Below are positions 1-64,000 of a stretch of DNA of 64,000 nucleotides, piece after piece. The notes beneath the pieces are model-generated. The model searched no databases. It had not been told where the DNA came from and was given only the letters and a program-made list of their open reading frames with translations. Location of the stretch: NCBI GenBank assembly GCA_009746045.1, contig RPFO01000034.1, positions 2,499,971 to 2,563,970 of the forward strand, given 5' to 3'. Source of the stretch: Mesostigma viride (taxonomy: Eukaryota > Streptophyta > Mesostigmatophyceae > Mesostigmatales > Mesostigmataceae). The number at the start of each line of letters is the position of its first letter. Position 1 is the first letter of the stretch. Both the position numbers and the translations under genes were made by a program.

Positions 1-2
1 AG

Positions 3-3000
3 TGTCCAAGCCGCTGCACGAAGCCGCATGGGGCAGACACGAAGTGGCACCTGATGAACAAGTGTCCAGCCGCGGGCATCAAGACGGTCCACTTCGCCGA
101 GATGGCGGGCAAGACCGACTCGATGGAAGCCCAGGTGGCTGCCATCAAGCATGGTGAGGAGGCGACGGCGCCCCCCAACCAATTCGAGACGGTGTACCGG
201 GAGGACCCATTCTGGGCGCCCATGCCGGGTGACGTCGAGATCAACGCTGCGGAGGCTACCAAAGGCAAGCAGGCACGCAGCCCGCTTTCTTTTCAGCAGG
301 CACCCATGTTGCCTGCCGGGCAGTTGCCCGCGTCCTTTTCCATGCCGCTGGCTGGGGTGCAATCTGCTTTTGAGCATGCGAACCCTGCTGGGCTGGAGCA
401 GCGTAGGCGATTGGCGCCTGTGTACCCAATGCCGTTCATTGTGGACGTACCCATGTTTTCAGCACGGCAGGTGGTCGACACCTTCGGGCAGAAGGGGGTT
501 GAGTGGCTGGGGTCGGTTGTGTCCGAGATCCAGTTGTTCGCAGATGGGCATGATGTGCGCACCTTGCGCAATTCTGAGTCCGTCACCTACGGGCGCCAGC
601 CGGTAGAAGCCGCAGTGCCCGTGGTGCAAGCGGGAGTGGTCAGCACAAGTAGCCAGCAGCGCACTAGTGCAGTCCCCCAGGTTCCCACGGTGGTTCCATA
701 CCCCAATGGTGAGCCGTCCATGGCGTTCCAAGCAGTTGGAGCCTGTGGAGATGTATGGAGCGACATGGTGACATGTCCGTTGGTTGGCGCAGTCAAGCTT
801 GATAGCGGTGCTCAGCCGCTAGTCATCAGCACGGACTTGGCCACCATGCTGAACCTGACCTACGAGAACGGTGGCTTAGTGGAAAGCCCCGTGTCTGTGT
901 CAGGTTGGCAGGGTCCGGCTAGTAAGCCGTACGCTATGACGGCGGTTAAAGTCAACGTGATTTTCAATCCGTTGCGCGCCTCTAGCATGACCACCGTGTC
1001 CGCGTATGCGCTGGTGGTCAACAAGTGTGGATATTCCGCACTACTCGGGGTGGATGTCCTTGCTCGCGCCATGGTTCAGGTGGACTATAGGGCGGAGGAG
1101 GCATCTTACATCCCTGATTGGGATGGGGCTGGCCTGAAGCGGGCCAGCGTGCCGGTCTCATGCTTCAGTTCTTCAGCCGGGGCTGCACGCCTCAACCCTT
1201 CCGCGGCTGCGGGCGTGGTGGAGGTCAGCATGGTGGAGGTACGGGCGGCGGGCTCATCGGCGTGGGACAAGCATCGGACGGTGCTGCCCCAGCCAACGGC
1301 GAGCATTGCCAAGATGCGCACGCAGTGGTCGCTGGATGCTGTGACGTCCACGCGGCAGCTGGCTATGCGCAAGCGGGTAACTGAAGCCGTCATCACCATT
1401 CCTCAGATGGCCAGCCATGGCCTCACTTTGCTGCAACCGGGTGTCTCGGAGGCCCAAGGTAATTTTTCTGCTGCAATCTTACCGCAGGCCCCTGATTTTG
1501 CCAAGGGTGCGGTAGTGTTGGAACTGTTTGCGGGGATCGGAGGGGGCATTGCAGGCTTTTTGGCCGCAGGCGGCGTGTGCCGTAAACTCATCGCGGTAGA
1601 GCCATCGCACAAGGCGCGTCAGGTGTACTTCAGTCACTGTGGCGTGTTGTCGCGAGAGTATCCCGCGCAGTTTCCGCCATCAGCATGGCGTGACCCGTTT
1701 GGGGAATGTCCTCAAGATATCCGAGCCATCGGTGAGGTGCAGGTGCAGCAGTTGTTGCGCAGGCATCATGCCATCGACTTGGTAATTGCGGGTTGGGAGT
1801 GCCAGGGCCTGAGCCAGGCAGGGCAAGGGCGGGGGCTAGCCGATCCGCGTAGCGCGCTGTTCTGGGAACTGTTGCGTGTGGTGGGACTGTTGCAGTCGCG
1901 TCAGCCCCATCCGCCTGCGTATCTGTTTGAGAACGTTGTGGCGGGTGACAGCCCACATCAGGCGGTGCGGGAGGACTGGGCTACAATCGTGGCACTCCTG
2001 GGGGAGCCCATCGTGTGTGACAACGCAGGGCTGGGTGGGCTCACGCATCGTTTGCGTGCCTATTGGACCAACGTGGCGTGTGCGACCGATGTGCAGGCGG
2101 TCTTGGGGGCCGTAGCAAGGCAGCATCCGAGTGTGTCTGCGGAGGTAGCATTGCCTTCCCACCTAGTCACGCAGAAGGTGGATAGCGAGGATCGCCCACC
2201 GTATGCACGCGTCAACCGGGTCGGGAGCCCCATGTGTGCACTGCCGACCCTGGTCAGTTACCAAGGGTCGACAGCATACCGTGATCGGGGTAAGGGTCTC
2301 GTTTGGGACACTACCACCGGTCTGTTGGTGCAGCCACCCGCAGAATTTCGTGAGGCCAGCATGGGTTTTCATGTCGGGGCCTCGGCGCTGCCGGGCGTGC
2401 TCGAGAGTGAGCGCTGGTCTTTGATAGGCCAGGCTATGTCGGTGTTGCAGGTCGGGTATGTGCTGCTTGCATCGGTTGCCGTGCGCCAGTCTGGGGGGGC
2501 GTCCCCAGCCAATCCGCCTCAGCAGGTTGAGGCGCGCGCAGCCAAACTGAAGCGCCCTGCAGCGACGGGGACTTCATCAGCATGGGGGTGGCGTCTGCGA
2601 CAGGTGTGGACTATCATTCTCATGACCGCCCTGCTGACCAGCACCGTGCTGGCCGGCGAGCCCACGCTGCATCGGGTAATACACCGTGCGGCACGCGAGG
2701 CTCCGGCGGTGGGTGTCACACCAGGCGTGGCAGCCTTTTCCTTGTTCCACGACGATGCGGCTAGGGCGCCGCATCTTGAGGCACATGCGGTAGCTGTGGG
2801 TGATCCCGCGGATACGCACCCCTGGGCTATTGGCGAACACCTTTCTGATGCGCAGCGCTCAGCCATGCTAAAGTGGCTAGGCACTGCAAGGGGGGCCTTC
2901 GCTTTCACAAGTGATGAACTGGGGTGTTTCAATGGTGGGACCATGCGTGTTCCATTGGACACTGACACCCCTTTGTTCCGACGCCAGCATCGCCTGAGTC

Positions 3001-3455
3001 AGGCCGAGTTGGATTTTGTAGCCGAGCAATGCAAGGAGTTAGAGGATGCCGGTATCATCAGGCAATCTTCCTCCAGCTATGCCGCTGCCGTTGTCGTTGC
3101 GCCCAAGAAGGACGCTATCACCGGGGCATGGACGGGTATGCGCATGGCCACCGATCTGCGGTTGCTGAATGCACACACACCCGTGGACCGTTACCCCATG
3201 CCACGTGTGGATGATGTCCTGGATAAGATATCTCCTCATGTGAAGTTTGTGTCCTCGCTGGACCTGCGTAGCGGCTTTCATCAGATCGCAGTTGCGCCGG
3301 AGGATCAGCGGAAGCTTGCATTCTGGGGGGCGGCAATTTGTATGAGTGGGTGCGCATGCCCTTTGGGCACCGCAACGCTAGTGCTGTTTTCCAACGAGCT
3401 ATGGACAAAGTGCTTGCAGGTCTTCCTTTCGCCGCTTGTTACATTGATGATGTAA
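3..3455 (+). CDS. gag tail - protease - C5 DNA methyltransferase - RT (N-terminal part)
   Basis: The frame is open from base 3, so the protein starts upstream; residues here are numbered from the ATG at 54. Codons 3-62 give a Cys/His-rich stretch that may be a degenerate zinc knuckle. A retropepsin motif LDSGA has its Asp at 250, with ALLG near 329-332. A C5-methyltransferase domain spans about 484-815: motif I ELFAGIGGG, motif IV WECQGLS with Cys583, motif VI ENV at 626-628, motif VIII RLR at 666-668, an EFREASMGF block like motif IX and a GQAM block like motif X. The usual Pro before the catalytic Cys is Glu. A hydrophobic stretch follows at about 850-870. The RT begins near 960 and has catalytic Asp1070 in LDLRSGF. 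The frame is lost in the G run at 3325-3330 and the RT continues in the next frame from about 3338. Methyltransferase capture by LTR elements is established for charophytes and dinoflagellates; activity of this copy is inference. Confidence 0.85.
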   Translation, partial: CPSRCTKPHGADTKWHLMNKCPAAGIKTVHFAEMAGKTDSMEAQVAAIKHGEEATAPPNQFETVYREDPFWAPMPGDVEINAAEATKGKQARSPLSFQQAPMLPAGQLPASFSMPLAGVQSAFEHANPAGLEQRRRLAPVYPMPFIVDVPMFSARQVVDTFGQKGVEWLGSVVSEIQLFADGHDVRTLRNSESVTYGRQPVEAAVPVVQAGVVSTSSQQRTSAVPQVPTVVPYPNGEPSMAFQAVGACGDVWSDMVTCPLVGAVKLDSGAQPLVISTDLATMLNLTYENGGLVESPVSVSGWQGPASKPYAMTAVKVNVIFNPLRASSMTTVSAYALVVNKCGYSALLGVDVLARAMVQVDYRAEEASYIPDWDGAGLKRASVPVSCFSSSAGAARLNPSAAAGVVEVSMVEVRAAGSSAWDKHRTVLPQPTASIAKMRTQWSLDAVTSTRQLAMRKRVTEAVITIPQMASHGLTLLQPGVSEAQGNFSAAILPQAPDFAKGAVVLELFAGIGGGIAGFLAAGGVCRKLIAVEPSHKARQVYFSHCGVLSREYPAQFPPSAWRDPFGECPQDIRAIGEVQVQQLLRRHHAIDLVIAGWECQGLSQAGQGRGLADPRSALFWELLRVVGLLQSRQPHPPAYLFENVVAGDSPHQAVREDWATIVALLGEPIVCDNAGLGGLTHRLRAYWTNVACATDVQAVLGAVARQHPSVSAEVALPSHLVTQKVDSEDRPPYARVNRVGSPMCALPTLVSYQGSTAYRDRGKGLVWDTTTGLLVQPPAEFREASMGFHVGASALPGVLESERWSLIGQAMSVLQVGYVLLASVAVRQSGGASPANPPQQVEARAAKLKRPAATGTSSAWGWRLRQVWTIILMTALLTSTVLAGEPTLHRVIHRAAREAPAVGVTPGVAAFSLFHDDAARAPHLEAHAVAVGDPADTHPWAIGEHLSDAQRSAMLKWLGTARGAFAFTSDELGCFNGGTMRVPLDTDTPLFRRQHRLSQAELDFVAEQCKELEDAGIIRQSSSSYAAAVVVAPKKDAITGAWTGMRMATDLRLLNAHTPVDRYPMPRVDDVLDKISPHVKFVSSLDLRSGFHQIAVAPEDQRKLAFWGAAICMSGCACPLGTATLVLFSNELWTKCLQVFLSPLVTLMM

Positions 3456-5936
3456 TCGTCTTTAGCGCGACATTTGAGGAGCACCTGGCGCACTTGGAGC
3501 AGGTTCGCTTGGCTCTCGAGGAGCATAATATGCGGCTGCACCCTGAGAAGTGCAAGTTCGCCCAGCGGACCCTCTCATTCCTTGGTCATCAGATTGTGCC
3601 GGGTGGCCGGACGCCTGATGCCGCCAAGGTCGAATCCATTGTGCAGGCCGCCGTACCCACGGATGTCTCAGGGGTGCGGGCGTATTTGGGTTTGGCTGGC
3701 TATTACCGAGGTTACATTGAGAACTTCAGCAGCAAGGTGAAGCCCTTGACCGAGTTACTCAAGAAGGGGTGCGTGTGGGCGTGGGGTCCCGCACAGCAAC
3801 GCGCCATCGAGACAATCAAGCAGGAGCTCACGTCGGCCCCGATTCTGCGCGCCCCTGACTATGCTTTGCCGTTTGTGTTATATACCGACTGGTCCAAGGT
3901 AGGACTGGGTGCGGTCTTGGCGCAAAAGGATGGTGATGGGCGCGAGCACGTTATTGCTTATGCTAGTCGCAGCAACAACCCAGCGGAGAGCCGGTATTCT
4001 TCCTATGAGGGGGAGGCACTGGCTGTGGTGTGGGCCATCAAGCACTTTCGCCCGTATTTAGTTGGGCGCGTGTTTACTCTGGTGACAGACCACCAGCCGC
4101 TTCAGTGGCTAATGACCAACACCAACCTGACGGGTAAGCTCGCCCGATGGGCCATGATTATCCAGGAGTACCACATGACCATTGTGCATCGGGCCGGCAA
4201 GGACCATGTCAACGCCGATGTGCTATCCCGATACGCCATGCCTACCACTGTTGACCACACTGGAGCCCGGGCCATGGGTGCCGAGGGCTCGTCGGGTTCT
4301 GTGGTCTTTGTGAACGCTGCTGGGTATGCGGCCGACGATGAGGAGGAGGCGTGGTGGCGCAGTGTCGAGTACTCTGTGGCGGACTTCGGCATCAGCGACG
4401 ACCCGGTGCGGCCGTCGCCATTCACGCCATCCAAAGCTGTGTGCGCTATGGAAGAGGGTAGGTCTCTGTCCTTTGACATTGATCCTTCTCTGCAGCAGCT
4501 GATCGCTGTGCAGGCTCTCTTAGCGCGTAGCTCTCTTGCTGATTGCTACACCGCTGATATCTGGCTAGATGGTCGAGTTTTGGAGCAAGTGCAGGGTGCT
4601 GTCTTGACTCCTACTCCAGTCGATTGGACTCCTGCTCAGAAGGCGACGGAGTTGAACAGGGTGCAGCACAGGGCTGCAACCTATGGTTGGGAAGATGGGG
4701 TTTTGTACAAGCTGTTGGGCAAGCGTAGGGTGGTCGTCCCACCGCCTGACAAGCGCGTTGCTATAGTGCAGGCGTACCACGAGCGGTATGGTCACTTGGG
4801 TGGCAATCGCACGCTCAGCCTCGTACGGACCAGCTATTGGTGGAATAACATGCGACACACAGTGGCCCAGGTAGTGGCCAGCTGTGTCCCGTGTGCTCGA
4901 ACCAAGGCTAACTTTAGCGCAGATCATGGTGCCAAGGAGCTGATGTCGCTTCCCATCAAGGGCTTGTTTTATCGCTGGCACGTCGATCTGTGCGGGCCGT
5001 TTCAGGAGAGCCCTGACGGCAACCTCTATGTCATGGTATGCGTGGAGAGCTTTAGCAAATGGGTTGAGTTGATCCCCATTGCTGACAAGCATGCCGCTAC
5101 CACAGCGAAGCATTTTGCAGACATCATCACCAGGTTTGGGGCTCCCGCGGAGGTAGTCACGGACCAGGGTGGTGAGTTCAGGGGTGAGTTCCAGGAGTTG
5201 CTGGATGGATGTCTTATTGATCACCGTCGCACTTCTCGGGAGCATCCTCAGGCCAATGGTTTGGCTGAGAGATTGGTGCAGACCGTCAAGCAGGCGCTGC
5301 GCAAGTGGAGCCTGCAGGTGCCGGAGTCGGCCAGGTGGGATCGCGAGTTGGCATGGATTGCCATGGGTTATCGCATGTCTCCCCAGGAGTCTCTCGCTAC
5401 CTTCTCCCCGTATTTCCTTCTGTTCGGGCGTAATCCTCTTTTGCCTACGGAGGCACAGGTTGCGCACCCCGAACCCATGGCCTTCGACAACGCTCAGCAA
5501 TTTTTGGTTGAGGTGCTGGCCAGGGCAGAGACTTTTAAGAAGGTCATGCCCATCGCGATGAACAACTTGTTCATTGCTCAGCACAGGGACTCCCTGCGTT
5601 ACGCTCAGCGCCGGGGGGGCGCATACATGGCTCGCCAGCTGCGGTTTAGGCCAGGGCAGTATGTTTTCCTGCGCACTCAGCTGAAGCACACTTTGGATGT
5701 GGAGGCGGGGCCCACCATTTTGCGCATTGTGGCTATCAAACCATCGGGAGTGGCAATTTTGGAGGGCGCCGACGGGAGCCGTACGACAGACAACCTCAGC
5801 AATCTCAGTCCCTGCTCACTGCCCAATTTGGTCCACGACCTCCAACCGCACACATCTCGCCGAGTCAAGGACGCCCAGTGTCAGGTTTGTCACCGGGTCG
5901 ATCAGGCGGAGTCCATGTTATTGTGTGATCAGTGTA
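3338..5936 (+). CDS. RT (C-terminal part) - RNase H - integrase - first half of PHD finger
   Basis: Residues are numbered from the ATG at 3338, which is only the first Met after the frameshift. RT motif YIDDV lies at 35-39. RNase H follows, with catalytic-type Asp184 in YTDWS and DHQPL near 250. The integrase has an HHCC zinc module (His481, His486, Cys516, Cys519) and a DDE core of Asp550, Asp609 and Glu644, with the classical 34-35 residue spacing. A basic C-terminal integrase region follows. The last segment begins a PHD finger with two Cys pairs, CQVC and CDQC. The coding sequence is then cut by a DNA transposon: the frame runs to a chance stop at 5980 inside the insert, and the true continuation is at 16932. 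All catalytic residues of RT, RNase H and integrase are present in this half. Confidence 0.88.
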
Positions 5937-6190
5937 CAGGGGCAGCTCACGTAGGTGGGACAGTGTTCCAACTCCGGTAGGTGGGACAAATTCAGCAAAG
6001 CGGGACATGTTCAGGTGTCCCACCTAACTGAAATTATGTCCCACCTTGTTGAATTTGGAAAAACATGGTGTCCCACCTACCGGCATTTGTGATACAGGTC
6101 TGTCTCACCTACCCGAACTTGAAGCTGTGTCCCACCTAACTGTATGTTTCTATGTGTCCCACCTTCCTGAATGTAGTGGCTACGCACATA
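5937..6190 (+). repeat. Left terminal inverted repeat and subterminal GTCCCACCTA array
   Basis: After the terminal repeat, GTGTCCCACCTAACTGA-like units recur about every 30 bp, mostly as GTCCCACCT and near the tip in the opposite sense (AGGTGGGAC). The right end of the same transposon carries matching units. Such arrays are often transposase-binding sites; that role is inferred. Confidence 0.7.
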
Positions 6191-7639
6191 TGGGCTCTAT
6201 GTGTCATACTCCTACATATGTTATACATACATTCTGATCATATGTTATACATACATGTCCCTATTACTCCTATGGGGCATGCTACCTATTCTGCACGTTT
6301 GCTCATGGCGTAGGGACACTTGATCTGTGTGCAACCGATAATACGCTGGAAATTAAATCAATCAAGTGCAAATATGGTAGTTCTTGCAGATTTGTATGAC
6401 AACATTGTTATTGTTATATGGTGCATGGGGGTGGGGTTAGAACCCCCACCCCCACCCACTTCACCGCACTTCACCCCACTTCACCCCACTTCACCCCACT
6501 TCACCCCACTTCACCCCACTTCACCCCACTTCACCCCACTTCACCCCACTTCCCACCCCCCCCCCCACCCCACCCACCCCACCCCCACCCCACCCCACCC
6601 CACCCCCCCCACCCCCACCCCACCCCCACCCACCCCACCCCACCCCACCCCCACCCCACCCCCACCCCCACCCCCACCCCCACCCCACCCCCACCCCACC
6701 CCACCATATAACAACAACATAACAACACACCACGATAAGAAATGACATCGTGGTGCAGTCGCCACCGCCATCATCAAGGAGACAACCTGCGCAGGCCAGA
6801 AATCGGGAGAATTCGGGCAATCATGTACAAGACAACAGGCTCCAGGTCAGCCAAGCGCTCGTACGTGCGAAACTTGATGACTGGGTCTGCAATCGCCATA
6901 ATCCAAGTGATGCACATGTACAACCACGTCATAACTCGGAAGCTTTGGATTAGGATCATAAAAGATTGACTCAAACAATTACCGTGCTAGCAAGATGTGG
7001 GCAAGAGAATGCATCCATGGTTGTTGTAATGGTGTAAAAAGGGTGCCAGATTTTCAAGTAAGGAATCATGAATAACCATGCCGCACCTCATGGCCATGCA
7101 TATACATGGTGGCAAAAAATTTCACATCATCCACACGGCCATGTGTGTGCCTGCACGTGTATGGTTGTGAAAATTGACAGCATTTTTATTATGCACACGC
7201 CCATGTATGCATGATTGCCTATGACGTCCACGCAGGCATTAAAATTCACAAGGCCTCGCATTCGATCGTGCTTGCAAAAAACTGTCCATCAACACAATAC
7301 GCCTAGCCTGCAGCCTGCATGTAGTGCATGGTTGCACAAAACAGAACTACATGAACACAATGAATGAATGCGCAAACTTTGTGCCCACACTTGGAATTAC
7401 CCCAAACTGAACAACGCGGTTATAATGCACATGGCCTCACATTTACTCATGCGAAAACCCTTTAAGCATCAGCACAATGGCCATCATGAGGAACCCAGCA
7501 ACGGGATTCGTGATTGGAAGGATTCTGAATCACGCACCTGTGTTCAGTCATATTTGCAAAGAACCGACATCGGGTTGACCAGAGCTGACGTCCACGGACC
7601 ACTCTTCGTCACTGGAATTCCCTTCATTATCCTCAGAAC
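6191..7639. other. Non-coding interior with a minisatellite; no gene seen
   Basis: The stretch holds a decamer array CACTTCACCC (about ten copies from 6459) running into C-rich CCCCCA/CCCCA repeats to about 6704. After that comes A/T-rich unique sequence with recurrent GCACATGG/CATGCAT words. Proline/threonine-rich open frames across the minisatellite are artefacts of the repeat. No splice-supported gene was found. Confidence 0.6.
6455..6706. repeat. CACTTCACCC minisatellite and C-rich microsatellite
   Basis: About ten tandem decamers CACTTCACCC are followed by a run of CCCCCA and CCCCA units. The strand asymmetry (one strand almost pure C and A) gives long open frames in every phase. Confidence 0.9.
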
Positions 7640-8065
7640 TTAATTGGGCTCAGAGCTTGAACCAGCTGCGACGTGTAGAAACTGCCCCGGCTGCTTGGTC
7701 GGTAAGAAAATGCATTTCTGGGTGCGCACCAGCTTCCAAAACTTCTCCGAATCCCCGGAATCTGAAGACCCCCCGGAATCTGTTCTTGCCAAAACGGCCT
7801 CCGCTTCATTCCCTTGCCGGTTGTGAGTCTCAGAAGCCAAGGATGCAGAAGCTGGTTGTTCTTCCTGGATCACTGTAAGACCTGAAGGCGATGCCTTGGT
7901 ACTCATGTCCTCATCATTTGTAGAGGACGCTAGGTCTGGGGTGGAGTTCAACTCATCATCAACATCAACGCTGGGCTGGACCTTCACCGGTGTAGAGGCC
8001 CCGGAAGCTGCCTCATAAGCAGCCTCCGAATCTGCCTCTGAACCATGATGAAGCGCTTTATCCAT
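7640..8065 (-). CDS. Hypothetical acidic, Ser/Glu-rich protein (141 aa)
   Basis: A minus-strand frame opens with ATG at 8065 and stops at 7640. The protein is rich in Ser, Glu, Asp and Ala, has no hydrophobic segment, and ends with a more ordered part containing KFWKLVRTQKC. I recognise no family. Its composition is unlike the surrounding A/T-rich DNA and it is the longest frame in this part of the transposon, so it could be an element-encoded accessory protein or a single exon. It diverges in direction from the pogo-like gene further right. It could also be a chance frame, since no copy is available in the window to test conservation. Confidence 0.3.
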   Translation of the reverse strand: MDKALHHGSEADSEAAYEAASGASTPVKVQPSVDVDDELNSTPDLASSTNDEDMSTKASPSGLTVIQEEQPASASLASETHNRQGNEAEAVLARTDSGGSSDSGDSEKFWKLVRTQKCIFLPTKQPGQFLHVAAGSSSEPN

Positions 8066-8261
8066 CGTTTCAAGAAGAAAAACAAGCTATATGTACCGCT
8101 GCTCACGTAGTGTAAGTATTTATGCAGTTAACGATACTTGATAATAAAGCCACGTCGAATTATATACAATACGTATGTGCGGTGTAGTGAAATATTGGTC
8201 TTGGTAGTGATATGTGACCACTTGTGTGTACATGTACACAGTACAGTACACCGCCTCACGG

Positions 8262-8612
8262 GTACGTGGGCTGTTCCCACACCACGTGGAAGTGGGACGT
8301 TTGCGTACTACGTAGCCGTGAAAGTGGGACGGTTCGCGTACCACTTAGCCGTGAAAGTGGGACGGTTCGCGTACCACGTAGCCGTGGAAGTGGGCTGTAT
8401 GCGCCTGTGGGACGGTCTCAACCACAATCTGAGTACGTGGAACAGGTGCCCCACCTTGCCGCGTAGGTGGGACAGTCCCATCCAAAATCCGAGTACGTGG
8501 AACATGTGGCCCACCTTGCTGCGTATGTGGAACAGTCCCATCCAAAATCTGAGTACGAGGAACAGGTGCCCCACCTTGCTGCGTAGGTGGAACAGTCCCA
8601 TCCAAAATCTGA
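8262..8612 (+). repeat. Approx. 60-bp direct repeat array, left part
   Basis: Units containing TGAGTACGTGGAACAGGTG, then CCCACCTTGCTGCGTAGGTG and CAGTCCCATCCAAAATC, recur about every 63 bp, preceded by shorter AAGTGGGACGGTTCGCGTAC units. The array stops abruptly at 8612, where a hAT-like element is inserted, and resumes in the same orientation at 14224. Confidence 0.8.
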
Positions 8613-8639
8613 GGCTGAACTCACAGGTCCGGGGAACAG

Positions 8640-8820
8640 GTGTGCGAACGGGTGTGCGAACGTGTGTGCGAACAGGCCGAGTCGGGTCGAGCTAATTATA
8701 GGACCGACCTGTTCGCACAAGCGTTCGCAACTGGACCAACCCGTTCGCCAACTCCGGGGTTTTGGAAAGTTGGCGAACGAGTGTGCGAACGGGTGTGCGA
8801 ACGTGTGTGCGAACAGCAGA
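8640..8820. repeat. GTGTGCGAAC subterminal repeats, left end
   Basis: GTGTGCGAACG units occur in direct and inverted orientation (GTTCGCACA) here and again at about 14100-14200 near the other end of the hAT-like element. Clusters of short motifs near both ends are typical transposase-binding arrays; function is inferred. Confidence 0.75.
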
Positions 8821-8884
8821 TGGCGCGAAACGATGGACTAGGCGACCAAATCACCTCGTTCTCGCGGGAAGCTAGGCGAGGCAT

Positions 8885-10619
8885 GCGTATGGTGGTGGCT
8901 GGCAGCCATCAATTAATTAATAATGTGGTTATTTACACGTCGACTTCGTCTCGTGGGCACACACCGCGTCCTTAGCAGGGTGGAAATGGAATGCATATGG
9001 GATGAATGACTGTCTAGCTTCTAGTCGCGAAGCCGCGGGCACCACGGCCGACTCGAACCCGCCTGGTTTTCTTATCATAGGCGGAGTCCTTCTAAACTAG
9101 CCGAAAAAAGGTGAAGGCAGTCCTAGCCAGCAAGAGTTAGGCCCTGCCAGCGCCTCGGATAGCAGCGCGGGCGACGTATCTTCTATGCAACCTGCGGCGG
9201 AAGGCGATTGCGGCGTCAATCAAATACGGCAGAACCAACTTCAGCCAAGCTTGCTATAATCGTTCCGGCATCAACGTAAAAAATTCCACTCGTCAGATAT
9301 TGCATGCTGGCGTTGCGGATAGGGAGACGCGGCCGTCCGACGGTAGGGCGGTGGATGTGTTGGTTTGCACGAACTGTCACGTTGAATTCGACGCATGCTG
9401 TTCAATGATTCATGACGTTGGACGGTGGGTCAAACAATTTTTTTGGAATGTTTTCAAGGCATTCTCCCTCTGCAACTCATCAATCATGCAGCCACATGTA
9501 GGTGACCTCGCCGTCCAATGTTTTGTCTCATAAGGTGCCATATCATGTCAGTCTTCTTTATAAAAACATCGCCGTCACGTCTTTGCGACAATGGCCAGTG
9601 TGTCGAGGAGGATGGCGCTTAGCAAGCGATAATTTGAGGTAAAATCATTAGACACCTGGGTTCAGATGATTGTGTTATCTTGATATCAGGTGGCCTAAGC
9701 CTTAAACCATCTGGTATAATCCATCAGATCAATCATGCCCTGGGCAGCCCCTTGGCTTTCTTGCGGTGGCATGGTATGCCAACTAGGAATGAAGTGCCTT
9801 CCAGCGCAGTCAGTACACATATGGAATGGGAGGGGTTGTATAAGAGGTGGAGGGGCTGTTGTGGCATGCATAGCTGAAGTGCACAGAATCTGGCCCTATA
9901 CTAACATAAAATTGTGTGCGTGTATTCTCTTTTTCCTTCTTCGTTTGTTTTATTTCCCCCTCAAACCCTTTTTGCTTTGTTATCGTCTGTCTCCCTCCAT
10001 GCAGGTCTTCCTACAGATAGCCACGCAGCTCCCGACAAATCAGTGAGACAAGTATTCCTGGACGCATGGCGGTCTTACGTCGTGTGAGGACTACTAGTAG
10101 TCGTCTGAGAGGAAAGGCGCGAAGATCATGGGGGGGGTCTGTAGGAAGACATACGTGGAAGGAGAGAGAATGGTGAACACAAAAGGGCTGACCGGGTGGT
10201 GGATGGAAAATAATAAAAGTTAAAACAAAAAATAAAAAGGGGATGAGAAGAAGAATAAACAAAAGGGACAAAGAGGTCATTGCTGGGATATGATAATTAA
10301 TAGGCAATACGTTGGGCTAAGGGTCAGGGGTTTCTAGTTCGTAGTTTGAGCGCCCGTGGTTCCCAGGATCTCCATCCCAACAATCTGGGTCAAACGCCTC
10401 CTATAACCAGCTCACTCCAGTTCATAGGTGGAAGGTGGAAGAGTGTATCAAGGAGACAACCAGAGATGGAAGAGTGTATAAGTAAGTTTTATTGAGTCAG
10501 ACAACTATTCATTTTATTAAGTGAGACAACCATTCATGGACGCAAGTAGTGAAAATGAAAAGAAAAGAAGAATGATAGATAAGTAGCACATGATAAGAAT
10601 ATTGTAAGATTACGTTAAA
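8885..10619. other. Interior of hAT-like element, no gene seen
   Basis: Mostly unique sequence without long conserved frames. On the minus strand near 9050-9062 there is a tRNA B-box-like GGTTCGAGTC, but I could not fold a full tRNA around it. The stretch 10430-10540 holds duplicated GAGACAACCA/TTATTAAGTGAGACAACC words. Nothing else was recognised. Confidence 0.5.
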
Positions 10620-10866
10620 GTAAAGATAAAGAATGCCCAGGTCCCCAAGGACAATGAACCCGCCTCCTGTTGTGGGGAAGAAGCCTACTTGCGCCTACAT
10701 GGGAAGAATGGCCTAAGCGACCTAGGAATGCGACCTAGGATCTGGCTCCATCTAGATACAATAGACCAGTAGGAGTGTGTGCATGCCGCCCCCTTCAAGC
10801 CATCCATTGGGGTTAATACTCCGTGACTCCCCAACGGGAGCACGAGTTTTATTAATTAATTAATCA
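10620..10866 (+). mobile_element. LINE 3'-end fragment 1 (5'-truncated)
   Basis: The sequence parallels the 3' end of the longer LINE fragment that follows: a ...AGGAGTGTGTGCATG... stretch, a GGTTAATACTCCGTGACTCC block, the inverted repeat around CTCCCCAACGGGAG, then a TTAATTAAT tail. Only the last coding codons and the 3' untranslated region remain, as expected for 5'-truncated target-primed insertions. Confidence 0.7.
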
Positions 10867-10949
10867 TAATAAATATAATAAACATAAAGAAGAAGAAATG
10901 AGATTACAGCAATAAGTTAAAAAAAAGACTACAGAAAGTTATCTCACTT

Positions 10950-12166
10950 AATAAGGAAATGTGTGGCAGGGCTGCATGCGTGCTGTCGCCCTACCTGTTC
11001 ATTATTGTTGTCGAATACGTAATGATTCAGGCGCGCAAGCGATTTGCCCGCATCGTGGGCAGGGAACCAGGAGTGCAGGTTGCTAACAAATTCTGGCATG
11101 GCGGTGCGGACACGGAGATTCGGCTCGCAGACATCATTTACGCATGCAGACGACACCACCCTCTTTGAGGACACTGAGCACGTGCAGACATGGCTTGACT
11201 GCCTGGCTCTCGAGGCCCGTGCAGTAGGGCTTGAGGTCAGCAAGAAGACAGAGGCCCTGGCGGTTGGGCTCACCACCTCAGCGCCGCCCCTCTATCTCCT
11301 AGACGGCTCTCGAGTCCTGTATCGGGACCGCGTTAAGCTGCTGGGCAGCCTGCTCCCTAGCTGCGAGGTGGATGTGGACCACCGCATCTCCCTCGCCTGG
11401 CACGCTTTACGCCAGTACCGGGCCCTATGGCGCAAGCCCCTGGGCAAGATCGAGAAACAGGACCTGTTCAAGGTCCTCGTCCTTCCTGTTCTCACGTATG
11501 GCGCCGAGACGTGGACCCTCACCGCCGACCTGGCCCGCAAGCTGGACGGCGCGGTCACCAGCATGCTGCGTTCCATTTTCAGAGTAGGATATGCTGCTCA
11601 TGTCCGCAATGAGGACCTGTACCAGGGCATGCCCTATATCACCAGCACAATTAAGCAACGCCGCCTGCAGCTAGTAGGGCACCTAGCTCGCACCAACCAG
11701 GTAGACACCTCACGTGGCCCCCCCGCAGGACTGCGACCAGCCCAGCCTGGCCGGCACCTCCTGACGTGGGCTGGGCCCAGTGATGTTAGACGCCGCAAGG
11801 CCCGCACCTTCAAAGAACAGCTAGTAGAGGACATGGGGGCCTCGGCCTCTCCGTGATTTGGAAGAAGATGATGGACAAGGCCAAGTGGGCCCAGGTCATA
11901 GAGGACAACGAGCCCCCCCCAGTGGGGAAGCGCCCGCGTGTGCAATCCCGCGGGAGGCACGCTAGATAGCTCCCCCTAGGGCAGCGTGCGGCTGCCTAGA
12001 TAGATGTTGTAGTTAGAATGTTGTTAGATAGATGTAGTATGTAGCCAATGTAGATAGATTAGACCGGTAGGAATGTGTGCACCCATCCATCCATCCATCG
12101 GGGTTAATGCTCCGTGACTCCCCAACGGGAGCACGAGTCTAATTAATTAATTAATTAATAAGGAAA
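10950..12166 (+). mobile_element. LINE 3' fragment 2 with RT C-terminus
   Basis: The fragment runs from within the reverse transcriptase to a 3' tail of AATTAATTAATT. The 3' untranslated region has the same GGGTTAATGCTCCGTGACTC block and hairpin CTCCCCAACGGGAG as fragment 1. The 5' truncation near 10950 is typical of LINE insertions. Confidence 0.8.
10959..11968 (+). pseudogene. Non-LTR reverse transcriptase, C-terminal part, frameshifted
   Basis: RT block LSPYLFIIVVEYV is read first. The catalytic YADD block at about 11137-11155 is broken by a 4-bp TGCA duplication, after which ADDTTLFED is read in another frame. Downstream are the typical LINE C-terminal motifs LPVLTYGAETWTLT and RRLQLVGHLAR. 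A second frame change near 11845 leads to a basic tail ending at TAG near 11966-11968 that matches the C-terminus of the LINE at 54832-55503. The copy cannot encode an active RT. The motif set fits an RTE/CR1/L1-like elongated C-terminus; I do not assign a clade. Confidence 0.8.
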
Positions 12167-13940
12167 TATAGAAAGTTGAATAAATATAAAGTAAAAGCAT
12201 AGATAATTTAATTAATATGAATAATAAGAAAGATATTGGTAGAAAGAAAATGTGATCAATAAGGTATAAAAAGGTAAAATAGGAAAAGGAAAACAGGTGG
12301 GAAGGAAAACTCCCCACAGCAAAAAGAAAATGGGTGTGCCATGTAAGGGAAATCGAGGAACTTACTTGTAGGAATGTGGGGGCTCTCATATTTCCTTTGA
12401 TGCAAGAAAATATGAACACTGCGTGAAAGCCTAGTAGGAAGCCTTCCGTGCATGAGGCGACATCTCCTTATCATTCAATTTTACAAATGTACGTCTTATG
12501 TGGTATGCTACCAAGTAGGTTGCATCATTCACCGCACATATGTACACCGCACGTAGATTGTCATGCACATGTGCAGTGATTGGCATGTAATGCTGGCCTT
12601 GCGTGTAGCAGTGCAGGTCACCAGAGTGGCATCTGATCCTGGCACCTGGCCCAAAGGCCAAAAGGTGCATGTTGTGAGTGAGGCGCATGCACGCCCAAGG
12701 TACGTTGTCAAGTGTAATGTGATGCCTGTCACGATTTTTTGTCATGCACAACCCAACCAGCATGCTTACAGTGGTGGTAATGGTGCATTAGCTCTTGCTC
12801 GTCACAGTGACACCAGCATGAACTTCGCATATTCTACCTGCCATGTACGGTATAAACTCCCGAGAGCACATAATATACATTCGAATATATACAAAAAGGC
12901 TCCATACCAAGGTATGTGAATGGAAGCAAACATATGCCATTGTGTATGGTAATGCCCCAACCACAATCGTCTGTCCAGCTCATTTCACCCAGAACCAGCA
13001 AGTCGTACAACGCCTTCATCAAAGCTTCCTTAACAAAATCCCCGGCATCGCGCCGTTGCTGCACCGAGTGTGTTGGAAGTGACACCGGAACTGACTCAGT
13101 CACAGTTGCGGGCAATATACTTCAGAAAACCCTTTGACGTGGTGTCCGGAGAGACGACGTCACGCCGCACATTGGGACCTCGCGGGCGCTGAATGACAGG
13201 TCCAATCTCGTCAAGAAGATAATCGAAAGCGTCAAGCGTGACCTGAGACGTTTCCTGCATCAATCTCCCGCAGTCTCAGGATCGCCTCGTCGCCACCTCC
13301 TCATCTGGAACGCGAAGTCATTGATCCTTTCAATGGACTCAAAACCCGGCGTGACACCCGCGCAGTTGCGAGGCCCACGCCCGGCGGATCATCTTCTCTG
13401 ACTGCGCGGAACATGTCCTCGCGATTAGCCCCCCCCCCCCCCCCCCGGCACGAGCACGTGATGGTATTAACAGATCCCGTTGCTGGCGAAGCTTCTGCCT
13501 TTTATAAAGCGTAGCCATCATCGTACGTATACTTTGCCAACCCATGATTGCTGCCAGAAACGACTAACGAGGAGTGGGGAAAGGCTATCAAACGGGAAGC
13601 AGATCAAGGATACGAACGCCTTTGTCTAACCAGGCCAAGAATCGAGTCACAGCCAAGAAATACGCCAGCCTACTCTAGCTAAGACGAATGGCTGCCCAAT
13701 GACGCTTGTAATGTAACTACAGAGAATAACTGACGCGTAGAATGCCAAACTAGAACGCAGGTATATAAGTAACTCTCTCGAATAGGATCGACGCCAGGAG
13801 AACGTCATGAACAAGTCACTGTGGCAGACATGCAATGTGGAGGGGAAATGACACAAAACCTTTGGTGCAATCCCAAAAGCTACAAAGATCCGTAGCGAGA
13901 TCACGTTCGTGATGGCTAGAAGCAGGAAGCACTGATCAAG
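12167..13940. other. Interior of hAT-like element, no gene seen
   Basis: A/T-rich sequence with short runs, a poly-C run of about 20 at 13427-13446, and no frame I can support. Minus-strand frames here and up to 14360 have no recognisable domain. Confidence 0.5.
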
Positions 13941-14223
13941 TGTCGGCCATAGTTTGGAATGATGACCATGAACGCCGACGATGTCACTTTGCTGGAACGT
14001 GCAGGTTGTGGCCAGGATCGGTCCGCGCCAAGGTGCGCCGACTTTCCCGCGCAAATTCTTCTGTGACCTTCCCCAATGAGCATTTCCGACCCTGTGAGTC
14101 AGTGAACGGGTGTGCGAACAGGCCGGCGAACAGACGCGACGAAACGGTTCACACGGCCGTTCGCAAACCCGTTCGCACACCCGTTCGCACACCTTGTTCC
14201 CCCGGACCTGTGAGTTCAGCCTG

Positions 14224-14395
14224 AAATCTGAGTACGTGGAACAGGTGCCCCAACTTGCTGCGTTGAGTTGCTGCGTTGGTGGGACTGGCTCTTCCAAAAT
14301 CTGAGTACGTGGAACAGGTGGCCCACCTTGCTGCGTTGGTCGGTGGGCTGTCGCATCCACAATAAACGTACATCAGTACACGTGGCACTGTAGGC
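14224..14395 (+). repeat. Approx. 60-bp direct repeat array, right part
   Basis: Units CTGAGTACGTGGAACAGGTG continue in the same orientation as at 8262-8612. Together with the AAATCTGA duplication this shows that the array was continuous before the hAT-like insertion. Confidence 0.8.
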
Positions 14396-14600
14396 GCCCC
14401 ACCTTATGAATTCCCCTTCTGCCGGCGTAAAACATGGTATATACTGTAAGGAGGTGAGAGAGGCACACGCTGGCTACGTACAGTACGTTGGCACGTGACT
14501 TTTGTTAGAGAGTGCTAGTCAGCTGCATCAGTTAATGATCAATTAACTAATTATTGAACACGTGACTGCATCCGTGGTCTGAGGTCTCTAACTATATACG

Positions 14601-16430
14601 GTGAGCCGCTATGGCGAGCGGCACAGGCGAGCCGGAGTGCAGTCCATATCATCCGCAGGGCCAGCTGTCGGCGGCTCGGGTGATGCCCCCGCAGGTCTGG
14701 ACCTGCAAGCTTTCTTGTGCCGCATGTCACCGAGGACGAGGGAAAAGCAACTACGACAGGCAGGGCTAACCACGGCATCAGAAGCGGGGCTGGTAAACTC
14801 CGACAAACCAGCTGACAAGGGCGAAAAAGTAAGCCGTGCGCCGCGAGATGAAATTACGTTCAGGGATATGCGCACCAAGCGGAAGATTCTGGACGCCTTT
14901 CACGAGAGCGGATTGTCGCAGCGCCAATTCTGCAAAACTAGCGACCCCCCCATCCCGATTTCAACCTTCAACCGCATGCTCACAGAGGAGGCGGCCATCA
15001 AGGCTGCAGCAGACAACCCCAAGCTAGCGGGGAAGAAGTGCCCAAGTCGTGTCAGAAACCCGACTACGGCCAAGTTTCCCTTGGTGGAGAAAGAGGTGGC
15101 CACTGAGATTCGCGAGTATCGGAGCAAGGGGTACATGGTCAACCGCGCGCTTGTGCGCGTAAGTTTATTTCCATCATAATTGTCGGTATTTTTCCTGCTG
15201 CATTTTGTACATGTCGCACTAGTTTGCTGAGTTTCGATTGTTTCATGAGTATGCATGCAGCCCGGCCCCGTGAGAATTTGACGTGGAAGAGCTCGAGCCG
15301 AAAGTATGTAATGGTCTTCTTCGTTGCATGCAGCCAAATGATGCAGCGTAACCACCCAGCAACGGGTGATCATGAATTATGTAAGGGTTGGAAACTAGCA
15401 GTCTTGCTCATTTCTTGGCGATGTATCCCAGCTGCCCCCCTTTATTTGAAAGATATTGCTCATGATGCAAGAAGGCTGGAGCAGTGAAGGCAACCTGGGA
15501 CAAGGCCGGATGTGAGGCAGCTGACGTGGTGGGAAGGGGGGGGCAGCCGACCAGGTGGGGGCAGCAGGGGTCGGCAACCCAGCGGCGGGAGCACCACCAC
15601 CAACGGATCAGGCCACCCGCCCAGCCAAGAAAAAGTCCAAGCCTTCTCTCCCTCCTCTCGAGCTTCCGCCACAGCGCACTGTGGCAAAGCATGCCGAGGT
15701 GCTGACAACGGCGGACTGGGCCAAATACCAGGTTTTCACCTTGTATGGTGACGGCCTGACGTACTACGGAAACCCTGACCCACAGGACCCGTATGCAAAG
15801 AAGTATGACAACCACTGGCGCATGGTGGTCAAGTAAGTATCGTTGCATGGGTTGGCTCCAAGATATACTGGACCATTTATGTGACAAGAATGTACACTCT
15901 GTATGTAACTCTGCAAACCCATGCCATGTGTGACTAGGTAGCATGCAGTACATATGTCTACCGCACACATGCGACAGGTCACGCCGGCATGATCAAATGG
16001 GCCAACATATTAGTAGGCGTATGAGCACACACACATCACACATCACACATCACACATCACACATCACACATCACGCGTACATCACACGTACATATGCACT
16101 GTCACACGCACATGCACCACAACACAGGGACGCATCCCCCCACACCCCCACACCCCCACACCCCCACCCCCACCCCAACCCCAACCCCCCCCACCACCAT
16201 GTACTGCCGCCGCCGCCGCCACCACCACCACAACAACAACAACCACCAACAACAACAACAACATTGTACTTCGCATTTGTAATGCATTATTATGGTGTGT
16301 GGTTGTGTGTCTTGGCACGTTTCTTATGTGCAGGTACCCTAAACAGCATGAGCAGAAGCGCACGGAAAGGGTGAAGCAAACGTTTGTGATCGCTGACTAC
16401 GGAGTCGCATGGTGCCTTGTTGCGATGTAG
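14601..16430 (+). CDS. Spliced gene with pogo/CENP-B-like DNA-binding region
   Basis: The first exon is open from at least 14601 (first in-frame ATG 14724) to a GTAAGT donor at 15159. Around 14860-14990 it reads TKRKILDAFHESGLSQRQFC followed by STFNRML, a psq-type helix-turn-helix; a second block FPLVEKEVATEIREYRSKG resembles the CENP-B/Tc5 helix-turn-helix. These two domains in tandem are characteristic of pogo-like transposases. A later exon ends at 15832 with a GTAAGT donor. Its intron runs to a TGCAG acceptor at 16333, and the joined codon AA/G keeps the frame to TAG 16428-16430. The C-terminal part (TYYGNPDPQDPYAKKYDNHW) matches nothing I know. The boundaries of middle exons between 15254 and 15560 are unresolved. 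No DDE triad is visible. Confidence 0.55.
16021..16262. repeat. Intronic microsatellites (CACATCA, CCCCCA, CCACCA/CAA)
   Basis: Short tandem arrays fill the last intron of the pogo-like gene. They account for the His/Pro-rich and Gly/Val-rich frames seen on both strands here. Confidence 0.85.
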
Positions 16431-16660
16431 ACTTTTCCCTGTGGGCCCAACTGCCCTTCATGTTTTTAATATCTGGCCATCATGTTGTAAACGGAGGTAT
16501 TAGGGTTGCGTCATTAATAATCGCACCCGCCTGCCGTATTTCTGGCACACCTTGAATAGGCTAGGTAGGGCTTGCCGTGACCTTTCCGGCACAGTTTATA
16601 TAGCACTGAAACGAGTGCAGACAGTATAGCTGAAACTAGCTCATTATAGGTGTTACACAT
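16431..16660 (+). repeat. 3'-flank segment shared, inverted, with 44690-44890
   Basis: The part around CTGGCCATCATGTTGTAAAC, GGAGGTATTAGGGTTGCGTC, CCGCCTGCCGT and the following CCTTTCCGGCACA reappears as reverse complement at about 44690-44890 with scattered differences. It lies just 3' of the pogo-like gene, so it is probably that gene's 3' untranslated region. Confidence 0.7.
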
Positions 16661-16669
16661 CCATGCCAC

Positions 16670-16929
16670 ACAACTCGGTGGGACATGTCCCACCAACCTG
16701 TGTTTTGTATGTGTATGAACATGTGTCCCACCTACATGTAATTGAAAATTTGCCTGTCCCACCGACCTGAATTTTGAACATGTAACTGTCCCACCACACT
16801 GAATTTTGAAAGCTACCCTGTCCCACTTACATGAATACCTGAAACATGGCTGTTCCACGTACCTGAACCTGGTGTCTCTCCTAGGTGAAAAGTGTCCCAC
16901 TCGCGTCCCACCTACGTGAGCTGCCCCTG
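16670..16929 (+). repeat. Right subterminal GTCCCACC array and terminal inverted repeat
   Basis: About eight GTCCCACC(T/A)(A/G)CNTGAATTTTGAA-like units at roughly 30-bp spacing end in the terminal repeat CACCTACGTGAGCTGCCCCTG. This matches the left end of the same transposon. Confidence 0.75.
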
Positions 16930-16931
16930 TA

Positions 16932-17086
16932 ACTGTGGTTGGCACATGCAGTGCTTGCAGCCCGTGGTCACCAGCATTCCGGAGGGGGATTGGTTTTGTC
17001 CAGTGTGCACCGCTGCGCAGTTTACCTCCCGCAGCTTGACTGCGGTCACCGCTGCCCTTGTCTTGGTACGATCGCTGTCTTCGTGA
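16932..17086 (+). CDS. Second half of the PHD finger and pol C-terminus, separated by insertion
   Basis: After one TA of the duplication is dropped, base 5936 joins 16932 in frame. The next residues supply the missing ligands: NCGWHMQC provides the His-x2-Cys, and GDWFCPVC the last Cys-x2-Cys and the conserved Trp. Together with CQVC and CDQC upstream this is a canonical Cys4-His-Cys3 PHD pattern. The reading frame ends at TGA 17084-17086, followed by a G-rich tract. PHD fingers bind histone H3 tails in many chromatin proteins. At the end of an integrase this would be the position where chromovirus elements carry a chromodomain, so a role in target-site choice is a reasonable inference. I cannot tell from the residues which methylation state it would read. 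Confidence 0.85.
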
Positions 17087-17103
17087 TGGGGCCGGTCGCC
17101 AGC

Positions 17104-17113
17104 GAGGGGGGGA
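17104..17113 (+). promoter_or_regulatory. Candidate polypurine tract of the methyltransferase gypsy element
   Basis: An uninterrupted purine run with seven consecutive G lies just 3' of the pol stop codon and just before the TG of a possible LTR at 17118. Copies A and C of the chromodomain gypsy family in this window have a similar G-rich tract directly before their LTRs, which supports the reading. No second LTR is available in the window to confirm it. Confidence 0.4.
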
Positions 17114-17255
17114 ATCATGGGACAGGTCCTCGCCCACCCCACAGGGCATGCAGTTAAGGCAGGCACATCAGCTCAGCTCATTTGGGTTTTACCAAATTAA
17201 GCTGAGTGGCCAGCCGCCATGGTGGCGCCGGAGATTGTGGCACGCAGACGCGACA
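17114..17255 (+). repeat. 142-bp direct repeat, copy 1
   Basis: This segment (ATCATGGGACAGGTCC ... CAGACGCGACA) is identical by eye to 21326-21467. Copy 1 directly follows the G-rich tract after the gypsy pol stop. Inside it, CCGCCATGGTGGCGCCGGAG looks like an LTR end (CA) followed by a primer-binding-site-like TGG. It could be the start of the element's 3' LTR; the repeat is too short and its flanks too different to prove this. Confidence 0.85.
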
Positions 17256-18127
17256 GCTGTCACGGACGCGCGCTATGTCATCCGGGCGCCCACTATGCAC
17301 AAGACCGGTGACGTGCGCAAGGAATTTGTCTTCTACGCATTTTCGACAAAGGCTAGTGACCGGGGGGGGACACTAGCACTTGCAGCATAAGAGCGGACGA
17401 AAGTGTACGTGCACGCGCGCCGGGCCAGGCACAGCTGGGCGCGCAGCACTGACTTGAGCGGACGGCAGCACAAGTGTGCAGCGTCGAGAGGATCATACGC
17501 GTGTTAGTGGACAGCTGGAGCTGAAGCTGGACTGCTGGACTTCAACAGCGCCGAGGCTATTGACAGGCCAGGTGTCTTTGTGGTGTAGAATAGCGGGTCA
17601 ACGTTATGAGGACTGGACAGAAAATGGAAAAGGACAATTTGCGGTGCGGAGCCAGATCGCTGGAATGAATGCGAAATCGCTGGCAGCCCTAAAAAGGGAT
17701 TTCTTCTAGAAAGGAACGATTAGACGCAATGTTTGCTGGGCCACTCACACGCAAGGTGTGAGCGTGCAGATTGTCTGAAGGATATTATGCTTCGACCTTG
17801 CTGGACGTGACTCAATGTCGGACATTCCCAGGGACAGAAATGCCGGAGCCTCTAGGAGATGAGATCGGCAACAGGGTAGCAATTTAGATTTGTCGGGATG
17901 CCTTCCTGCTTTTGTTGGCATGTGTGGTAGAAAGCCAGGACGGCAACTGGAATGCGGTTTCTATTCGCATGGTTCAGGCAGCAACACATCAATCCGAAAA
18001 CCCATTTTCTTCCCCTGGAAAATATTTGGAGATGGAATAATGGTCAGTTTGACCTCAAATTTGGCACCAAGGTTCCTTATCAGATATCTTATGATGCCAT
18101 GTGGTCAAAAAAATTTTTGGGAGTTGG
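17256..18127. other. Anonymous sequence, no gene seen
   Basis: A short frame continues from the repeat to about 17390 (ARYVIRAPTMHKTGD...) but matches no family I know. The rest is unique sequence with no motif, splice-supported frame or repeat recognised. Confidence 0.4.
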
Positions 18128-19150
18128 CAGCATGGTAACATGGTGACATTTGCTAGCAAAAAATACCGTATTTTCAGCACTTTCTGGCATGTATGCATAT
18201 ATAATGACATCAAATGAACTCAGTTGGGCCTGGAACTTCGCACATGTTCTAAACACATCCCATGCAGCATGCCCACAAAGTTTCAGGCTGGTTGGATGAC
18301 AAATTGGTGACAAATGCTAGCATAAATACCCAAAAATGCAGTTTTTCATGGGTTTTTAAGGGTTTTATCACACATATGCATACATAATGACACCAAATGA
18401 ACTCAGTTGGGCCTGTAACTTTGCACATGTTCTAAACACATCCCATGCAGCATGCCCACAAAGTTTCAGGCTGGTTGGATGACAAATTGGTGACCAATGC
18501 TAGCATAAATACCCCCAAAATGCAGTTTTTCATGGTTTTCCAAGGGTTTTATCACACATATGCATACATAATGACATCAAATGAGCTCAGTTGCAGCTGG
18601 AACTTTGCACATGTTCTAAACACATCCCATGCAGCATGCCCACAAAGTTTCAGGCTGGTTGGACGATAATTTGGTGACAAATGCTAGCATAAATACCCCC
18701 AAAATGCAGTTTTTCATGGTTTTCCAAGGGTTTTATCACACAAATGCATACATAATTACACCAAATGAGCTCAGTTGGAGCTGGAACTTTGCACATGTTC
18801 TAAACACATCCCATGCAGCATGCCCACAAAGTTTCAGGCTGGTTGGATGACAAAATGGTGACTGATGCTTGCGACCCCCCCCCCCCAAAAAATGCAGTTT
18901 TTCATGGTTTTCCAAGGGTTCCAACACATGGGTGCCTATATCAATGAACTCAGTTAAGCCTAGAACTTTGCACAGCTCATAAAAACATCTATGTTAACTG
19001 CCCACAAGAAATTCAGACTGTTTGCATGACAAATAGGTGACAGATGCTAGCAAACATAGCACAAAAAATGCAGTTCCTAGTAATTGTTTTTCAAGGGTTT
19101 CATCCCATAGTTGCATGTCAACCATTCCAGTTTGGGATATATGATCAGGT
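18128..19150 (+). repeat. Satellite-like tandem array, about 184-bp unit
   Basis: The marker CACATGTTCTAAACACATCC occurs at 18241, 18424, 18608 and 18792, giving periods of 183, 184 and 184 bp. Each unit also has CAAAGTTTCAGGCTGGTTGG and GACAAATGCTAGCATAAAT. Units after 18890 are progressively diverged and fade out near 19150. Short frames in the array recur with the unit and are not genes. Confidence 0.9.
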
Positions 19151-19281
19151 TCCCAACAACACATCTAGATGATATATTATGTGATATTGCAGGAAGGCAG
19201 ACTTAGGGGCACAAGCCCATGATACAACGTCAACATGTACATCAACAACACACACGTAACTTAGCTAATCTTCATAATAAA

Positions 19282-19282
<1 letters not shown>

Positions 19283-19361
<79 letters not shown>

Positions 19362-19365
19362 CACA

Positions 19366-19425
<60 letters not shown>

Positions 19426-19472
19426 CCCACGCACGCGCCCACGCACGCGCCCACGCACGCACGCAAGCACAC
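19283..19472. repeat. (ACGC)n microsatellite
   Basis: Nearly pure ACGC tetranucleotides with a few ACAC and CCAC variants. Frames in all phases are repeat artefacts. Confidence 0.95.
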
Positions 19473-19482
19473 ACATAGTCAT

Positions 19483-19910
19483 GCCTTCCCTCCCTCCCTC
19501 CCTCCCTCCCTCCCTCCCTCCCTCCCTCCCTCCCTCCCTCCCTCCCTCCCTCCCTCCCTCCCTCCCTCCCTCCCTCCCTCCCTCCCTCCCTCCCTCCCTC
19601 CCTCCCTCCCTCCCTCCCTCCCTCCCTCCCTCCCTCCCTCCCTCCCTCCCTCCCTCCCTCCCTCCCTCCCTCCCTCCCTCCCTCCCTCCCTCCCTCCCTC
19701 CCTCCCTCCCTCCCTCCCTCCCTCCCTCCCCCCTCCCTCCCTCCCTCCCTCCCTCCCTCCCTCCCTCCCTCCCTCTCTCTCCTCTCTCCCTCCTCCCTCC
19801 CTCCCTCCCTCCCTCCCTCCCTCCCTCCCTCCCTCCCTCCCTCCCTCCCTCCCTCCCTCCCTCCCTCCCTCCCTCCCTCCCTCCCTCCCTCCCTCCCTCC
19901 CTCCCTCCCC
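19483..19910. repeat. (CCCT)n microsatellite
   Basis: More than 400 bp of CCCT tetranucleotides with a small CTCTCTCT/CCCCC interruption near 19730-19795. The purine-only complementary strand may form unusual structures. Open frames (Leu-Pro-Pro-Ser or Gly-Gly-Arg-Glu) are artefacts. Confidence 0.95.
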
Positions 19911-19959
19911 CATCATTCATGCATCCGTTCATTCATGCATGCATCCACTCGTTCATTAA

Positions 19960-21325
19960 CATGCCTCCGTCGGTCAGGGGTTCAAAATGATGCAACAGAC
20001 ACCAGAAAAGGGAGAAGGAGCCGCCTCCCCAACGTGCCGCCCGGCGACGGCAGCGATGGGCCCATGGGGGTAACTGTGCGCTTTGTCTTGTTCGCCGGGG
20101 TGCGCCGGCGGGGTGCGGGCACTGTCGCGTTTTATTTTGCCCGCCCGCCCCAGTCCTTGTCGCAGTGCCTCCTCAGGCCATGGCGGCAGGGTAAGAGTTC
20201 TTTTCGCCCGTCGCCGGACGCTTAAACCACTAGAATACGCCGGTTAATGACGATAAAAAAGCGGGTTACAACGATAGAAACCAGTAGATGTTGGTTCTCC
20301 CGCACCCCGGGCACACCTAAGACATCGCCAGCTAGCCCCGCCCGCAGTTCATGCAGCGGACAATGTTTACCCCCCAAGGGAAGTCATAAATCTGCAAGAA
20401 AAGGGGTAAAAGCGATTAAATCCACGACATGCATTTTCGCCCCTGTCAGCGCTCCTATAAATCTGACTTTTACGGGAAAATTGTGTGCAACATGGAAACG
20501 CAAAATTAAGGGAATCGCTGTGCTGGATTTCTTCGAAATGATATAAGGAATCGTTCGAAAGTGTGCCCTCCTACCAGTAGCTTCTAATCTGTGCTAGCCA
20601 TTACCTTGAACACGCACGGGTGGCTGCGCTCGGCGCGCGAAACTGGCCACTGCTGCGTGTTTGCCCTCGCACACACACACAAAAAAACTGTTTCCCGACC
20701 TTTTTTTTGCAGAATAAATTTCCTTACGTCAATGCCGATCGAACAAGCGAAATCCGGTACAAAATGGCTTCGTAATTCCTGCACAGTAAATTTTCACGCC
20801 ACCATAGCCTTCGCAATGAAATTTGCACTCAACATCTCCCGCGCGCACCGAATTTCGTCAATTTCACCCCGGATTTGCCGCGGACACTTTGGCGCGGCGT
20901 CGGATTGATGTGAAGATAGTTTTGGCATTCCTGGCTGGACTGACAAGTGTGGCGTGTGTCATGCGTGTGGCATGACGAATGGTTTGGTTCATAGTCGAAG
21001 AGGACTCTCACGCAGCGTGTAGTCTCTTCGAGTCTCTCGTTAGTGGCCTTCGTGTTTCTCCCTTTCCTTGGGAGCAAGGCCGGTAGCATGTCATGGAGCG
21101 CTGCCTAACTGCGGGCTCGTGAGCATGGAGTGCATCGATATTGAGACTATCAACGTGTTGTAATTGTATTAACTTTCTCAATAAACTCCGCATGTGCGGC
21201 TTCATCATCAGACTGTGCAAAGTGTGTGTTTTGAAAGCATTATTCTATAGCAGGGGAGGCAATAAGGTGGTTATCAGGCACGAGGGACAGTTCCTTGTCC
21301 TCGGCTGAGAGCCCTCCTTTCTTTT
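19960..21325. other. Anonymous sequence, possible LTR-like end
   Basis: No gene is recognised. The last 400 bp contain an AATAAA at about 21180 followed by CTCCGCATGTGCGG, a short perfect inverted repeat, and then lead into copy 2 of the 142-bp repeat. This could be LTR sequence, but no partner copy is in the window. Confidence 0.35.
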
Positions 21326-21467
21326 ATCATGGGACAGGTCCTCGCCCACCCCACAGGGCATGCAGTTAAGGCAGGCACATCAGCTCAGCTCATTTGGGTT
21401 TTACCAAATTAAGCTGAGTGGCCAGCCGCCATGGTGGCGCCGGAGATTGTGGCACGCAGACGCGACA
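21326..21467 (+). repeat. 142-bp direct repeat, copy 2
   Basis: Identical by eye to 17114-17255. Here it abuts the integrase C-terminal coding sequence of the first copia element, and the open frame runs through the junction from 21360, so the first 36 residues of that frame are repeat-derived. Confidence 0.85.
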
Positions 21468-24269
21468 AAGGGCTTTGGGCTAGTCACGCCTCGGGGGCTG
21501 TCAGCGGGCACCTCATACTCACCCGAGGTAGTAGAGGCATACCAGCAGCATCTACAGGATACCGCCGCCAAGCTGCGGCTCAAGGATGCCACGCTGCCTG
21601 ATTTGTCTAGCGCTTTTGAGGTCGGGCAGTTGGTCATGTTCCACAAGGAGAGCTCGCCCAGCGGCAAACGGGGCACCATGCAGGGGCCTGGGGCCATCAC
21701 AAAGTTAGACTGGCCGCTGCGGGTCATAGACATAGAGTGGAATGATCGGGTGTATAGGGTACCATGGGCATCGGTGGCAGGCTATAAGCAAGGGGATAGC
21801 ATGGAGAGTGAGCTGGCAGCCAACAGGGCACTGGGGTGGGTAGTGAAGGATAATGCGCCTGTCGTAGCATCTGAGGTGGTACCCCACGGGTCGCTCCCAG
21901 GGGCAGACACAGCTACACCCCCCCCCTCCCCTGGGCCCCAATATGACCCCGTGGATGGGTGGGATGAGGATGGGGTGGGTTTGACGGGACCTAGTGCACG
22001 TAATGACTCACCTCCTGTGCTAGCCACGGATAATGTGGGAGGCCCGCCTAGCGTGGCCTCGCCGGAGGGTCAGGGTCCTGCCCATGCGCCTCGCCCACCT
22101 AGGGACCTGGCTTCAACGGTCACGGCCTTGTGGCGTGCTCAGGCGCTTAAAGCGAAAGCTGCATCAGGGGTGGCTCAGGTCAAAACTCTCTCACAGGGGG
22201 TCAGGCCGGTTAAGTCAGCCTTGTTTCCTACGTGTAGACCGTGGCAGCTGGTGGCTGTGGACACGCAAGCATCCGTGTCTATTATCTCTCGTCGGGCAGC
22301 CACCCTGTATCCAGTGCTAGAGTCGCCGTACAAATCGGTGACCGACTTTGCAGGCACTTCGGCATATCAAGTTACCGGGATGGTGGTGCTGCCGGTGTTG
22401 GGCATTGACACGCCGTTTCACGTCGTGGATGGCTACGAGGATGTGGCCTTGCTGGGCGAACCTTTCGTATCATACCCGGGGTTCTCAGTGTCCGCTGACT
22501 TGCTGTCAGTCGCGGGGGTGGGCAGCATCCCGCTTCGCGAGTACCACGCTCCATTGGGGGTGGTGGTCGGGCAGCCCGGCGTCGTGCGGCGCTTACCGAT
22601 GGCGGCGTTTTCCACACCGCCGCTCGTCCAGTCCATCATTCAGCCTCAGGATTGGCACCCGCGCAGCTTCGGCCTCCACTCACACTCACTGGCGGCGGAT
22701 AGCCCTGTGACGTGGGAGCAACTTGTCCTGGACTGTCAAGATCCTCTCAAGTTTGCTTTGTGGCGCGACGCGTTCATTCGAGCCAAGGAGCAGTGGCGAG
22801 AGCGCGAGGTCTACCGAGGATTGGAGAGTGTGCCAGCCGGGGCCACGCGGTTGCGGTTGAAGTTCGTGCTCACCTACAAGCCGGACGAGACCAACTCTTC
22901 GGTGGTGTTCCGGGTAAGGCCCGTGGTCACGGAGACGAAGGGGTCCTCCCCGCTGGATGCCAAGGATCTTTATACCCCTGGGCTCAACCATGTTTCGCAT
23001 CGGCTACTGACGGTCATCTACTTGGGCAAGCGGAACGCGGGCAAGGACTACGGGATGTGGTGCGGTGACTTTCAGCGGGCATTCCTCCACAGCGACGCTG
23101 GGGTCGCGCAGCAAACATGGCAAGGCACCCGCTACGTGGTGAAGGTCCCGGTGGTCTGGCAGGATGGCACCATTGGCAGCGAGTATATCGAGCTGTTGAC
23201 AGGGGTGGAGGGGCTGCAGAGCTCTCCCATCATCTTCCGCATTTCCGCGGAGGAGGTCTTGCAGAGCTTAGGGGCCACGTACCATCGCGCGGATCCTAAC
23301 TTCTTTGTGGTCCCCACCGGCGTCCCTGGCGAGCCAGCCCTCTTCGTGTGGCATGGCGATGACTTCAAGCTGGTGGCACCTCGCACCTTTGCTACACAGT
23401 TTCTTGCTGCAGTGGCGGCTAAGTTTCCCCTGGGCAGGGCGGTGGATCATGAGGAGGGTAAACCCGTGGTATTTTGCGGCGTGCAGTCTACGTTGCAGCG
23501 GGATTCGCGTTCTGGCGAATGGGTCATGCACATGCAGGATAGCCGCAACTATGTGGTTGACCTGCTGGCCAACCTCCCGTCCCCGCTGTTGGCAACCCAT
23601 GGGCCCTCGGTTAAGGGCAAGCTCGGGTGGTTGGCGGACACGGTGGCACCTGATTTGGCAGTGCTCGCTCGCCTGCCCGATGATGTGCTGGAAGGACTAG
23701 GGTCCATTCATGTTCGGCGGCAGCTGGCCATGACGCCCGGCATTGTGCTTCGTGGGCTTGATTGCTCACAGCCGGTGCACCTCGAGATAGTGACGGATGC
23801 TAATCTAGAGACGCGCACAGTCAGCCAAGTGCGGGCCCGCATGGGGGCGCTGTTCTTTATCAGCAATGAGGGCCAGCCTGGCATGTTGTTAGATTGGTAC
23901 TCGCGCTTGCATAGCCGCATTGCCACTAGCCCCAACACGGCTGAATGCCGGGGCATTGTTTCAGCTATCTCACATGGCATGTGGCTGCGGTACTTGCTGG
24001 GTTGGGTATTTGGCTCGTGTGGGTTCACTCTTCACTGGACTAGCACGGTGCACACTGACTCACAAAGTTGTTTGGCCTTCCTTGACAATCCCTATGCGCG
24101 GTCACAGGACGTTGATTACCTCGTACTCGCTGAGGCGGCCTCCTGCGTCACGCGTCTCCAGCACATCGCGGATGAACTCAATCCCGCGGATGCACTCACC
24201 AAGGAGGCGCGGGAGGCTGCCCCGCAGTGCGCAGTGTTGCGCAAGCGCATGACGATGCAACACCCGTGA
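21360..24269 (+). CDS. Copia pol fragment: integrase C-terminus - protease-like - RT - RNase H
   Basis: Residues 1-36 come from the 142-bp repeat. Residues about 75-135 match the integrase tail of copia element 2 (GKRG, RVYRVPWA). A retropepsin-like region follows: Asp301 in VDTQASVS and ALLGEPF near 365. The third residue of the usual DTG/DSG is Gln. The RT spans about 440-690 with Asp570 in GDFQRAFL and GDD at 666-668 (HGDD instead of the usual YVDD). RNase H spans about 810-950: Asp813 in VTDA, TAECRG, HTDSQSC, and the typical copia end ADALTKEA. One open frame of 969 codons without break suggests recent activity or selection until recently. The protease-like domain lies after the integrase, not before it as in textbook copia elements. 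Confidence 0.85.
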   Translation: MQLRQAHQLSSFGFYQIKLSGQPPWWRRRLWHADATKGFGLVTPRGLSAGTSYSPEVVEAYQQHLQDTAAKLRLKDATLPDLSSAFEVGQLVMFHKESSPSGKRGTMQGPGAITKLDWPLRVIDIEWNDRVYRVPWASVAGYKQGDSMESELAANRALGWVVKDNAPVVASEVVPHGSLPGADTATPPPSPGPQYDPVDGWDEDGVGLTGPSARNDSPPVLATDNVGGPPSVASPEGQGPAHAPRPPRDLASTVTALWRAQALKAKAASGVAQVKTLSQGVRPVKSALFPTCRPWQLVAVDTQASVSIISRRAATLYPVLESPYKSVTDFAGTSAYQVTGMVVLPVLGIDTPFHVVDGYEDVALLGEPFVSYPGFSVSADLLSVAGVGSIPLREYHAPLGVVVGQPGVVRRLPMAAFSTPPLVQSIIQPQDWHPRSFGLHSHSLAADSPVTWEQLVLDCQDPLKFALWRDAFIRAKEQWREREVYRGLESVPAGATRLRLKFVLTYKPDETNSSVVFRVRPVVTETKGSSPLDAKDLYTPGLNHVSHRLLTVIYLGKRNAGKDYGMWCGDFQRAFLHSDAGVAQQTWQGTRYVVKVPVVWQDGTIGSEYIELLTGVEGLQSSPIIFRISAEEVLQSLGATYHRADPNFFVVPTGVPGEPALFVWHGDDFKLVAPRTFATQFLAAVAAKFPLGRAVDHEEGKPVVFCGVQSTLQRDSRSGEWVMHMQDSRNYVVDLLANLPSPLLATHGPSVKGKLGWLADTVAPDLAVLARLPDDVLEGLGSIHVRRQLAMTPGIVLRGLDCSQPVHLEIVTDANLETRTVSQVRARMGALFFISNEGQPGMLLDWYSRLHSRIATSPNTAECRGIVSAISHGMWLRYLLGWVFGSCGFTLHWTSTVHTDSQSCLAFLDNPYARSQDVDYLVLAEAASCVTRLQHIADELNPADALTKEAREAAPQCAVLRKRMTMQHP
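21468..24269 (+). mobile_element. Copia-type retrotransposon 1, 5'-truncated
   Basis: The copy starts inside the integrase C-terminal domain and contains protease-like, RT and RNase H domains. Gag, the integrase core and the 5' LTR are missing, replaced by the 142-bp repeat. It is more G/C-rich than copia element 2 but clearly of the same subfamily in domain order and motifs. The 3' LTR is not identified; the sequence after the stop starts TGAGCCACAC and may be it. Confidence 0.8.
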
Positions 24270-24995
24270 GCCACACAGGGTTACGGCTCGGGCGCTTTAT
24301 GAATACAGCCATAACTCACCCTGTGTTGCTAGCATTCACGAATATCATGGTGGTAGTTTTTTTGCTTGTCATGACCATACCCTAGCCACGTTGGACGGTG
24401 CCTTGGGCCCGTCGGCGGGTCACTGGTCCTAATAAATGGGTCACCTTTTGTCTGGTGGCATAGTTGTTTTTTTGCTCGCTACTTATTACATCACTATTCA
24501 TGTGTGATCACAAGGGCGCGGGTCGATACCGTGGTGATTTTGACGGCCTTGAGGCCCCCTTGAGTTCCCTACCTTAGAGGGTTTTGTATGATCTGCATTT
24601 GATGTAATTATTTTGATAATTAATCAAAGAACAAAAGAGTATGTCGGAGTTGAGTAACTCTAGAGCCCTAGGATCTGGCTCTGAGTTCCCCATGTCCGTC
24701 CGCACGCCATCCGCTAGCGTCCGCTCAGCCGCCGGCTATAATCCGGCGGTCCGATGCGGGCGACCGGTCTAAGGGCGGCGCCTAGGGCCGGCGCCACCTA
24801 GGCCCCAGTCCGGGGCCTTATCCGGGTCAGTACGGACGGCTAGCTTGTCCCACGGTTACGGCTAACCGGATAGGGTTTGCTGGCTAAGACATAAACCAGT
24901 GGTGGGCCAGCTCCGACAGTAGTTCTCTGTGTTCACCTTATCCCAAGCTCAACGTGACCGACCGCCATAGCTGAGCCGGTCGGGCATTAACTAGA
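24270..24995. other. Between the two copia elements; no gene seen
   Basis: The first 330 bp may be the 3' untranslated region/LTR of copia 1 and include AATAAATGG near 24430. The stretch 24650-24880 is G/C-rich with several short perfect inverted repeats (GCCGCCGGCT...CCGGCGGTC, GGGCCGGCGCC, CCCAGTCCGGGG). No coding sequence is supported. Confidence 0.45.
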
Positions 24996-24998
24996 ACT

Positions 24999-25762
24999 GC
25001 TGTCAAGGATAAGCTAACCTGGGCACAGTTCCTGGAAGGGTTGAGGGAAGAGTTCTCTGACAAGGTTCTCAACCTCACCAACTACTACAAGCACCAGTAT
25101 GACACCTTTGAGATAGTGGGCCCTGTGGCAGAGGAATGGGCTAGGCTCAACCGTATCAGGGACAAGGGGGCCAAGTATGGCTTCCTGGTCACAGATAGGG
25201 CCTTGGCAGACTATTTCCTGGACCGTATGGGTTTGAGTGTGGATGGGAGGAACGGTGCCCGCATGTTTCTTAACCAGACTGATGGCTCCTTGCGTGCTCT
25301 GGAGCTTGTAATCCTCAGCATAAGGAAGCCAGATCCTGCCTGCAAGGCTATCCAGTCCCATGGCAGCAATGCCACCTCCGCTGTGCAGGGCCAAGGTGAT
25401 GTCCCCGGGTACCCAGCCCGTGATGGGGCAAGGCCCAACAAGCGTAAGCGCTTCAGGCGCCAGAGGCAGGGGGCTCAGGGTGGCAAGGGTGCAGGTTCCC
25501 AAGGAGGGGTTGGGGCCAGCAAGCTGGTGGTCAGCAGGGTAAGGGTGGCCAAGGGCAAGGCAAGGGCCAAGCTCAAGGCAACCAGGGCAAGCAGGGTGGG
25601 CAGCCTCAGGGAGGCCAGGGGAAGCCTGGCAAGGGTGGGGCTGGGTCTGGGAAGAAGGGTGGAGCATGTTTTGTGTGTGGCAAGGAAGGTCACTGGCGTC
25701 GTGAGTGTCCTGACAGGAAGGCCAAGCCTGCTGGGGCAGGAGGCCAGTCTGGGCAGCAGTGA
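24999..25762 (+). CDS. Copia 2 Gag with CCHC zinc knuckle (5' partial, one frameshift)
   Basis: The frame is open before the first ATG at 25041 (KLTWAQFLEGLREEFSDKV), like copia gag N-terminal helices. After about 25450 the productive frame changes: a Gln/Gly/Lys-rich linker and the zinc knuckle CFVCGKEGHWRREC (25667-25708) are read one frame over, ending at TGA 25760-25762. The zinc knuckle packages genomic RNA in this family. The frame change lies in a low-complexity G-rich stretch and could be decay or an assembly indel. Note that the stop codon is followed directly by CTA and an open frame. Confidence 0.75.
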
Positions 25763-25768
25763 CTAGCT
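25760..25768 (+). promoter_or_regulatory. Candidate leaky stop codon UGA-CUA between gag and pol
   Basis: Gag ends CAG CAG TGA CTA GCT, and the same frame stays open through the integrase with no other stop from 25763 to 27340. UGA followed by CUA is an established readthrough context in several RNA viruses. Gag-pol expression by stop-codon suppression is known in some retroelements, so translation past this stop is a plausible inference. Confidence 0.5.
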
Positions 25769-27340
25769 ACATCATCCCCTGTAAATAGTCAATCACCCCT
25801 TGGGGAAGGTGTGCTGGATGTACATAAGGACGGGGGTGTGCCCCTTGTGCAGCACCAAGGGTGTAAAGATGTTGTTCTTCCACTGGATTGCAATAACAAT
25901 GCTGCAGCTGAATTCCCTATGCCTCATGCAGGTGGTGGGTCTCCAGCAGGTGCTGGCCTGGAGGGCCAAGGGACCTTGCTGGAAGGGCCTGGAGCGGTCC
26001 AGGGTGCAGGGCCTGACTTGGGGCGTCAGGACGGCCTGCAGGGAAGCCCTGGAACCTCAGGAGTGGATCATGTGTCCCCACACACGGTTCAGACGTCTCG
26101 CCAGGTCAGTACTGAGAGAGTGCTGAGCTATGCTGAGGCTGGCCATAGATTGCATCACATGTTTGGGCATTCTGGGCAGGCAGCAATGTTTGCTTGGAAG
26201 CTAGGTAGGGAGCCTTTGTGGGAGGCTTGCCAGGCTGCTGCTGAGAACTGTGGTTGCCAGGAGAATGCTGTTCACCCACCTCAGTCCCATGCTAGGGAGC
26301 CTGCTAGGGAGCGTGGCGACATCCAGATGGATATCCAGCATATCAGGGGCTTGTATATATTGGTGGGGGTGGACAGGTTCAGCAGATACAGGCTGATAGA
26401 CGTTCTGCCTGGTATGCAGGAGCACCACTTGTTGTTGGGTATGAAGGCCCTGATCCCAGGCTTTGGGGTGTGCAAGAGTGTGCAGGCAGACTTGCAGTTT
26501 GACTGTTTGCTCAAGCATCAGGACCAGCTGCCTTGTAAGCTGGTAGTAGTCCCCAGGGAGAGTCATGGGCAGCAAGGGGCTGTAGAGAGATCCATACGTG
26601 AAGTGAAGACAGTGGTGCTAGCAGCAGAGTCAGTGCCACTTGTGGCATCTGCCTTAGAGAGGGCAGCCTGGTGTAAGGGGATAGAAGAGCAGCTGAACCA
26701 CAGGGTTAACTATTACTTTGATGGTGTGGCTGTCTCTCCCCTGGCCCTGCAGTATAGCTTATTGCCTGAGAACGTGGTGCAGGCCAGTCTTAGGAAGGCA
26801 GATAGGTTATTTGCCCAGCTGAGACGTAAGGACAAGAACTGGAATGTGCTGAGGCCTCAGGTGGGGCTGAAGGTCAGGATGTGGAAGGAACCATCTATTC
26901 CAGGCAAGCGGGGGAAGTGGCAGGATGGGGTTGTCACTCGTGTGGAGGAAGCTAACAGATCTTGCCTGGTGGCTTTGGAAAAGGATCCAAGGCACGTGTA
27001 CAGGTTGTCCTGGGCTCATGTCAAGGAAGAAGGCCACATGCAATCTGGCCTGCAGACGGGCCAGGCCCTCCCAGCTGGGTTGAGGAGCCAGGCCAGAGCC
27101 AGGCAGCAGCAGCTAACAATCCTCTGGTGGTGGATGATGGTCTGTCCCTGCTGGAAGATGACGAGCAGGAGGAGGCTGCTGAAGCAACTGTCACAAGGCC
27201 AGAGGGGACGGGGCAGCCACCTAAGGCCCGGGGGCCTCTCATGGCGGACGTCATCCGAGCACTCATGCGCAGCAAACATGATCCCAAGGTATCCAAGCTC
27301 ACGGGGTGGGGGTCGTGCTGGGCAGCTACAATGGAGGTAG
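25763..27340 (+). CDS. Copia 2 integrase
   Basis: Residues are numbered from the GTG at 25811. The zinc module reads HHMFGHSGQ ... CQAAAENCGC. The catalytic core has Asp174 (QMDIQH), Asp227 (QADLQF) and Glu259 (GAVERS), the copia-type pattern with slightly short D-to-E spacing (31 residues between). The C-terminal part GKRGKWQ and HVYRLSWAHV matches copia 1. From about 27070 the frame is no longer sensible and the protein continues one frame over (PR-RT). The frame is open from the gag UGA without an initiating ATG, consistent with translation as a gag-pol fusion. Confidence 0.82.
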   Translation, partial: LATSSPVNSQSPLGEGVLDVHKDGGVPLVQHQGCKDVVLPLDCNNNAAAEFPMPHAGGGSPAGAGLEGQGTLLEGPGAVQGAGPDLGRQDGLQGSPGTSGVDHVSPHTVQTSRQVSTERVLSYAEAGHRLHHMFGHSGQAAMFAWKLGREPLWEACQAAAENCGCQENAVHPPQSHAREPARERGDIQMDIQHIRGLYILVGVDRFSRYRLIDVLPGMQEHHLLLGMKALIPGFGVCKSVQADLQFDCLLKHQDQLPCKLVVVPRESHGQQGAVERSIREVKTVVLAAESVPLVASALERAAWCKGIEEQLNHRVNYYFDGVAVSPLALQYSLLPENVVQASLRKADRLFAQLRRKDKNWNVLRPQVGLKVRMWKEPSIPGKRGKWQDGVVTRVEEANRSCLVALEKDPRHVYRLSWAHVKEEGHMQSGLQTGQALPAGLRSQARARQQQLTILWWWMMVCPCWKMTSRRRLLKQLSQGQRGRGSHLRPGGLSWRTSSEHSCAANMIPRYPSSRGGGRAGQLQWR

Positions 27341-29334
27341 ATACCAACTCACAGGTGTCTGTCATCAGGGAAGAGGATGCTGTAGGCTTACAGATGTCCC
27401 ATCCCAGTTGCCTTGCTGTGTCTGATTTCTCAGGAAAGGTGTCCATGAAGATCCTTGGGGAAGTGAGTGTGCCTATCTTAGGGGTGCCCACCACGTTCTG
27501 TGTGGTAGAGGGCTATCAGGGGCCTGCCATTCTGGGTCAGAACTTCTTGTGCATGCCAGGGGTTACTTTGACCTCTGATGAGTTGGCACTAGAAGGCAGG
27601 GGCAGCCTCCCCCTTGAAAGATATCACTATTCCCAGGGTCTTGCAGTGGCGGTGAAGGCTGTTAGGAGTCAGCCAGCTGAGGGTCCTCAAGGTCAGGAGC
27701 CCATAGCTGAGGACCTGTTGATAATCCCAACCACCTTTGATCCACGGCAGTTAGGGGTAAACAGGTACCAGATAGCTGCTCACAGTCCTATTCCCTGGCG
27801 CCAGCTAGTCGAGATGATGCAGAGCCCCAAGATGGCTAAGGCATGGACTCTTGGCTTTGTTGCTTCTGGGCATGAGTGGATAGTTTCCAACTGTGCAGAA
27901 CCTGTGGATGAGCTGCCAGAAGTTCACCAGCTGCTCAGATTGATGTTTGTCCTCAAGCTCAAGGAGGTAGATGGTGTCCAGGTGCCACATGTCAGACCAG
28001 TTGTAACCGAGTATCATGGCACTGGCCAGTTGTTAGATGAGGAGCTCTATACTCCAGGGATGCTGCATGACACGTGGAGGATTCTGCTGTGTATATTTCT
28101 GTCTTTTCTGGTTAAGGGTGTGCCCTATAGCTCTGTGCTGATTGATTTCAAGAGGGCTTTTCTCAAGGGTGACCAAGATCAGGCTAGGCAGACTTGGAGA
28201 GATATCCCTCCTTTCTTTGTGACTGTACCTGCTGTATGGAGAGCAGAGATAAAGGCCAGGTACCTGAGAATTCTGAAAGGGTTGGAAGGTCTCAGGTCCA
28301 GTCCCATTATCTGGAGAAAGAGCCTAGAGAAATTCTTGAAGAATACTTGTGGGTTTTCTGTGTCTCCAGTGGATCCCTGTTTGTTCCAAGGGTCCCACAA
28401 TGGCCTTCCTGTCTTTGCCTCACTGCATGGTGATGACCTGCATCTCATAGGTCCACCAGACTGGGTTGAGGCTGTCTTGGCTAAGATCCAGAAGCGGTTT
28501 GAGCTGGGTAAGATACAGCACATGGTGGAGAATGAGCCTATGGTCTTCTGTGGCATGCAGGCTACGTTGTTCCAAGCCAAGGGCTCGTGGTTCATCAGGA
28601 TGGAGGGTGGTAAGGACTACCCACAGCAGATTGTAGATGCATTGCAGGAGCCCATCACGCAGGCTAGGTGTGCTACCATCAGGGGCATGCTGGCATGGCT
28701 TGCAAGTATATGTGCCCCTGACTTGCTGGTTCTGAGTCGACTTACTGATTCCCAGCTGGTTGAGGTGGGTGCTGAGAGTGTGGTGCAGGCTGTCATGATG
28801 TCTCCCCCTCTCATACTGGGTCCTGTGGATTTGTACAAGCCCCTTGACATGGTTCTCTATGTGGACAGTTCTATGGATAATAGGAAGGTCACAGAGGTCA
28901 GGGGCAGGGCAGCAGCATTAGTTACCCTGGAGCAAGATCACACCTCACTTGTTACCTGGTACAGTCGGTTGCAGAACAGGGTTACACCCAGCAGTGATAT
29001 TGCTGAGTGCAGGGCAATCTGTGAAGGGCTGCATACTGCTCTTTACTTGAGGGAGCTCTTCTACCAGCTATGTCAAGTGGCTTCCTGTAGGTTGCAGCTG
29101 CACACACTGGTGAGGACTGATAGCATGGGCATGGTGCAATTTGTGCACAGGCAGCTGGCCAGGAGCAGGGACCTTGACTACTTGTTGCTCAAGGAGATGT
29201 CCTACCTAGCTCACATTGAACATGTGCCTGGTGTGGACAACCCTGCAGATGCCCTCACCAAGCTGGAGGAGAAGGCGGAGAGGCAGTACCCCCTGCTCCG
29301 TGGGCTCATGGACCCCTTACACGGGCGGCCATAG
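27090..29334 (+). CDS. Copia 2 protease-like - RT - RNase H
   Basis: The frame is open from 26962 (residues numbered from there), but sequence before about 27090 belongs to the integrase in the other frame. Retropepsin-like: Asp127 in VDTNSQVSVI and AILGQNFL near 190, with Asn in place of the Gly of DTG. RT: LIDFKRAFLKG supplies one catalytic Asp and HGDD at 489-492 the other two. RNase H: YVDSS, IAECRAI, RTDSMG, and the ending NPADALTKLEE. The stop codon is at 29332-29334. The arrangement integrase-protease-RT is shared with copia 1, so it is a family trait and not a rearrangement of one copy. Confidence 0.87.
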
Positions 29335-31029
29335 AGACCAGGCCTTGCTTCAGCTTGGGTGTCCCCAGTGGGCTGCTTGACCAAAGTACCAAGTGGTGAC
29401 TGGTGCTTACTGGTTGACAGCCGGTCCTTCAGGGTTAGGTACACCCTCCTGGACAGGAGTTGGTGTGGAATGTCACTCCTACCAGCTGAGAATCATGCCT
29501 GGCCCTCCCCATGGGGTTCAGAAGAGTCGCCAGGACTTAAGTCGACGCCTTTGGCCTCAAACAGTTAGGCCATGCAAGGGCAACCCGAATGCTGGTTCTT
29601 ACAGGTTGCTGTATATATGTTTTCTAGTGCTTGTTTCCAACCTGTTGCTAATAAAGAACCTGGTTGTGTGACCATGTGGAACATGGTTGCCAGGGAGCCA
29701 CATTCTGGGTTATATAATGCTTGAATAAAACATAATCATGTCATGTCATTCTCATGTTGTTCTCATGGTTGTAATGTTTCTCTTGTGTAAAGTTCCAGGT
29801 CACCTATAAACCTGGAGGTTGGGGTGGGGTTCAATTCCCCAGCAGAGCCACAGCCTGGCATGAGTGATTCCTGGGCTTAACACCCAGTGAAGACATGGGC
29901 TCCCCAATAAGGCAGTATTTGTGTAGGTGCTACCTGAGTCTCTTTGAGCATAAAAGGGAAAGGCTGGCCAAGGCGGGCGCCATAAGAACGGGCGCCTGTG
30001 ATAACTGTGAAAGATCAGGAACTCACAATAATACGTTCTTGGCATCCTTTAATCCCAGCCATTGGACTAGGTAATGTGCCTTGACTTTAATCTAACACCA
30101 AGTTCCCAAGGAAAGGTTGGGAGCTGACCAAGGGGTCAGGGGATAACCTGGGGTGACCTCTGATTCACTGGCCAGTACACCTAGCCTGGTCCAAGGGCGT
30201 ATATGTTGTTACCCAAAAGGAGGCAGGACCCTGGGCCCTATCAGGTCTGATCAACCCAAGGGACCAAGCGGTCTGTGGCTGAGTGGGCACAAGCAAGGTT
30301 AGGCTTGTTTCAAGCTGGTCCAGCTCCAAAAGAAGAAAGGGTTGGAGTTAGCATTTTGGGCAACCAATATGCTAAGTGGATGCAGTTTGGAAAGACCTTT
30401 CCAACGCCGTGCTGACCGCCTGAAACAGACAAGGGACAAGAAAGATATCAAGTCCCGAAGTCCTAGCCATCCGTGGCCGACTAGGGTGCAGTCCTCTGGC
30501 ATAGTGGACAGGACACGTGGCAGGCCGTGCCTGCACAGGCTTAGCCTGATTATCACGTGACTGTGGTCCACGTAGACAGAGGAGCAGCAGCCTGTGACTG
30601 GTGGAATACTGGAGCTGGCACAGGTCTGCAAGGATACTAGGCCTTGCAGGCTTGTGACAGGTCCTGTACTTCCTAGGTTGCAGAGTCTAAGCAAATCCAG
30701 TTCGTCCTGGCTCTGCACTGATGCCAGTGGACGTTGAGGATTTGCTTGCACGCCTGCACATGCCTCGTCACGCCGATGGGAACGAGGAACAACGCAAGGA
30801 TATAGCTTGGTCATGAGGGATGACCAGCTATCTCGGAAAGCACGAACCGTGGGTGCCACCTTGGTCGTGGAAGTGCCCATTGTGGTCGTGGCCTGGTGAA
30901 CAGATTTAAGGTTGCTGCCTTGCAACATTGGCTAAGACGCGCTGTGAAAGACCAAGAGCTCACATACGTTTGGGAGCTCTTTCTAACTCGTTTTGTTTTC
31001 TTGAGACATGTGGCCTACCGTCGTAGATA
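29335..31029. other. Copia 2 3' region and unassigned sequence; no gene seen
   Basis: The first 350 bp include two AATAAA signals (about 29650 and 29725) and probably hold the 3' LTR. The words GTGAAAGA(T/C)CA(A/G)GA(A/G)CTCACA near 30008 and 30945 occur twice, about 940 bp apart, which may mark related ends. No coding frame with recognisable domains was found on either strand. Confidence 0.45.
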
Positions 31030-31287
31030 GGTGATGGTTTTGGTTCTACGTTAGAGAGACGACTAGCGTCTCGTAGATTACACTTTTCTGCATTCTTGCC
31101 TGCGTTGTATTTAGACGACCCATCGCCAGACGCAGAATTCTTGAAACCGGATACTTACGACCACCTGGCGCTGGAAACCTCGTCCCTGCGTGCGTCGTCA
31201 ATCTGGTTCGGTTTCAGACACCCGAGATAAGTCGCCTTCCCCTCGTTCTCCTTATTTGACTACTCAAGACCTACCAGGTGCGTTAAC

Positions 31288-31692
31288 ATGAGCCAGCGAC
31301 GTCCTTTTCCTGCTCCTTCTCATTCGACTAGTAATAATAGTTTAGCGAAGTATTACGTTGTTATTACCCCTCAATGGGCATCCATTTTCTTATCGTGGGC
31401 CGATGCTAGGAAGTTCGTTCAGTCACGTGCTTATAACGTCTCCAAATATAAGAAGTTTATGTCCTTTGAAGAAGCTCAGACCTACCTCTTAAAGCATAGT
31501 GAATCAGATTTGGGTCTCCATTCTCGTCCTTCTCCTCATGCTCGTCCTGCAGTAGACAGTCTTGTTTTTGTTACACCACCTCCATCTCCTCCTTCGTCTC
31601 CCCCTAAACGGGCTGCATCCTCATCTAGCTTAGATACGCCTCTCACCTTAGAGTTCGGCTCCCTATCCATTACTGTTGCTAAAAAGGATTGA
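31288..31692 (+). CDS. Small ORF with RNase H1-type hybrid-binding (viroplasmin-like) domain
   Basis: The protein is 134 aa and starts at ATG 31288. Residues about 22-70 read KYYVVITPQWASIFLSW, then ARKFV ... YKKFMSFEEAQTYLL. This has the aromatic and Lys spacing of the small domain at the N-terminus of eukaryotic RNase H1 (also in caulimovirus viroplasmin), which binds RNA-DNA hybrids or dsRNA. The rest is Pro/Ser-rich with a conserved end LTLEFGSLSITV. It lies 125 bp upstream of gag, between leader and gag. Copy B encodes the same protein with about 70 percent similar residues by eye and small frame breaks. An RNA-binding or RT-assisting role is inference. Confidence 0.65.
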   Translation: MSQRRPFPAPSHSTSNNSLAKYYVVITPQWASIFLSWADARKFVQSRAYNVSKYKKFMSFEEAQTYLLKHSESDLGLHSRPSPHARPAVDSLVFVTPPPSPPSSPPKRAASSSSLDTPLTLEFGSLSITVAKKD

Positions 31693-31816
31693 TTTAAATT
31701 GTTTCCTTCTTTTAAGACATTAAAAGCTTTTTCTTTTCTTTCCTTGCCTTAAATTAGGCCTTGCCCTTTATCCTTGTTGCTTTCAGTTAGATTCCTAATC
31801 ATTTACTTAATTAAAA

Positions 31817-33394
31817 ATGGATCCAGTGGGTGGTAACATGTCGCCTATACCTACCAACACTCCTACTATGAGTAATAATAATAATAATACTAACAACCAT
31901 AACAACAATCGTGGTAACCGACGGGACTCACTTGAAACGGTGCACCATCTCACTCCTCAAGGTAATCTTCGTACCTCACCTCCTTCTCCTGTTACTGGTG
32001 GTCGCCGTCGTCCCTCACTTACCCCTCCTACCTATGAACAACGTATGCATGTCAGATTTAGTGATGACCCTTCCCTTACCCTGAACCAGGCCCCTGCCCC
32101 TCCTGCAACCTTGGCTCAACCCTCTAGCAGGCCCTCACTAACTAACAATGTTTCTAGGCCTCCTTCCCACCCTGTGCCTTCCATGCCTGCTTTTAACACG
32201 GGTCGTGCCTCTGCCCCTGTCGGCCCTTCTGGACGCCCTAGTGCAGTTCCCTTTTATCCACCTGCTTCCTGGTCCTACCCTGATACGGCCTATGAGGCAG
32301 CCCAGGTCCCTACCCGTGTGGCTGATTTAGAAGTTAATAGTGATTTCAGCACCATGCCCCTAGATGATAGAAATTATGATCATTTTGCCTACTCCTCTCT
32401 CCGTGAGCAATATACTGTCCCCTTCTCTTATGGGCACCAGCCTGAAACGGTGGCCCCTTCTAGACCCCTACCCAAGACTTTTCCTCTTCCTTCCTTCTAT
32501 CCCGCTTATGTAGCAGTGGAAGATAGTGGCCCTATGGGAAAAACTGACTCTTCTAATCCCCCTAAGCCCCCTGCTCTTCCCCTCTTTGCTAACCTTCCCA
32601 AGCTGGATGTCAAGTCTACCCCTCAACAGTTTTTCACCTTTATTATGTTGCTTACCCAGAACACAGAGTCGTGGCAGAATCATAATAGATGGCGTCTCTC
32701 TGATGCTGTATTAGTTCCTCACTATCTTACAACCTGCATTACTCCTGAACTTGCTAACCTCATTCAGTGTGAGTCTTTGGCCTCTCATGCCTACCCTAAC
32801 TCTGTAGCAGAATTGTTTAAGCGTTTAGAGAACCATTTAGTACCTCCTGATTCAGATTGGCAGGACAGATTAGCCTTTGGTACCTTGCAGCAGGGTACTA
32901 AATCATTTAAGGAATATATGAAAGAGTTTGATGCTCAGATGGTACGAATTAGAGATTTGTCGGGTGCAGAAGTACGTGCTCGCTTCCTCCAAGGCCTCAG
33001 TAGACCTTTATTACGTGAAGTCAAGCGCCAGTTCTCTGCCTACCGTTTTACTGATCTGCCCCTCAAGCATGTGCGCCAGCATCTCTTGCGAGTAGCAGAT
33101 TTCTTCACCACTCCTTCTCTCCCTACCCGTTCCCGTATTAATAATATCATCCTTACCCCTGAGGAGGAGAGCTCCTATGTAGAAGAATTAGATATCTGCG
33201 TTGCTGATCTATCAGCTCTTGATGTCTCTCATATCACATGCTATCATTGTAAGGAAGTAGGTCATCTTAAACGTGAGTGCCCCAAGTTCCTTTCGGGTGC
33301 TCCCCCTCATCCCGACGCACGCCCTCCTCGTACCCCTCAGCGTGCTCCTATTCGTCCTAAGTACTTCAGGACGCATTCCCTCAGCTACCCCTAG
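31817..33394 (+). CDS. Gypsy copy A Gag with CCHC zinc knuckle
   Basis: The protein is 525 aa from ATG 31817. It has an Asn-rich N-terminus, then a Pro/Ser-rich stretch. The capsid-like region at about 270-440 has the retrotransposon-gag signature (WQDRLAFGTLQQGTKSFKEY, ARFLQGLSRPLLREV). A zinc knuckle CYHCKEVGHLKREC starts at residue 475. The frame ends at TAG 33392-33394, while pol is open one or two frames over from about 33400 (frame 3) and 33540 (frame 1). Copy B on the minus strand preserves the first two thirds of this gene. Confidence 0.88.
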   Translation: MDPVGGNMSPIPTNTPTMSNNNNNTNNHNNNRGNRRDSLETVHHLTPQGNLRTSPPSPVTGGRRRPSLTPPTYEQRMHVRFSDDPSLTLNQAPAPPATLAQPSSRPSLTNNVSRPPSHPVPSMPAFNTGRASAPVGPSGRPSAVPFYPPASWSYPDTAYEAAQVPTRVADLEVNSDFSTMPLDDRNYDHFAYSSLREQYTVPFSYGHQPETVAPSRPLPKTFPLPSFYPAYVAVEDSGPMGKTDSSNPPKPPALPLFANLPKLDVKSTPQQFFTFIMLLTQNTESWQNHNRWRLSDAVLVPHYLTTCITPELANLIQCESLASHAYPNSVAELFKRLENHLVPPDSDWQDRLAFGTLQQGTKSFKEYMKEFDAQMVRIRDLSGAEVRARFLQGLSRPLLREVKRQFSAYRFTDLPLKHVRQHLLRVADFFTTPSLPTRSRINNIILTPEEESSYVEELDICVADLSALDVSHITCYHCKEVGHLKRECPKFLSGAPPHPDARPPRTPQRAPIRPKYFRTHSLSYP

Positions 33395-33540
33395 TAGGCT
33401 GAATGCTTTGCAGGCAGGACCCCCAGGGTTCCCCTATGATAATCAGGCTCCCGCACCCTCTTCGCTCCCTCGTGACCCTCCAGCAGTGGCTTTTTCGCCA
33501 GGGTCTTCTTCGGGGTTAGTTCATATGGATTTGGGGGGGA

Positions 33541-35585
33541 GGGGGAACAGTAGGCCTGTCAGCCGGGGGTAACCTGGACAGGTCCTTAGATAGTACCCCA
33601 GATGAAAACTTTTGCCTGCCTGTTTTTATAACCTCTGTAGGAGCTGAATCTCCCCTACCACTACGTGTGCGTCCTCTTATGTTCTTGAATGGTGGTTTAA
33701 CCGTTCCCCACACTGTTGTAGACCCTTTCCTGCATGCTGATGAACTCTTGAATGTCTCTGTGTTGATAGATAGCGGGGCGGCTAGCTCCTTTGTGAGCGA
33801 GGCCCTAGTTAGGCGTTTAGGACTAGTTCCTACCCCTCACACCAAACCCGTCACTGTTCATTATGCTGATGGTCGCACCAGTCATTCCCCGGGTACGGTG
33901 TCCCTTCCCCTGGTCATACAAGGACGTACTGTTAACCTGACGGCCACTATAGGCCCTATCACTACCGCTGATGTATTACTAGGATTAGATTGGCACCAAG
34001 ATAATAAGATTACTATTAATTATGATACCATGGTCATTTGGTTCCCAGATAGCTCTTACTGGGTACCAGAACGTCATTATAGATTGGAAAATTTATCCTT
34101 GGTAGATATTACTCCTCCTACACCTGTTGATCCTCCTGTAAGACCTATACCTGAAGTGTTAATGTCCAATGATGAGTTGCGTTCTGAATTAAAGGAATAT
34201 GGATATTTATTATGTATGTTCCTTCAGTTAGAAGTACAGGAGATACCTATCACTAATAATAGTGTGGATATAGATATAAACACCGTGGATACAATAGGAG
34301 TGGGATTTACTGAAAATGAAATAGTAAGATACATGGCTGTGATAGATTCCTCGAAAGTATTTGAAGAAAAGACTCCTTCTTATCCTCCTCCTCGTTCTGT
34401 TTTACACCGTGTAGTTATCAAGGACGGTGCAGTTCCTACTCACTCTCCGATGTATAGAATGGGCCCTACCGAGTTAAAGGAACTAAAACAGATTTTAGTG
34501 TCACTATTAGAAGCAGGATTGATAGAGCCTAGTAACTCTCCCTACTCAGCTGGTGTCCTGTTAGTTCCTAAGCCAAATGGCAAGTTTCGCCTAGTTACTG
34601 ATTATAGGAAGTTGAATGATATTACTGTGAAGTCTAAATACCCTCTACCTCGTATTGATGATATATTTAATAAGGTTAAAGGTTCCACTTGTTTCACAGT
34701 ATTGGATTGCGCGGATGGTTTTTGGCAGTTGCGGATAGCCCCTGAGGATTGCCATAAAACCGCCTTTGCTACCCCTTTTGGTCATTACCAGTTTAGAGTA
34801 GCGGCTATGGGACTCTGTAACTCGCCTGCCTCTTTTCAAATGTTAATGAATGAAGTGCTTAGACCTGTTATGGGAAATTCCCACCTTCCTCAGGTGTCCT
34901 CGGATTTAAAAGATCCTTCCTTCTCCTCTGTTTCCTTATCTGAGCATGACCGTTCTTGTGCTCAAGCTTATTTAGATGATATTCTTATTTACTCTCCTGA
35001 TTTTGAAACGCACCTACGTGATTTGAAGAAAGTATTAGAAATAATGGCTGAAAATTCTTTGTGGGCGCGCCGTGCTAAAGTTCGTTCGGGTAGGAGTGTC
35101 CCATTTTTAGGGCACGTCCTGTCAGATGCCGGGGTCGCTACCGACCCGGATAAAACCAAGTCAATTCAGGAATGGCCTACCCCTACCGACGTTAAAGGTG
35201 TACGTAGCTTTCTAGGAATTGCTTCTTACTATAGGCGTTTTATCCCGCGTTTCGCAACTATAGCAGCCCCTATTAATCATTTATTAAAGAAGGATATCCC
35301 CTTTGTTTGGAGTAGTGAATGCCAGTCGGCTTTTCAGTGTCTAAAATCCCTACTCCTCTCCCCTCCTGTACTCATCCTACCGGATACTACTAAACCCTTT
35401 GTTGTAGCTACAGATGCTAGTAAGGTAGCTATAGGGGGCGTCCTTCTCCAGGATCAGGGTCAGGGCTTACAGCCAATCGAGTATATCTCTAGGACAATGC
35501 TTCCTGCGGAACGTAACTATCCCGTACACCAGCAAGAGCTATTAGCTGTGGTGTATTGTTGCCACGCGTGGCAGCACTTTCTTAA
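33541..35585 (+). CDS. Gypsy copy A pol: protease - RT - RNase H (first half)
   Basis: The frame is open from the G run at 33533-33545; residues are numbered from ATG 33667. Retropepsin: Asp35 in LIDSGAASSF, then VLLGLDW near 100. RT: LVTDYRKLN, LDCADGFWQL, and catalytic YLDD with Asp437 and Asp438. The C-terminal RT thumb reads FLGIASYYRRFI. RNase H starts VVATDASKVAIGG and is interrupted after WQHFL by a TTAA-target element at 35586; the chance stop at 35590 lies in the insert. The frame resumes at 37289 as KGAQFDVC. All RT catalytic residues are present. Confidence 0.88.
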
Positions 35586-37284
35586 CCCCTAAATGGGCGG
35601 AAATGCTGCCGATAAATCGGCAGTAACTCACCTATTTTGTAAACCAGCCCCTGTACAACCTAGCAATATCCAATGGCTGTCCTTGGGGGGCAAGCGTGTC
35701 CATGAGTTGCCCTAAGCCGTGATATATCACAACCTCACATATATTCATCGTAGGCCATGTATAACCGCCGTCAAAGTCAGGGGGGTCAAGACGAGCGTTT
35801 TCATTTTTGGTAGAATGTGCATTTTGAATTATGTTGTAAGAGCTAGGCACCTACCACTTCAGGGATGATAAACAATTAGTTGCTGAACAGTTTGAGCCAT
35901 TGGGGTCATCATTTGGGTGGGTATACCAGCAGTTACACCCAGTACAGCCCATAGGAGTACCGTTGGTAAAAAGCAACCAAGGGGGTAGGAGTGGGCATAC
36001 TACCTACTAATACCTACTAATATGGCCCCCAACCATGCCACACAATACATTTCCCTTCCACAATGATGGGGAAACATAACTGCATCATCACACTGCCCTT
36101 ACATGGCACCTATGTGCAGGTGCCACCTTGTCCATGCACGTAGGTAACGTGGTACGGATACCCTACGCAAGGCATGCATTCTAGGAGGCAGCCACCAACA
36201 AACTAGTGATTTTAAGCCTATTTCAGTTTGCCCTAGCAAGGATAAACTAGGCCTAAGCTGCTATAGCTTGCCAGGTGATGGCCAGCACACCTGGTGGCAC
36301 ATGCTGACAATGGGAAGCTTCTACTCACCGGTTACATGCTTGATGATGCCACAGAGACCAGCCAACTGCCTCACACTCATGCAATATGTGTGTGGGAAAT
36401 GTATAACAAACATATATGGAGGTATTCAAACCCATACAGCCTCTAAAACTTATCACCATCACCCTGTGGCAGGTCAACTGACTGAGGGAAGCATCTAAGA
36501 AGGGTGTTTTAGAAAGGGGCCAGGCCAGGGTCAAGAAAGAGCATGAATAATGCAAAAAGAATGTGCTACACAAGCTAGAACGTATATATAAACGTCAAAC
36601 ATCGATAGGAAAACGATGCTTAAGCTTTACCAGGCATGGATGGCGTTACCTTGGCCCAGGCGGTGGCCGCAAAATGGCGCATTTCGGCACACCAAAGTTG
36701 TGCAGCATGGTCGCTGGATTCGGCGATTTCTGGCCACCCTTGCACGTTTACGACTACAAATCATCATAAAAAGTACAAAGAAACCAATATGTCCTTTAAA
36801 ATACGCCGGAAAGGTATTGCTGTCAACGTTTCTATCGTCCGGCCTGATCGCAGTTTTTTCCAGCAAGAACGCTGCCGACACCTATCAAATGACATTCCCG
36901 CGAACCAAAAATTGGCCTGTATGATCTTTAGAACGTATAAAATCAATATCCTAAGTTTGGCCAGAAAATTCTAACTCAAACGTAAATGCCATGCGTGGGC
37001 GCAAGCCGCCATGGCCAGGTCGTCGTTTTCCGAAATGCACGTTGTACGTGAAAAAGTACCCTGACCCCTTGTACTTTGACCGGCCAGAACACCTCTATAA
37101 CTTTGTCAAAATATAGCAAACCCTAGTATCATGTTCTGGAGAAACTTATAAACTTTCATTCTTCTCAGCTAAACGTTTCCTAATTCCCAATGGTATTCTC
37201 GCAAACTGGTCCCCCGAGTAGGTGCCGACAAATCGGCTGTAAGTCACTTTTTGGCGGAAAATCGGCAGCAAGACCATTTAGGGG
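35586..37284. mobile_element. TTAA-target (piggyBac-like) non-autonomous DNA element
   Basis: Left end TTAA|CCCCTAAATGG and right end CCATTTAGGGG|TTAA give 11-bp terminal inverted repeats and a TTAA duplication. Beyond them the ends share the subterminal words TGCTGCCGAT and AATCGGC. Removing the insert joins ctt and aaa codons of RNase H in frame. TTAA duplication with CCC-starting termini fits piggyBac; other TTAA-target superfamilies are not excluded. The interior has no frame with a recognisable transposase, so it is probably non-autonomous. Confidence 0.75.
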
Positions 37285-37288
37285 TTAA

Positions 37289-37751
37289 AGGTGCTCAATT
37301 TGATGTTTGCCTGAATGAACCCTGTGAGCTTGATCCTTATAGATTAGTTATCCAGACGGACCACCGTCCCCTTACCCATCTTCTCTCACAACCCAACCTC
37401 ACCCCTCGTCAAGCGCGCTGGATGGAGTTTTTAGCACAGTTTTCCCCTTTTAAACTTCAGTATGTTAAGGGTGTAGATAACATAGTACCAGATGCACTCT
37501 CCCGTCGTGCAGATTACTCCTTTTTCGAGGACCTTGATGTTCTCAATACTACTCTAGTTCCTACTACTATGGGTGTAACCCCGTATGGTGAACTACCTGA
37601 TGATGAATCCTATGCCTACCTCTTTCATACAGCAGTTCGCATGCCTGATCTCCTTTCTCACGTAGGACTCTCTCTCCCGTGTGCGGCCCTTCCTGTGGTC
37701 TCGGTGGGGGGGAGGGGAAAAATAAAATTTCTATACCGCTTAGCCATATAG
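37289..37751 (+). CDS. Gypsy copy A RNase H (second half) and linker
   Basis: This part continues RNase H after the insertion: RLVIQTDHRPLTHLL, QARWMEFLAQF and the terminal VDNIVPDALSRR. The frame ends at 37749-37751 because of a shift in the G/A run near 37706-37727. The integrase is then read from about 37710 in another frame. Copy C has the same block at 42720-43070. Confidence 0.82.
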
Positions 37752-38610
37752 CGACTAGGTCGGGAAAGTCGTATGAAAACATAGTCCCTCTAGGACCTCC
37801 CCTTCTCTTTGGCAAGGCGGTAGGAGATCTCTTTAAACCTGTTCTGGATACCTCTGTAGCGATGCCTACCTCTGATCTTGAACGCCTTATTAGTAGATTT
37901 ACGGCCACTGAGCCGGAGGCATTAGCTGCCATTGCTGCCCATCCCCAACAATTAGGCAAGCACCCTTGTAAATTTGTAGGTGGATTTTTATATGTGCAGA
38001 TAGCAGATTCTCCCCCTCAATGGCGCCTGTATGTCCCGCCTATCTGTCGCTCCTCCTTACTCTTTGAGTTGCATGACTTAGCTGCTCATCAGGGTGGTAA
38101 ACGGGTACGGGACCTAGTAGCCCGCTCTTACTACTGGCCTTCCCTTTTAAAGGATGTAGATGAGTATGTTAGAACCTGTCAATCTTGTCAGGAAATGAAA
38201 CCCAACAATGTAGGACAGATAGCAGAGCCTAGGACCTTACCTGATCCCATCATGCCTTGGGATTCTATTATGATGGATTTTGTAGGACCTTTTAGGAAGA
38301 ATGATAGAGGTAACGCCCAGATCCTTGTTTTCGTAGATCGTTTTACTCGAATGTGTCATCTCGTGCCGTGTCCCTTAGAACTCACCGCACGCGATTGCGC
38401 ACGCCTATACCTTAATAACGTATATAGATATCATGGTTTGAGTAGGCAGTTTATTAGTGATAAAGATAAGTTATTTACTTCTGATTTTTGGCAGCAGTTC
38501 TTCGCTGCTATCGGTACCAAGGTCACATTCGGTACTGCCTACCACTCCTCCTCGTCTCATTTAGTAGAACGTTTGAATAGGGTAGTGGAAGAAGCTCTGC
38601 GCATTATGTG
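37679..38610 (+). CDS. Gypsy copy A integrase (zinc module and catalytic core)
   Basis: Residues are numbered from 37679; the real protein starts in the preceding frame. The zinc module is His-rich HDLAAHQ with TCQSCQ. The DDE core is Asp200 (MMDFVGP), Asp261 (SDKDKLF) and Glu297 (HLVERLN), spacing D-35-E. The frame ends at TGA 38609-38611 because one base is missing relative to copy C, where the same codons read on without break. The next frame starts at once at 38608. Confidence 0.87.
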
Positions 38611-39387
38611 AATGGCTCTGGGAGTGATTGGGAGGATTATCTATGTCTGGTAGAATTTTCCCTCAACAACTGCCCTCAGGCTGCGCATGGTTATACGCCC
38701 TTCTTCCTAGATACTGGTAGACAACCTCTTACTCCTACCTCTCTCTTAGCTAGTCCTTTACGGGACAAGGATGATGTGTCCCGGGATACTGTGGAAGGTG
38801 TGCAGGCGTTATTAGATAAGATGAAGAATGCACACGACAACGCTATTGCAGGGTACCATAGGGCGCAGGCCAAATACCTTGCTAGGTTGCGTGCCTCATT
38901 AGATAGAAGAGCACCTGAGATAGAAATAGGAGATTTAGTCTTAGTAGAAGGCCCTCGTGTTGGCCGCTTCGCTCATAAGTTCGAAGCTGAACTGAAAGTG
39001 AAACTTAGGCCCGCCTTCTTAGGACCCTTCCGTGTGTTGTCTAGAGTAGGTAATTTCCTGTATGAGATAGATATTCCTACCTCTTGGCAGACCCACTCTC
39101 GCACCTTTCATAGAAGCCAGCTGAAGCTCTATCATCAGAGCACGTTCGCTGGTAGAGAATTAGCCCCTGCCCCTTTAGAGCATAATCCGGATACTGGTGA
39201 GGTAGAGGATGAGGTAGAGGGTATCGTGGCCCATAGAGATATCAGAAAGGGCCGCGGTACCCAGCGCCAGTATAAGGTGAAGTGGATGTATGCTCGTAGC
39301 GAGGTAGATAAGGTCTGGTATACGGAGAGTGAGCTAGATGGGTGTAGTCGCCTGCTGCAGGAGTATAAAACCCTGCATAAGCTCTAG
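38608..39387 (+). CDS. Gypsy copy A integrase C-terminus with chromodomain
   Basis: The protein continues with SDWEDYLCLVEFSLNNC and FFLDTGRQP, then an SH3-like/GPY region (LGPFRVLSRVGNFLYEIDIP). The last 60 residues, VEGIVAHRDIRKG ... QYKVKW ... VWYTESELDGC, have the chromodomain pattern. Integrase-fused chromodomains guide chromovirus insertion to marked chromatin. The stop is TAG 39385-39387. The same end is seen in copy C (49590-49660), although most of its chromodomain is deleted. Confidence 0.83.
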   Translation: MNGSGSDWEDYLCLVEFSLNNCPQAAHGYTPFFLDTGRQPLTPTSLLASPLRDKDDVSRDTVEGVQALLDKMKNAHDNAIAGYHRAQAKYLARLRASLDRRAPEIEIGDLVLVEGPRVGRFAHKFEAELKVKLRPAFLGPFRVLSRVGNFLYEIDIPTSWQTHSRTFHRSQLKLYHQSTFAGRELAPAPLEHNPDTGEVEDEVEGIVAHRDIRKGRGTQRQYKVKWMYARSEVDKVWYTESELDGCSRLLQEYKTLHKL

Positions 39388-39463
39388 TTGTAGACCTTCT
39401 CCTCTCTTATGTTATGTCTGCTGTCGACGGGTGGTTGGTTGTCCCCTCCCCTCCGCAGCCGTC

Positions 39464-41771
39464 ATGTCAGAGCCTACCCCTCCGGCTGAGAGCTCGCTGC
39501 CGTCCCCGCCCCACCGGACCCTGAGCTGTATTTCGAGGCCCTTCCGGGCCGCTGGGTGTCGAGGTCCAGTTACCCGGGTGGCGTGGTGCAGCCGGCCCTC
39601 CAGGCCCAACATGCGGGTCTAGTCAGGGCTGCCCTCTTTGGGGTCACGTGGTACGGCCCTTCCCCTGATGATCCGCACCAGCTTGTTTTGCACGGGTTCG
39701 ACGATACCGGGCACTGTTTGTTAGGGTGTGGTTCCCGCTGTCCGGCCTTAGAACAGATAGCTGCGGTTCTCCAGTGCTCCCGAGTGTTCTCCTACCTTTC
39801 TACCCCTGTGGGCCGCACCTGCCTACGGGAGGTCTTTCCCTGGCTTCCGGCTGAGGGTGATGCAGAGGTAGATGAGAACCCCTGCGACCTCCTACGGGCC
39901 GTAGAATTCATGGAGATAGCTGATCAATCGGCGGGATTAGCAGTTTTCGGTCCTGCCCCTACGGGCGCCCCAGCCGAGGTACATTATACTCCAGAATATT
40001 CAGCCTCGAGCGCTGCGCCCTCCTCCTCAGCGTCTGCTCCTCCCTCGCCCGTCCCGTCGTCCCCACGGTCGACCCGGCGTGTTGCAGTAGAGCCTACCCC
40101 TCTGGGTTTGCCTGATCCTCTTTCGGCGACGGTTTCGGCTATGCAGGCGCAGATCCAGTCCCTGACCACGGCGTTCGGGGCCTTCTTGGCGGCCCAAGCG
40201 CAGACTCCGGCCACGCCAGGTGGGGTGTCTGTGGTGTCCGCGCCCCCTACCCCTTCGGTTGTTTCGGCACCGGTGGTTTCGCCTGCGCCCCCTACCCCTT
40301 CGGTGCTTCGGCTCCGACACCTCCAGTTGCCGCTGTGCCTGCGACCGACGTTTCGGCGCCGCGACGCGAGTCTTCCGTCCCCTCGGCTGTGCCCGCCGTC
40401 ACCTCCTCTGGGCCACCCGCTGCGCCATCGCAGCCAGTGCGGGGTTTCTTCAGCGACACGGGCGATCATCCCAGGCTTTGGGAGGGTGGTCCCCCGCAGA
40501 GGATTCCGGTGCCCGACTGGAGTTTGGATGGCAACCAATCTTATGCCGGACTGCCTGTCCCTACGGGCCCTATTTTCAATATGTGGCCTGAGGGTGCGCC
40601 GGCAACGGAGACCGGCGCGCCAGCTGCGGTGGCGGGTCCGTCACGGCCCTCTCTGGCTTCGGGTCCGGCGCGACCTCCTGTTGTACCAGTGCCACCTGCG
40701 TCGGAGTCGGCTCCCGCCCCTGTGTCGGCCCCTGCTTCGGCCCCTGCCCCTTCGGCCTCTCGGTCTTTGGCGGCGGTTGTTCGGTCTACCGGTCAGGATC
40801 CTCGTGCCACTCGCGCTGCCGATTCCCTCCGGGAGTTGTCCCAGGGTGATCGGGACAGGGCCCCTTCTGTGGTGCATGCGACGCCGGAGTCGCGTGACAC
40901 GCCCATTCCTGGGTATGGTATGTCCGCACTCGCCTGCCGACAGTGTGACCTGCCGCGCGCCTCTGCGAGCTTGCCATCTCTCCATGTCCTACGGGTTCTC
41001 CCAGGCGTGTCGGGCGCCTCGGGATCGTGGCCTACCCATTGAGACTGATCGGCCTCCTTTCGACATGGTTATTTTAGCTGATCCTGTGTTCCAGGGTGAG
41101 ATCCTGGTGCGGCGCGTTCTGTATCGCTGGGCTAGGCGCCACAACGACTTGGACACCTACGGTGGGTTCCAGTGGGCTTACCCTCCGCCTCTGTGCATTA
41201 TGGCTTCGGATGCCCTTTCGGTCGAGTTTCCTGCGGTGCCGGGTGCTGCGTACACCGTGGTCCTCCAGCCCATCCTGGAGTGGGATGCCCGTCGTCCGGC
41301 GCCTATCCCGGGCCAGGGTCTAGACTCCCGCGGTCACCCTCCTCCTCGGGCCAGCGACTACCTAGAGACATTCGGGTCGCGACAGTGTGTTCGTCGGTGG
41401 CGCTCCCGCGAGGTTCGGCACATCCGGTTGTGGCCGTCCAACGTGGAGCCCCTGGTGGACCTGTTCTTCCCGACGGGTATGCGCCCTCGGATCCGGTACC
41501 ATCGCCTCCTCCTGCGGGCCCTTGCTTGATCGCGGTAGAGCCTTTCCTTCGCCTCTTTGCCTGTGGCTTTCTGGACTGGGCCCGTGGCCAGGTCGTCCTC
41601 ACGCAGCATAGGTATTACTGGGCCTTCCTGGGCCTCTTTCCTGACGGCGTGTGGGCCGATGTTTTCCTCACTGTAGATAGGCATGACAATGTCGAGGACG
41701 TGGCCCACTACCAGGCCTACCTGGAGGTCCTGCTGGCCTCTCGTGGCACTTATCAGACGGATGGCCACTAG
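39464..41771 (+). CDS. Extra 3' ORF of the chromodomain gypsy family, function unknown
   Basis: Translation can be followed from ATG 39464 (MSEPTPPAESS) to TAG 41769-41771 only by changing frame near 39510, 40290, 41030 and 41520, mostly in C/G runs. N-terminal part: PELYFEALPGRW, FGVTWYGPSPDDPHQL. Middle: about 350 residues rich in Pro, Ala, Ser and Val. C-terminal part: VRHIRLWPSNVEPLVDLFF, then FLDWARGQVVLTQHRYYW and DGVWADVF. The C-terminal 110 residues are clearly conserved in copy C (49746-50514) despite many silent differences, so the protein was under selection. It occupies the place of env-like genes but shows no signal peptide or membrane segment. I recognise no family. Confidence 0.55.
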
Positions 41772-42145
41772 ATAGAGGGCCTTAGGCCCGACCTGAGGGT
41801 GTTGTCCCTCCGGTATATAGAGTCGCCCTCATATTCTGGCCAGTTGGTTGGCTGTTCTTGGTCCTTAGCGCTGATGTGTTTACTCTGTGTGTCCTGCCCA
41901 GTGCCGTCCCCCCCGGCCAGGACTCCGTTCCAGGCAGTTAGGGGAACCTACCACCAGGTTTGGTGCTGGCTAACCCTACACCACCCGGCGTGGTGGTGGA
42001 GACCGTGTGAACTATTGGTGCTTTGTATCTGGGATGGTTTATCGATTGTGTTGGTGTGTGCTGGGTGCATTAGGTTTTTCCTACCCCTTTGGTTTCCTTC
42101 TCTCTGCGTAGGGAGGGGGCTCCCTACCTTTTGTGGGGGGGGAGG
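41772..42145 (+). other. 3' untranslated region of copy A with polypurine tract
   Basis: The stretch is shared with copy C (50515-50889): CCTGAGGGTGTTGTCCCTCC with a small hairpin, GGTATATAGAGTCGCCCTC, and the terminal GTGGGGGGGGAGG tract directly before the LTR. The G-rich tract is the likely plus-strand primer. Confidence 0.7.
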
Positions 42146-42719
42146 TGTTACGTCGCGTAACAATTCGTTGTAGTTACGGACGTAAATTAGGTCCTTTACC
42201 TCGGCTGTTATTAGGTTTACGTGCAGTTCTAGCTGGGACATGATTGTCCCCGTAACAGTACTGTGGTATATTGGGTGCCTTTGGGCGCCGCGCCGCGTAC
42301 TTTATTAGTGGTCCTTATCCTTTTGTAGAATGTAGTGGACCGGCGTGCATCTGTGCACCTGCCGGTGTTTCTGTGTCTCGGCAGGCGAGGGCCAGGTCGG
42401 CCCGAGCCTGTTGGACCGTTGGTGACCATTTATGCACGTTCCACTCCGTGTGTGGCCACTCGGCGTGTGTTAAATGAATTAACACATATAGGCTTGGGTC
42501 ACGGCAGTGTAGTTGTGTTTCCTTCCTCTTTTCCTGGAGTAAACGGGTTTGGTTAAATGGCCTATGGCATATTATAGTAGCACATATGTCAATGCATTGA
42601 GATCTGGATCGTCTCGTTCGTCTTTCGCTAGGGGTTTAAATATAGAGGCGGCCTTACTAGTCTAGGTAGTATCAGAAGAGGTAGAGGTAGAGGTGGCGGC
42701 CGAGGCTTGCGGCGTAACA
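42146..42719 (+). repeat. 3' LTR of chromodomain gypsy copy A
   Basis: It starts TGTTACGTCGCGTAAC directly after the polypurine tract and ends GCGGCGTAACA, giving the TG...CA ends of LTRs. Matching LTRs are at 47275-47833 (minus, copy B) and 50890-51475 (copy C). Conserved internal blocks include GCCGCGTACTTTATTAGTGG, GTGTTAAATGAATTAACACA and a CTCGTTCGTCTTTCGC stretch. The first 17 bases, TGTTACGTCGCGTAACA, are themselves an inverted repeat. Confidence 0.85.
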
Positions 42720-44017
42720 CCCAGTTCGATGTCTGTATCAGTGAGCCTTGTGATGCTGACCCTTACCGGTTGGTTATTCAAACCGACCATCGTCCCCTGA
42801 TTCACCTCCTGTCACAACCTAACCTCACTCCTCGGCAAGCGCGGTGGATGGAATTCCGTGCGCAATTTGCCCCCAATACGTCAAGGGTGTAGATAATATT
42901 GTCCCTGATGCTTTATCCCGACGTCCTGACTATTCCTTTTTCGAGGATCTAGATGTCCTCACTACCACCCTCGTTCCTACTCCTCTTGGTGTTTTCCCCT
43001 ATGGTGACATCCCTCATGACGGGCAGTATACAGGTCTACCTTTTCCATACCTCTGTTCATTTTCCTGATCTCCTCTCTCATGTGGGCCTTTTTCTTCGGT
43101 GTGAGGGCACACCTGTCACCTCGGTGGGGGGGGAGGATACTAATAAAATTATTTCTTTTCGGACCCTCCGTCATGTGTCCACTAGGGCTGGGAAGTCGTA
43201 TGGTAATGTTGTTCCTTCTAGTTCACCCCTCTTTTTGGTATAGTTGTGGGTGACTTGTTAAAACCTTCGGTAGATACACAATGTACCTCGGGAGACCAAT
43301 CCTACGTCAGATTTAGAGCGTCTTATCAGTGTTTACGGCTACTGAGCCGGAAGCCTTAGCCGCAATATCCTCACACCCTCGAAAATTTGGGAATTACCCG
43401 TGCAAGTTTGTGGGTGGCTTTTTGTATGTGCTGATGGTCCTCTGCAAGGATGATCCTCTGCAATGGCGTTTGTATGTTCCCCCTATTTGCCGCTCGTCCT
43501 TGTTGTTTGAGTTGCATGATTTAACTGCTCACCAGCTAGGGCGGGAAGCATGTGCGGGATTTGGTAACCCGTTCATACTTCTGGCCCTCCCTCCTCAGCA
43601 CTTGATGTGGATGAATATGTTGGTAGGACATGATGACACCTAGTAATGTGGGTCAGATAGCAGATCGAGCCTCGTACCCTCCCTGATCCTATAATGCCTT
43701 GGGATTCCGTTATGATGGATTTTGAGGGCCCCTTCAAAAAGAATGCCAATTAAAGGCAATGCGCAGATCCTCGTGTTTGTAGACCGTCTTACTAGACGTT
43801 GTCATCTTGTCCCTTGTCCCTTGGAGCTTATTGCTCGTGACTGTGCTCAGCTGTGTACCTTCAGAACGTTTATCGTTACCATGGGTTGAGCAGGCAGTTT
43901 ATCTCTGATAAGGACAAGTTGTTTACCTCAGACTTTTGGACAGAGTCCTTTGCTGCTATTGGTACTAAAGCTGGGACGTTTGGGACTGCGTACCATTCCT
44001 CCTCCTCACACCTAGTA
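42720..44017 (+). pseudogene. Copy C pol: RNase H end and integrase, frameshifted
   Basis: RNase H block RLVIQTDHRPLIHLL and DALSRR are followed by integrase pieces in several frames: YVPPICRSSLLFELHD, RYHGLSRQFISDKDKLF and FGTAYHSSSSHLV. Deletions and shifts near 42875, 43240, 43560 and 43640 destroy the zinc module, and the core sequence is disrupted. The last codons before the insertion are HLV; the catalytic Glu follows at 48799. Confidence 0.82.
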
Positions 44018-44027
44018 TACACTAGGA

Positions 44028-44240
44028 AGAGGGGGTTGAGAAATTTCTCATTTTTTTCTCAGTTTTTCTCAATTTGAGGGGGGTTCTGAGATTTTTCTCA
44101 GCAAATTGAGAATCAGCGAGAAAAATCTCAGTTTTTCTCAGGACGATTGAGAAGAACTGAAAAAATTCTCAGTTTGGTCTCAGTTTTTGAGAAAATTTTC
44201 ACGAAACCTGAGAAATGTGTCAGAAATTTTCATTTAATTC
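44028..44240. repeat. CTCAGTTTTTCTCAG subterminal repeats, left
   Basis: Units such as TTTTTCTCAG and TTGAGAAAA recur every 10-20 bases in both orientations. The mirror-image cluster lies at 48515-48795 near the right end. Confidence 0.85.
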
Positions 44241-45224
44241 CTTGGTCGTCAATACTGATTGAGACACTTGATAGACAGTTTATTCATTGCATATTTAGGT
44301 TACGGACTGCCACCGTTTCACCGCCAAAGCCATGGTGCGGTTCCCGGGTGGGGACCATAGCATCCATAGCCACACTGGGCTCGGACTGCAAGGTAAGTGC
44401 AACGTAAGTGTGTCACTTCCTTATCAAGGCACATTGGGGCAGCGGTGCACGTTCTAGAATATTCTGCACAAGTTGCCAGCTGTCGATTATACAATTGACG
44501 ATTAGGAGAACGCCAGATGTCAAGCAACTAACACGGCATACAATGCATCTAGAACTGGATTCAGTCATACGAAATATCCAACACGGAATATTCGGCCGAG
44601 GATAGTACCGTCGGCAGGATAGTACCGTCGGCACCTAAGGTACGCAAAGTATTGTGCCGGAATCACAACTTCGGCACTACATAACTTTTGCTATACTACA
44701 CTGTATTCAGTGCTGTAAGTTGTGCCGGAAAGCTCACGGCGGGCCCTACCAAGCCTATATTTAATTATCGGCCAGAAAGACGGCAGGCGGGTGAGATTGT
44801 TAGGGACGCAACCCTAATACCTCCGTTTACAACATGATGGCCAGACACTACAAATGTAAACAGGCAGTTGGGCACACAAGGTGAAATTCACCTCTGACAC
44901 CCCCCTTGCACAATGCCTAAATTAAGTGAAGACACTACGCAGGTAGGGCAAACAGTCTCTCCCCCCTCAATTCAGGCAAGGGCCTAAAGGCTAGGTAGGG
45001 CAGCCAGGTATAAACATACTCTGACACCCCCCTTACATGGCTAGCCCGTCAAAACAGTGCTACCATTGCTATCAGCACGGGGAAGAAAACACATTGCTCG
45101 TGGCAAGGGCCACGGCCAAGCCATTCCTGGAAAAACGCAGCATAAAAGTTGATGTCGTCTTGGATGCATTGCCGAACTTGGCTCGATGAAGCAGCAAAGA
45201 ATTCTTGGTCTTGGTGGAGTAGCA
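44241..45224. other. Interior of DNA element; shared 3'-flank segment, no gene
   Basis: About 44690-44890 is the reverse complement of 16440-16620, the 3' flank of the pogo-like gene (GACGCAACCCTAATACCTCC, GTTTACAACATGATGGCCAG). Just before it are a doubled GGATAGTACCGTCGGCA and small GCCGGAA hairpins. The stretch 44890-45030 has duplicated CTCTGACACCCCCCTT words. No coding sequence is supported. Confidence 0.55.
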
Positions 45225-46205
45225 CTTAGGGTAGGCATGAGAGGCCAAGGATTCACACTGAATGAGGTTAGCAAGCTCAGGGGTAATACAGGTAGTAAGA
45301 TAGTGAGGGACTAATACAGCATCAGGGAGACGCCATCTATTATGATTTTGCCACGACTCTGTGTTCTGGGTAAGCAACATAATAAAAGTGAAAAACTGTT
45401 GAGGGGTAGACTTGACATCCAACTTGGAAAGGTTAGCAAATAGGGGAAGAGCAGGGGGCTTAGGAGGATGGGAAGGATCAGATTTACCCATAGGACCACT
45501 GTCTTCCACTGCTACGTACGAGGGATAGAAAGAAGGAAGAGGAAAAGTTTTGGATAGGGGTCTAGAAGGGGCCACCGTTTCAGGATGGTGCCCATAGGAG
45601 AAGGGAACAGTATATTGCTCACGAAGGGAGGAGTAAGCAAAATGATCATAATTTCTGTCATCTAGAGGCATGGTGCTGAAATCACTATTAATTAACTTCT
45701 AACTCAGCCACACGGGTAGGGACCTGGGCAGCCTCGTAGGCCGTGTCAGGGTAGGACCAAGAAACAGGAGGATAAACTGGAACTGCACTAGGGCGACCAG
45801 AAGGGCCGACAGGGGCCGAGGTACGACCCGTGTTAGGAGCAGGGATGGAAGGCACAGGGTGAGGAGGAGGCCTAGAAGCATTGTCAGGAAGTGAGGACCT
45901 AATTGAGGGGTGAGCCAAGGTTGCAGGAGGGGCAGGAGCCTGGTTCATGGTGAAAGAGGGGTCTTCACTAAATCTAACATGCATACGTTGTTCATAGGTA
46001 GGTGGGGTAAGAGCTAGTGGGACGACGGCGACCACCAGTAGTAGGAGAAGGAGGTGAGGTACACAAGTTACCTTGAGGAGTGAGATGGTGTACCGTTTCC
46101 AAGGAGTCCCGTCTGTTACCACGAGTGTTGTTATTATTATTAGTATTATTAGTATTATTAGTATTATTGGTAGGTATAGGGCGACATATCTCCACCCACT
46201 GGATC
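45225..46205 (-). pseudogene. Copy B Gag, 3'-truncated
   Basis: Homology to copy A Gag starts at its first codon, here changed from ATG to ATT (ATTGGATCCAGTGGG). A frame change occurs near 46010 and another near 45690. YDHFAYSSLREQYTVPFSYG and NTESWQNHNRWRLPDAV are conserved. The gene is cut off near 45225 before the capsid C-terminus and zinc knuckle. Confidence 0.8.
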
Positions 46206-46245
46206 CAATGATGTTTAATTAAAAGGAAAAACAATGAAAGTTGCC

Positions 46246-46722
46246 TTAAGAAAAGGATAGGAACCTAAATTGAAGCAAGGAAGGCAAAAGGAAAAACCTT
46301 GAATGTCTTAAGCAAATTAGAAAACAAGTAAAATCAATCCTTTTAACCACAGTAATGGATAGGGAACCAAACTCTAAGGTGAGAGGAGTATCTGAGCTAG
46401 ATGAGGATGCAGCCCGTCTAGGGGGAGAAGAAGGAGGGGTAGCAAAGACACTATATAGGGATTCCACGGGAGGACGACCATGAGGAATAGAACGTACATG
46501 TAGGCCTAAATCTGATTCACTATGGTCTATAAGGAACTGCTGAGCTTCTTCAAAGTTCACAAATTTCTTATACCTAACTACGTTATATATACGGTTTTGA
46601 ACTATCTTCCTAGCGTCGGACCAAGAAAGGAAAATGGCGGACCATTGAGGCGTAATCACTATACGTAATATTTGGCTAAGCTATTATCGCTGGAAGAATG
46701 GGAAGGAGCAGTAAAAGCACGC
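46246..46722 (-). pseudogene. Copy B hybrid-binding-domain ORF, frameshifted
   Basis: The start ATGAGCCAGCGGCGT lies near 46721. A 2-bp insertion after KYYV breaks the frame near 46666, and ITPQWSAIFLSWSDARK continues from 46659. YKKFVNFEEAQQFL and the end LTLEFGSLSITV match copy A. Conservation of both ends and of the aromatic residues between copies supports the reality of the gene. Confidence 0.7.
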
Positions 46723-47257
46723 CGCTGGCTCATCATTGGTAACGCACCTGGTAGGTCTTGTGACGTCACGCTAGAAGTAGAAGGAGTAGGCGACTTAGCT
46801 GGGTTATCTAGCTGGAGCACCGAAAGCAGCACGAGGGCGGCAATAGTCCAGCGCTCTTCCTAAAATCAGCGACCCAGTATCTCTGCGGGGGTGCGGCCGT
46901 CTAATAAACAGCAGCACGAAGGAAAAGGTGTAGTCTACCACGACGCTAATCGTCTCACTAATGCCGAACCGAACAATTATCCTCTATCTACAACAGGAAG
47001 CAACCATACGCAGGAAAACAAAGCGAAGGAGCTATCTAGCAAAGCGAAGGAGCTATCTATAAAAGGGTTTTTCCGCTACGAGCAGGTCTAGCATCTAGGC
47101 AGAGCGTGTCCCGAACCGGGCAGCACTACTCGCCCAGCTTAAAGGCGACCCGCCCATTACCTGTCAAGAAAGTGTCGTCTTCGTTTCCCTGGACGCGGAA
47201 GGGTTCTTGCAAATGCGTATGTGACAAGGGACCGTCGTCTCGCTCTCTACCTACGAA

Positions 47258-47274
47258 AGTTCCTCCGGAACCAT
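47258..47274 (-). promoter_or_regulatory. Possible tRNA primer-binding site of copy B
   Basis: On the minus strand the sequence directly after the LTR end CA is ATGGTTCCGGAGGAAC. A TGG within a few bases of the LTR is the usual start of a primer-binding site. The tRNA is not identified, and the sequence is itself partly an inverted repeat (GTTCC/GGAAC), so this call is weak. Confidence 0.3.
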
Positions 47275-47833
47275 TGTTACGTCCTAAACTTCTACCACCA
47301 CCTCTACCTCTACTGGGCCTAACCCAACCTAAATTAGTCAGGCCACCTCTAGCTAATCCTCTGGCGAAAGACGAACGAGACGGAGCAGATCTCAATGCAT
47401 TCACGTATGTATTACTGTAATACGCCATAAGCCATTTACACGAACCCGTTTACTCCAGGAATAGAGGAAGGAAACACAACTACACTGCCGTGACCCAAGC
47501 TAATATGTGTTAATTCATTTAACACACGCCGAGTACCAACACGAGGGGCAGAACGTGCATAAATGATCACCAACGGTCCAGCATGCTCGGGCCGACCTGG
47601 CCCTCGCCTACAAATGTACAGATGCACGCTAGTCCACTACATTCTGCCCGAAGGATAAGGACCACTAATAAAGTACGCGGCGCGACGCCCAAAAGCATCC
47701 AATGCACCATGCACAGTACTGTTACGAGGACAACAGCGCCCCAGTACAAACTACACGTAAACCTAGGAACGACCGAGGCAAAGGACCTATTATTTACGTC
47801 CGTAACTACAACGAATTGTTACGCGACGTAACA
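47275..47833 (-). repeat. 5' LTR of gypsy copy B
   Basis: On the minus strand it starts TGTTACGTCGCGTAACA and ends GGACGTAACA, with the same internal blocks as the LTR at 42146-42719. It is the only 5' LTR of the family in the window and shows the LTR-to-leader junction. Confidence 0.85.
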
Positions 47834-48514
47834 CGCCGCTGAATGGTTAGTATGAATCAATGGGTTCTTGACGGCTTTATAAATCTAGTACAGTCACCTA
47901 GCCTTATGCTATTTCATGCATGTTCTGGTTGCACAACGGATTCTTTTTTTTGCAGAAGTACAGGACACCGGCAAAGCGTCAAGCGACTCAGCTAGGTATG
48001 TGTTTGAGATGTGGATGTTAAATGCATGCTCATCTTGTGATGTGCACCACAGTGCTGGTCTGGCCATTTCACCCACCATGTAGTCAGACCTAGGTGGATG
48101 TCCTGCCGGTATTTTTTCAAGTTGCGGCTTCTGTGACTGCACATAAAATGCTTTCTTATGTATGTATGGTGCTGATATTTTTCCATTCCTGTGTTCTGCT
48201 TTTGTTTTGCATTCTTTTCAGTTTGCGGCGCATACAAACGGCACTGACATCTTGAATTTTGGGCGTCAAGCTATGCAAGCGGCCTTGTGAAAGACAGCCA
48301 TGGCAAAATAGTTGTAGTCATCTTTTATTGAAAAAATTGCAGCAAGCTAGAGAACCAGACGAGTTTATGGCAGGGCCATGTCAAGAAATCCATGCACAAA
48401 AGGACGGCTTTCATGCGTAAATAAATTATTTTTTAATTAAAAAAACTGTTGCCTTGACTGCCTAGCTGCTGAAATTATGCTGGCAGTGCTTGCTGCTAGC
48501 ATAATCTGTTTTTC
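47834..48514. other. Interior of DNA element, no gene seen
   Basis: A/T-rich unique sequence. A pyrimidine tract ending TTTTTTTTTGCAG near 47955 could be a splice acceptor, but no supported exon follows. Confidence 0.4.
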
Positions 48515-48795
48515 ACTCTCTCGTGGTTTTTCATTTTTCTCAGTTTTCTCAGTTCTTGTGATTTATCACTTTTCTCAGTCCGAGTGAAGTCTCACTTTTC
48601 TCAGATTTTCAAATTCTCAATTTCTTCTCAGCTCTTCTCAATTTTTCTCACCCCCTTTTCTCAGGTCGTTCTCAGTTTTTCTCAGGTCCTTCTCAGCTCT
48701 TCTCAGCGTTTCTCAGTCGCTTCTGAGTTTTTCTCGGCTCTTCTCACCTTTTTCTCAGGGTTTCTCACTTTTCTCAATCCTGACTTCCTAGTGTA
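48515..48795. repeat. CTCAG subterminal repeats and right terminal repeat
   Basis: TTTTTCTCAG units are densely packed up to CTTCCTAGTGTA, mirroring 44018-44240. Confidence 0.85.
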
Positions 48796-48798
48796 GTA

Positions 48799-48958
48799 GA
48801 GCGATTAAATAGAGTGGTAGAAGAAGCCCTTAGACATTATGTAAATGGGTCTGGTAGCGACTGGGAAGAATACCTATGTTTGGTTGAGTTTTCCTTGAAC
48901 AACTGTCCTCAAGCTGCGCATGGATTGACCCCTTTCTTCCTTGACATTGGTCGTCAAC
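48799..48958 (+). pseudogene. Copy C integrase continuation
   Basis: The frame resumes with the catalytic Glu (ERLNRVVEEALRHYVNGSG) and reads SDWEEYLCLVEFSLNNC up to the palindromic insertion at 48959. It lacks the one-base deletion that breaks copy A here, which shows the ancestral reading. Confidence 0.8.
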
Positions 48959-49507
48959 AGTTGTACAAGCTAACGCTTATACTTTTTATGCGGAAACCTT
49001 TTTGCTAAGGTTAACGCATATTCTTACATCCTGCGCAGGATGTAAGAATATGCGTTAACCTTAGTGTCTAAAAGGTTTCCGCATAAAAAGTATAAGCGTT
49101 AGCTTGTACAACTTAAAACCTTTACGCGTTGGGGCGGAATATTAAGCGGCTCCCTAACTAGGGTTTTTACTTCCGCATCAAATGACTGATTCGATATCGA
49201 ATTACTGATTCGATATTAATCCGGGTCCGATATCTACCTCGCTAGGCGATTAATTAGGTCCGACCGGTGCCCCGGCGGATCCTCCCAAATAATCCCTACT
49301 CGGCACTGTCCCCACGAGGTTTCGAACCCATGACTTCCGCGCCGCGCCGGTTCTAAGTTGTACAAGCTAACGCTTATACTTTTTATGCGGAAACCTTGTA
49401 GCTAAGGTTATCGCATATTCTTACATCCTGCGCAGGATGTAAGAATATGCGATAACCTTAGCTACAAGGTTTCCGCATAAAAAGTATAAGCGTTAGCTTG
49501 TACAACT
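48959..49507. mobile_element. Foldback element made of two long palindromes (5-bp duplication)
   Basis: TCAAC flanks the insert at 48954-48958 and 49508-49512. Both terminal blocks (48959-49109 and 49357-49507) begin AGTTGTACAAGCTAACGC and end GCGTTAGCTTGTACAACT, and each is a palindrome of about 150 bp centred on ACATCCTGCGCAGGATGT. The right block is a perfect palindrome by eye; the left has a few changes. The 247-bp spacer contains a B-box-like GGGTTCGAAACC on the minus strand near 49310. No coding capacity. Removing the insert restores GGT CGT CAA CCC TTG (GRQPL) as in copy A. Confidence 0.8.
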
Positions 49508-49512
49508 TCAAC

Positions 49513-49672
49513 CCTTGACTCCCACCTCTCTTTTGGCTAGTCCTCTCCGTGATAAGGATACCGTGTGGCGTGAAACGATTGGTGAGGTAAATAGGGTGTA
49601 ATACACCGAGTCGGAGTTAGATGGATGTAGTCGCCTCCTGCAGGAGTACAAAACCTGCACAACCTCTATCTG
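49513..49672 (+). pseudogene. Copy C integrase tail, chromodomain partly deleted
   Basis: LTPTSLLASPLRDKD is followed after a large deletion by TESELDGCSRLLQEYK, the end of the chromodomain region of copy A. A stop (TAA) lies at the deletion joint. Confidence 0.75.
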
Positions 49673-49745
49673 TTTTCCTTCATTGCCTTACGTTATTTCC
49701 TCGGGCTGTGGGTCGGTTGGTTGTCCCCCGCCCTCCGCAGCCATC

Positions 49746-50514
49746 ATGAATGCATGTCAGAGGACACCTGCTCAGCCAGCCGCTGTCGCTCCGTCCGTGG
49801 CTCCCTCCGTCGCGCATGCTCAGCCGGCCGCCGGCTGTCGCTCCGTCCGTGGCTCCCTCCGTCGCGCCTGCTCAGCTGGCCGAGCCTCAGCGTCATCCAG
49901 ATTTGGGCAAGGCGTCGACGGGCAAGTGGGTGTTTGACACTACCGAGGATACGTATGATTCGGGCATGGGTGATTGGACCTGTGCCCGACCGGCCACGAC
50001 GTCTTCCCCTGTCGCCGCTCCTGCGGCCACCTCTTCTTCCGTCGCGCCCGCCCCCGCCGTCATGCATCCACCGACCGCGCGTTGCTCCTGTTGCGGCGTC
50101 CTCAGCTTCGGTCACGCGTGTTAGCGAGAGTCGTGAGATCCGGCACGTGCATCTGTGGCCCGGCTACGTGGAGCGTTTCCTGGACTTGTTTTTCACCTCC
50201 GTTGCTCGTGGTGAGGTGGTCTTCTATCGGCTCCTCCTGCGCGCCCTATTTCAGTGCTGTCGGCAGAGCCCTTCGTGCGACAGTTTCAGTGTGGATTCCC
50301 TGACTGGGCCCGTGGACAGGTGGTCCTGACACAGCATCGATACTAATGGGCTTTTCTCGGCATGTATCATGATGGCGTCTGGGAGGATGTGTTCCTCTAT
50401 GTAGACAGGCATGCCAACGCTGCTGATGCAGTGATGCTGCTCATCACCGGGCGTAGTATGTACCTGGAGGTGCTTTTTGCCACCCGAGGTATTTTTCAGG
50501 CTACTGGTGTGTAA
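49746..50514 (+). pseudogene. Copy C of the extra 3' ORF
   Basis: An Ala/Pro/Val-rich first half includes tandem duplication of a CTGTCGCTCCGTCCGTGGCT block. The conserved C-terminal part then reads EIRHVHLWPGYVERFLDLFF, then DWARGQVVLTQHRY, an in-frame TAA, WAFLGMYHDGVWEDVF and a final TAA at 50512-50514. The first half is much shorter than in copy A. Selection on the C-terminal part is suggested by conserved residues with changed third positions. Confidence 0.7.
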
Positions 50515-50889
50515 ACAGAGGGAGCCCTCTAGGCCCGACCTGAGGGTGTTGTCCCTCCGGTATATAGAGTCGCCCTCTGGGCTTGGCCAGTTGGTTGGCC
50601 GTTCTCTGTCCTCAGTGTGAACATTGTTTCCTACGCGTGTCCTGCCTAGTGCCGTCCCTCCCGGCAAGCCTCCGTGCAAGGCAGTTAGGGGAGCCTCACA
50701 CCCGGCGTGGTGCTGGTGATCCCTACACCGTTTGGGGTGGACCCGAGGTTAAAATGTTTTTGCTTTGGGCCTTGGATGGTCAGTCGATTGTGTTAGGCTT
50801 TTGTTGGGTGCGTTAGGTTATTCCTACCCCTAATTTGGTTTCCTCCCTATACGTAGGGAGAGGGCTCCCTACCTTTGTGGGGGGGGAGG
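50515..50889 (+). other. Copy C 3' untranslated region with polypurine tract
   Basis: Matches 41772-42145, including CCTGAGGGTGTTGTCCCTCC and the terminal GTGGGGGGGGAGG tract. Confidence 0.7.
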
Positions 50890-51475
50890 TGTTACGTCGC
50901 GTAACTTTTGTTGTTGTTACGGACGCCAAATTGGGTCCTCGGTTAAGCCTCAGCCATTCCGAAACAATCCGTTGACTTTCCTAGGCTTACGTGTAGTTAG
51001 GACCTTTTGGCCGGTTGGTACCGGGCCTTGTGACGTGGCAATAGTACAGTATGGTGGTTCGGTGCAGTCGCGCCGCGCTGCGTACTTTAGTAGTGGTCCT
51101 TTTATCCTCCGTGTGAACCCAGTGGACATGCGTTGGTCCTGTTACTAGGCGAGGGTCGATGTCGGCCCATACACGCATGTCGGCGATCATTTATGCAGCA
51201 GTTGTCCTTCGTGAATTGACCCGGCGCCGGCGTGTGTTATGGATTCGTAACACATATTAGCTAGGGTCATGGTGTAGTAGTGTTTCCTTCGTAGTACCCT
51301 GCATGGTTTTATTCGGTGTATGGCGTATTATATTAGAATGTATAAGAGTGCATTGAGAACAGAGTCGTCACGTCCCAGGTCTTTCAACAATATAGCTCCT
51401 CATCACTAGGTAACCTCACTAGTTTAGGTGAAGTCAGGCTAGGTGTTTGGGATAGAGGAGAGCCAGGGCGTAACA
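50890..51475 (+). repeat. 3' LTR of gypsy copy C
   Basis: Starts TGTTACGTCGCGTAAC, ends CAGGGCGTAACA. It is clearly more diverged from the LTRs of A and B than those are from each other, but keeps the GTACTTTAGTAGTGGTCC and AATTGACC...GTGTTA blocks in order. Confidence 0.82.
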
Positions 51476-52830
51476 GCCAGGAACGTCGTGGCGGTGGGGC
51501 CGGCCGAGGCCGGCCGGGTGCCCGAGGCGCTTGTACCAGATTCAGGCCCCCTTGCCGTCGTGCTTCTGCTGGCAGCTTCGCAGGTCCTTGACCATCTGCT
51601 GAGCGTCTGCCTTCTCAGCCTGCTCGTAGGCGACCCACAGAGCCTCCTGCAGCCCCGGTTTGGCGGTCGGGTCCCTGTTGCGGCGGAGCATCTGCCTAGC
51701 GGCGACCACTGTCGGTGCGTGGCGGTGGACAGCAAGCTGTCGTCGCGGAGGCAAGGAGGGGAGGGTGCGGGCAGCCAGACGGTACTTGGCAGCGACACCG
51801 CGGAGGATCACTGCCAATATCACCCGGCGGCGGAATGGCGTGTATAACTGCTGGCGACTGCCCCTGGCGTCGAAGACTGCCAGGAAGTCGTCCCGGTGCG
51901 ACATAGCGGCCTGCTCTTCTGCTGACAATTTGTCGGCATCCTTCAGTGCAATCCGGAGCACCTTGAGATCTGGCTGAGGCGCCATGCAGTTGTCGCGACG
52001 GTTTCACGCCAGGGAACCGCAATCTGATCGATGCGGGCGAGCACGAGACGGTGATCAGATTCCACCGTGCTGACAGAATCTTGCAGCATGCGAGCATCGA
52101 CCACTGAGGGGCGCTGAGCCCAGCGTACGCAGATATAGTCAAGGCACACCACCCGATCCGACGGCCCCAAAAAGGTGGCAATTAGCTGCTCTGCGGGGCG
52201 TGCGAAAGAAGCATTGCAGGCAACCAGCGCAGATTCTGCCATGCAGCAGATTCGCAAATAGAGCCGTGTTACCGTTGGCTGTCGTGTTGGTTGGGGAGTA
52301 CTGAGCGCCCCCAGTGCCAACTGGCAGCGTCGGTGGCGTTGGCGTCGAGCAGCATAACCAGGAAGTGCTGAGCTGGGATGTTGGCCTCCTCCTCCTTGAG
52401 GGCGCTGAAGAAGGCCTCATGTTCCGCCTGAGCTCGACCCGCATGTGGTGCATATCCCACGATAACGGTTAGCGTGCATGTGGTGGGAATGGCCCTCAGC
52501 TAGTGGCCGAAAAAGTGGCCACTAGCACACGCGGGGATCGCAGCACGATGGACTGGAGGTGTGCTGATGCTGCCGGTGATCGAGCACAAGAGGCCCACAC
52601 CACCTTGACCCGGCACCGGTCGCCTCCACCATAATGGAACCGCCATGCAGCCCGCACGAAGGTCATCGACCAGAAGACCGTTGACCCCTTGCTGAGGGTC
52701 GACGTTGCGCCGGTGCTCCTGGACCCCGAGGACAGCGATCTGGCCTGGCATGCAGGCGGATTGACCGGATGCACGAGTTCCAACGATTAATTGTAGTGTC
52801 GCGTTCCCGTGCCAATACATCCGGCCACGC
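51476..52830 (-). pseudogene. LINE ORF2 fragment: AP endonuclease and linker, frameshifted
   Basis: On the minus strand the endonuclease is read in pieces: VLGVQEHRR (metal-binding Glu), GQGGVGLLCS, GYAPHAGRAQAEHEAFFSAL, LLDANA (in place of the usual GDFNA), NGNTALFANLL, LDYICV, and ESDHRLVLARI (catalytic Asp-His). Frames change near 52600, 52400 and 52150. A linker of about 150 residues follows, up to about 51476, where the copy meets the LTR of gypsy C. The RT is absent. The first motifs match the LINE at 61142-61510, so both belong to one family. Confidence 0.75.
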
Positions 52831-54793
52831 CTCTCACTAGCCTGCCCATGCCGGCACGTGGCCCAGCACTGCCATTACTGTACATGGCCACGAGGCGGCC
52901 TGTATGCCTGCAGTCAGTACTCTGAAGAGTCCTGAGATATACCAACCAAATTACTGATGGTGAGATGTGCCGGACGGCAATGAATCGGTGGTCGGGCACT
53001 GCATGCAGAACAAACAACAGACAGTGCTTATCATATGCCAATTGTGCACTCTGTTGTGCCCGCAACAATATTCATCATCATAGGCAGCAACCATATCAAA
53101 GACAAATCAGCCCCCTTCCATGTATAGTACTTAATTAGCTCAGCCTGCTTCAATATATCTGAATATAACAAGGCAGTGAATCCTGGGTTTCCCAAGGCAG
53201 CAACAGCATATGCGCACTTTACATACCTGGGCTCCCCCCTGGTTTCTTCGTGCCTCTCAGCCCCAGATCAGAACACGCCGCCCATCATTGATAAACATGG
53301 TGCATTATCATCTGGCCAAGGAAAGAGGTTGAAATACTTACCAACACTGAGTCTGCTATAAAGTGGAGCCCCAGCAGCGTGTTGTATGGCCTGTTAAAGC
53401 TGGATAAGCTCCAAGGTTGCACATCAACACACCAATGCTGACTGTTGAATACAGGACATGTACCTTCTGTTTGTGTTCAGGCTCAGCTTCCTACGCCATG
53501 AATTACACTTGGAAGAATGATCAGGCGCACATCACGCTGTTTGGGGAGGCTGGCCACGGCTTACGTCTCCCTCTCAAGCAGCGATGCTTACCGAGGCGTT
53601 CGGCGTAACATGAACGAGGCGCTTTCACGAGCCTCGGGGAAAGAGACACTGAGGCAGAAAATCTGGATGGCAAACGGGGCTGGCTTCACCCTACCTTGAA
53701 TCGGGATGCCGGAAAAGCAGGTTCCACTGTACAGCGTCGACTCGACCAGCGCAATGCGTATTCATGCTTCATTCCGCAACGATCGCAGGCGATATTCAGT
53801 GATGAGCGCAGGTCTACACTACAGAGCCAGCAAAAAAATCAGGCTGGGCTTCGCTCTAGAAGTTGTTGAAGCGCCCTGCGCAAATGGGATGACAAAAATG
53901 AAAGAAACAAGGGAGTGGCATGTTATTACGTGCGTTGCCATGTGATCAGCCCCGCACGCACCCTCCTGGCAGTTCCAACTGCTGCGGCAACGAGGCATTT
54001 ACAATGGCAGTCGTTTTAACAAAAAGTTTTTCGGTCAACAATTTTTGAATTAGTCACAGAATCGTGCGAGCGGCTTACCTCGAGCTAATTCATCGCCAAT
54101 GATGTTCGATAAGTTTCCGGTGGGACTTTTCAGGGGTCCGCTGAAAAATGCAGCGGACCTGACCCGAGCCCGCGAAATTGCCCGCCTTTTTCCTGTTTCC
54201 CCGAATAAATGGGCCGATTTCTTGAGGATAAAAAAATATCTACGTGAAGTAGATGAGTTATGACCGCTTAAAGTGCATTCGCTTTCCTTAATGTGTTCTC
54301 AAAACCGTCACTAGGATTTTCACGGCCGCCATGGGTGCTGCGTGACTTTTGGCCTCGTCGGCACCATCCCGCACACCAGATTTTCGGGATCTCGCGCCAA
54401 TTTAGTGACGGAATAAGATGGTCATTTTTGGCGGGGCTCGGACCGTTGTGGCAACAACGGCGACGCGAGCTATGGCCGACCTACCTCCAGCTCCGGCAAA
54501 GCGCAGGGGGGAAACCGGTATACTGGCGGGGGGACGTCATTCACGTCGACCACAAGCCCTGGCAGGCACCCCCTGCCACCCCAGTCTAGGGAATGTAGCA
54601 GTAATGTAGATTAGTAAGGCTTAGCCTACCACGTGGCCCCAGCGCATGTGCGCCCATAATGGCCATGGATGATGCGTTCAGAATTTAGCCACGCCCTGCC
54701 TACAATGGGACCCCCACGGATGATGCGTTAAGAATTAGCTCAGCCCTGCCTATACAGAGAGTCACTCTATGATGAGAAGCCATGCCCTAGCTC
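52831..54793. other. Anonymous sequence, no gene seen
   Basis: Several short frames without recognisable domains. The part 54130-54480 has mixed G/C-rich unique sequence. Around 54640-54770 the phrase GGATGATGCGTT(C/A)AGAATTAGC occurs twice. No repeat family or splice-supported gene was recognised. Confidence 0.4.
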
Positions 54794-55640
54794 TTGTATA
54801 GCCATGATGATCTTCCCCCCGCTTCAAACTGTTGGGGAGTTGGCTCCCTGACACCGCCGATGATGTGGACATCCGCATCGGCCTGGCCTGGGCTAGGCTT
54901 CGTTCGCTCAACACCTACTGGCGCTCCAAGGGCCTGGGCGAGCACCCGGCGCAAGCGCATGCTCTTCAAGGTCCTCGTCCTTACGGTGCTCACGTATATG
55001 GCGACGAGGCGTGGACACTCACACCCACACTGGCAGCTAAGCTAGACGGCACAGTTTACAGGATGCTCCGACAGGTCCTGAACGTAGGGTTTTCCAAGCG
55101 CCCGTCATTAGAGTCTTTGTATCAGGGCATGCCTCGTATTTCGGACGAGATTAGACAGCGTAGGATAGCATTTGTAGGACAGCTTGCTCGCACCAGCCAG
55201 GTCGACACCGCCCTTGGTCTGGCAGGCCCCCAGCGGCTTGGCCAGCCAGGGCGGCATATTCTGACCTGGCCTGGCCCCAAGGGCATTCCCAAAAGGGTAG
55301 GGAAACATGTCACGAACTACATCCAGATGTTGCTGGACGACCTAGTGGTCCCAGCCCAGTTTGAATACCGCATCCACTCTCTCTCCCTTCTTTGGAAAGC
55401 CATGCAGAACAAAACGCGGTGGCAGAAGATTGTCAAGGCTCACACGCCCGACCCTGTGGGCAAGCCGCCTCCCCCCAAGAGGAGGAGGCGTTTTGATGAG
55501 TAGGGTAGTTAGGATTTTTCTAGACTAGGTAGATTAGCGTTAGGTTAGTTAGATTACGCGGCTCTCTCCACTCCACCATCCATCAAGGAATATGTGCTAC
55601 ATGATCTCCCAACGGAGGCATGTTATATAATTTATTTTTT
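54794..55640 (+). mobile_element. LINE 3' fragment 3
   Basis: The RT C-terminal coding region is followed by a 3' untranslated region with ATGTGCTACATGATCTCCCA and CTCCCAACGGAG, then a T/A-rich tail. 5'-truncated near 54800. Confidence 0.8.
54832..55503 (+). pseudogene. LINE reverse transcriptase C-terminus
   Basis: The frame runs to TAG 55501-55503. Homology with the fragment at 10959-11968 is clear: LTPTLAAKLDGTVYRMLRQV, LYQGMPRISDEIRQRR, FVGQLARTSQVDTALG, GRHILTWPGP, LWKAMQNKTRW and a basic PPPPKRRRRFDE end. Upstream of about 54975 the frame is shifted (VLTVLTYMATR in another frame). No catalytic YADD block is present, so it is a dead 3' fragment. Confidence 0.8.
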
Positions 55641-58629
55641 TTTTAAATCTCCCCCCCCCATGACAGGCTCCCCCTTAGCTGGGCATAGCTTGATAGATCA
55701 TGGGGATGCAGGTGCCCTGGTGCATGCACCTAGAGCAAGTGTCGTTTACATTCCCACCCTTGCAGGAAGTAGCTCACAACGGTACGAGCCGCGCCAAAGT
55801 CCGACCTCGTAAGCGGTACCCGAAAAGTGGCGCGAAATGCAAATTTTGGTGTGCGCGTGCACGACGGTGACCGAATTCCGGGCGACAGGCATGGCGGTCT
55901 GGCAGGCGATGTTGAGCGCGTAAAAAGGCATTATCAAGGCTGAAATTTTACGCTCATCCTCCTAAGGAGTTTTTTGGTCCACCAGTATTTTTTTTTCGGC
56001 AGAAAATTTGCGGAATCGAACAGCATATTGCGTCATTCACAGGTGGGTGCCTGTTTGGTCGCAGATTTTCTCGCGACCCCACCTGACTGCAGCAAAAAAA
56101 TTTCCCGATGAAGTGCGCCCTAAGATCGAGTTTATGATCATAAACGATGCATTTTTTAATTCTAAAGACTTTGACCGAACGACTTTTTTCAATACCGCTG
56201 CAATTTTTTTTTCCCGAGCTACCGCATATTTCCGACCAATTTCAAGGCTGCGTCAGGCTTGGCAAACCGATAATCCATATACATTCGTGTTTGCCCCAAA
56301 CGTCATGTTTAATGCAGGCTTTCTTGGCACTAACGACGCCCACGGCGTCGGGGTTGTTATTAACCTCCCGACATGCACAACCTGCATGCCAGCAGGTGCA
56401 TGCCGCAACGAATTTCTGCTGCGGGGTGTGCGAAACAGACCTCAAATGCAAGAGAGTCATGGTTATCGACTAGCGGTACGTTCTCATATTCATATCTAGG
56501 TGCCAATTTACTCCTTGTCGAAGCCCTGGCCTTTCGCGGATGAATGCTGTACCAGTTCCCCGTCTTCCGAGTCCATTTGTGTCATCGTACTCCTATTTTA
56601 CGGGAAGTGCGCCATTCAGCGAGCGACGGTTTGATGGCGAGCTGTTTCCTCACACGAGCTATGTGCAGCCTAGTTTAGAGACTAGGGATATCAAGAAGCA
56701 ATTCTTCACACGGATTTTAGGGAGAGGCCGTGCTGGGTTGCGTGCAAGCTATTGCCGGCTGGCTGGCCATTGCCGCCGATGACAACATTGATGTCGACGC
56801 AGTCAAGGCTATGGATAACAAAGCTGCTGCTTTGTTATATATGGTTGTGCGTGGTACAAACTATGGGCAGTTTTCTTGCATGGCATGGCTGACCCTTAAG
56901 TGGCAAAGAAATGAAAGAATGTTGATGGCAACCCCAGAGTTATGGGTGGCCTCCTTTAACGGTTGATGGCAGCGCGTGCTTTGATGAGTCCATCCAACCC
57001 ATTGCATACGTGCACGCCATTCCTCTTGCGCATCAACAAAGCATCTACCCCAGGTGACGCATGTGTAGGACATGCCTGTACATGAAAACTATTCATCATG
57101 GTTTGTGGAGCGGGTGTGATGCCATGAGAGCAGGGAGAGAGTCAATTGCTGGGCTAGGTCTGCTACCTGTGCTGCGGCCACATGGCGGCCTAGTGCACAT
57201 GATGCCCTTCCATGCCAGCACCCAAGCTGCCTTCATCACCCACGGTGACACCATGACTGATGAGCCGAGACGAGGGCGTCATCATGGACGCCAACGTTCA
57301 TGCAGTTCAGGCTGTGCGTGCTGGCGAATGGCACGGGTACATGAGCCAATTACTACGCACGCTGCCGCCAGCGCCAATGAAGAAACCCAAAACCTGCCCT
57401 GCAGATAGGTATGTGCAACTTGGTTTCTCATTTCTTGTGGCCTACCAGCAACTCCTGATTTTCCTATGATGCATGTTGGCAGAATTTTGGCGACGTTATG
57501 GCCCAGTGCGCATGGCCATACATCCACAATGCCAGGGGTGCAAGGGTTTGATTGCCAAGAGAACCACACACACATGCACATGCTCAACGCTTCTTACTCC
57601 AAGGCCACTGCCACTTACCCAGAAAGACAAGCACACATACGAACCATTGCTGAGATGCAAGCCAGACAATGAGAGATGGGATGAGGCACGACCTAGTTTG
57701 ACAGTTTAGCTGAGGAAGTGCAGTAGTTGGGAGACAGTCAAGTATGGCTGGGAGAGCCATGGCACAAGGTACAAGGATGACTGACAGTTGGCAAGCGCAA
57801 GTGCAAGGGCAAGGGCAAGAGCAAGACCACAATGAGAAAGGGCTATGGAGAGTTGGCCTCATGCAGCATGCGTTAATGTGGACTGTGGTACGCCTGTGGC
57901 CAGGCAGCTGACTGATATTGTGCAGTGGTCACTTCATGCTAGGTATGATAGTGGCCAAGTTTATTTAGTTGCTTAGGGCAAACCTTGAGGCAGCAACAGG
58001 GGGCGGGGCTTGATTTGTCAGTGGCTACTTAATGCCACCATGCTGGCTGAGAAGTTGGACGTCCAACATGGAAGCTGCGTGGCCAGCAAGGCAGGCCCAG
58101 GCTGAGAGTCTAGGCAGGAGCATGAGGTATGCAAGTTGAGGAATGGGGGATGAGGTGTGACAAGGGCAGGCAGGCCTTGTCCAGGGATATACCACTACTT
58201 ACACTTAACGACGCCACAACAAAGGTGCGCAAACGTATGGTCGCCATGCCGCCTGCCGAGTGAATTTCAACCCTCACGGCTGGTACGTGATGATTGCTGC
58301 ATATCCAGGTTGGGTTTAGGTCTACTTTGCATGCTGTGGGTGTAGAATAGACCTTCTAGCCCCTGTGACAGCTGCGAGTGGTATTTTCAGCAAGCCCCTC
58401 AATAGGAATCGCCTCAGCGTGGCCACTTGGGCATATAGCCAGCCGGGTCCAGCCAATGTTTAGATGAACAAAATTTTATTTGTACGTCACAAAAGTCGTA
58501 TTACATAATGGATGAAAGGATTTAATAGTTAGCAAGCCATATAAATGGGAGTTTGCCATATTTCACTAAGGAGGTTTGCTCAATCAGTGAGCGTCTTACT
58601 TAGAAGCGAAACTGACATGTATTGCATGT
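55641..58629. other. Mostly anonymous; possible exons at 56730-57709
   Basis: Between 56730 and 56966 a frame reads VDAVKAMDNKAAALLYMVVR. At about 57255-57410 another reads DEGVIMDANVHAVQAVRAGE and ends at a GTATGTGC donor. A TTGGCAG acceptor at 57480 leads into FWRRYGPVRMAIHPQCQGCKG, with Cys pairs (CQGC, CTC). This could be a decayed spliced gene of a DNA transposon or host; I recognise no family. The stretches 55641-56540 and 57710-58629 hold nothing I can name. Confidence 0.3.
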
Positions 58630-59350
58630 ATTACTCAACCAAATGACACCTGATTGACATGGATTTTTGTGCATGGCCTCAACTAGCGATTTTAAGCCTG
58701 CCTGCAAAGTTCCAGCCTCAACTGAGCACACCTTCTATGAAAACTGCAATGAGTTGTGGTGAAAATGGCGAAAATCGCGCACTTTTGGTAACATTTGCTT
58801 ACAATCTGCCATCAAATGACACCTGGTTGACCTGGATTTTTGTGCATTGGCTAAACTAGCAATTTCAAGTCTGCCTGCAAATTTCCAGCCTCAATTGAGC
58901 ACACCTTCTATGAAAACTGCAATGAACTGTGGCGAAAAAGGCGAAAATCGCGCACTTTTGGTAACATTTGCTGACAAACTGCCATCAAATGACACCTGGT
59001 TGACCTGGATTTTTGTGCATTGGCTAAACTAGCAATTTCAAGTCTGCCTGCAAAATTCCAGCCTCAATTGTTCACACCTTGTATGGAAACTGCAATGAAT
59101 TGTGGTGAAAAAGGTGAAAAACGTGCGTTTTTGCTAGCATTTGTCAGCAAAATGTCACCAAACGAAGTGTTAAGGACCTGAATTTTTTCACAATGTCTAA
59201 AATAATGATGTTAAGCATGCATGCAGAGATCCAGCCTCAACTGGGCACATCTTGTATGGAAACTGCAACATTATGTGATGAAAAACGTGAAAAACGCGCG
59301 TTTTTGCTAGCATTTGGTGGCAGTTTGTCACTAAATGGGGTCAGATGACC
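58630..59350 (+). repeat. Satellite-like tandem array, about 173-bp unit
   Basis: The marker ATGACACCTGGTTGACCTGG recurs at about 58642, 58815 and 58988, giving a 173-bp period. Further diverged units run to about 59350. Each unit contains CTGCCTGCAAA, CCAGCCTCAA and AAAACTGCAATGA. The diverged units hold TTTTTGCTAGCATTTGTCAGC, sharing GACAAATGCTAGCA in reverse orientation with the 184-bp array at 18128. Confidence 0.88.
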
Positions 59351-59639
59351 TTGGGACCTGGTGCACAGTTGGTAGTCATAAGCATCAGTCTCCTTGCAAG
59401 CAGCCAGGCCAGGAGCTCTTTATTTGCATATTATACGGGATTTGTTTATTATAAAACCTGAAATTTAGCTAAAAATAGATGTGCCAAAAATAGACCAACC
59501 GAGGTCAGAAAAATCTGGAAAGTTCAATTCCTTCTATTGGCGTCCCAAACATGCTGCCTGCACATATCTAGCATGTTTGGACTTAATCTGTTCCATGTAG
59601 GGCTTATAAGGTAGGTTTTTGGCACTTTCATACCGTTGT

Positions 59640-59815
59640 GCTTAGAATGTATGATAGGCCATATGCCCCTTCTCTGGGCTATGTGCTACATATACTCCCA
59701 ACGGAGTTATTAATTAATTAATTAATTAATTAGGAACATAACTCCGTTGGGAGTATATGTAGCACATAGCCCTTGAGAAGGGGCATATGACCTATCATAC
59801 ATTCTAATCCTCAAA
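59640..59815. repeat. Inverted pair of LINE 3' tails around TTAATTAA repeats
   Basis: Left arm (TTAGAATGTATGATAGG ... CTCCCAACGGAGTTAT) and right arm are inverted copies of about 85 bp, separated by TTAATTAATTAATTAATTAG. The inner part resembles LINE 3' ends elsewhere in the window (GTGCTACAT, CTCCCAACGGAG). An ATTCTAATCCTCAAACT word is then repeated twice at 59797-59837. Confidence 0.85.
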
Positions 59816-59836
59816 CTACATTCTAATCCTCAAACT

Positions 59837-60766
59837 CCGACACGAAGCCGAAGACAACATCCGCAACCCCGAGACCGGCGCAGTTGAGGATGACCCCTCC
59901 GCGGAGTGGCAGCACTGGGAAGACGATCAGCTACGCACCTCCTGCCTCTTTACATGCTGCCCTGAACTCTGCAAACCGCTGGCGACCATCGCGGCCGCAT
60001 CCGACACCTCGGCCGATGCCGACACCCCTGCCGGCGCAGCCGACTCCACTGCGCTGCAGGCGCTCACCTCTGAGCTCAAGTCTGTGCAAGGTGCGCTCAA
60101 GTCTTTGGCTGCTAACTCTGCTGTCACCCAAGCCACATTGCTGGAATTAAAGGCGGCCATGGCCACCTCCCCCCCCCAGCGGGTCACGTTCGCGGATGCG
60201 GCGGGGAAGAACCTGGATGCCATAGTCGCCCAGGCGGCTAAGTCGGCTGCCACCGCAGTCGCGTCACAGAATGTGGCTCAGCTCCGCCAACGCAATATCA
60301 TTCTCAAGGATTTTGAGAGGGGCAAGCATGACACCGCACGCGCACTTACCGAGGCCTTGCGGGGACCCGCGTTCTTGGGGTTGCTGCAGCTGCAGGATCA
60401 CGTGACCATTGAAAGGGCCATTCGCCTGCCAGGCCCAGCTGGCCTGGTTTTGGTCACCATGGCCCACGTGAACGACCAGAAACGGGTCATGGGCGCCCGT
60501 CGCCTGCTCAAGGGCAGCCCCATCAGCATGGACGAGGACTACACCCCTGCACAGCTGGCGGCAAGGAGCAAGGTCTGGAATCACGCGAAGGTCGTGGCCA
60601 TCCGGGATGGGTACGTACAGGGGGGAAGCGTGTGCAGATGCGTTTGAAGACGGATGGTCGCTGGGTTGCCTACTTTGAAGGTGTTGAGATTAACACCACG
60701 GGTGCAGAGTCTCGTAGTGAGAAGTCTCGTGGTGAGAAGCGTGCTGCCCCTGGTGGTGACCAGTAG
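59837..60766 (+). CDS. LINE ORF1-like protein (5' uncertain, one frameshift)
   Basis: The frame is open from about 59837 with no clear start codon. First part: acidic and Ala-rich, then a likely coiled coil (ALTSELKSVQGALKSLAANS). Second part: NVAQLRQRNIILKDF, LTEALRGPAFLGLLQL, LVLVTMAHVNDQKRVMGARR. This has the layout of L1-type ORF1 proteins (coiled coil plus nucleic-acid-binding C-terminus). A frame change in the G run at about 60620 leads to QMRLKTDGRWVAYFEGVEIN and ends at TAG 60764-60766. RNA chaperone activity is inferred from the family. Confidence 0.6.
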
Positions 60767-60840
60767 GTAGACAACCTTCCTCGTCGGCTCGCGGCTAACA
60801 GGCTTCGGAGACAACCTCTAAACAGTCCCGTTCCACTACC

Positions 60841-61510
60841 ATGCCTCGACCTAACCGTCGGGTGAAAGCCATGGTGGTGCCGGTATTTCGGGCCACAACC
60901 TCATCTGTCAAATGTCAGATTCGTAAAACCCAACGTTTGCTCGATTACCTACGCCTCGGCGTTGTGCAATCAGCCCCAACCCCGAATACCCCGAGCAAGC
61001 GGCAGGCTCGCATCCTACGCTTGCAGGACAAAATAAATGCGATGAAAAGCACTATTTCTACCGCTTCACTTCCCCCTCCGTTTCACCCCCACCTCCACCC
61101 CCGCCGCATCCACCCCCATCATCCATCGTCGTCCTCCCCTGGTGGGCCAGCAGGCATCCTTGGCCCTTGCCACTTTTAACACCCGCACACTGCTAGATGA
61201 CGACCATAGCTGCCGGGTAGAGGAGCTAGTCGCATTCTGCATTGAGCATCGTGTATCTATATTAGGCGTCCAGGAACACCGCCGCACGGTGCCACTTGGC
61301 ATGGTGAGCACTGCTCGCTTGGCGGGTGGCTGGAGGTTTTACTTTGCTGGCAGCGGTACGTCTGGCCAAGGTGGTGTTGGTCTTTTGTGTTCGCCGCTGG
61401 CAGTTGCTAGCCTCAGCACGCTTAAGTTTCTAACGCCACGCCTTATGGTAGCACACTTCACCTCCGTCGAGGGGCGGTCTAAACACCACCTCACGGTGGG
61501 AAGCGCATAA
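60841..61510 (+). CDS. LINE ORF2 N-terminus: AP endonuclease, truncated
   Basis: ATG 60841 starts a basic N-terminal segment (about 75 residues) that loses frame in a C-rich stretch near 61100. From about 61142 the endonuclease is read: LALATFNTRTLL (first metal-binding block), ILGVQEHRR with the catalytic-type Glu, WRFYFAGSGTSGQGGVGLL. It ends at TAA 61508-61510 before the later catalytic blocks. Same family as 51476-52830 (minus). Confidence 0.68.
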
Positions 61511-63129
61511 TTTGGCTCTGATGACACAAACTCTAGTGCGGGGGTGAGTGCGGGGTTCCGGGACACCACCGCACTAAGTCCGACGCGCCTGCCCAGGCCA
61601 CGCCGCGCCGGACCGGCACACGAGTTACGCGGGAAAAAAGGGCCTGCCGCGCCAATTACTGTAGGACTTGGCTAATTTCTTTGTTGACTACAAGCGCAGT
61701 CAAGGATGCAATTGGCATCATTGCATTATTTTTGCCAAGGTGCTGGCAATTTACGCTTGAAGGTGGCAAAAATCTGGTTTCTTTGTGATGCAGTAGTGAC
61801 TATTGCCTGGCAATTGCGCAGCCGGGAAGTTGGGCGACGAGAATGCCATGGTTGTTCTAAAGTATAATCATCGGACCCTAATTTGTCTAAAGTAGGAGAC
61901 AAACAGTCTTTGACGTCCCTGGGATCCATAGCAATAAAAATTCTGCTTTCTCTACTCGCAGTAATGTCGGCACACTTAGTTTCCTCTTCGAATCGATCTT
62001 TTGTCTGGCAATCTTTCCCTCTCTCGTTTTTTTCTCCCTCCCTCCCTCCCTTGCTCGCTCCCTCCCTCCGTCTCATGCGTTCCTCCAACGTCCCGTCCTG
62101 TCTTCTTCCCCCCACCCTGCCTTCTCTCGTTAGCTTCCGAGCTTTTTATGCATTGCCTCTCCATACCTCGCTACCAAGTTTCCAAGTAGACCTTGAAGAG
62201 ATATACCGGGAAATGCGTCTGGACGCGGTCATCGTGCGCGCCTTTCTCTTCTGATTTTCTGCGTAAAGCTTGGTAGCACACCTTGTCGGCCCTCGCGGAA
62301 CTGTCAGCCCGTATCTGGGAACTGGACCACATGTATCTGTTACAGTATCTTGCTTATTTTGCGTAGGTTGCTAGTGTTGCTGTATCCTTCAAGTTTAGTG
62401 TTGCAGAGTGTGACTGACCACTGTATCATTTGGTGATGGGTTTGTTGAATGCTGGGTTTGTTCTTGTATGAGTGTTTGTATAGGGATCCTTGTGTCCTAA
62501 AGTAGAAAGCTTGTCGTTGATACTGCTTCTTCTTTTTTTGGAGTAGCCCTTGGGACATGCAGGCAAGGATGGCATTACAAATATCAATGAAATACAGTAC
62601 CAAGCTTTTTACCACTGACGTGCATTGTAAAATAGGTGCAGGCAACTGCCGTGCACATGCCGTGCCTGAAAATTGTTGAGCCCATGGTGAGCTTTTTTGC
62701 TTATTTGGTAATTACAGCGTCAATACGTTGTCTAATGTCAACCAACGTGGATCGACCTGGGCTGAGGTTGTCAGTGTGTGCGTAAATGTAAAGCACACAT
62801 GTATGGCTCGCATGTTTGGGAGCCGATCCTAGCCGAATCACACTTTGTTGGCACCCATGCCTGCAGCTAGTGGGGTCTTTGTGGCTAGGTACCTTGGGAC
62901 AGTGTTGGGGTTGGCTAGCTAGACTACGTGCAAGATGATTCCACCACTGGCCATCAGTGGCTCGGTCCTTAGAGAGCAGCCAACATACCAGCATACTCGC
63001 GCATATTTCAGCTTTAGCACACCCACAGTTTGCCATAGTCCAACGAGCGTTGAACGCAGCTGTGGCCTGCCTTCGGGCATGAGTGAGGACGCAGGTGTCT
63101 TTGCCCCTTTCCCACTGTGCAACTTACAG
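61511..63129. other. No gene seen
   Basis: Contains a short CCCT run at 62033-62070 and mixed unique sequence. Frames on both strands show no domain I recognise. Confidence 0.4.
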
Positions 63130-63215
63130 GGACTGGAAAGCACTCTAGGTGCTACATGCCCACCCCACCGAGGCATGCTATAATTTATTTAATTTAATTT
63201 TAGAGCAGGAAACAT
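63130..63215 (+). mobile_element. LINE 3'-end remnant 4
   Basis: GTGCTACATGCCCACCCCAC, CGAGGCATGCTATAATTTATTT and a TTAATTTAATTTTA tail parallel the 3' end at 55590-55640. The hairpin is degraded. How far the copy extends to the left is unclear. Confidence 0.5.
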
Positions 63216-64000
63216 GTTCCTGTCATCCATGAGATAGCGGCCATTGGCATTGTGAGGATGGATGCACGTCAGATCATATAGTAAGAATTTGGACAATCAA
63301 GAATGTGTTTGACGCTCTTTCAACCCAAATTAAGGTTTGACTGATAATTTGGTCGGGGCTCATTGCTCAACCATTCCAATGGGGATGTATGCTCGTTGAC
63401 GCAGTCAATCATGACATCTTATGATTATTACTTACGGCAACGTGACGTGTGGATCCGCCAATAAATTAGCTATCAAGGTCAACCAGCATCGGTATGCATT
63501 ATTAAATCAGCAGACGCATGCATGTGTTGAATGTTAGCAACGCATACCTTGTGTTGGCCGGCCACCTGCAACTTTACTTACTACTGCAACTTTATTACTG
63601 ACCAGGTAGATGTTGAAGAACCTCACAATCATCCAGTTGTCGCATGGATCCTAGCTAGCCCACGAGGAAAATTTTCAAGGTGCCCAGTTTTATAGCAGTA
63701 TGCATATAAGACACATGATACTGCACCACTGCGGCTAGCTTATGACTGTCCCCATCCCCCCTTCCCCATTCCATCAGGAAATATGCTGACGCTGTCTACG
63801 TGTTTATTAATTTATTCATTCATGACTGTGTAACATGGCCAACGTGAAGGCAGGCCTTTATGATAATGGGCCCTTCAACTCGAGAGCTCCATCCATTGCA
63901 GCCCTTGGGCATTTGCAGCTGCCAGCTGATAATGCTCCAATATGAGGGTAGTCTTGGAATCTTCATGCCGAAAGCTCGGTCACCACCTCCTGCATTAAGA
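63216..64000. other. No gene seen
   Basis: A/T-rich unique sequence to the window end; no repeat, RNA gene or coding frame recognised. Confidence 0.4.

Follow-up and report, generated by a model that had tools for sequence, protein, structure and literature searches.

Introduction

The described system closest to the locus reported here is KnitGypsy-Dnmt3 of Klebsormidium nitens (de Mendoza et al. 2018), a gypsy element that carries a DNMT and DIRS-like repeats (PMC5890265). Gypsy elements that bear a methyltransferase (MTase) and DIRS-like repeats are, in other words, already known. In yeast, the KnitGypsy-Dnmt3 MTase gave no methylation, a result that the authors call inconclusive, human DNMT3B having failed too; the MTases of SymbioDIRS elements did methylate in yeast (PMC5890265). 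In the passages of this 2018 report cited here, the role of retrotransposon MTases is left unclear (PMC5890265), and a 2025 survey again lists such MTases (PMC12344493). A literature search of open-licence papers returned no report of a further gypsy element with a C5 MTase.

Motif IV of these enzymes contains a proline that is said to be invariant and to hold the target base (PMC2965745). OsDRM3 has kept the cysteine of this motif, lacks the proline, and is predicted to be inactive (PMC2965745). Dnmt3L and the DRM3 clade carry changes at the Pro-Cys pair and are thought to be inactive, yet they are conserved, and de novo methylation depends on them (PMC2965745).

Here we describe a retrotransposon family of Mesostigma viride from one of its copies, which lies in a stretch of 64,000 nucleotides (the window). 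A sequence-only reading of the window had proposed a retrotransposon with a C5 MTase and had named LTR elements of charophytes and dinoflagellates as precedents. The charophyte case is indeed a gypsy LTR element, but the dinoflagellate cases are a LINE and DIRS elements as far as the cited passages describe them (PMC5890265).

Results

The window begins within Pol of a Ty3/gypsy-like element that lies on the plus strand (Table 1). The proposed C5 MTase, lying between the protease and the reverse transcriptase (RT), was found in frame by the Pfam profile PF00145 at 1497–2489, with an E value of 1.4e-12 when the piece 1449–2510 was searched alone. The positions that had been assigned to the catalytic Cys (1800–1802) and ENV (1929–1937) proved exact. 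The same reading had placed protease, MTase, and RT in one uninterrupted frame. The protease motifs, the MTase, and RVT_1 profile positions 2–94 do lie together, but the RT is frame-broken near 3330–3340, as profile positions 2–94 are read in frame 3–3455 and positions 111–205 in frame 3272–5980.

Table 1. Features of the element copy in the window (window numbering).
Feature	Position	Strand	Basis or remark
First Pol frame (pol start, protease, MTase, RT part 1)	3–3455	+	1150 aa, open at the 5′ edge of the window; 1195 aa in the genome
Aspartic protease core, DSGA (801–812) to LLGVD (1041–1055)	801–1055	+	Motifs; Pfam PF13650/PF13975 weak, E 0.014, below cut-off
C5 DNA methyltransferase-like domain (P0001 residues 17–347)	1497–2489	+	PF00145, E 2.9e-11, 43.8 bits against a cut-off of 22
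Motif I FAGIGGG (predicted SAM binding)	1527–1547	+	Sequence motif and alignment
Motif IV GWECQGLS; catalytic Cys 1800–1802, Glu 1797–1799 replacing Pro	1791–1814	+	
Motif VI ENV	1929–1937	+	Sequence motif and alignment
Motif VIII HRLRAYW, two Arg	2046–2066	+	Sequence motif and alignment
Motif X-like IGQAMSV	2424–2444	+	Sequence motif and alignment
Hydrophobic, membrane-segment-like stretch WTIILMTALLTSTVLAG	2607–2657	+	Directly after the MTase; alike in the second family
RT part 1, RVT_1 profile 2–94	3102–3323	+	20.6 bits, under the cut-off of 29.6
Frame break within RT at a run of G	3324–3340	+	Common to other family copies
RT part 2 with YIDDV (3440–3454)	3332–3595	+	RVT_1 profile 111–205, other frame
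Second Pol frame (RT part 2, RNase H, H2C2, rve, partial PHD)	3272–5980	+	902 aa
RNase H	3857–4171	+	PF17917, E 8e-39
Integrase zinc finger H2C2	4739–4909	+	PF17921
DDE integrase core (rve)	4970–5248	+	PF00665
PHD finger part 1, split by insertion	5879–5936	+	PF00628, 21.4 bits (cut-off 24), profile 1–25 of 47
Later insertion, about 11 kb, inverted ends CAGGGGCAGCTCACGTAGGTGGGAC	5937–16927	.	TGTA (or TA) on both sides
Element resumes: PHD remainder, pol end, repeat B1 (to 17255), GC, start of right-hand A (from 17258)	16928–17984	+	99.9% to the C1579 copy
Second later insertion, about 2.9 kb, inverted ends CACATCAATCCGA / TCGGATTGATGTG	17985–20912	.	
Element resumes: remainder of right-hand repeat A, repeat B2 (21326–21467), right end GACA	20913–21467	+	99.3% to the C1579 copy

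The window copy is broken, both by the RT frame break and by two later insertions that split its 3′ part. Truncation at 5936 was ruled out because the element continues past the insertions, at 16928 and again at 20913. B1 and B2 form a direct repeat of 142 bases that starts at 17114 and 21326. Against a complete copy on contig C1579, the window copy shows no mismatch and one gap over −1444 to 5936. To the left of −1444 (window numbering) lies a run of N, and the left end of the window copy is hidden there.

Both insertions look like DNA transposons. Words like GTAGGTGGGACA are frequent close to either end of the 11-kb insertion; 14 are present in the whole window at up to one mismatch, against 0.48 expected. 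The insertion at 17985–20912 contains 184-base tandem repeats and an ACGC array. Upstream on the contig lies a neighboring copy of the element whose match also breaks off at element position 9128, which is −12557 in window numbering. The 11-kb insertion may therefore be common to the two copies through duplication. The window also contains a second gypsy element (31811–38611), with no MTase between protease and RT and an RT that is about 35% identical; inverted partial repeats of it, 86–92% complementary, are found at 45226–46173. No Rfam families or tRNAs were found in the window.

The MTase domain of the element has the catalytic Cys, ENV, RxR, and SAM motif I. Motif IV reads WEC, with Glu in place of Pro before the catalytic Cys. 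For comparison, 97 matching sequences were reduced by length to 85 and by redundancy to 64, and all 64 aligned relatives have Pro at this position. All 30 loci of the first family (that of the window copy) that were read at the DNA level carry identical codons at motif IV, which spell Glu-Cys, and three sequences of a second family described below also have Glu-Cys. Decay of the window copy as the source of WEC is ruled out by these loci and by the second family. The domain had been described as a full and intact methyltransferase with motifs I, IV, VI, VIII, IX-like, and X-like all readable. Motifs I, VI, VIII, and the X-like motif are present, as is the catalytic Cys; the words full and intact are overstated, as motif IV has Glu for Pro in the 30 loci and in the three second-family sequences. 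As judged from its motifs, the domain is not full, since the Pro-Cys pair is absent.

A structure model of the domain has the DNMT3/HhaI fold, and VIA ties HhaI and DNMT3A. Single-sequence fold prediction was uninformative (pTM 0.20). The best phmmer match in the PDB was a DRM (26 bits), with HaeIII close behind (21.9). A quick tree, which sampled 24 viral MTases from the 64 and 7 MTases from the 15 of the genome, sides the element MTase with DNMT3A and the 24 viral enzymes, apart from the 7 enzymes of the same genome (98% SH-aLRT); its stem is 4.7 changes per column, its composition is deviant, the DNMT3A branch measures 4.8, and DNMT3A is the only outside eukaryotic reference. Close relatives of the MTase or of RT-INT were not found in viral contigs. 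Phage records gave 246 weak partial matches, none over 80% of the query, and plasmids gave only 2 weak records. The WEC DNA pattern occurs elsewhere in 2 viral and 17 prokaryote stretches, which is about the chance level by our estimate. Only 4 of these 19 are in frame, and by eye none of the four resembles an MTase.

The genome assembly (440 Mb, 2243 contigs) gave 127 matches in a PF00145 profile search. Capture from an MTase of the same genome was considered and rejected: at 15 other PF00145 places examined among the 127, none is near (best E 1.3e-7, 27% over 142 residues). All 15 have PCQ, a count that is partly a matter of selection as the frames were chosen by the motif PC[QN]. One separate, multi-copy family of dcm-like C5 MTases with PCQ (C35, C47, C64, C79, C340, C389, C815, C1517, C1809, and C1935, seven of them L105–L111; relatives L104 and L170–L180) has a 364-aa frame with the same score at ten places. 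The others are about 63–99% identical among the rows listed, and many are on small contigs. This family is possibly carried by another mobile element or a virus. Two further C5 MTases, L168 (C1402; 2065-aa frame, PCQ intact) and L169 (C1562; 1059-aa frame), may be host DNMTs, and the motif of L168 is one that we take to resemble DNMT1.

The genome was also searched for other copies, as the sequence-only reading had suggested. The MTase protein gave 115 scored matches (of 518 candidates), each covering all 354 residues of the same domain with no stops. The bit score is 797.8 in 97 of them and 794.1 in 18. Since the MTase itself was the query, every copy counted is MTase-bearing. The open frame through the MTase is 2074 aa long at 39 of the 115 places, 1042 aa at 21, 1195 aa at 10 (including the window copy), and of other lengths at 45. 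At the DNA level, 30 loci were compared and are 99.6–100% identical over the part present (2.8–4.0 kb). Two one-base length differences recur in homopolymer runs of the RT, in 12 and 5 of the 30 loci, respectively, with 3 loci having both. They fit the 1042- and 1195-aa frame classes, and the other short frames have other causes. These differences may mark real subfamilies or may be assembly errors.

The complete copy (C1579:6248197–6258924) is about 10.7 kb long. It has two long frames, one of 615 aa (gag), for which no Pfam match was found, and one of 2074 aa (pol); these are the sole frames of at least 200 aa on its strand. Its PHD finger is complete (36.0 bits, profile 1–47 of 47). The order of this copy is A-gag-pol-B-gc-A-B, with split repeats. 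Repeat A (1.14 kb) is found at the left end and near the right end, alike in 1138 of 1141 columns, and repeat B (about 0.14 kb) flanks the right-hand A on both sides. B-gc-A-B was also seen at both other right ends checked (C1468 and C1690) and, interrupted, in the window copy. The outer ends of the element read TGTC...GACA. Ten copies were examined for target duplications. All seven with both ends readable have one of 4 bp: AGCT, TAGT, AGGT, CCCA, GGAG, TGGG, and AGCA, the last in a copy with one end base changed. Three copies were left out of this count: in C1646 the left end is in part N and differs, and in C2133 (right) and C1657 (left) one end is not where it would be expected.

The element has the Ty3/gypsy Pol order protease-RT-RNase H-integrase (the protease by motif, its Pfam match being weak), and its DDE integrase (rve and H2C2) and short target duplications are as in Ty3/gypsy. 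Two like long terminal repeats, a Ty3/gypsy trait, are absent: in the C1579 copy, A stands on the left and B-gc-A-B on the right. Split repeats of the DIRS type, A-coding-B-A-B, are present. The tyrosine recombinase typical of DIRS (PF00589) was not found in the gag frame or in the 1491-aa searched part of the pol frame of C1579. The element thus combines DDE-integrase behavior with DIRS-like split repeats. The family is a young, numerous, and recently active Ty3/gypsy-like retrotransposon.

A second family (L163, L167, and L164) has an MTase that is 64–66% identical to that of the first. In L163 it lies within Pol, ahead of RT, RNase H, and integrase. Between the families dN is 0.28–0.29, dS is saturated at 2.3–3.7, and there are no stops. 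The differences in L163 fall 88/78/208 over the three codon positions. Random change of the same amount, set against L163, left an identity of at most 42% and produced a stop in 200 of 200 runs. Identity between the families is 81% for RT, 65.5% for the MTase, and 49% for the linker. GWECQG, ENV, HRLRA, and IGQAMS are identical across all four sequences of both families. The second family has Gly where the first has Asp110 and, as we read the alignment, a further Gly in place of the motif IX Glu. These substitution patterns indicate that the MTase domain is under purifying selection. The near identity of the 30 loci is, on its own, uninformative about selection; Glu-Cys in all of them together with the second family under purifying selection means that the unusual motif IV is old and kept, not damage. 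The membrane-segment-like stretch right after the MTase in Pol (2607–2657 in the window, L163 in the second family) reads RQVW[TS][IV]ILMTALLTS and is kept in both families despite the 49% linker.

The observed/expected CpG ratio is 0.81 for the element and 0.69 for the remainder of the window. With codons controlled for, CpG at codon junctions is 0.75–0.76 of expectation in the two frames of the element (z −3.6 and −4.2) and 0.11–0.67 in six other frames tested. As the CpG of the element is not below that of its surroundings, neither the content nor the codon-junction test shows a special footprint of self-methylation, as is to be expected when copies are this young, regardless of what the enzyme does. 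A Copia-like element at 25763–29331 (RVT_2 weak, below the cut-off) has junction CpG at 0.11–0.27 of expectation and an excess of TG. Strong loss of CpG with gain of TG, seen elsewhere among the elements of the window, is an indirect hint that CpG is methylated and mutated by the host.

Discussion

Pol of this family runs from the protease through a C5 MTase-like domain to RT, RNase H, DDE integrase, and a PHD finger. In the reading that we favor, the MTase, with its Pro-to-Glu change beside the catalytic Cys, would be a C5 enzyme of the DNMT3 side that still acts on nucleic acid. It would methylate the cDNA of the element itself or the DNA where the element inserts, with an efficiency or a choice of target that may have changed. 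The PHD finger suggests chromatin tethering and may hold the integration complex there. The sequences show the domains, the number of places with an MTase, the identity of the 30 loci, the repeats, the target duplications, and the selection; we infer SAM binding, catalysis, the substrate, and the role of the PHD finger.

An altered but active MTase in Pol has, by our estimate, a probability of about 0.5. The active-site Cys, Glu, Asn, and Arg are kept by selection alongside the Pro-to-Glu change, which makes activity on nucleic acid the likeliest reading. It has to be set against the Pro that all 64 relatives possess, whose absence was read as a sign of inactivity in OsDRM3 in the cited passages (PMC2965745). 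The second family, with Gly for Asp110 and at the motif IX Glu position, also speaks against it. KnitGypsy-Dnmt3, the nearest known case, is described as giving no methylation in yeast, a result called inconclusive (PMC5890265), and the CpG of the element is not below that of its surroundings (0.81 against 0.69).

A pseudo-MTase, as proposed for DNMT3L and plant DRM3, is a serious possibility that we place somewhat under even odds. Methyl transfer would have been lost and the domain kept for DNA or SAM binding, for assembly of Pol, or for recruitment of a host DNMT. This would agree with the replacement of the motif IV Pro throughout the 30 loci and the second family, and with the DRM3 clade and Dnmt3L, which are reported as changed at Pro-Cys, conserved, and needed for de novo methylation (PMC2965745). 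An MTase that could be recruited exists in the same genome (L168, with its 2065-aa frame and intact PCQ). Against it, a domain without a catalytic role would be expected to shed its Cys and its two Arg. Here the Cys, ENV, motif I, and the two Arg of motif VIII all persist at a dS of more than 2. The DRM3 proteins, as described, are without the Pro-Cys pair (OsDRM3 has only the Cys) and without further motif residues (PMC2965745).

It is very improbable that the MTase is a functionless passenger, captured by chance and seemingly intact through the youth of its copies. The 99.6–100% identity of the 30 loci over 2.8–4.0 kb would suit such a passenger, which the dN of 0.28–0.29 against a dS of 2.3–3.7 between the families, the codon positions (88/78/208), and the lack of stops strongly disfavor. 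Nor was the chance insertion that the sequence-only reading had considered borne out, as the MTase is a family feature, present at the 115 places, in the 30 loci compared, and in the second family. A mis-assembly, or an unrelated retrotransposon lying beside a host or viral MTase gene, could be read only from the RT frame break of the window copy and the insertions beyond it, and it has a negligible chance, being refuted by the single 2074-aa frame through the MTase at 39 of 115 places and by C1579, which has the same order and a 4-bp target duplication.

An altered but active MTase could, in a more far-reaching form, combine with the PHD finger as a writer and reader of chromatin. This would be a working Glu-Cys enzyme, kept by selection in at least two diverged families, that is, a C5 MTase whose chemistry, target, or control has changed, in a retrotransposon that transposed very recently. 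We regard this full picture as doubtful. The conserved Glu-Cys offers a natural test of whether the supposedly invariant motif IV Pro is needed, and the family could tell if what such elements retain is an enzyme or an adaptor of the DNMT3L kind. It is testable because its copies are young and numerous: the 30 loci are so young that methylation of fresh insertions could be read copy by copy, against elements of the same age without an MTase.

The host assembly here measures 440 Mb, and the K. nitens genome is about a quarter of this size. KnitGypsy-Dnmt3 and the window family are alike, by the published account, in having a gypsy Pol with a C5 MTase in frame, unrearranged and intronless, and purifying selection on the MTase (PMC5890265). 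Compared by description, both also have DIRS-like repeats with gypsy proteins (PMC5890265). They differ at motif IV, which reads WEC in the window family, whereas KnitGypsy-Dnmt3 is said to keep the key residues (PMC5890265). The window family has a C-terminal PHD finger, and none is mentioned for KnitGypsy-Dnmt3 in the cited passages (PMC5890265).

The DNMT3-like MTases of viral contigs and phages (L024–L103 and L002–L004) are the best sequence relatives in the collections searched and have the YWTN block of motif VIII in common with the window family. Unlike its Glu-Cys, they have Ser-Pro-Cys at motif IV in 64 of 64.

LINEs integrate by target priming. DIRS elements are described as integrating by a tyrosine recombinase (PMC5890265), whereas the window family has a DDE integrase and 4-bp target duplications. 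SymbioDIRS-Dnmt3 and SymbioLINE-Dnmt are likewise retrotransposons with C5 MTases, and in the DIRS ones MTase and RT are reported in one frame (PMC5890265). Sola1-1_Ec32 of Ectocarpus is also a transposon with a DNA methyltransferase domain, but it is described as a DNA transposon with a ParB protein and a domain of the N4-cytosine or N6-adenine type (PMC12477816). DRM3 and DNMT3L share with the window family a change of the motif IV Pro (or Pro-Cys) in a conserved protein; they are host proteins, most of them reported without the Cys (PMC2965745), whereas the window family is mobile and has kept it. Relative to the literature found, and as far as the cited passages describe these systems, what is new here is that two families conserve a Glu-Cys motif and that a PHD finger occurs together with the MTase.
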